Shown: positions 1-21,090 of the stretch, in pieces
Layout: every line of letters starts with the position of its first letter
How positions within the stretch are numbered: position 1 is the first letter of the stretch
Virus record (IMG/VR): IMGVR_UViG_3300005737_000047
Coordinates: 1 to 21,090 of that record
Length of the DNA: 21,090 bases
Direction: 5' to 3' (one strand)
From: a virus
Program-made: the position numbers and the translations under genes
Notes under the pieces: model-generated
Seen by the model: the letters and a program-made list of their open reading frames with translations, nothing else
What the model was told of the DNA's origin: nothing
Databases searched by the model: none

Positions 1-578
1 TACGCCCGCAATGAAACTCAAAACAGCGGCCTGAAGTCCGGTTCTAAAACCCACTAAAAATGGGATGATTACCGTTCGACCTAAAATACGGATATTCGAG
101 ACTAATTCACGCTTCAAGTCGGTATCGACCTACCGCTTAGATATATATTTTGTAAAATTATTGAACCTCTATTGGTTCATTTATAATTTCGCTTCTACCT
201 TAAAATTTTGCTATTAAAAGCGTGATTCTGCGGTTCCAATTATGTTTATTTAGATTCACTACGGGGGAGACGGGATCGCGCGATTGCTCTTACCAATTGA
301 AACGCTGAAAACCGCTAGTCCGAGTTCATACCATTCCCGCATTTGTCCAAATCTTTAATTAAGAGCACTTTCTGTTCAAGAAAATCCTCCGCTGTAGGAG
401 GCTATAGCACGCTCATTAGCTGTTCTATTGAACGCAATCCGGTATTCCGTTTGCGCTTCTAGTATGCTTCCTGCATGATCTTGTTGAGTTCTCATCATTA
501 GCTTGATTATGAGAAACTAAAGGTATCCGCGCATCTGCGTGGGTGTTTTGTATTTCCGCTCCCGGGCACTCTCGGCCC
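1..578. other. AT-rich non-coding region left of the head operon
   Basis: No gene can be supported here. Stops are frequent in all frames and base composition is clearly more AT-rich than the operon to the right. Frame 1 is open only from base 1 to a TAA at 55-57, which could be the last 18 codons of a gene outside the window, but nothing in it is recognisable. Two small inverted repeats are visible: CCTCC/GGAGG at 386-390 and 397-401, and TTCTCAT/ATGAGAA at 489-495 and 509-515. The second lies just before the composition changes to GC-rich and could be an operator. The genes expected upstream of a Mu-type I gene (terminase, portal, F-type head protein) are absent. Confidence 0.6.
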
Positions 579-1703
579 ATGAGCAAACGACCCCACCAAT
601 CTGAGATCTGCGCCGCCGACCCTGTCGCCCTGACGGCTGAGATGGTTGGCGAAATTACCTCCGGTATCTGGATCAGATTGATCCCCTCCGGGACCTTCCA
701 GGCCCGCGATGGCCGGGGGCCGTTCGATACTGGCGATCAGACCGCCATGCAGGCCATCATCGCCCACACCAAGTCCTATCTCGGCGGCACGGACATGATG
801 ATTGATTACGATCATCAGTCAGCCTTCGGCGCCATTCCAGGCGTTGGCGGCACGGCAAAGGCCGCAGGCTGGGTCAAGGACTTCGACGCCCGGTCCGACG
901 GCATCTATGGCCGTGTCGAATGGACCGCTGCCGCCAGGGCCGCGATCGAGGCGTCCGAGTATCGCTACATCTCACCGCTGTTCACCCGCGACAAGGCTGG
1001 CAAGGTCACCGCTCTGCGCAATGCCGCGCTGTTGAACATGCCCGCGATGGATCTTGAAGCCATTGCCGCCCGCGCGCTTTCTCTGACAACCAAAGGACCT
1101 GACATGGATGAGATCCTTGAAGCCCTCGGCCTTGCCAAGGGCGCCGGGGAAGGGGAGGCGCTTGCCTCGATCACTTCCCTGATGACCGGCCTGTCCGCAA
1201 TTGCGGTGGCCGCCGGGCTGGACAAGACCGCAGATGCGACTGCCGTTGCCGCCTCGGTGGCAGATCTGGCCAATGCTGCGAAGGCATCAAAAGCTGATCC
1301 GGACAAGCCCGATCCGGCGAAATTCGTGCCGATCGAACAGGTCACGGCCCTGCAGGCAGACCTCAAATTATTGAGTGACACGATCCAGGCCGACAAGGCG
1401 GAAGAGCTTGTCGCAGCTGCCATCGAAGCGGGGAAGCTGGCTCCGGCGCTGAAAGACTGGGGGCTGGAGCTTGCCAAGGCCGATCTCAAGCAGTTCGAGG
1501 CCTTCACCGCCAATGCGCCGGCACTGACCGGTGCCCAGCTCGGCAGTCAGAAAAAGTCTGACGCGGGTGTGGCCGGGATGAGTAACCGCGACCCGGTTGA
1601 GGTTGCCGCTGCCGCGACCGCCCATCAGGCGCAACTTGCCGCCAGCGGCCAGATCATCGACATCGCCGCTGCCGTGCAGGCTGTTCAGGAGCAAAAGCCA
1701 TGA
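579..1703 (+). CDS. Mu I-like prohead protease with C-terminal scaffold region
   Basis: This is a 374-residue protein resembling the Mu-like prophage I protein, the prohead protease that matures the capsid. The N-terminal half carries features typical of the family: WIRLIPSGTF, the D-Y-D-H-Q motif (MIDYDHQS), a GWV segment, EYRYISPLF, and ALLNMPAMD near the end of the protease domain. The C-terminal half, from about residue 176, is Ala/Lys/Asp-rich and helical, as expected of a scaffold. ATG 579 was chosen because the family usually has only a short leader before the WIRL segment. A GTG at 543 in the same frame is possible, and neither start has a good ribosome binding site. It overlaps the next gene by four bases (ATGA). 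It is the first gene after an AT-rich gap, so its original upstream neighbours may have been lost. Recognition of the family is strong; the exact start is uncertain. Confidence 0.85.
   Translation: MSKRPHQSEICAADPVALTAEMVGEITSGIWIRLIPSGTFQARDGRGPFDTGDQTAMQAIIAHTKSYLGGTDMMIDYDHQSAFGAIPGVGGTAKAAGWVKDFDARSDGIYGRVEWTAAARAAIEASEYRYISPLFTRDKAGKVTALRNAALLNMPAMDLEAIAARALSLTTKGPDMDEILEALGLAKGAGEGEALASITSLMTGLSAIAVAAGLDKTADATAVAASVADLANAAKASKADPDKPDPAKFVPIEQVTALQADLKLLSDTIQADKAEELVAAAIEAGKLAPALKDWGLELAKADLKQFEAFTANAPALTGAQLGSQKKSDAGVAGMSNRDPVEVAAAATAHQAQLAASGQIIDIAAAVQAVQEQKP
1104..1703 (+). CDS. Nested in-frame scaffold protein (Mu Z-like)
   Basis: An internal ATG at 1104 lies in the same frame as the protease gene, 175 codons after its start. 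AAAGGA at 1092-1097 precedes it with a 6-nt spacer, a better ribosome binding site than that of the full-length gene. Initiation here would give a 199-residue protein beginning MDEILEALG, consisting only of the Ala-rich helical tail. Mu makes its scaffold Z from an in-frame start inside I, and lambda makes Nu3 inside C, so the arrangement is known in this gene family. What is seen is the ATG, its phase and the Shine-Dalgarno sequence; use of the start is inferred. Confidence 0.6.
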   Translation: MDEILEALGLAKGAGEGEALASITSLMTGLSAIAVAAGLDKTADATAVAASVADLANAAKASKADPDKPDPAKFVPIEQVTALQADLKLLSDTIQADKAEELVAAAIEAGKLAPALKDWGLELAKADLKQFEAFTANAPALTGAQLGSQKKSDAGVAGMSNRDPVEVAAAATAHQAQLAASGQIIDIAAAVQAVQEQKP

Positions 1704-2083
1704 TCCCGACTTTCATCCGGTCCCACGAGACGACTGCCGAGGTCGCTCCATTCCGCATCGTGGCGTTTTCCGATGTCGCCAGTTCCCGGAAGGCGGCAAC
1801 GGCTGCTGCCGATACCGATCCGCTGATTGGTGTCTCCGACAAAATGGGCGCCCCCCTTGGCGGCATGGTGGATGTCATCCGTGCAGGATTGGGTGCCGTC
1901 CAGCTCGGCGCGGCGGTCTCTGCCGGCGATCCGCTGACCTCGGATGCCAACGGCAAGGCGATTGCCTGTGTCCCAGCCGCCGGCGAGACACGCCGCATAA
2001 TCGGTTTTGCGGAAGAGCCCGGCGTTGCCGACGACATCATCGATGCCTGGATCATGCCCGGCCTCTTCCACGAACCAGCCTGA
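1700..2083 (+). CDS. DUF2190-type capsid decoration / head fibre protein
   Basis: This is a 127-residue protein between the protease and the major capsid gene, starting at an ATGA overlap with the protease. The sequence is Ala/Gly/Ile-rich and beta-like, with repeated short stretches such as GVSDKMGAPLGG, AGDPLTSDANGKA and IIGFAEEPG. These fit the DUF2190 family of small head proteins that trimerise on the capsid surface or stabilise it. The position (protease, small head protein, capsid) is the same as in many B3-like and lambda-like phages. The family call is from sequence feel and position, so the precise role (decoration versus fibre) is inferred. Confidence 0.7.
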   Translation: MIPTFIRSHETTAEVAPFRIVAFSDVASSRKAATAAADTDPLIGVSDKMGAPLGGMVDVIRAGLGAVQLGAAVSAGDPLTSDANGKAIACVPAAGETRRIIGFAEEPGVADDIIDAWIMPGLFHEPA

Positions 2084-2143
2084 CTTGAACTGGCCTGATC
2101 CGGTTCTCCCGACGCTTTCGCGACATAACATTCAGAGGACGCC

Positions 2144-3124
2144 ATGGCTCCCAATCGCCCATTTACCGTCGATCCGATCCTGACAGCGATCGCCATCGGC
2201 TACCGCAATGACCGCTCTTCGCTGATTGCCGACGAGGTTCTGCCCCGAACACCTGTTGGGGCGGAGAAGTTCGCCTGGACCGAATATCCGCTGGATGAAG
2301 CCTTCAATATTCCGGACGGCAAGGTGGGCCGGCGGGGCCGGGTGCAGCAGCTGGAATTCGGCGGCACGGAAAAGACCGACGAGGTCGAGGACTACGGCTT
2401 CGAGTCGCCCATTCCCTATTCGGACATCGATGCGGCCTCGGAAGCCCGCAGCCGCAATGTTTCCAAGTTCGATCCGGAAGGCCATGCGGCGATGATGCTG
2501 ACCGACACTTTGCTCAATGTGCGCGAAGTGCGGGTGGCCTCCATGGTGCACAATCTGAACAGCTATTCGGCGAACCGTCGGATCACCCTGGCCGGTACGG
2601 ACCAGTTCAGCGACTACTCCAGCTCCGACCCGATCGGGATCCTGAAGACCGGTATCGAGTCGACCCTGATCTTCCAACCGAACACAATGGTTATGGGCCG
2701 GTCGGTCTGGTCGAAACTGTCCTCGCATCCAAAGATCGTCAATGCGGTGAAGGGCAATCTGACCGAGGAGGGCATTGTCTCCCGGCAGCAGTTCCTGGAT
2801 CTATTTTCCGGCGAAGGCATCTCCCGGATCCTGGTCGGCGACGCCTGGTACAACACGGCCAAGCCTGGCCAGAGCGCCAATCTGACCCGCGCCTGGGGCA
2901 ATCATATTTCCATGATCCACCTTAACCCGATCGCCAATCCCCAGGGGGGCGGCATCACCTTCGGCTTTACCGCCCAATATGGCACCAAGTTCTCTGGACG
3001 CATCGAGGATCGGGACGTTGGCCTGCAGGGCGGTGTGCGGATCCGGACCGGCGAGCGCGTGAAAGAACTGATCGTTGCCAAGGACGTCGGTTATTTCATT
3101 CAGAACGCCGTGGCGGGGGGCTGA
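2144..3124 (+). CDS. Phage major capsid protein
   Basis: A 326-residue protein read as the major head subunit. It begins NRPFTVDPILTAIAIGYRND, a usual opening for this capsid group, and contains VLPRTPVGAEKFAWTEYP, an acidic loop around EKTDEVEDYGFESP, and TNTMVMG-like text (FQPNTMVMGRSVW) in the middle. The C-terminus has FGFTAQYGTKFSGRIEDRDV followed by VRIRTGERVKELIVAKDVG, as in HK97-fold capsids of Mu/B3-like prophages. It follows the decoration gene after 60 bases, the largest gap in the head block; a moderate AGAGG ribosome binding site lies before the ATG. It is complete, with no frame disruption. It is probably the product processed with the scaffold by the upstream protease. Confidence 0.85.
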   Translation: MAPNRPFTVDPILTAIAIGYRNDRSSLIADEVLPRTPVGAEKFAWTEYPLDEAFNIPDGKVGRRGRVQQLEFGGTEKTDEVEDYGFESPIPYSDIDAASEARSRNVSKFDPEGHAAMMLTDTLLNVREVRVASMVHNLNSYSANRRITLAGTDQFSDYSSSDPIGILKTGIESTLIFQPNTMVMGRSVWSKLSSHPKIVNAVKGNLTEEGIVSRQQFLDLFSGEGISRILVGDAWYNTAKPGQSANLTRAWGNHISMIHLNPIANPQGGGITFGFTAQYGTKFSGRIEDRDVGLQGGVRIRTGERVKELIVAKDVGYFIQNAVAGG

Positions 3125-3128
3125 TCAG

Positions 3129-3464
3129 ATGGCCCCACGCAAAGCCAAACCGCAAACCGCACCGAAGGCTGCTGAGGTTGCCAAAGTCGTTACCGGTGAA
3201 CCGGCTGTCACGCCACCCGCGACAACTGCCCAAACTGAACCAGTAGCGAAGGATGAGAAGCCCAAGGTTGCTCTTGCTTCAAAACCAGATTCCCCGAGCC
3301 CCTCAAAGGTTACGGCAGACGCAAAGACTGATGCACTTGTCGAGGGTGTGATCGTCTCCCCGCTGCGCTGCAATGGCAAACGCTATGGGATTGGGGATCC
3401 GATTTCGCTGCCTGCGGGTGAACTGGCCGCGCTGCAAAAGGCCGGTGTTATCGAACCCGCCTGA
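3129..3464 (+). CDS. Small head-region protein at the gp35 position
   Basis: A 111-residue protein starting four bases after the capsid stop. Residues 1 to about 75 are rich in Lys, Pro, Ala, Thr and Val (APRKAKPQTAPKAAEV and similar) and are probably disordered. The last 35 residues form a compact motif, VSPLRCNGKRYGIGDPISLP followed by AGELAALQKAGVIEPA. Similar tails occur in small proteins at the gp35 position of Mu-like prophages, where a short beta-barrel-like segment precedes a final helix. ATG 3129 was preferred to the upstream alternative at 3075, which would run inside the capsid gene. No function is known to me; a head-completion or connector-accessory role is only suggested by position. 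Confidence 0.6.
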   Translation: MAPRKAKPQTAPKAAEVAKVVTGEPAVTPPATTAQTEPVAKDEKPKVALASKPDSPSPSKVTADAKTDALVEGVIVSPLRCNGKRYGIGDPISLPAGELAALQKAGVIEPA

Positions 3465-3495
3465 ACCGCCAGAAGCATCCGTGGAAGGAGTGTCC

Positions 3496-3927
3496 GTGGC
3501 CTACGCAACACAGCAGGATCTTATTGACCGGTTTGGCGAAGATGAGCTGATCCAGCTCACGGACGAGACGAACCTGCCGGCGACCACGATCAATGCGGCC
3601 AAGGTTGCCGCCCATATCTCGGACGCGGAAAATCTGGCCGATAGCTATCTGGCCAAGCTCTATCGCCTGCCGCTCGATCCCGTTCCTGCCGTCCTGACGC
3701 GGATCATTTGCGAGATCTCCCGGTATTTCCTGCATGGCCGGCGCACGGACAAGGACGATCCCGTCACTCGGGACTACGGCCAAGCGATTGCCTGGCTCAA
3801 GGATGTCGCGAAGGGCACCGTCCAGCTTGAGGCGGAAGGGGCGGCGTCCGATCAGAGCGGCGAAGGCCAGATCCAGGTGTCCGCACCGGACCGGATCTTT
3901 TCCCGCGACAGCATGTCCGGATTTTAG
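3496..3927 (+). CDS. DUF1320 / Mu gp36-like head-tail connector protein
   Basis: This 143-residue protein matches the gp36-like family (DUF1320) in length and pattern: AYATQQDLIDRFGEDEL at the N-terminus, a central helix with ISDAENLADSYLAKLYRLPL, then VPAVLTRIICEISRYFLHG and an acidic DDPVTRDYGQAIAWLKDVAKG. Members act as adaptor-like head-tail connectors. The GTG at 3496 was chosen because AAGGAG at 3485-3490 stands five bases before it and the product then begins exactly where relatives begin. A second GTG at 3490 overlaps that ribosome binding site and is less likely. The next gene starts 11 bases downstream. Confidence 0.8.
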   Translation: MAYATQQDLIDRFGEDELIQLTDETNLPATTINAAKVAAHISDAENLADSYLAKLYRLPLDPVPAVLTRIICEISRYFLHGRRTDKDDPVTRDYGQAIAWLKDVAKGTVQLEAEGAASDQSGEGQIQVSAPDRIFSRDSMSGF

Positions 3928-3938
3928 GGGAGGGACCA

Positions 3939-4547
3939 ATGACCGGGTCTACGCCCTTTCTCACCATAGAAGACGCCGAGATCAATGCGGCCCTGAGCCG
4001 TGTCGCGGATGCGGGCGGTGAGACCGGACCGATGATGGTTGAGATCCAGGCGGCAATGCTGTTTTCCGTGCAGCGCCGGTTTGAGACAGAGACCTCGCCG
4101 GATGGAACGCTCTGGCAACTCCATGCACCGCGCACTGCGAAAGCCCGCGCGAAACGCAAGACGCATGGTCGCTCAGGGGGTAATGGTCCACTTACCCCGA
4201 AACTGCTGCGCGACACGAACCGGCTTTACAAGTCGATCAGCGGCGAAGCCACGGCAACAGAGGCCGCTGTCGGCACGAACCTGGTCTATGCCGGTATTCA
4301 CCAGAGCGGCGGCACGGTCATCCAATATCCGCAATCCCGCAAAGTGAAGTTCCGCGAGGTTGGAACGCAGACGCGGTTCGCGAAGAAGTCCCACAAGCGC
4401 GCGTTCGAGAAGCCCGTCACATTCGGCGAACGTTCGTTCGTCATTCCGGCGCGGCCTTATCTCGGGTTTTCCGAGGAAGACCGGGCAACGATCCTGGCGA
4501 TTGCGGAAACACACTACAGCGCTATCGCGGATGGAGGCCCTTCATGA
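3939..4547 (+). CDS. Phage virion morphogenesis protein (Mu gpG-like)
   Basis: A 202-residue protein of the virion morphogenesis (tail completion) family. Hallmarks are QAAMLFSVQRRFETETSPDG near residue 40, the P.G..W..L motif (SPDGTLWQLH), a basic segment with KARAKRKT, then LLRDTNRLYKSIS, VGTNLVYAGIHQSGG and the late FVIPARPYLGFSEED. The last two are the conserved 'yAaiHQfG' and 'PaRPfLG' signatures of the family. It overlaps the next gene by ATGA. In Mu this gene (G) lies before I, but here it follows the gp36-like gene, as in other B3-like and lambdoid mosaics. A role in joining tails to filled heads is known for the family. Confidence 0.85.
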   Translation: MTGSTPFLTIEDAEINAALSRVADAGGETGPMMVEIQAAMLFSVQRRFETETSPDGTLWQLHAPRTAKARAKRKTHGRSGGNGPLTPKLLRDTNRLYKSISGEATATEAAVGTNLVYAGIHQSGGTVIQYPQSRKVKFREVGTQTRFAKKSHKRAFEKPVTFGERSFVIPARPYLGFSEEDRATILAIAETHYSAIADGGPS

Positions 4548-4972
4548 GCCTCGTGTGCGATATAATCGCCCGTTTAAAAGAGCCTCAAACCGTCTTTAAA
4601 GCGGTTTGCGGCGCGGCGGAATTCTCGGTGATCGAGAAGCGCCGGCTTGCTGCGCCAGCCGCCTATGTGATGGTGGCAGATGAGGCCAGTGGCGAAAACG
4701 AGCGTGCCACCGGACGCATTCTGCAACGGCTCGAGACCGACATCGCCGTGGTCATCGTCACTGACAATCTGAGCGATGCCCGGATGGGGCGGGCAATGGA
4801 CGACATCGAGGCCCTGAAGGCCTTTGTCCGCTCGCGCCTGATTGGCTTTGAACCGTCCGATGCCGCCGAGCCTGTCACCCACATTTCCGGAGACCTGATC
4901 AAGGCCCATGGCGGTGCGGTCTGGTTTGAGGATCGCTATTCCGTCCCGACCTATCTGGAGGAACAGCCATGA
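4544..4972 (+). CDS. Tail terminator-like protein (Mu gp37 position)
   Basis: A 142-residue protein beginning MSLVCDIIARLKEPQ. It has a predicted helix, a beta-rich centre (APAAYVMVADEASGENERAT and TDIAVVIVTDNLSDARM), then ALKAFVRSRLIGFEPSDAAE and a final GGAVWFEDRYSVPTYL. The pattern of strands separated by a helix and the closing 'W.D.F...' strand match gp37/tail terminator-like proteins, which cap the tail tube at the head-proximal end. Start and stop overlap both neighbours by four bases, so translation is coupled. The call rests on position and overall pattern more than on a diagnostic motif. Confidence 0.7.
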   Translation: MSLVCDIIARLKEPQTVFKAVCGAAEFSVIEKRRLAAPAAYVMVADEASGENERATGRILQRLETDIAVVIVTDNLSDARMGRAMDDIEALKAFVRSRLIGFEPSDAAEPVTHISGDLIKAHGGAVWFEDRYSVPTYLEEQP

Positions 4973-5097
4973 CTGACGCACCGAGACTAGGCGGTCGATA
5001 CATCCGCGATCCCAAGACGGGTGAGCGGGTGAGGGAAGATGAGGCGGCCAAAACGAACAAGCCACCCAAGGCCAAACCCAAAGCGGAGAAGGACTAG
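4969..5097 (+). CDS. 42-residue phage protein at the Mu gp38 position
   Basis: A very short gene with ATG at 4969 overlapping the terminator stop (ATGA) and TAG at 5095-5097, three bases before the tail tube start. The product reads RYIRDPKTGERVREDEA in its centre and ends in a Lys/Pro/Ala-rich tail. Mu-like phages carry a similarly small gene (gp38, DUF2635) here, and the 'RDP.TG' phrase is compatible with that family, but the rest is too short to decide. Tight coupling on both sides argues that it is translated. Function unknown. Confidence 0.6.
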   Translation: MTDAPRLGGRYIRDPKTGERVREDEAAKTNKPPKAKPKAEKD

Positions 5098-5100
5098 CTT

Positions 5101-6021
5101 ATGCGCAAGTTCAAGAAGCTCGCCTGTCTCGCGAAGATCGAGACGGTCTATGGCACGGACAGTGTTCCCCTTGCCGCCAATGCGATCCAGCTGTCGGATG
5201 TGACGCTGACACCGCTGGCGGGCGAAGACGTTTCGCGCGACCTACTGTTGCCCCATCTGGGTCACCAGGGCATCGAGCTGACCAGCAATTACATGCAGCT
5301 GGAGTTCGCCGTGGAGTGTGCCGGCGCGGGCGCTGCCGGAGACGTGCCCGGCTATGGGGTTCTGCTGCGGGCCTGCGGTCTGTCCGAGACCATCGATCCG
5401 GGAACTTCCGTTGTTTATGAGCCGGTGTCGGACGGCGAGGAAGCGGTCTCGATCTATTACCACCACGACGGCGTCCGTCATGTTGCCCTCGGGTGCCGCG
5501 GAACCTTCCAGGTGGAGTTCGCACCACGCCAGATCCCGCGTTTCAGGTTCAGCATCATGGGACTGCTCGGCACGGTCACCGATCAGGCTCTGCCGGCCGC
5601 GGATCTGTCAGCCTTCCAGAAGCCGGTGCTTGTCTCCAAGGCACAGACCAGCCTGTCACTCCATGGGGCCGATCGGATTGCGGAAAGCATCTCCATTGAT
5701 CTGGGTGTCCAGGTCGAACCTCGCTTTCTGATCGGTGATGAACGCATGCAGCTGACCGATCGGCAGAGCACTGGAACCGCGGTGGTCGAGGCCAAGTCCA
5801 TGGCGACGATCAACTGGTTCGACGTGGCAACGGCCAAGACACTGGATGCGCTTCAGGTGGTTCATGGAACCGCGGCCGGTCACATCGTTCAGGTGGATGC
5901 GCCGAAGGTGCAGATCGGGCGACCAAGCCAAGGCCAGAGCCAGAACATACTCAACTATTCCCTGCCGCTGATGTTCGTGCCCAACGCGGGCGACGACGAG
6001 CTGGTGATCACCGTGAAGTAG
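5101..6021 (+). CDS. Phage tail tube protein (siphovirus type)
   Basis: A 306-residue protein read as the major tail tube subunit of B3/D3112-like siphoviruses. It opens with a Lys-rich RKFKKLACLAKIETVYGTD, where 'K.E..YGTD' is typical of tail tube proteins, followed by AIQLSDVTLTPLAGEDVSRD. It then alternates predicted beta strands, including LEFAVECAGAG, GTFQVEF and ISIDLGVQVEPRFLIGDER, and ends with YSLPLMFVPNAGDDELVITV. There is no tail sheath gene next to it, so a non-contractile tail is expected, unlike Mu itself. Its place immediately before the two chaperone reading frames is the standard siphovirus order. Confidence 0.8.
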   Translation: MRKFKKLACLAKIETVYGTDSVPLAANAIQLSDVTLTPLAGEDVSRDLLLPHLGHQGIELTSNYMQLEFAVECAGAGAAGDVPGYGVLLRACGLSETIDPGTSVVYEPVSDGEEAVSIYYHHDGVRHVALGCRGTFQVEFAPRQIPRFRFSIMGLLGTVTDQALPAADLSAFQKPVLVSKAQTSLSLHGADRIAESISIDLGVQVEPRFLIGDERMQLTDRQSTGTAVVEAKSMATINWFDVATAKTLDALQVVHGTAAGHIVQVDAPKVQIGRPSQGQSQNILNYSLPLMFVPNAGDDELVITVK

Positions 6022-6030
6022 GAGGCATTG

Positions 6031-6393
6031 ATGCAATTCCGCCTGTCAGACACATACGCCTTCTGGTGGCCTGTGACGGTCAAAATGCCGGATCCTGAGA
6101 AGCCTGGGAAGGTCCTGGATCAGAGTTTCGAAGCTCAGTTTTTATTGGTCGGCAGTGAGCGTCTGGTTGCTATGGATGGCGAGAACGGTGACCAGCATGC
6201 GGTCCTGAAGGAGGTCTGGACCGGCTGGCGCGGCGTCGAGGACGACGACGGATCCGAAGCCGCGTTCTCGGATGAGACCCGCGATCGCTGTCTCGATTAT
6301 GCCCATGTGCGGCTGGCGCTTTATACCGCCTATCTGGAAGCCAGCAGTGGCCGCGCTGCTCAAAACGGTCAGGCACCAAAGGTAAAAAACTGA
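6031..6393 (+). CDS. Tail assembly chaperone, upstream frame (lambda G-like)
   Basis: A 120-residue protein between tail tube and tape measure, where siphoviruses encode the tail assembly chaperone. It opens MQFRLSDTYAFWWPVTVKMP and contains AQFLLVGSERL, WTGWRGVEDDDGSEAAFSDE and LYTAYLEASSGRAAQNG. ATG 6031 is preferred over TTG 6028 because AGGAGG lies at 6020-6025, five bases before it. The last codons run into a slippery A AAA AAC heptamer directly before the TGA, so a fraction of ribosomes probably shift to the next frame. The product would bind the tape measure and recruit tube subunits. The sequence alone is weakly diagnostic; the role comes from position and the frameshift signal. Confidence 0.75.
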   Translation: MQFRLSDTYAFWWPVTVKMPDPEKPGKVLDQSFEAQFLLVGSERLVAMDGENGDQHAVLKEVWTGWRGVEDDDGSEAAFSDETRDRCLDYAHVRLALYTAYLEASSGRAAQNGQAPKVKN

Positions 6394-6432
6394 TGGCGGC
6401 CGCGCGGGCCTGGGCCTTCGCCCGGCGCGGCC
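6384..6432 (+). other. Predicted programmed -1 frameshift site with stimulatory stem-loop
   Basis: The heptamer A AAA AAC (6384-6390) is in the correct phase for X XXY YYZ slippage relative to the upstream chaperone frame (GTA AAA AAC TGA). After a -1 shift the next codon is CTG (6390-6392), then ATG GCG, exactly the frame of the following gene. After a 7-nt spacer (6391-6397), GGCCGCGCGGGC at 6398-6409 can pair with GCCCGGCGCGGCC at 6420-6432. This gives about 12 GC-rich pairs with one bulged G and a 10-nt loop. Spacer and stem are as expected of a frameshift stimulator. Frameshifting between two tail chaperone frames is conserved in dsDNA phages. Confidence 0.75.
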
Positions 6433-6764
6433 TCATGGATCCAGAAGTCACCCTGGAGCTAGACCGGGAGACAGCCTCGGACTTTGAGGCTCTGGGCGTC
6501 TCCATTCCGGATGCCCAGGTTTCAGAAGCGGAATGTTTTGATGTCTGGCGCTGCAACTGGCGCAGCGTGACCGCTTTTCTGTCCCTGGAGACCCAGTGGC
6601 GGGTGGCAGCCGGCCCGGCGGGGTTTGCGTTTCTGGGGCTCGATTACACCGCTGCCAAGGCCGCTTTGTGCGGCCGCAGCCGGCGCGCCTGGCAGCGCCT
6701 GCTTGCTGATCTCCAGATCATGGAGCGTGCGGCCCTGCCGATCCTGAATGAGGAGCGCCCATGA
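6393..6764 (+). CDS. DUF1799-like tail assembly protein, downstream frame (lambda T-like)
   Basis: A 123-residue frame lying -1 relative to the upstream chaperone, which it overlaps at TGATG. It contains CFDVWRCNWRSVTAFLSLET followed by QWRV, GPAGF and a GLDYTAAKA segment, the 'W..N..s...F..l.TQWR....G..GLDY' pattern of DUF1799. This family regularly sits between the chaperone and tape measure of B3-like prophages. It may be made on its own from ATG 6393 by coupling, or as the C-terminal part of a roughly 244-residue frameshift fusion. In lambda only the fusion form (GT) is made, and it bridges the tape measure and tube subunits. It overlaps the tape measure gene by four bases. Confidence 0.75.
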   Translation: MAAARAWAFARRGLMDPEVTLELDRETASDFEALGVSIPDAQVSEAECFDVWRCNWRSVTAFLSLETQWRVAAGPAGFAFLGLDYTAAKAALCGRSRRAWQRLLADLQIMERAALPILNEERP

Positions 6765-8986
6765 CGCTTCAGTTGAAGATGCTGGCCAGCCTCGATGCCA
6801 GTGGCGTCGAACGCGGGGCGCAGGAGGCACAGAGCCATCTGCGGCTTGTCGGCAGCGAAGCAACGAAGACGGGTGCACGGCTTTCTCAGGCACTTGATGC
6901 GCAGTTCGGTATCGGCGGCGCACCTGCCGCGGACCGGGCCCGCGACATCGAGGCCTACGGCGCACAGTTGGATGATCTGCGAGCCAGGTTCAATCCGCTG
7001 TTCGCCCTGCAACGCCGTTATGAGGCAGGCGTCAAGGAGATCGCCGATGCTCATAAGGTTGGCGCGATCAGTGCCAAGGAGGCTGCGAACGCGACAGCAC
7101 AGGCCACCGGCATCTACAAGGCCCAACGGGCAGCGCTCGCAGGATCATCTCAGGTTCTGAGCAAGTTCGGATCTTCCACAAAGCTGGCTGCCCATGAGCT
7201 CAACATCCTTGGCCAGCAGTTTGCCGATGCAGGTGTCCAGATCGCCTCCGGACAATCACTGTTTACTGCCATCCTGCAACAGGGCAGCCAGGTCCAGTTT
7301 CTGCTCGGATCCAAAGGGGTCAATACGATCGGCGGATCGCTCGGCATTCTCAAACAAGGCCTGATCGGTTTTCTGAACCCGATCAATCTTGCGCTGGTCG
7401 GACTGGCTGGTGGGGCAGCTGCCGCCTCCGCGCTTTATCAGGCAGTCGCCAACGACGACACGGCCGAGGACGCTCTGGAGAACCAGAACGAACTGATCCG
7501 GCAGATGGCGGAACGCTACAAAGACGTGAAGGTAGCCCTTGATCAGCTGGATCGTTCGCCGACTCTGACCAACATTGCCCTTGATACGGATGATCTGGAG
7601 CAGCAGCGCGATCTCCTCCAATCCCTGATCATCGAGATCGAGGAGAGTGTTCAAAAGAGCCTGCGCCTTGAAGCCAACGCGCTGACGGCCCTGGCCGAGC
7701 CACTGACACAGGACGCAGCCCTGTTTCGCGCGTTCCAGGATGAGCTCCGGGCAACGGCCGATCAGTTCATCAACGCAGAGGCAGGTGCCGATCAGCTCAT
7801 CGCCCGGCTGATCGAACTCGCCCGGACCGCACCGGACACGGAAAGCGAACAAGCAATCCGGGAGATCATCAAGGAGGCGAGGCAAGCCGACACCGGCTTG
7901 TTCGATCTGGTCAAGCGGCTGAACGAGGTGGAAGCCTCCCTGCGCGGTGTGGATGCTGCCGCAAGTGCCCTCGGATCGATCTCGACAGCGGCCAATAGTC
8001 GGGTCGGATCGGCCTTCGGGATCTTTGAGGAAGAGGCAGCAAGAAAACGGCTGGCGGCTCAACTCAGACCACAGGCAACAAAGAAATCGGAATCCGATCG
8101 CCGGGTCGAGCGAACGCAGGACCTGTTGCGCAGTCAGGATGAGCAACTGGCTCGGCTGCGGCTGGAGACCCGTTTGGTTGGCAGCACGGATGCCGCGCGT
8201 GCCAAGGCCCTCGCAACACTCGAAGCAGAGATCCAGATCCGCGATCTTGGCATCAACGCGCTTGGCACCGAAGCCGAAGCCATTCGGGCCAATGCCCTGG
8301 CGATTGCTGACAGCACCGGCACGCTTGAGCAGAACCAACAGGCCTGGGACACGGTTCGCTCAGCCGGGACAAGTGCGATCGACACGCTGGTGGATCGGCT
8401 GGCGAGCGGTGATCTCTCCGGGGCCATCCAGGCAGTCACCTCTGATCTCTCCCAGATGGTCCTGATGCTGGGTGCAGCCAATCCTTTGAAGAACGCGCTC
8501 TTCGGCAGCAACCTTCCGACCCTGTCGTCCGCCGGTGGACTGCTGTCTGGCCTCTTGGGTGGTGCGGGCGTTTCCAGCGCGATTTCCGCGGCGACCTTGG
8601 GTCTCTACGACATTGGCGGGGCAACGCCTGCCGGTAATGACAATGACATCGCCGGGTTTGTCCATAAGAACGAATATGTCTTCGATGCCAAGTCGACACG
8701 GGCCATCGGCGTGCCAGTGCTGGAGGCTATGCGCAAGGGTTCTCTTAGGGGCTATCAGTCCGGAGGCCTGGTGACCACGGACCCTATGAGCCTGCCCGGG
8801 TTTGTCGGTCAGGCGGGGCTCGGGAACGCTCAAAATGCCCGGCCAAATGCCGTGGCCGCCGGGGAAGATCGCGGCAATGTCACCATCAACATCACGACGC
8901 CGGATGCCCAGAGCTTCCGAGCCGCCCGCACCCAGATCGCCGGTGAGTTCGCCCGTCTGACCGCACGTGGGCAGCGGGGGATGTAA
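6761..8986 (+). CDS. Tail tape measure protein
   Basis: A 741-residue, Ala/Gln-rich, largely helical protein that sets tail length. Residues 1-190 are predicted coiled coil. A hydrophobic glycine-rich stretch lies at about 194-226 (GFLNPINLALVGLAGGAAAA), as in tape measures that insert into the host membrane. Long helical segments follow to about residue 540. Near residues 630-670 the typical C-terminal signature appears: GFVHKNEYVFDAKSTRAIG followed by LEAMRKGSLRGYQSGGLV. At roughly 1.5 angstroms per residue, a value known for tape measures, the tail would be near 110 nm, which is an inference. It overlaps its neighbours (ATGA and TAATG). It is far longer than the GTA tape measure, pointing to a true siphovirus-sized tail. 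Confidence 0.88.
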   Translation: MTLQLKMLASLDASGVERGAQEAQSHLRLVGSEATKTGARLSQALDAQFGIGGAPAADRARDIEAYGAQLDDLRARFNPLFALQRRYEAGVKEIADAHKVGAISAKEAANATAQATGIYKAQRAALAGSSQVLSKFGSSTKLAAHELNILGQQFADAGVQIASGQSLFTAILQQGSQVQFLLGSKGVNTIGGSLGILKQGLIGFLNPINLALVGLAGGAAAASALYQAVANDDTAEDALENQNELIRQMAERYKDVKVALDQLDRSPTLTNIALDTDDLEQQRDLLQSLIIEIEESVQKSLRLEANALTALAEPLTQDAALFRAFQDELRATADQFINAEAGADQLIARLIELARTAPDTESEQAIREIIKEARQADTGLFDLVKRLNEVEASLRGVDAAASALGSISTAANSRVGSAFGIFEEEAARKRLAAQLRPQATKKSESDRRVERTQDLLRSQDEQLARLRLETRLVGSTDAARAKALATLEAEIQIRDLGINALGTEAEAIRANALAIADSTGTLEQNQQAWDTVRSAGTSAIDTLVDRLASGDLSGAIQAVTSDLSQMVLMLGAANPLKNALFGSNLPTLSSAGGLLSGLLGGAGVSSAISAATLGLYDIGGATPAGNDNDIAGFVHKNEYVFDAKSTRAIGVPVLEAMRKGSLRGYQSGGLVTTDPMSLPGFVGQAGLGNAQNARPNAVAAGEDRGNVTINITTPDAQSFRAARTQIAGEFARLTARGQRGM

Positions 8987-9612
8987 TGGCTGATTTTGAT
9001 GAGGTGCAATTCCCGGTCATCGTGGCGCGCGGGGCAAGCGGTGGGCCCGAGCGGCGCACGGAGATTGTCGAACTGGCCTCCGGCCATGAGGAGCGCAACA
9101 CGCCCTGGGCAGACAGCCGGCGCAGCTATGATGTTGGCTCCGGCATTCGGAGCGCCGATGATCTGGCGGATGTGGTTACCTTCTTTGAGGCCCGGTCCAG
9201 CCGCCTGCGGGGCTTCCGCTTCAAGGACTGGTCGGACTTCAAGTCCTGCAAACCGTCTGAGGCGATCTCCTATGAGGATCAGTTCCTGGGGGCAGCTGAC
9301 GGCGTGACCACAAGTTTCCAGCTGGTGAAGGCCTATAGCTCGGGCGGTCGCACCTGGACACGGGAGATCTCCAAACCGGTGGCTGGAACCACCGTGATCG
9401 CTGTTGGCGGGGCGGCTCAACCCTCCGGTTGGTTGGTCGATACCACCAGCGGGCTGATCACCTTCGACGTCGCCCCGGCTTCCGGCAATGTCACTGCCGG
9501 TTTTGAGTTCGACGTGCCATGCCGCTTCGACACGGATCAGCTGCAGACCACTTTGCGCATTCATCGCCTCGGCGAGATCCGCGCCATTCCAATTGTGGAG
9601 GTGCGCGTATGA
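8986..9612 (+). CDS. DUF2460 distal tail protein (GTA ORFg12-like)
   Basis: A 208-residue protein of the DUF2460 family, known in the Rhodobacter GTA as the distal tail subunit joining tube and tip. It starts MADFDEVQFPVIVARGASGG, and the characteristic block is RNTPWADSRRSYDVGSGIRS, then VVTFFEARSSRLRGFRFKDW. Later it has TTSFQLVKAYSSGGRTWTRE and the terminal TTLRIHRLGEIRAIPIVEV, which relatives share almost word for word. The start codon overlaps the tape measure stop (TAATG) and its end overlaps the next gene (ATGA). The four tail-tip genes that follow are in the same order as in GTA clusters. Confidence 0.93.
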   Translation: MADFDEVQFPVIVARGASGGPERRTEIVELASGHEERNTPWADSRRSYDVGSGIRSADDLADVVTFFEARSSRLRGFRFKDWSDFKSCKPSEAISYEDQFLGAADGVTTSFQLVKAYSSGGRTWTREISKPVAGTTVIAVGGAAQPSGWLVDTTSGLITFDVAPASGNVTAGFEFDVPCRFDTDQLQTTLRIHRLGEIRAIPIVEVRV

Positions 9613-10505
9613 AGACGGTTCCCACCGCCATGCAGGCCGCTCTCGATGGCCGGGCAACCACCCACGCCAGATGCTGGAAGGTGGAACGGCGCGACGGCAC
9701 CCTGTTCGGCTTTACCGATCACGACCGAGCCCTGACCATCGCCGGTCTTTCCTATGAGGCCGCGACCGGCTTCACCGCCACATCCATCGAATCCAGCCTT
9801 GGGCTGGCGGTCGACAATCTGGACGTCGAAGGAGCGCTGTCCTCGGCCTCGATCACGGAAGACGACATCGCCCGCGGGTTTTGGGACGATGCGGTGATCG
9901 AGGTCTGGCTCGTTGACTGGACCGACACGGACAATCGGCTGCTCCTGCGCAAAGGCAACATTGGCGAGATCTCCCGAGGCCCGACTGCCTTCATGGCCGA
10001 ACTGCGCGGGTTGGCGCACCGGCTTGGCCAGACCACGGGCCGTCAGTTCGACCGGACCTGCTCCTGGGACCTGGGCGACGGCAAATGCAAGGTCGCTTTG
10101 GCCGGCTGGATCTCGACTGGCGTGGTTGTGACGGTCTTTGATTTCCGCAGCTTCACCGCCTCCGGCCTGGGGGGCAAAGACGACGGGTTGTTTCAGCGCG
10201 GACTTGTGACCTGGACCAGCGGTGCAAATAGCGGCCTTCAAATGGAGGTTAAACGGCATTCAAAGCCAAATCCCGACATAGATGGAACGGTGACCCTTGA
10301 ACTGGTGCTGCCCATGGCCGATGCCATCGAGGCCGGAGATGACTTCAGCATCCAGGCCGGTTGCGACAAGACCTGGGCAACCTGTCAGTCCCGGTTCGGC
10401 AACGGCGACAACTTCGGCGGCTTTCCCCATATGCCCGGCAACGAGATCGTCATTGGCTATGCAGACAAGGACGATCTGAACGATGGCGGGAGCCTGTTCA
10501 CATGA
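9609..10505 (+). CDS. DUF2163 tail hub protein with likely Fe-S site (GTA ORFg13-like)
   Basis: A 298-residue protein of the DUF2163 family with the BR0599-like C-terminal domain, the hub of the GTA tail tip. The N-terminal domain has RCWKVERRDGTLFGFTDHDR and the 'VDNLDVEGAL' segment. The C-terminal domain has four Cys: C151 and C160 (CSWDLGDGKC) and C252 and C259 (CDKTWATC), followed by FGNGDNFGGFPHMPGNE, a strong family signature. A C-x8-C ... C-x6-C arrangement recalls the [4Fe-4S] ligands of lambda tail-tip protein L; metal binding here is inferred. ATG 9609 overlaps the previous stop by four bases and fits the usual MKTVP opening. Confidence 0.92.
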   Translation: MKTVPTAMQAALDGRATTHARCWKVERRDGTLFGFTDHDRALTIAGLSYEAATGFTATSIESSLGLAVDNLDVEGALSSASITEDDIARGFWDDAVIEVWLVDWTDTDNRLLLRKGNIGEISRGPTAFMAELRGLAHRLGQTTGRQFDRTCSWDLGDGKCKVALAGWISTGVVVTVFDFRSFTASGLGGKDDGLFQRGLVTWTSGANSGLQMEVKRHSKPNPDIDGTVTLELVLPMADAIEAGDDFSIQAGCDKTWATCQSRFGNGDNFGGFPHMPGNEIVIGYADKDDLNDGGSLFT

Positions 10506-10954
10506 GCAATCCGCTCGGCAGCCAGATTGTTGCCGCCGCCCGAAGCTGGATCGGCACGCCCTATGTCCATCAGGCAGCAACGAAGGACGCCGGCTGCGAT
10601 TGTTTGGGTCTCGTGCGCGGTGTCTGGCGGGAGGTCTTGGGAACCGAGCCGGAGACGCCTCCACCCTATACGCGGGACTGGGCCGAACGGTCAGGACGGG
10701 AGACCTTGAAGGAAGCAGCGTGCCGGCACATGGAGGCGGTGCCGGTCGACCAGGCAGGTCCTGGTGACGTCTTGCTGTTCGCCTTCAAGGCGGGCCTACC
10801 CGCCAAACACTGCGCGGTCCTGACCACTCCGATCGATGGTCCTGCTCCTCGGATCATCCATGCACATGAGCACCTGCCAGTGGCTGAAGTCGCACTGGTG
10901 CCGGGATGGCGGCGGAAGATCCGCTTTGCCTTCCGCTTTCCGGGAGCGTGCTGA
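10502..10954 (+). CDS. NlpC/P60 tail-tip cell-wall peptidase (GTA ORFg14-like)
   Basis: A 150-residue protein of the NlpC/P60 cysteine peptidase family, which cuts peptidoglycan peptides to help DNA entry. The opening VAAARSWIGTPYVHQA is typical. The nucleophile is Cys34 in the D-C-x-G box (GCDCLGLVRGVW), and the first catalytic His is His103 in PAKHCAVL; a second polar position is likely in IIHAHE near residue 120. The helper motif PGDVLLF lies between. All catalytic elements are present, so it should be active. It sits between hub and host-specificity genes as in GTAs, coupled by ATGA and TGATG overlaps. No signal peptide is seen, in keeping with a virion component. Confidence 0.93.
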   Translation: MSNPLGSQIVAAARSWIGTPYVHQAATKDAGCDCLGLVRGVWREVLGTEPETPPPYTRDWAERSGRETLKEAACRHMEAVPVDQAGPGDVLLFAFKAGLPAKHCAVLTTPIDGPAPRIIHAHEHLPVAEVALVPGWRRKIRFAFRFPGAC

Positions 10955-13900
10955 TGGCGACACTTGTCCTCGGCGCAGCTGCGACAGCCTTCTCCGGCGC
11001 CATCGGCGCGGGCTCATTTACCTCGGCTTTGATCTCAGGCGCGGCGACCGTTGCCGGAGCCTATGCGGATAATCTTCTGGCCTCGGCCCTGTCACCGACG
11101 CAGCGCCAGTCCGTGGAAGGCCCAAAGATTTCTGATCTGCGTCTGCAGACATCGACCGAAGGGGCTGCTCTGCCGGACGTCTTTGGCCGGGTGCGGATTG
11201 CCGGTCAGGTGATCTGGGCGACACGGCTCAGGATGGAAGTCTCCACCTCAACAGAGACAGTTGGTGGCAAGGGGCTGGGCGGCGGCCAGAAGGTCAGCAC
11301 GACGACTTATCAGTATTTTGCCAGTTTCGCGGTCGGTCTCTCCGAAGGACCGATCATCGGCATTGGCCGGGTCTGGGCCGATGGCAAGCTGCTCGACCTG
11401 ACCGGGATCACCTACCGCGTCCATGTCGGGTCTGAAGATCAGCAGCCTGATCCCTTGATCGAGACAAAGGAAGGCAGCGCGCCCGCCTATCGCGGCACGG
11501 CCTATGTGGTCTTCGAGGACCTGTCGCTGGAGGGCTTCGGCAACCGCATTCCCCAGCTGGAGTTCGAGGTCTTCAGACGTGTCGGCCAATCCGTCGAAGA
11601 CGAGATCCAGGGCATGGTGGTGATCCCCGGCGCCGGCGAGTGGGTCTATGCAACAGAACCCGTGCGCAAGAACGATGCAGAGACCGAAGGCGCGACCACA
11701 CCTGAGAACGTCAACAACCAGATCGGCGGCACGGACTGGTCGGTGGCGATCGACGATCTGGAACGGACCTGTCCGAACGCCAAATCGGTTCTGCTTGTGG
11801 TCGCCTGGTTCGGTACAGACCTGAGGTGTGGCTCTTGCCAGATCCGGCCCGGGGTCGAGTTCGGCGACGAGAAGACCAACGAGCCCCTGAGCTGGTCCGT
11901 CCACGGCGAGACAAGAGACACAGCCTATGTGGTCTCGCGAGACGCAGGCGATGATGACCGGCCAGCCTATGGCGGCACACCCTCGGACCAGTCGGTGGTT
12001 CAGGCCATTCGGGATCTTAGGGCACGCGGCATCGATGTGGTGCTTTATCCCTTCATCCTGATGGATATTCCAGATGGCAACGGCTTGCCGGATCCTTATG
12101 GCGAAGCCGAGCAGGCAGTTCTGCCCTGGCGAGGGCGCATCACCTGCCATCCGGCAACCGGACAGCCAGGCACCGTCGACAAGACAGCTGCAGCTGGAAC
12201 GCAGGTCGATGCGCTGTTCGGGTCTGTCACTGCGAACCAGATCAGCGTCTCGATCAATTCCGATAGTGGCGCCGTCAGCACCTCCTACAGCGGACCGTCC
12301 GAATGGTCGCTCAGGCGCATGGTGCTGCACTACGCAAAGCTCTGCGCGGCACTGAACGCGGAAGAGGCAGGCACCGTCAGCGGCTTTGTCATGGCCTCGG
12401 AACTGCGCGGTCTGACGACGATCCGCAGTTCGGCCTCAGGTTTTCCGGCAGTCGCCCAACTCGTGGCGCTGGCTGGAGATTGCCGATCGGTATTGGGCAG
12501 TTCCGTGTCGCTGACCTATGCCGCCGACTGGTCAGAATATCGCGGCTTCGATGCTGGCGATGGCTCGGGCGATTTCTTCTTCCATCTGGATCCGCTCTGG
12601 GCCAGCTCTGACATCGATGCGGTGGCGATCGACAATTACATGAAGCTCTCCGACTGGAGGGACGGCACCACGCATCTGGATGCACTGGACGGCTGGTCCT
12701 CGATCCATGATCCGGAGTATCTCAAGAGCAATGTCGAAGGCGGCGAGGATTACGACTGGTACTATGCCAGCGAGGCCGATCGGACCAATCAGATCAGGAC
12801 GCCGATCACCGATGGATCTGGCAAGCCGTGGGTCTACCGGGCGAAGGACTTCCGGAACTGGTGGCTGAACCAGCACCATGATCGGCCGGGCGGTGTCGAA
12901 AGCGGATCACCAACATCCTGGGTGCCACAATCCAAGCCGATCTGGTTCACCGAATACGGCTTCCCATCCGTCGACAAGGCCACCAACCAGCCGAACGTCT
13001 TTGTCGATCCAAAGTCCTCGGAAAGCGCCTGGCCGTATTTCTCGAACCGGCAGCGCTCGGACGCAATCCAGCGGCGGGGCATCGAGACCGTGCTGCGCTA
13101 CTGGGATTCGGAGGAAGGCAACAATCCGGTTTCCGGCATCTATGGCGACCGCATGCTGGATCTCTCCCACTCCTTCCTCTGGACCTGGGACGCGCGGCCT
13201 TATCCGGCCTGGCCGTATCAATCGGAGATCTGGGGCGACGGCGACAACTGGCCGCTTGGGCATTGGGTCCAGGGCAAGTTCGGCGCGGTCGACCTGGCCG
13301 AGCTGGTGGCTTACATCTGCGCATCCGTTGGCTTTACAGACATCGATGTTTCGCAGCTTCAGGGCGTCGTCACCGGCTGGCAGCGGGCGTCGATCACGAC
13401 ACCGCGGGCCCAGCTGCAGACACTGGCACAGCTTTACAGGTTCGACGCTGTCGAGAGCGAAGGCCTGATCCGCTTTGTCCCGCGGGGCGGAGCGACAAAG
13501 GCCACCATCGACGAACAGGATCTGGCAGCGCCCGATCGCAAGCAGGCCGACTGGTCGATGACACGAGCCCAGGAGACGGACCTGCCGATCCGGGCATCAC
13601 TGTCTTACTTCGATGCGGAGAGCGACTATCGCCAGACCAGCTCCAATGCCGGACGGCTGACGGGGTCTTCGGAACGGATCGAAAGCGTGTCCGCACCTGC
13701 CGTGATCGAGACGGCGGAAGCTGAAGGCATGGTCGAGGCGTGGCTGCTGGAACGTTGGGGCGGGCGGGAACAAGCGAGCTTTGCTTTGCCTCCCTCGATG
13801 ATCCGGCTGGATCCGACCGACACGGTGGCGCTTGAGGCAGGCGGCAGGTCAAGGGATCTGCGCCTTTCACGCATCATCGATGCAGGGGCCCGGCAATGTG

Positions 13901-14904
13901 AGGCGGTCGCCGTCGAACGGTCGATCTATTCGATCCAGCGCGGCACATCGCGGCCCGTGTCGCCCGATACCGTGCCGAGCTATGGACCGGCGGTGTTGGA
14001 GGTTCTGGATCTGCCGGTGATCGAGGAAACGCAGGTTGAGCATCGGCCCTGGCTTGCCGCTACGGCCAGTCCCTGGGCGGGTGTTCGCGTACTTGAGGGA
14101 AGCCGCGCAGTCGGCAGTGTGATTGCACCGGCAACGCTCGGGGTGACGACAACGGATCTGGCGAGTGGCACACCGTATCGCTTTGACCGAGCAAACGCCC
14201 TGACGGTGAAGCTCGCCTATGGCACGCTGGCGTCTGTCTCCGAGGATGAGCTTCTTGAAGGCACAAACAACGCCCTGGCGATCCAGAACGCGGACGGTGA
14301 CTGGGAGATCCTGCAATTCGCCACCGCCGACCTGGTCGCGGCGCAAACCTGGCAGCTGTCCGGACTCCTGCGCGGTCGGCGCGGGACGGAACATGCCATG
14401 CGGGATCCGGTTGTTGCTGGCGCACGCGTCGTGTTGCTCGATGGCGCCCTGACCCAGGCCGATGTGCCTTTGTCAGATCGGGGCATTGAGCGCGCCTGGA
14501 GCTATGGGCCGGCACCTGCAGCCTCGACGGACAGCAGCTTTAGAGACCGTTCAAACACCTTTGAAGCGGTGGCTCTAAAGCCGTTTGCGCCGGCGCATCT
14601 GGCAGGAAGCAGGAATCCAACGGGGGATCTGGCCATCTCCTGGGTTCGGAGGGCGCGCAAGAATGGAAGTTGGCAGGATGGCGCCGATGTTCCGCTCATA
14701 GAGGTTCAGGAGGCCTATGAGCTCGAGGTACTCTCGGGCGCCACCGTTGTCCGGACAGCCGTCAATCTAACTGCTCCGTCTTGGACCTATGTGGTCGCCG
14801 ACCAGATCGCCGACTTCGGGTCAGTCCAGTCCGCTCTCACCATCCGCGTCTATCAGATCTCCGACACCGTTGGCCGTGGAACTCCCAAGGAGGAAACCCT
14901 ATGA
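10954..14904 (+). CDS. GTA TIM-barrel host-specificity tail protein (ORFg15-like)
   Basis: A 1316-residue tail-tip protein, about the length of the GTA megatron protein (roughly 1300). It starts with a Gly/Ala-rich hydrophobic stretch (LVLGAAATAFSGAIGAGSF), as relatives do, then the VFGRVRIAGQVIWA and YFASFAVGLSEGPI segments. The TIM-barrel glycosidase-like domain spans roughly residues 410-740. Visible landmarks are VAIDNYMKLSDWRDG with Asp560 and the IWFTEYGFPSVDKATNQPN motif with Glu667, the usual acidic pair. A Phage-tail_3-like region follows near 790-960. ATG 10954 was chosen for the TGATG overlap and the GGGAG ribosome binding site at 10942-10946. In GTAs it forms the central spike and binds the cell surface; sugar cleavage is suspected but unproven. 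Confidence 0.92.
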   Translation: MATLVLGAAATAFSGAIGAGSFTSALISGAATVAGAYADNLLASALSPTQRQSVEGPKISDLRLQTSTEGAALPDVFGRVRIAGQVIWATRLRMEVSTSTETVGGKGLGGGQKVSTTTYQYFASFAVGLSEGPIIGIGRVWADGKLLDLTGITYRVHVGSEDQQPDPLIETKEGSAPAYRGTAYVVFEDLSLEGFGNRIPQLEFEVFRRVGQSVEDEIQGMVVIPGAGEWVYATEPVRKNDAETEGATTPENVNNQIGGTDWSVAIDDLERTCPNAKSVLLVVAWFGTDLRCGSCQIRPGVEFGDEKTNEPLSWSVHGETRDTAYVVSRDAGDDDRPAYGGTPSDQSVVQAIRDLRARGIDVVLYPFILMDIPDGNGLPDPYGEAEQAVLPWRGRITCHPATGQPGTVDKTAAAGTQVDALFGSVTANQISVSINSDSGAVSTSYSGPSEWSLRRMVLHYAKLCAALNAEEAGTVSGFVMASELRGLTTIRSSASGFPAVAQLVALAGDCRSVLGSSVSLTYAADWSEYRGFDAGDGSGDFFFHLDPLWASSDIDAVAIDNYMKLSDWRDGTTHLDALDGWSSIHDPEYLKSNVEGGEDYDWYYASEADRTNQIRTPITDGSGKPWVYRAKDFRNWWLNQHHDRPGGVESGSPTSWVPQSKPIWFTEYGFPSVDKATNQPNVFVDPKSSESAWPYFSNRQRSDAIQRRGIETVLRYWDSEEGNNPVSGIYGDRMLDLSHSFLWTWDARPYPAWPYQSEIWGDGDNWPLGHWVQGKFGAVDLAELVAYICASVGFTDIDVSQLQGVVTGWQRASITTPRAQLQTLAQLYRFDAVESEGLIRFVPRGGATKATIDEQDLAAPDRKQADWSMTRAQETDLPIRASLSYFDAESDYRQTSSNAGRLTGSSERIESVSAPAVIETAEAEGMVEAWLLERWGGREQASFALPPSMIRLDPTDTVALEAGGRSRDLRLSRIIDAGARQCEAVAVERSIYSIQRGTSRPVSPDTVPSYGPAVLEVLDLPVIEETQVEHRPWLAATASPWAGVRVLEGSRAVGSVIAPATLGVTTTDLASGTPYRFDRANALTVKLAYGTLASVSEDELLEGTNNALAIQNADGDWEILQFATADLVAAQTWQLSGLLRGRRGTEHAMRDPVVAGARVVLLDGALTQADVPLSDRGIERAWSYGPAPAASTDSSFRDRSNTFEAVALKPFAPAHLAGSRNPTGDLAISWVRRARKNGSWQDGADVPLIEVQEAYELEVLSGATVVRTAVNLTAPSWTYVVADQIADFGSVQSALTIRVYQISDTVGRGTPKEETL

Positions 14905-15629
14905 CGTCGACCGCACGCCTGCAGCTGCCGCTGATTGCCGCGAGCCAGTCCCAGAAGGAAGTCACCCACAACGAGGCGCTGACAAGGCTCGACATCCTGG
15001 CGCATCTGACGATCCTAGACCGGGACCTGAGCGTGCCGCCAGGCGCGCCGGGTGAGGGGGATGCCTATCTGGTTGCGAGCGGCGCAATGGGAGAGTGGGT
15101 CGGGCAGGACAGCAAGATCGCGACCTATGTGGACGATGCCTGGGCCTTCTATGTGCCCTACATCGGACTTCTGGCCTTCGTCGCCGATGAAGGCACACTC
15201 GCTGTATGTACCTCTATTGGTTGGCGGGATTACGGCGCGCTGCTTTCAGAGGTCGCTGTCGTGTCGCAAACCGCCTCTGGGGCGCAAAGCCGGATCTGCA
15301 CGGTGGAGGAAGAACTCAACGGATTGAGCGGAGCCAGTGTCGACACATCCATCGTCATTCCAAACCGCGCGGTTGTCTGGTGCGTGTCGACCAGGACATC
15401 GACTGCCATCACCGGGGCAGCGTCCTATGACTGCGGGATTGTCGGGGAGACATCCAAGTTCGGTGGCTCGCTAGGGATCGCTGAAGGCTCGACCAATGCC
15501 GGAGTGATCGGGCCGCAGGCGTTTTATTCGGACACGGCGCTGCGCTTGAGCGCGAATGGCGGGAGCTTTACTGCAGGCGCGGTGAAGGTGGTGTTGCATT
15601 ACATGCTGCCGGTCGTGCCGGGAGCGTGA
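14901..15629 (+). CDS. DUF2793 tail fibre-like protein
   Basis: A 242-residue protein whose first 100 residues are a clear DUF2793 domain: ARLQLPLIAASQSQKEVTHN, EALTRLDILAHLTI, PPGAPGEGDAYLVAS and DSKIATYVDDAWAFYVP. The C-terminal part is beta-rich and Gly/Ser/Ala-rich (YDCGIVGETSKFGGSLGIAE and so on), a common make-up for receptor-binding tips. DUF2793 proteins occur at the end of GTA-type tail modules and at least one GTA fibre belongs to this family. An AAGGAGG ribosome binding site (14887-14893) stands seven bases before the ATG, and it overlaps the previous gene by four bases. It is the last gene of the late operon; a convergent gene ends eight bases away and no terminator is evident. 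Confidence 0.85.
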   Translation: MTSTARLQLPLIAASQSQKEVTHNEALTRLDILAHLTILDRDLSVPPGAPGEGDAYLVASGAMGEWVGQDSKIATYVDDAWAFYVPYIGLLAFVADEGTLAVCTSIGWRDYGALLSEVAVVSQTASGAQSRICTVEEELNGLSGASVDTSIVIPNRAVVWCVSTRTSTAITGAASYDCGIVGETSKFGGSLGIAEGSTNAGVIGPQAFYSDTALRLSANGGSFTAGAVKVVLHYMLPVVPGA

Positions 15630-15637
15630 GGCGCAGA

Positions 15638-16189
15638 TTATCTGATGTTTGCTCGTGCTCTTGCGAACGCTGCCTTTGCACTTGCTAAAGAGATTCGTTT
15701 TCGATCGTCGTAGAGGCTGCGGGTATCAATGTAGCACTCCGTCTTGGAACACATTTCATCCATAAATTGGAATGTTCGGCGATTAGTCCCATCGAATGAA
15801 ACGCCAAACAGAATATGCCCCTCACCTGCAGCAATGACTTCGCCATCCTTAAGGACTGACAAAAATGTGGGCAGATCATTCTGCGGTTCTTGTAAAAAAG
15901 TTATTGTGTCCTCCCTAAGAAGCTCGATGCTTCTCGGATCTGTGATGTCAAAGTTGCCATAGCTCAATTGAAAGCTCTCGACGATGGCAGGTCCGGTTCC
16001 GCTGTTCTTTAGATAAACACCATAATAAACTCCCCCATCACGATCAGAGCAAACTTTCCGCATGTCTAGATCGAGCAGAGGCGTAACGGATTGCTTATTG
16101 TGCTGCCTCATGAAATACGTGTTCATGATCGAAACGCCCAATGCGCATAGTGCTACTACAGCTGCAGCACCGCCAATGAGTAGGTCCAA
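15638..16189 (-). CDS. Single-pass membrane protein of unknown function
   Basis: A 183-residue protein on the minus strand with TTG start at 16189. That start was chosen because GGAGG (plus-strand 16195-16199) stands five bases before it and the protein then begins with a transmembrane helix (DLLIGGAAAVVALCALGVSI). A longer form from 16357 would overlap the divergent gene and bury the helix. After the helix comes a basic RQHNKQSVTPLLDLD, a phrase seen in many small bacterial membrane proteins of unknown role. The soluble beta-rich domain (YYGVYLKNSGTGPAIVESFQ) is probably cytoplasmic. It ends facing the tail operon and is divergent from the defence operon. Base composition is lower in GC than the phage genes. 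Function unknown. Confidence 0.7.
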   Translation of the reverse strand: MDLLIGGAAAVVALCALGVSIMNTYFMRQHNKQSVTPLLDLDMRKVCSDRDGGVYYGVYLKNSGTGPAIVESFQLSYGNFDITDPRSIELLREDTITFLQEPQNDLPTFLSVLKDGEVIAAGEGHILFGVSFDGTNRRTFQFMDEMCSKTECYIDTRSLYDDRKRISLASAKAAFARARANIR

Positions 16190-16337
16190 GTGCTCCTCCA
16201 ATTCCAAATCTTGGTATGTAAACTGACCGGTTAAAGAGATTATTGCTTGAGCGGGTTCATTGTCGCATAAATACCCTAATACGCGTTCGAATCTCTGAGT
16301 GCAATTTTTAGTGGTATTAACTTGGCAAAGACCGAAT
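16190..16337. promoter_or_regulatory. Divergent promoter region
   Basis: This 148-base AT-rich gap separates the minus-strand membrane gene from the defence operon. Weak sigma70-like pairs are visible. For the minus strand, TTGCAC (16299-16304) and TATTAG (16276-16281) lie 17 bases apart. For the plus strand, TTGCTT (16243-16248) and CATAAA (16266-16271) also lie 17 bases apart. Both are poor matches and could be chance. No clear operator palindrome is seen. Confidence 0.25.
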
Positions 16338-17246
16338 ATGCAAAAGTCGGATTTCAACGATTACTTCGATAGAGCGCTCGACACCTGCAATCAAACCAGG
16401 TTTGAAGATTGGTTTTCGGAGCTTGCCGGCTGCGTATGGGGAACCGATTTTGAACCAATCAAAGCAGGTGGAAAGCACGGAGACAAAAAGAGTGACGGTC
16501 GGCGTATATCGACGGAGACCGTGTACCAATGCTACGCTCCGGAGTCCTCGTCGACATTTGCCAAGAAGGCTCAGAGCAAAGTGAACGACTCCTTTCCGGA
16601 GGTGTTAGACTATTGGCCTAACCTAAAAGAATGGGTCTTTGTTCACAATAACAAAGGAGGAATTACATCTGCCCTTAGCGACGCGCTGGAAGCCCTGCGA
16701 AGCCAGTATCCGAAGATCACCATTTCGACGGCATCTCGCCGGTTCCTGAAGGACGCGCTCCACGACAAACTCACTATGCAACAGATGTTGGATGTGTATC
16801 CAAGTGCGCGGCTCGATTTTAAACACGTTAGCATGGAGCATGTTCGGCCGCTTCTTAAGAGGATAATTCAACAAAAGACAACGACGTACGATCCATCTGA
16901 TTTTGGTGAAATTCCGAATGAGAAGAAGCTCGATTACAATTCGCTTAGCCCAGATGCTAAGCACGACCTTAAGCGTGCTTTCCCGAACATAGGGATCGTA
17001 GACCGGTACCTTGCGGGTATGAACAACCCAGCGAATGCCTCAATCATTCAGTCGGAGATGCGGTCCAAGTATCTGGAACTAAGGGATTTAGGCTACGATC
17101 CGGACGAGATTCTTGGAAAATTGCTTTCTTTTGTTCGAGGACCAGTTGAGGAACCGCAAGCCAATGCCGCAGCTTATGTGGTTTTGTCCTACTATTTCGA
17201 TTCCTGTGACATCTTTGAGAATGTGCCGGAAGAAGCCAAATGCTGA
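16338..17246 (+). CDS. ABC-3C system component, putative effector
   Basis: A 302-residue protein, first gene of an ABC-three-component cassette. The N-terminal domain (about 1-110) contains F22-E23-D24-W25, FEPIKAGGKHGDKKSDG with Asp49 and Asp53, and VYQCYAP with Gln64. This resembles the helix / acidic turn / Q-x-[YK] layout of restriction-endonuclease-like folds, but that is an inference. The central part (WVFVHNNKGGITSAL) is alpha/beta. The C-terminal half (from about 185) is helical and fits a domain that couples ABC-3C effectors to the middle component. ATG 16338 is preferred although its ribosome binding site is weak. It overlaps the next gene by seven bases (or one, if that gene starts at 17246). 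GC is lower than in the phage genes. Confidence 0.7.
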   Translation: MQKSDFNDYFDRALDTCNQTRFEDWFSELAGCVWGTDFEPIKAGGKHGDKKSDGRRISTETVYQCYAPESSSTFAKKAQSKVNDSFPEVLDYWPNLKEWVFVHNNKGGITSALSDALEALRSQYPKITISTASRRFLKDALHDKLTMQQMLDVYPSARLDFKHVSMEHVRPLLKRIIQQKTTTYDPSDFGEIPNEKKLDYNSLSPDAKHDLKRAFPNIGIVDRYLAGMNNPANASIIQSEMRSKYLELRDLGYDPDEILGKLLSFVRGPVEEPQANAAAYVVLSYYFDSCDIFENVPEEAKC

Positions 17247-17482
17247 TGCCAACGAAGCACATTAAAACCGAAAATGCACTCATTGGCGTGGGCGGCGAGG
17301 TCTTGGACCTTTTGGATCGCGAAAAGACAGTATCAACGCTATTCCGCGATCTACAACAGTGGCGGAGAGAGCATGAACTCTCAACAATCCATTTTGACTG
17401 GTTCCTCCTGTCGCTGGACTTTTTGTTTGCTGTCGGTGCAGTGCGTTTCGAATCAGGCTTATTGAAAAAGATGAACCAATGA
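17240..17482 (+). CDS. ABC-3C system middle component 6 (MC6)
   Basis: An 80-residue protein matching middle component 6 of ABC-three-component systems. It opens with PTKHI and continues ENALIGVGGEVLDLLDRE, then HFDWFLLSLDFLFAVGAVRF and a final GLLKKM, the phrases shared by this small family. Predicted structure is a winged-helix-like adaptor. In ABC-3C systems the middle component links the ATPase to the effector. ATG 17240 has a GGAAG seven bases upstream; ATG 17246, forming TGATG with the previous stop, is an equally reasonable start and would give 78 residues. Its stop overlaps the ATPase start (ATGA). Order effector, middle component, ATPase is as described for such systems. Confidence 0.85.
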   Translation: MLMPTKHIKTENALIGVGGEVLDLLDREKTVSTLFRDLQQWRREHELSTIHFDWFLLSLDFLFAVGAVRFESGLLKKMNQ

Positions 17483-19188
17483 TTGTTGAACTCTCAAGCA
17501 ATCTTGCGTCTTTCAAGACACTTCGTTTTGGACCCGGTCTGAATATTCTTCTAGCTGAACGCCATGAGACTTCCGGAACACGCGACACGAGAAACGGCAC
17601 AGGAAAAACAAGTTTCATCGAACTTGTTCACTATGTCTTGTCGGAGAAGCGCAATCCTAGTGATGATTTTCACAAGCCGGAGCTGATTGGTTCGGAGTTT
17701 GTCTGCACATTTTCGGAAGCGAGTACAGAGTATGCGGTCTCACGTAAAAGTGGGCCAACCGATGAGGCCAGAAAAAATGGTGAACCCATAGCACCCGTCG
17801 ATTTGCGTGCGGAACTAGCGTTGAGGTGGTTTGGCCTCAGCAGAGAAGATACGAGCCAAAATTACACTCCAAAGTTTGGTGCATTGCTGTCGTACTTTGT
17901 ACGCAAAGAGCGTAATGGCGGGTTTGCGAACCCAATATTAAATGCGTCGACACAATCGAGCTGGGACAGCCAAGTTTGCTTGTCGTATCTGTTGGGCTTT
18001 GATTGGCGATTGCCTCAGCAACTTCAGATCAAAAAAGACCAGAAAAAGGATGCGGATACGCTCTATACCATGATCAAGAGCGGTTTTCTGTCGGATGGCG
18101 ATCTTGATCTAAACAAGATGCAGGCACGATTAGATTTTCTCGATCGTGAAATCGGAAGGAAACGTGAGGAGATCGCATCAGCTACAGTAGTTGATGGATA
18201 CCGCCAGCATGAAGTGACCGCTAACGATCTCACGTCACGTATCCGAGGTCTTAACGAGGCCAACCTTGAAGACTTGGACCTAGTCGAAAGCATCGAAGAT
18301 GCACTTGCTGAGGTCGAAGACGCCAGTATCGCAGATGTCAGAGGACTTTACGAGCAAGTTGGCGTTTTCTTCACGGAGCAGGTGAAAAAGCGTTTTGAGC
18401 AGGTTTCAGAATTTCACAAGCAGATCGCGCAAAATCGCGAATCTCATCTTCGCCGGGAAAAAAAGAACGCTGAGGAACGTCTAGGTGCACGCAAGACAGA
18501 GATACTTGAATTACAGAAAGCACTTGCCGACAAGCTAAATCTTCTTAAGTCTGGTATAGCGATTGAGAGGCTTACTTTTCTTCAATCAGATCTGAACCGT
18601 TTGGAAGCCGAGCAAGGAGACCTTCGGCACCAAATACCCCGTTTCCGTAATTTGGCTGAAGACCGAAAGAAACTAAAGCGGGAGATCGATGATCTTGTAG
18701 ATGCAATCGGGGAGGATGTGCTGGAGCGCGCCAAGCCGCGTAAATCGGCTTTGGACGTGTTCGCAAGCACCTCTCAATTTTTATACGATGAACCAGGCTC
18801 GCTGATCATAGGTCGTTCGAAGGGGGTCAGGGGCCTATCGATTGAGACGGACATCGTGGGCAAGAAAAGCGGTGGGAAGACCCACATGCAGGTTTTTTGC
18901 TTTGATTGGTTATTGGTTGAAGCCTCGCTCAATCAAGACAAGTTTCCCGGTTTCCTAATCCACGACAGTCATATTTTTGACGGTGTAGACGGCCGTCAAG
19001 TAGGCTTGGCGTTGGCGCTGGCGCAAAAGAAGTGCGAGGAACTTGGTGTTCAGTATATTGTCGCCATGAACTCGGATGACCTTCAGAAAATTGAGCGCGA
19101 AGAAAACGGCTTCGATCCCTACGACTACGTTCTTGACACAGTATTGACTGATGAGCCGACTGGTGGGCTTTTTGGTTTCAGATTCTGA
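17479..19188 (+). CDS. DUF2326 SMC-like ATPase of the ABC-3C system
   Basis: A 569-residue ABC/SMC-type ATPase. The N-terminal lobe has a P-loop at residues 37-45 (TRNGTGKTS), with Thr where Gly is usual, as I recall from DUF2326 proteins. The centre (about 200-400) is charged and coiled-coil-like. The C-terminal DUF2326 lobe includes GKKSGGKTHMQVFCFDWLL near 460 (signature-like) and GFLIHDSHIFDGVDGRQ near 490, in place of a standard Walker B and D-loop, then QYIVAMNSDDLQKI. It is the motor or sensor part of ABC-three-component systems, which were predicted from gene neighbourhoods to act against invading DNA or phages. It is last in the operon. What triggers it cannot be read from the sequence. 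Confidence 0.88.
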   Translation: MIVELSSNLASFKTLRFGPGLNILLAERHETSGTRDTRNGTGKTSFIELVHYVLSEKRNPSDDFHKPELIGSEFVCTFSEASTEYAVSRKSGPTDEARKNGEPIAPVDLRAELALRWFGLSREDTSQNYTPKFGALLSYFVRKERNGGFANPILNASTQSSWDSQVCLSYLLGFDWRLPQQLQIKKDQKKDADTLYTMIKSGFLSDGDLDLNKMQARLDFLDREIGRKREEIASATVVDGYRQHEVTANDLTSRIRGLNEANLEDLDLVESIEDALAEVEDASIADVRGLYEQVGVFFTEQVKKRFEQVSEFHKQIAQNRESHLRREKKNAEERLGARKTEILELQKALADKLNLLKSGIAIERLTFLQSDLNRLEAEQGDLRHQIPRFRNLAEDRKKLKREIDDLVDAIGEDVLERAKPRKSALDVFASTSQFLYDEPGSLIIGRSKGVRGLSIETDIVGKKSGGKTHMQVFCFDWLLVEASLNQDKFPGFLIHDSHIFDGVDGRQVGLALALAQKKCEELGVQYIVAMNSDDLQKIEREENGFDPYDYVLDTVLTDEPTGGLFGFRF

Positions 19189-19428
19189 TTATGTCGGGGT
19201 CGACGACCAGGTTCGATGATGTTCGCTAGATAGGAAGGGGCGAACTGAGTCGAGCATCGCCGTAAATGATCACTAAATCAGATGCCAAGTGAAGTTGCGC
19301 GTTTTGCCAAACGAAGTTGCGCGCTACACTTCCGGGGTCCAGTTTTGGGTGCCAGTTGGACGAATAGCCGAAATCAGCCGACCCGGAACAGGATCGAACA
19401 ACGTAAAATCAATGACTTACAGAAAAAT
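19189..19428. other. Non-coding junction between defence cassette and tRNA gene
   Basis: No gene or clear terminator is seen between the ATPase stop and the tRNA 3' end. Short open frames here do not resemble known proteins. The stretch contains the tandem repeats at 19284-19327 and, right after them, a short imperfect repetition of CCAGTT (19332-19357). A T-run just beyond the tRNA CCA, read on the minus strand, may stop tRNA transcription. It is a candidate right boundary of the inserted element. Confidence 0.4.
19284..19327 (+). repeat. Two abutting 22-bp direct repeats, possible mobile-element end
   Basis: GCCAAGTGAAGTTGCGCG (19284-19301) and GCCAAACGAAGTTGCGCG (19306-19323) match at 16 of 18 positions, and the units are exactly 22 bases apart. 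They lie in direct orientation after the last cargo gene. Two abutting 22-bp transposase sites in this order occur at the right end of Mu. The second copy is followed by TACA, so a terminal CA at 19327-19328 is possible. An IS21-like element end would also have repeated subterminal motifs. The repeat is seen; its role is inferred. Confidence 0.5.
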
Positions 19429-19502
19429 TGGCTGGGGAACCTGGATTCGAACCAGGACTAACAGAGTCAGAGTCTGCGGGTCTACCGTTAACCTATTCCC
19501 CA
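19429..19502 (-). tRNA. tRNA-Gln (anticodon CUG)
   Basis: Read on the minus strand from 19502. Acceptor stem TGGGGAA pairs with TTCCCCA. The D arm is GGTT/GACC with loop AACGGTA. The anticodon arm is GCAGA/TCTGT with loop CTCTGAC, giving anticodon CTG (reads CAG, glutamine). The T arm is CCTGG/CCAGG with loop TTCGAAT. Discriminator G and an encoded CCA end at 19429. The total is 74 bases and all four stems are intact apart from G-U pairs. The gene lies between the accessory region and the chromosomal gene. Its 3' end faces the accessory DNA, the usual side for integrase-mediated insertion. Confidence 0.93.
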
Positions 19503-19813
19503 ATGCCGGGTTCGTTGAGAAACCCGATTGAATGGCACCTGCGAGAGGTTTCTTCCATTCTTGGCGCGCGGCGGCGAACCTCCGACGGTGACGGGGATAT
19601 ACATCCAATATGGGCCGGGATGCAACAGCGCGCTCGAACTTTTTTAAAGGTGGTCTAAACGCCTGATTTTCAGCGCAGAAAATTAGCCCCGTCAGAAATG
19701 CGATCTGCCGCTATGCGGCCCAAGCACAACCTGTTACTGTTAAGCCAACGATACAAATCAGCGCGTTGACGGCATGCTTGGCTAACGTCGACTGCGCCTC
19801 GAAAGGCTAAAAC
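19503..19813. other. Intergenic region between tRNA-Gln and Ppx/GppA gene
   Basis: This 311-base stretch has no convincing gene; short open frames overlap the tRNA or lack family resemblance. Two hairpins are visible: CGGGTT/AACCCG (19507-19512 with 19521-19526), just upstream of the tRNA 5' end, and GCCGC/GCGGC (19707-19711 with 19715-19719). Promoters for the tRNA (leftward) and the phosphatase (rightward) should lie here, but I see no good consensus pair. Confidence 0.5.
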
Positions 19814-21090
19814 GTGACAGATTCAGGTCAGGAACCGCCCGAAACCGGGCAAGGTTCCCCTGAAACGTCCGCAGTTTCTTCGGCCCGTGGAAAACGGGCC
19901 GCGTCCAGACGTCGCCGGAAGCGCGGCGGCGGTGCATCCAAGGCCCCGCAGGGGCAACCGGCGCCACAGGTCCTTTCGCAGATTGAAGGGGCCGCCGGCA
20001 ACAGCGGGGCAGGGCGCTCAGAAGGCGGACCAACAGGTGGACACTCGAAGGGCCAGGGGCATGCCGATCAGCGTGCGACCGGCCCAGCGGCGCGCAAGCG
20101 AAGGCGCAAACGCGGGGCGCAAGCGAATCGCCCGCAGGAAAATGCGCAGCAAGCCACCGCCCAGCCAGACACTCAGAACCGGAACGCTTCCGCCGCCGCC
20201 GATGGCGTGGCGCCAAGTGGCGAGCGGACGCGGTCATCAGCCTCGGTTCCCCAGACTGCTGAGCCTCAAAAGGCGCTCGCAGATACAGGCTCAAGCGGGC
20301 AGCCGAAACGTCGAAAGCGGCGCCGGGGCGGCAAGCGGTCCGTCTTCACACGTGCAGACGTGGGACTTCGTGAAAGCAGTCCTGCCAGTGCGCCTCCAGG
20401 TAGATCCCACCTAGACGATAAAGTCGAGGATAGTATCGCTCCAGGCCTCGGGCCACAGCCTCATGTTGAGGAGTTGCCGGAGCCGTCGCGGGCAAGAGCG
20501 CCCGCCGGGGCGGAGGCTCATAAAACCGGGCGCGGGCCCAGAGTTCACCGCAGAGCCTCTGAACAGGGGGAGCAGACCCTCTATGCGGCACTTGATCTTG
20601 GTACCAACAATTGTCGGCTGTTGATTGCCCGGCCGGAAGAGCGCGGCTTTCGGGTGGTCGATGCCTATTCCCGGATCGTCCGGCTTGGTGAAGGGGTCGG
20701 CGCCAACAAGCGTCTTGGCGACGCGGCCATGGAGCGCGCGATCGATGCCTTGGCCAATTGCCATCGCAAGCTGGCTGAACGCGGCGTTCTTCGCTCGCGC
20801 CTGATTGCGACCGAGGCGTGCCGCGCGGCGGAAAATGGAGATGAATTTATCGCCCGGGTGCAAAAGGAGACCGGTCTTGCGCTTGAGGTGGTTAACCGGG
20901 AAACGGAGGCACGCCTCGCGGTCGCTGGCTGCGTTTCTCTGGTCGACCAACAGGCTGATGGTGTCATCTTGTTCGATATTGGCGGTGGATCGTCGGAAAT
21001 CGTCTGGCTCGACCTGCGCAATCGCTGCGGCGCGCGCGGCTTTGCCTTGACCCGTTTCATCCGGTCCTGGACATCGCTTCCGGTCGGCGT
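19814..21090 (+). CDS. Ppx/GppA-family phosphatase, 3' end outside the window
   Basis: An open frame from GTG 19814 to the window edge (at least 425 codons). A TAA lies two codons upstream and GAAAGG (19801-19806) seven bases before the GTG. Residues 1 to about 250 are low-complexity, rich in Ala, Gly, Gln, Pro and Arg, with three basic clusters: SRRRRKRGG near 31, RKRRRKRG near 95-102 and KRRKRRRGGKR near 165. The enzyme domain begins at about 256 with the actin-like phosphate-binding motif AALDLGTNNCRLLIA, then ATEACRAAENG, NRETEARL and the second motif FDIGGGSSEIVW (Asp388). The family hydrolyses exopolyphosphate or pppGpp. The long basic leader is unusual compared with E. coli Ppx or GppA and may bind RNA or polyphosphate, which is inference. 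This is a chromosomal gene, not phage. Confidence 0.88.
   Translation, partial: MTDSGQEPPETGQGSPETSAVSSARGKRAASRRRRKRGGGASKAPQGQPAPQVLSQIEGAAGNSGAGRSEGGPTGGHSKGQGHADQRATGPAARKRRRKRGAQANRPQENAQQATAQPDTQNRNASAAADGVAPSGERTRSSASVPQTAEPQKALADTGSSGQPKRRKRRRGGKRSVFTRADVGLRESSPASAPPGRSHLDDKVEDSIAPGLGPQPHVEELPEPSRARAPAGAEAHKTGRGPRVHRRASEQGEQTLYAALDLGTNNCRLLIARPEERGFRVVDAYSRIVRLGEGVGANKRLGDAAMERAIDALANCHRKLAERGVLRSRLIATEACRAAENGDEFIARVQKETGLALEVVNRETEARLAVAGCVSLVDQQADGVILFDIGGGSSEIVWLDLRNRCGARGFALTRFIRSWTSLPVG

Follow-up and report, generated by a model that had tools for sequence, protein, structure and literature searches.

The -1 frameshift of the lambda G/GT tail assembly chaperone was reportedly described by Xu, Hendrix and Duda in 2004, and the lambda slippery heptamer is G_GGA_AAG. 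In lambda, the short product attaches to the tape measure protein, the fusion uses its T-like extension to recruit tail tube subunits, and the efficiency of the slip sets the ratio between the two products (PMC5009743). Slippery heptamers have also been published from other tailed phages. Acinetobacter phage Loki has AAAAAAC directly before the stop of gp12, the first tail chaperone of the gp12/gp13 pair (PMC5313236), Burkholderia phage KL1 has GGGAAAC directly before the TGA of gp18, likewise the first chaperone of gp18/gp19 (PMC3483164), and among the tape-measure chaperones of Caulobacter phages AAAAAAC is found in phiCbK and GGGAAAC in Colossus (PMC3556154).

The locus described here was found in a window of 21,090 nucleotides, which is the whole stretch of DNA analysed (IMG/VR record IMGVR_UViG_3300005737_000047). 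It consists of a chaperone-like frame, A, followed by a DUF1799 frame, B. It differs from lambda in the heptamer, in the stop codon, which abuts the heptamer, and in the second frame being DUF1799. Genes 49/50 of Rhodobacter phage RcapMu (JN190960) comprise homologous A and DUF1799 frames, with GGGAAAC abutting TGA, and the GenBank record of this phage carries the annotation 'potential -1 frameshift' at 28272, i.e., at the homologous place. RcapMu differs from the window in having GGGAAAC and not AAAAAAC and in lacking an ATG at the junction, and its gene 50 is annotated from a start that lies beyond the conserved junction. Loki and KL1 belong to other phage lineages and are likened to the window by the heptamer and the adjacent stop. 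phiCbK and Colossus have the same two heptamers and an alphaproteobacterial host, but they are large siphophages of another lineage, and the likeness lies in the heptamer. This kind of system is well known in tailed phages and is not new. The initial annotation had regarded the signal as being of unusual quality, an opinion which does not stand beside the heptamers published for Loki, KL1, phiCbK and Colossus and the frameshift remark in the RcapMu record. A full-text literature search for DUF1799 together with frameshifting found no paper within the limited collection searched, and the family-wide conservation of the heptamer with DUF1799 may not yet have been written down.

Anatomy of the junction and its surroundings

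The window is a mosaic from 543 to 15629, combining head genes of Mu-like type (Mu I protease PF10123, Gp36 PF07030, virion morphogenesis PF05069) with tail-tip genes of GTA-like type (DUF2460, phiJL001 Gp84, GTA_TIM, Rcc01698 C-terminal). Further right, past the tail genes, at 16299-19188, lies a three-gene ABC three-component (ABC-3C) cassette composed of CTD10 (PF20275), MC6 (PF20293) and a DUF2326/AAA protein. It matches the PADLOC candidate PDC-M68A/B at 1.5e-14 and 1.8e-122, and is likely a defence cargo module of the prophage. Around the junction the gene order is tail tube, A, B, tape measure, with B in the -1 frame to A. The individual features, all on the plus strand, are as follows.

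5101..6021, +, tail tube protein, the upstream neighbour (Pfam PF18906 Phage_tube_2, 1.2e-14)
6031..6393, +, frame A, 120 aa, probable lambda gpG-like tail assembly chaperone (PHROG 569 (tail), 6.7e-17)
6384..6390, +, slippery heptamer A_AAA_AAC in the sequence, with zero-frame codons AAA (6385-6387) and AAC (6388-6390)
6390..6764, +, frame B as read after the shift, Leu plus a 123 aa DUF1799 domain, the predicted C-terminal part of the A-B fusion, lambda T-like
6391..6393, +, TGA stop of frame A, abutting the heptamer
6393..6395, +, in-frame ATG overlapping the stop of A (TGATG), a possible, unconserved separate start for B
6398..6432, +, predicted 12-bp GC-rich stem-loop with one bulge, likely the 3' stimulator
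6761..8986, +, downstream gene for the tape measure protein, with which A and A-B presumably interact (Pfam PF06791 TMP_2, 2e-12; PHROG 19487, 1.3e-53)

The last two sense codons of frame A are the AAA AAC of the heptamer, and AAC directly adjoins TGA. From 6276 onwards the -1 frame meets no stop until 6762-6764, and in translation of the window a slip back by one base gives an A-B fusion of 244 residues, in which ...PKVKN is followed by LMAAARAWA at the junction. The initial annotation had correctly given the exact zero-frame phase and a -1 frame running without a stop into the DUF1799-like frame, with a fusion of about 244 residues. It was imprecise in placing the heptamer one codon before the stop. 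The 7-nt spacer and the GC-rich stem-loop of about 12 bp, which it had also described, were recovered by folding at 6398-6432, with the 5' arm at 6398-6409, the loop at 6410-6419, the 3' arm at 6420-6432 and a predicted folding energy of about -24.8 kcal/mol.

Relatives of A matched PHROG 313 'Tail assembly chaperone' in 30 of 56 cases and Pfam Phage_TAC_4 in 4 of 56. The AlphaFold model of A (pLDDT 87) had as its top structural match the HK97 tail assembly chaperone 2ob9; the match was weak (Z 3.2, rmsd 5.6 over 77 residues), and the likeness of the modelled fold to this chaperone is suggestive and no more. B was assigned to DUF1799 (Pfam PF08809, 4.6e-12; 46.4 bits against a gathering score of 26) and matched PHROG 680 (tail) at 3.6e-20. 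Its AlphaFold model (mean pLDDT 92) has a helix from residue 2 and gave no informative match against PDB structures. Sequence searches of the PDB with the A and B profiles yielded nothing relevant, and Foldseek with both models returned nothing with E below 0.001. The structure jobs were run on sets that left out three GenBank phage rows. PHROG 569, 680 and 17368, which are matched by 6031-6764, are labelled as 'tail length tape measure protein'. This label looks wrong, since the matches are to the chaperone pair adjoining the tape measure gene.

Conservation of the heptamer and the start of frame B

Relatives were gathered from IMG/VR, GTDB genomes and GenBank phages, and distinct loci encoding both A and B were counted. 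Closer sequences were used in scanning the collections; broad alignments were without conserved stretches. B lay in the -1 frame in 113 of 113 distinct loci, and the same 113 loci all had an in-phase heptamer at the end of A, being A_AAA_AAC in 22 and G_GGA_AAC in 91. The stop of A abutted the heptamer in 111 loci and came one codon later in the remaining two, both with AAAAAAC (L082 near 2486-2498 and L169 near 1443-1455), showing that an adjacent stop is usual but not obligatory. The non-redundant set, with less than 75% nucleotide identity, comprised 89 loci, 70 of them with GGGAAAC and 19 with AAAAAAC. Elsewhere in A, an in-phase X_XXY_YYZ of any kind occurred at 26 of 10797 positions (0.24%), and A_AAA_AAC or G_GGA_AAC at none of these 10797. 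Once the relatives are compared, the heptamer is far beyond chance. One of the patterns used in searching, L[TMK]xAARAWA, extends across the junction and might have favoured junction-bearing loci; scans with patterns away from the junction (ETQWRVA and N-terminal motifs of A) gave the same result. The signal was also present in more distant DUF1799 phages, i.e., those of Pseudomonas, Xanthomonas, Synechococcus, Rhodovulum and Rhodobacter.

A programmed frameshift joining two tail chaperone frames had been proposed from the window, with a comparison of heptamer and phase among relatives as the way to check it and a gene pair without a conserved slippery site as the evidence that would count against it. 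Both heptamer and phase were kept in all of the 113 loci, the gene pair was never found without the heptamer among them, and the proposal is borne out by the conservation of heptamer, phase and stop position. We regard 6384-6432 as almost certainly a signal for programmed -1 ribosomal frameshifting of the lambda G/GT type, which fuses A to the DUF1799 frame.

The conserved sequence of B, L-x-x-A-A-R-A-W-A, starts at the junction Leu, and no ATG, GTG or TTG was found in the B frame from -10 to +3 codons around the junction in 85 of the 89 non-redundant loci. Because the conserved part starts at the junction and no start codon is found there, the whole conserved B would in these 85 loci be made only via the frameshift. 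An ATG at the position of the window's ATG was seen in 3 of the 89. The codon after TGA or TAA in the -1 frame must be ANN, so that ATG is expected by chance in about 1/16. In GenBank records the start of the DUF1799 gene is annotated at least 60 nt downstream of the junction in RcapMu, RcWaterboi and Pelagibaca P1, whereby the conserved N-terminal helix is lost, and the RC1 and RS1 annotations begin this gene at a CTG overlapping the stop, the Leu codon read after the shift. Annotated coordinates of the DUF1799 gene are 2935-3222 in L016, 1935-2222 in L017, 1908-2207 in L018, and 1384-1728 in both L179 and L180.

An independent gene B, translated only from ATG 6393 by coupled re-initiation at TGATG and with the heptamer incidental, would agree with the overlap itself, with the Shine-Dalgarno-like AAAGG about 10 nt upstream of this ATG in the window sequence, and with the ATG being retained in the close relatives L001 and L025. 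We nevertheless hold it to be very improbable, since conserved B begins at the junction also in the 85 loci without a start codon near it, the frequency of ATG needs no more than chance, and the heptamer is universal in the relatives. The same TGATG and Shine-Dalgarno-like sequence could allow both routes in the window's clade, so that some free B would be made beside the frameshift fusion. This would add to the frameshift reading, and we consider it somewhat unlikely, since the ATG is not conserved in the family, and B is both conserved and predicted to form its first helix right from the junction onwards, as for a fusion partner. The ATG of the window is best seen as an unconserved coincidence, where weak re-initiation would be possible. 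Thus, of the suggestion that B has its own ATG and may exist both separate and fused, the ATG is indeed present in the window, while 85 of 89 relatives are without a start codon around the junction; separate plus fused B would at best be peculiar to the small clade of the window.

The six A in a row at 6384-6389 could also be imagined to produce a fused message by transcriptional instead of ribosomal slippage. As 70 of the 89 relatives have GGGAAAC, with three A only, at the homologous place, poly-A transcriptional slippage cannot be the mechanism that the family has in common; this candidate was rejected, and is hardly credible for the window either. A constraint on the protein, namely on the C-terminal Gly/Lys-Asn of A and with no frameshifting, would account for A ending with GN or KN before the stop in nearly all relatives. 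It would not account for the choice of codons, since every GGN AAY, whatever base precedes it, encodes Gly-Asn, while GGA AAC after G, or AAA AAC after A, is invariant; moreover, B never lies in a frame other than -1 and mostly lacks a start. We assign practically no weight to this explanation.

Downstream structure and the second slippery codon

The stem of the window taken alone is within chance, with z -0.98 against dinucleotide shuffles and p 0.05-0.09 against synonymous-codon shuffles, which is not significant alone; only 1.1% of the plus-strand 60-mers of the window fold equally stably. Across the 89 loci, the first 60 nt after the heptamer folded more stably than synonymous versions made from the same genes, at a mean z of -1.23, and the first 51 nt gave a mean z of -1.33 +/- 0.12 against synonymous shuffles, compared with mostly -0.5 to +0.3 in stretches at least 6 codons downstream or in A. 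The deepest average minimum free energy across these loci falls exactly at the stretch after the heptamer. RNAalifold on 70 sequences gave no consensus helix beyond two pairs, the stem pairs of the window were kept in 57% of cells, and covariation was marginal. Comparison of the stem among relatives, as earlier suggested, thus gave excess stability at the family level and no fixed conserved helix, and we speak of a conserved stem only in the sense of excess stability, since there is no helix common to the relatives. To us this pattern suggests that a stable stem is selected for and that its register drifts. A Shine-Dalgarno-like stimulator 12-15 nt before the heptamer was considered as well, and is not claimed because the duplex energy was only about 2 sd better than in synonymous shuffles; a purine motif at this distance occurs in up to 46% of relatives.

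The second slippery codon was AAC, and never AAG, in all 89 non-redundant loci and in the distant Pseudomonas, Xanthomonas and Synechococcus phages. In E. coli AAG is a far better second slippery codon than AAC (PMC4066793, PMC5009743), and AAC in this position is mammalian-like and known in haloarchaeal viruses (PMC5009743). The poorer slipperiness of AAC in E. coli was counted as a point against the frameshift reading. Three alphaproteobacterial genomes holding relatives encode tRNA-Lys with both UUU and CUU anticodons, and the presence of both tRNA-Lys(UUU) and tRNA-Lys(CUU) could make AAG less slippery in those alphaproteobacteria; it does not by itself explain AAC in phages of other hosts. 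We tentatively suggest that these phages might follow not the E. coli rule but a distinct slippery rule, eukaryote-like and with the stop next to the site, which would suit a low efficiency or hosts that have tRNA-Lys(CUU) as a separate species, although we think this rather doubtful.

Proposed tail chaperone system and its meaning for the family

Under the frameshift reading, most ribosomes translating A would terminate at TGA 6391, yielding the 120-aa product as a presumed chaperone. A minority would pause at the 3' stem-loop, whose stimulating role we infer together with the slippage and its efficiency, while their tRNAs stand on AAA and AAC, and would then slip back one base. These ribosomes would bypass the stop and read on through the DUF1799 frame, giving an A-B fusion of 244 aa. 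If the system works as in lambda, A would bind the tape measure protein, the B part of the fusion may recruit tail tube subunits, and the ratio of A to A-B, set by the slip efficiency, would govern tail assembly.

Most annotations give DUF1799 proteins as free hypothetical proteins whose start lies downstream of the junction, as in RcapMu, RcWaterboi and Pelagibaca P1. The A-DUF1799 fusion defines what is likely the true second product of a large, mainly alphaproteobacterial phage tail family, and the natural slippery sites with AAC at the end, approximately 90 and diverged, are useful for testing slippage outside E. coli.

What the first reader, a model, noticed from the sequence alone, without database searches (positions are those of the whole stretch)
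15638..19188. ABC-three-component defence cassette placed after the last tail gene
Effector candidate, MC6 and DUF2326 ATPase form a compact operon of lower GC than the phage genes. It lies directly between the end of the phage late operon and a tandem repeat/tRNA boundary. ABC-3C systems were predicted computationally as conflict systems and few are tested. A prophage-borne copy suggests it protects the lysogen from other phages. The neighbouring divergent membrane protein may be a fourth part.
Basis: partly seen in the sequence, partly recalled or inferred. Interest (0 to 1): 0.75.

Follow-up and report, generated by a model that had tools for sequence, protein, structure and literature searches.

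The report
Nuclease defence cassette in Mu-like prophage
A virus dormant in a bacterial chromosome carries, at its very end, three genes of a known type of suspected cell-suicide defence that probably uses a DNA-cutting enzyme, so it may shield its host from rival viruses or plasmids; the type is known, the home is unusual.

Summary
16338-17246 carries CTD10, 17240-17482 is MC6 and 17479-19188 carries DUF2326, all far above Pfam's cut-offs: an ABC-three-component (ABC-3C) operon, also PADLOC candidate PDC-M68. Predicted folds give the effector a restriction-endonuclease-like N-domain and a C-domain resembling Lamassu LmuA, and the ATPase a Rad50/SMC-like head resembling LmuB.

The 'tandem repeat' before the tRNA is the phage's right end: two sites 22 bp apart, ending ...GCGCGCTACA at 19328. 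Nine other viral contigs (two of them near-duplicates) have this end; four encode a Mu-type transposase, against 0 of 16 one-site matches. So the cassette lies inside a Mu-like phage, 140 bp from its end. A sister phage (89% identical) has other, partly defence-like genes there. The divergent membrane gene is not a fourth part: no homologue near 91 related cassettes.

Related cassettes are found on plasmids and chromosomes and rarely in phages; prophage-borne three-component/Lamassu genes are in print (PMC11630473). Most likely a Lamassu-like abortive nuclease system; function untested. New member of a known kind.

The parts
16338..17246 (+). ABC-3C effector: N-terminal restriction-endonuclease-like domain (about 1-157) plus C-terminal domain CTD10 (LmuA-like)
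   Evidence: Pfam CTD10 98.7 bits; PDC-M68A 52.6 bits; AlphaFold model pLDDT 85.8, N-domain Z 10.4 to EcoT38I, 10.2 to FokI, 9.7 to Avs4; C-domain Z 6.5/6.3 to LmuA
17240..17482 (+). Middle component MC6 (80 aa)
   Evidence: Pfam MC6 86.6 bits; upstream of DUF2326 in relatives
17479..19188 (+). DUF2326 Rad50/SMC-like ABC ATPase (569 aa), presumed sensor
   Evidence: Pfam DUF2326 119.2 bits; PDC-M68B 407.8 bits, full length; model pLDDT 87.1 matches YydD, Lamassu LmuB, Rad50/SMC
15638..16186 (-). Small gene with a hydrophobic, membrane-like N-terminus, divergent from the cassette; same accessory segment but not part of the system
   Evidence: Low GC; no Pfam; weak phrog_35671 of unknown function, E 3.4e-4; no homologue near 91 related cassettes
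19291..19328 (+). Right end of the Mu-like phage: two 22-bp-spaced sites and terminal ...CTACA; host DNA starts at 19329
   Evidence: shared with 9 viral contigs (L142 and L150 near-duplicates); agreement among 9 distinct ends drops after this base
543..15629 (+). Late (head and tail) genes of the Mu-like phage: Mu I protease, capsid, tape measure, GTA-like tail, DUF2793
   Evidence: Pfam for the I protease, tail, DUF2460, hub and DUF2793 proteins (other names recalled from position); 89% DNA identity to sister phage L010 over window 948-15620
19429..19502 (-). Host tRNA-Gln(CTG), outside the phage
   Evidence: ARAGORN and Rfam

Best explanation
The cassette is an MC6-type ABC-3C operon carried as cargo in the right arm of a Mu-like transposable prophage. 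Inferred mechanism, by analogy with Lamassu/DdmABC: a dimer of the Rad50-like ATPase, with MC6, holds the nuclease inactive through its C-terminal domain, senses an abnormal DNA state of an incoming phage or plasmid, and releases or assembles the nuclease, which cuts DNA and kills or stalls the cell before the invader spreads. The lysogen population, and so the prophage, benefits. Shown here: family membership, operon structure, intact frames, predicted folds, position inside the phage. Inferred: trigger, complex, DNA cutting, protection.
For: All three parts and their order; strict triad (MC6 hit abutting the DUF2326 start and effector hit just upstream) in 84 of 91 loci. The effector N-domain resembles restriction endonucleases and its C-domain LmuA's; the ATPase model matches LmuB, Z 25.4 and 24.0. 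The best structural match of the ATPase, 9a6c_A, belongs to an entry titled an integrative crosslinking model of YydD-YydB, and its other chain (9a6c_B) also matches the effector model (Z 13.0 but rmsd 13.9), which suggests that the two subunits touch. Cassette inside the phage: right end at 19328. The sister phage has other genes in the same place and no trace of this cassette. Lamassu superfamily said to include ABC-3C and to be thought to act by abortive infection (PMC10586767, PMC12409362, passages read).
Against: No function was measured. No solved structure relates by sequence to the ATPase (0 hits at E<=0.01); the few hits of the effector profile (E<=1) and MC6 profile (E<=10) were to proteins I judge unrelated, best E 0.018 and 0.0054. 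Foldseek gave no effector hit at E<=0.001, and non-nucleases also appear among the weaker aligned rows. Sequence similarity to PADLOC LmuB is weak (26.4 bits). The C-domain match to LmuA is in the ambiguous range (Z about 6.5). MC6 is not the DUF6521 middle component described for DdmABC. The transposase and left end of this phage are not in the window.
Confidence: 0.62

Rival explanations
1. The cassette targets plasmids (or conjugative elements) rather than phages, or mainly stabilises the prophage, and any phage protection is incidental.
For: The related DdmABC restricts both plasmids and phages (PMC12409362, passages). The cassette's relatives are themselves found on plasmids (50 of 72,556 records), as would suit competition between plasmids.
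Against: Nothing here separates the two targets.
Confidence: 0.2
2. The cassette is host DNA and the Mu-like phage merely inserted beside it.
For: Low GC; relatives are mostly on chromosomes and plasmids; the three other viral relatives are in other contexts; none of the other Mu-like pieces examined holds the cassette.
Against: The single right-end motif in the window lies beyond the cassette and faces left, and agreement among nine distinct ends drops after 19328. The accessory segment begins right after the last tail gene (15629/15638), where the sister phage also carries extra genes.
Confidence: 0.04
3. The cassette is a decaying passenger with no present function.
For: Some relatives look decayed (L023, L072).
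Against: All three frames are intact with overlapping starts and stops; the motif GDxKxDG and the invariant ATPase residues are kept.
Confidence: 0.12

Closest known systems
ABC-three-component (ABC-3C) systems, MC6 / CTD10 / DUF2326 type (PADLOC PDC-M68)
   Same: All three gene families, order, overlaps; full-length PDC-M68B match
   Different: Carried at the right end of a Mu-like phage instead of on a plasmid or chromosome; closest ATPase relative found is 76% identical (Mesobaculum littorinae, L020)
Lamassu type II / DdmABC (LmuA-LmuC-LmuB)
   Same: Three-gene logic; SMC-like ATPase fold; effector with nuclease-like N-domain and a C-domain resembling LmuA's
   Different: Middle component is MC6, not DUF6521; ATPase of 569 aa with weak sequence similarity to LmuB; nuclease domain nearest EcoT38I/FokI/Avs4 in this comparison
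Mu-like phages with accessory genes (P. aeruginosa RGPs; Mu com-mom region, the latter recalled)
   Same: Core transposable phage with variable accessory spots; sister phage has a Com protein and a DNA methylase at the right end, and four other contigs have a related methylase by the end
   Different: GTA-like tail; cargo here is a complete nuclease defence-type operon, larger than the mostly 34-100-codon ORFs described in PMC4378225
Variable defence loci of Vibrio filamentous and tailless prophages (PMC11630473)
   Same: Prophage-borne LmuB and three-component genes in variable loci, often near prophage borders
   Different: Different phage type; no sequence comparison was made here

Membership tests
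ABC-3C (MC6 type) | Effector with a CTD-type C-terminal domain (CTD10) | tested here: met
   98.7 bits against cut-off 28.1
ABC-3C (MC6 type) | Middle component MC6 | tested here: met
   86.6 bits against cut-off 27.2
ABC-3C (MC6 type) | ABC ATPase with DUF2326 | tested here: met
   119.2 bits against cut-off 28.7; Rad50/SMC-like fold
ABC-3C (MC6 type) | Gene order effector-MC-ATPase kept across genomes | tested here: met
   8 of 8 annotated plasmid loci fetched (of 50 plasmid records), one with an HNH effector; 84 of 91 loci under a strict automatic rule
ABC-3C (MC6 type) | Conflict or defence function | not testable with these tools
   Needs a plating or plasmid-stability test
Lamassu (LmuABC) | LmuB-like SMC/Rad50 ATPase | tested here: inconclusive
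   Fold matches LmuB (9hqx_f Z 25.4, 473 aligned, rmsd 23.4) but also Rad50 and SMC heads at Z 20-24; sequence model only 26.4 bits
Lamassu (LmuABC) | LmuA-like effector with docking C-terminal domain | tested here: inconclusive
   C-domain 191-299 to 9ny5_A 257-383, Z 6.5, rmsd 4.0, 105 aligned; 9uxi_A Z 6.3
Lamassu type II (DdmABC) | Middle component with DUF6521 (as PMC12409362 describes DdmB) | tested here: not met
   Pfam reported MC6 and nothing else up to E 0.1 for 17240-17482
Mu-like transposable phage | Mu-type transposase | tested here: inconclusive
   Left part of the phage is not in the window; sister phage encodes one (rve, HTH_Tnp_Mu_1, Mu-transpos_C)
Mu-like transposable phage | Mu head-gene set | tested here: met
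   Mu-like I protease 237 bits; capsid E only at 21.0 bits, below its cut-off 22.9
Mu-like transposable phage | End with repeated sites and terminal CA, joined to unrelated DNA in different hosts | tested here: met
   Window and 9 contigs; transposase in 4 of 9 two-site contigs against 0 of 16 one-site ones
Mu-like transposable phage | Short target-site duplication | not testable with these tools
   The window lacks the left end; the left stretch of G415 showed neither end nor duplication

The most novel reading that the evidence does not exclude
Transposable phages are privileged carriers of Lamassu-like DNA-state sensors: because they replicate by transposition inside the chromosome they may not show the extrachromosomal or free-end DNA that these systems are thought to sense, so the phage can keep such a system armed against rivals through its own cycle. 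The right arm of this Mu-like family, where several members carry a DNA methylase, would be a standing slot for defence and counter-defence genes.
Probability: 0.15. Interest if true: 0.7.

Novelty: new member of a known kind. Interest (0 to 1): 0.42.

Why it matters
As I recall, ABC-3C systems were predicted by computation. I found no study of the MC6/CTD10/DUF2326 branch in the library searched: 'ABC-3C' and 'ABC-three component' gave the same two papers, 'DUF2326' two others, 'PDC-M68' none. I saw listings of all four and passages of the first two; most subscription papers are not held. A copy closely delimited by a phage end gives a natural comparison: related phages with and without the cargo. 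It also raises a testable question of self-tolerance: how a phage that cuts into the chromosome to replicate avoids triggering its own DNA sensor.

Tried and rejected
tRNA attachment-site reading: rejected, because the phage end at 19328 is 100 bp short of the tRNA-Gln and shared with transposable phages. Membrane gene as fourth subunit: rejected (0 of 91). Apparent effector swap in L023: rejected; its ATPase was matched only to residue 494 and the gene before MC6 shows no effector domain, so I read the locus as decayed. Host identification by the Ppx fragment: failed, best 63% identity; 50 of 289 genomes had a match at E<=1e-50. GTA-like tail as a phage marker in whole genomes: useless, since 25 of 30 genomes searched (30 of the 80 cassette loci were given) match, probably through gene transfer agents. 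Right-end pattern in 385 alphaproteobacterial genomes: 0 matches. Target-site duplication: not found, the left end being missing from the stretch read. Single-sequence viral scan with the ATPase: nothing; the alignment found three loci. The ATPase of L102 found nothing in phage records; that of L083 matched MT840023 weakly (23.7%, 56% of the query), not followed. A PHROG of unknown function, phrog_5467, matches the ATPase (127.4 bits), so phage-derived relatives are already in that library; its members were not examined. Single-site matches to the end pattern (16 of 25) were treated as chance. Promoter-like sites were fewer than in shuffles (1 against a mean of 3.7) and terminator-like sites about as many (6 against 4.3). 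In one search two helper queries (the tail gene at 9607 and Ppx at 19813) were out of frame; their results are not used. One search also left the sister phage out of its printout; the sister was checked.
Full report
Observation. Three adjacent genes at 16338-19188 carry CTD10, MC6 and DUF2326. The PADLOC models PDC-M68A (52.6 bits) and PDC-M68B (407.8 bits, residues 1-569 of 569) match the first and last. GC is 47-49% against 60-63% for the eight phage genes measured, with a matching fall in third-position GC. The genes overlap by a few bases. The divergent gene on the other strand probably starts at 16186, behind GGAGGA.

The record. The window is a complete IMG/VR record of 21,090 bases, so the host genome and the left part of the phage were not available.

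Which phage. The head genes include a Mu-like I protease and the tail a GTA-like protein. One viral contig, L010 (record of 45,096 bases), matches window 948-15620 at 89% identity; by a separate search the match begins at 531. Its other half encodes a transposase with Mu domains and GemA, so the family is a transposable phage. In the sister the place after the last tail gene (DUF2793) holds a Com-like zinc ribbon, a D12 DNA methylase, a pentapeptide-repeat protein with a TIR domain and a 101-residue protein of no family. The three cassette proteins and the membrane protein have no match (E<=0.01) in the sister's whole record, nor in the pieces held of the nine contigs that share the phage end described next. 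The sister's record stops at the stop codon of the last gene, so its right end cannot be seen.

Where the phage ends. GAAGTTGCGCG occurs at 19291 and again at 19313, 22 bp apart, followed by CTACA ending at 19328. The double site had 0 matches in 100 shuffles of the window at up to 3 mismatches. A scan for the looser double site gave 10 viral contigs. A scan for GAARTTGCGCGCTACA gave 25. Of these 25, nine have a second site 22 bp upstream (L115, L117, L120, L123, L131, L132, L135, L142, L150) and 16 do not; up to 3 mismatches were allowed, and L142 and L150 are near-duplicates. A relative of the sister's transposase is encoded in 4 of the 9 (70%, 73%, 45%, 43% identity) and 0 of the 16, eight of which are 29 kb or longer. 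The five two-site contigs without it are all under 14 kb. It is also absent from the 7 contigs that lack the full end. Over nine distinct ends (window and eight contigs, L150 left out) the second site is kept at 6 to 9 of 9 per base, and agreement drops at the first base after CTACA. The last 16 bases were fixed by the search pattern itself, so only the second site and the drop count as evidence. Beyond the end lie a recA leader (L115, L117), a capsid gene of another phage-like cluster (L123) or a tRNA-Ser about 200 bp away (L142, L150); the flanks of L131, L132 and L135 were not identified, and L120 seems to run into another phage end. In G415 (the record of L117) the transposase and this end lie at opposite ends of the 37.8-kb record. 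I conclude that the phage in the window ends at 19328, that the cassette ends 140 bp inside it, and that the tRNA-Gln is host DNA. The left end and a target duplication were not seen.

What the right arm holds elsewhere. A D12 methylase related to the sister's (58-60% identity) lies in the right arm of L123, L135, L142 and L150. L115 has two minus-strand genes of no family. L117/G415 has several unassigned genes. L131 and L132 have nothing obvious between the last long gene and the end. So the right arm is variable; that the window holds the cassette where others hold the methylase is notable but rests on few phages. The sister also carries a protein-kinase gene (PADLOC PD-T4-6-like, 113.8 bits), a UvrD-like gene and an unassigned gene between what I take, by recall, for the head-morphogenesis gene and the I protease, and an HNH gene like type IV restriction enzymes near its left end. 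Window 1-530, GC 41% and without a listed ORF of 60 codons before 507, occupies the first of these places.

Distribution of the cassette. tblastn with the ATPase found 50 of 72,556 plasmid records and 0 of 50,697 phage records. In genome contigs 391 stretches matched a pattern, 323 encode a relative, and the best 80 were kept. In viral contigs 35 stretches matched and 3 encode a relative: L100 (70%, beside a UmuC-like gene and near a phage lysozyme), L102 (31%, between an integrase and terminase/portal genes, so clearly in a prophage) and L101 (34%, beside a resolvase and an insertion element by my reading). None of the 83 loci showed genes of the Mu-like phage nearby at E<=1e-5, apart from a 25% transposase-like stretch in L042 and L043. 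The closest ATPases (76, 72, 71, 71%) are in Mesobaculum, a Loktanella bin, Roseovarius and a Paracoccus plasmid, all Rhodobacterales (the Paracoccus record states it; the others by recall). Under a strict rule MC6 abuts the ATPase in 88 of 91 loci, an effector homologue lies just upstream in 85, and both in 84. The 91 are 8 of the 50 plasmid records plus all 83 genome and viral loci kept. The exceptions, with my reading of each: L009 (HNH effector), L023 and L072 (decayed), L086 (contig edge), L078 and L079 (one mirror-image contig) and L098 (partial alignment). No locus has a homologue of the divergent membrane gene (E<0.1).

Folds. The effector model (37-sequence alignment, mean pLDDT 85.8, pTM 0.57) has an N-terminal domain matching restriction endonucleases: EcoT38I Z 10.4, FokI 10.2, Avs4 9.7, with more nucleases below, but also an RNA-polymerase subunit at Z 8.2 and nitrogenase at 6.2. 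Foldseek itself gave no hit at E<=0.001. Residues 191-299 match the C-terminal part of LmuA (Z 6.5, rmsd 4.0, 105 aligned), a value that could be a common arrangement. Conserved polar residues in 37 effectors include D49, D53, Q64 and K81; that they form the nuclease site is inference. The ATPase model (28 sequences, pLDDT 87.1) matches YydD (E 8e-25, Z 33.8; a B. subtilis protein by recall), Lamassu LmuB (E 1.5e-13, Z 24.0-25.4) and Rad50/SMC heads. Where Walker B usually reads DE, this family has D496-S497, invariant in 28 sequences; the reading as a slow or dead ATPase is inference, in line with the remark in PMC10586767 that LmuB is putatively defective in hydrolysis.

Mechanism. The review PMC10586767 (passages read) places ABC-3C in the Lamassu superfamily, with a variable effector, a middle component and an SMC-like sensor, thought to act by abortive infection. 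PMC12409362 (passages read) reports that DdmABC fits the ABC-3C layout, acts on plasmids and phages, and, citing preprints, that LmuA is released and assembles into a tetramer. The same logic is the best guess here. [quoted passage not shown] a transposable phage might share that trait. This is the novel case, and it is speculation; L102, in a prophage with an integrase, shows that the cassette family is not confined to transposable phages.

Prior work. LmuB and three-component genes in variable loci are shown for Vibrio filamentous and tailless prophages (PMC11630473, section 35 with its figure legend read). Accessory regions of Mu-like phages are described for P. aeruginosa (PMC4378225, passages and section 11 read). 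A search for 'Lamassu' with 'Mu-like', 'prophage' and 'defense' returned only PMC11630473. The paper that named ABC-3C systems (Krishnan and colleagues, 2020, recalled) was not read. I therefore rate this as a new member of a known kind in a less usual home.

Noticed in passing
L115 9696-9711; L117 1796-1811: Two Mu-like phages end about 190 bp upstream of the start codon of recA at nearly the same place in two hosts whose RecA agree at 333 of 356 residues. This suggests a target preference in a transposable phage.
   Followed up: partly
L018 1080-4977: The sister phage has a three-gene cargo before the I protease: protein kinase (PD-T4-6-like), UvrD-like helicase and an unassigned 467-residue protein; possibly an undescribed defence cassette.
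   Followed up: partly
window 1-530: 41% GC stretch without listed ORFs of 60 codons before 507, not shared with the sister phage, at the place where the sister carries the kinase cargo.
   Followed up: no
L010 16150-18120: Protein with pentapeptide repeats and a TIR domain at the right end of the sister phage, after Com and a D12 methylase.
   Followed up: no
L120 13989-14067: A phage right end lies about 19 bp from an inverted TGTAACGCGCAAG sequence upstream of a transposase gene, as if two such phages sat next to each other.
   Followed up: no
L102 4639-7645: A divergent ABC-3C cassette (ATPase 31%) inside a prophage between integrase and terminase.
   Followed up: partly
L009 6136-6780: Relative on a Rhizobium lusitanum plasmid with an HNH domain in place of the nuclease domain.
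   Followed up: no
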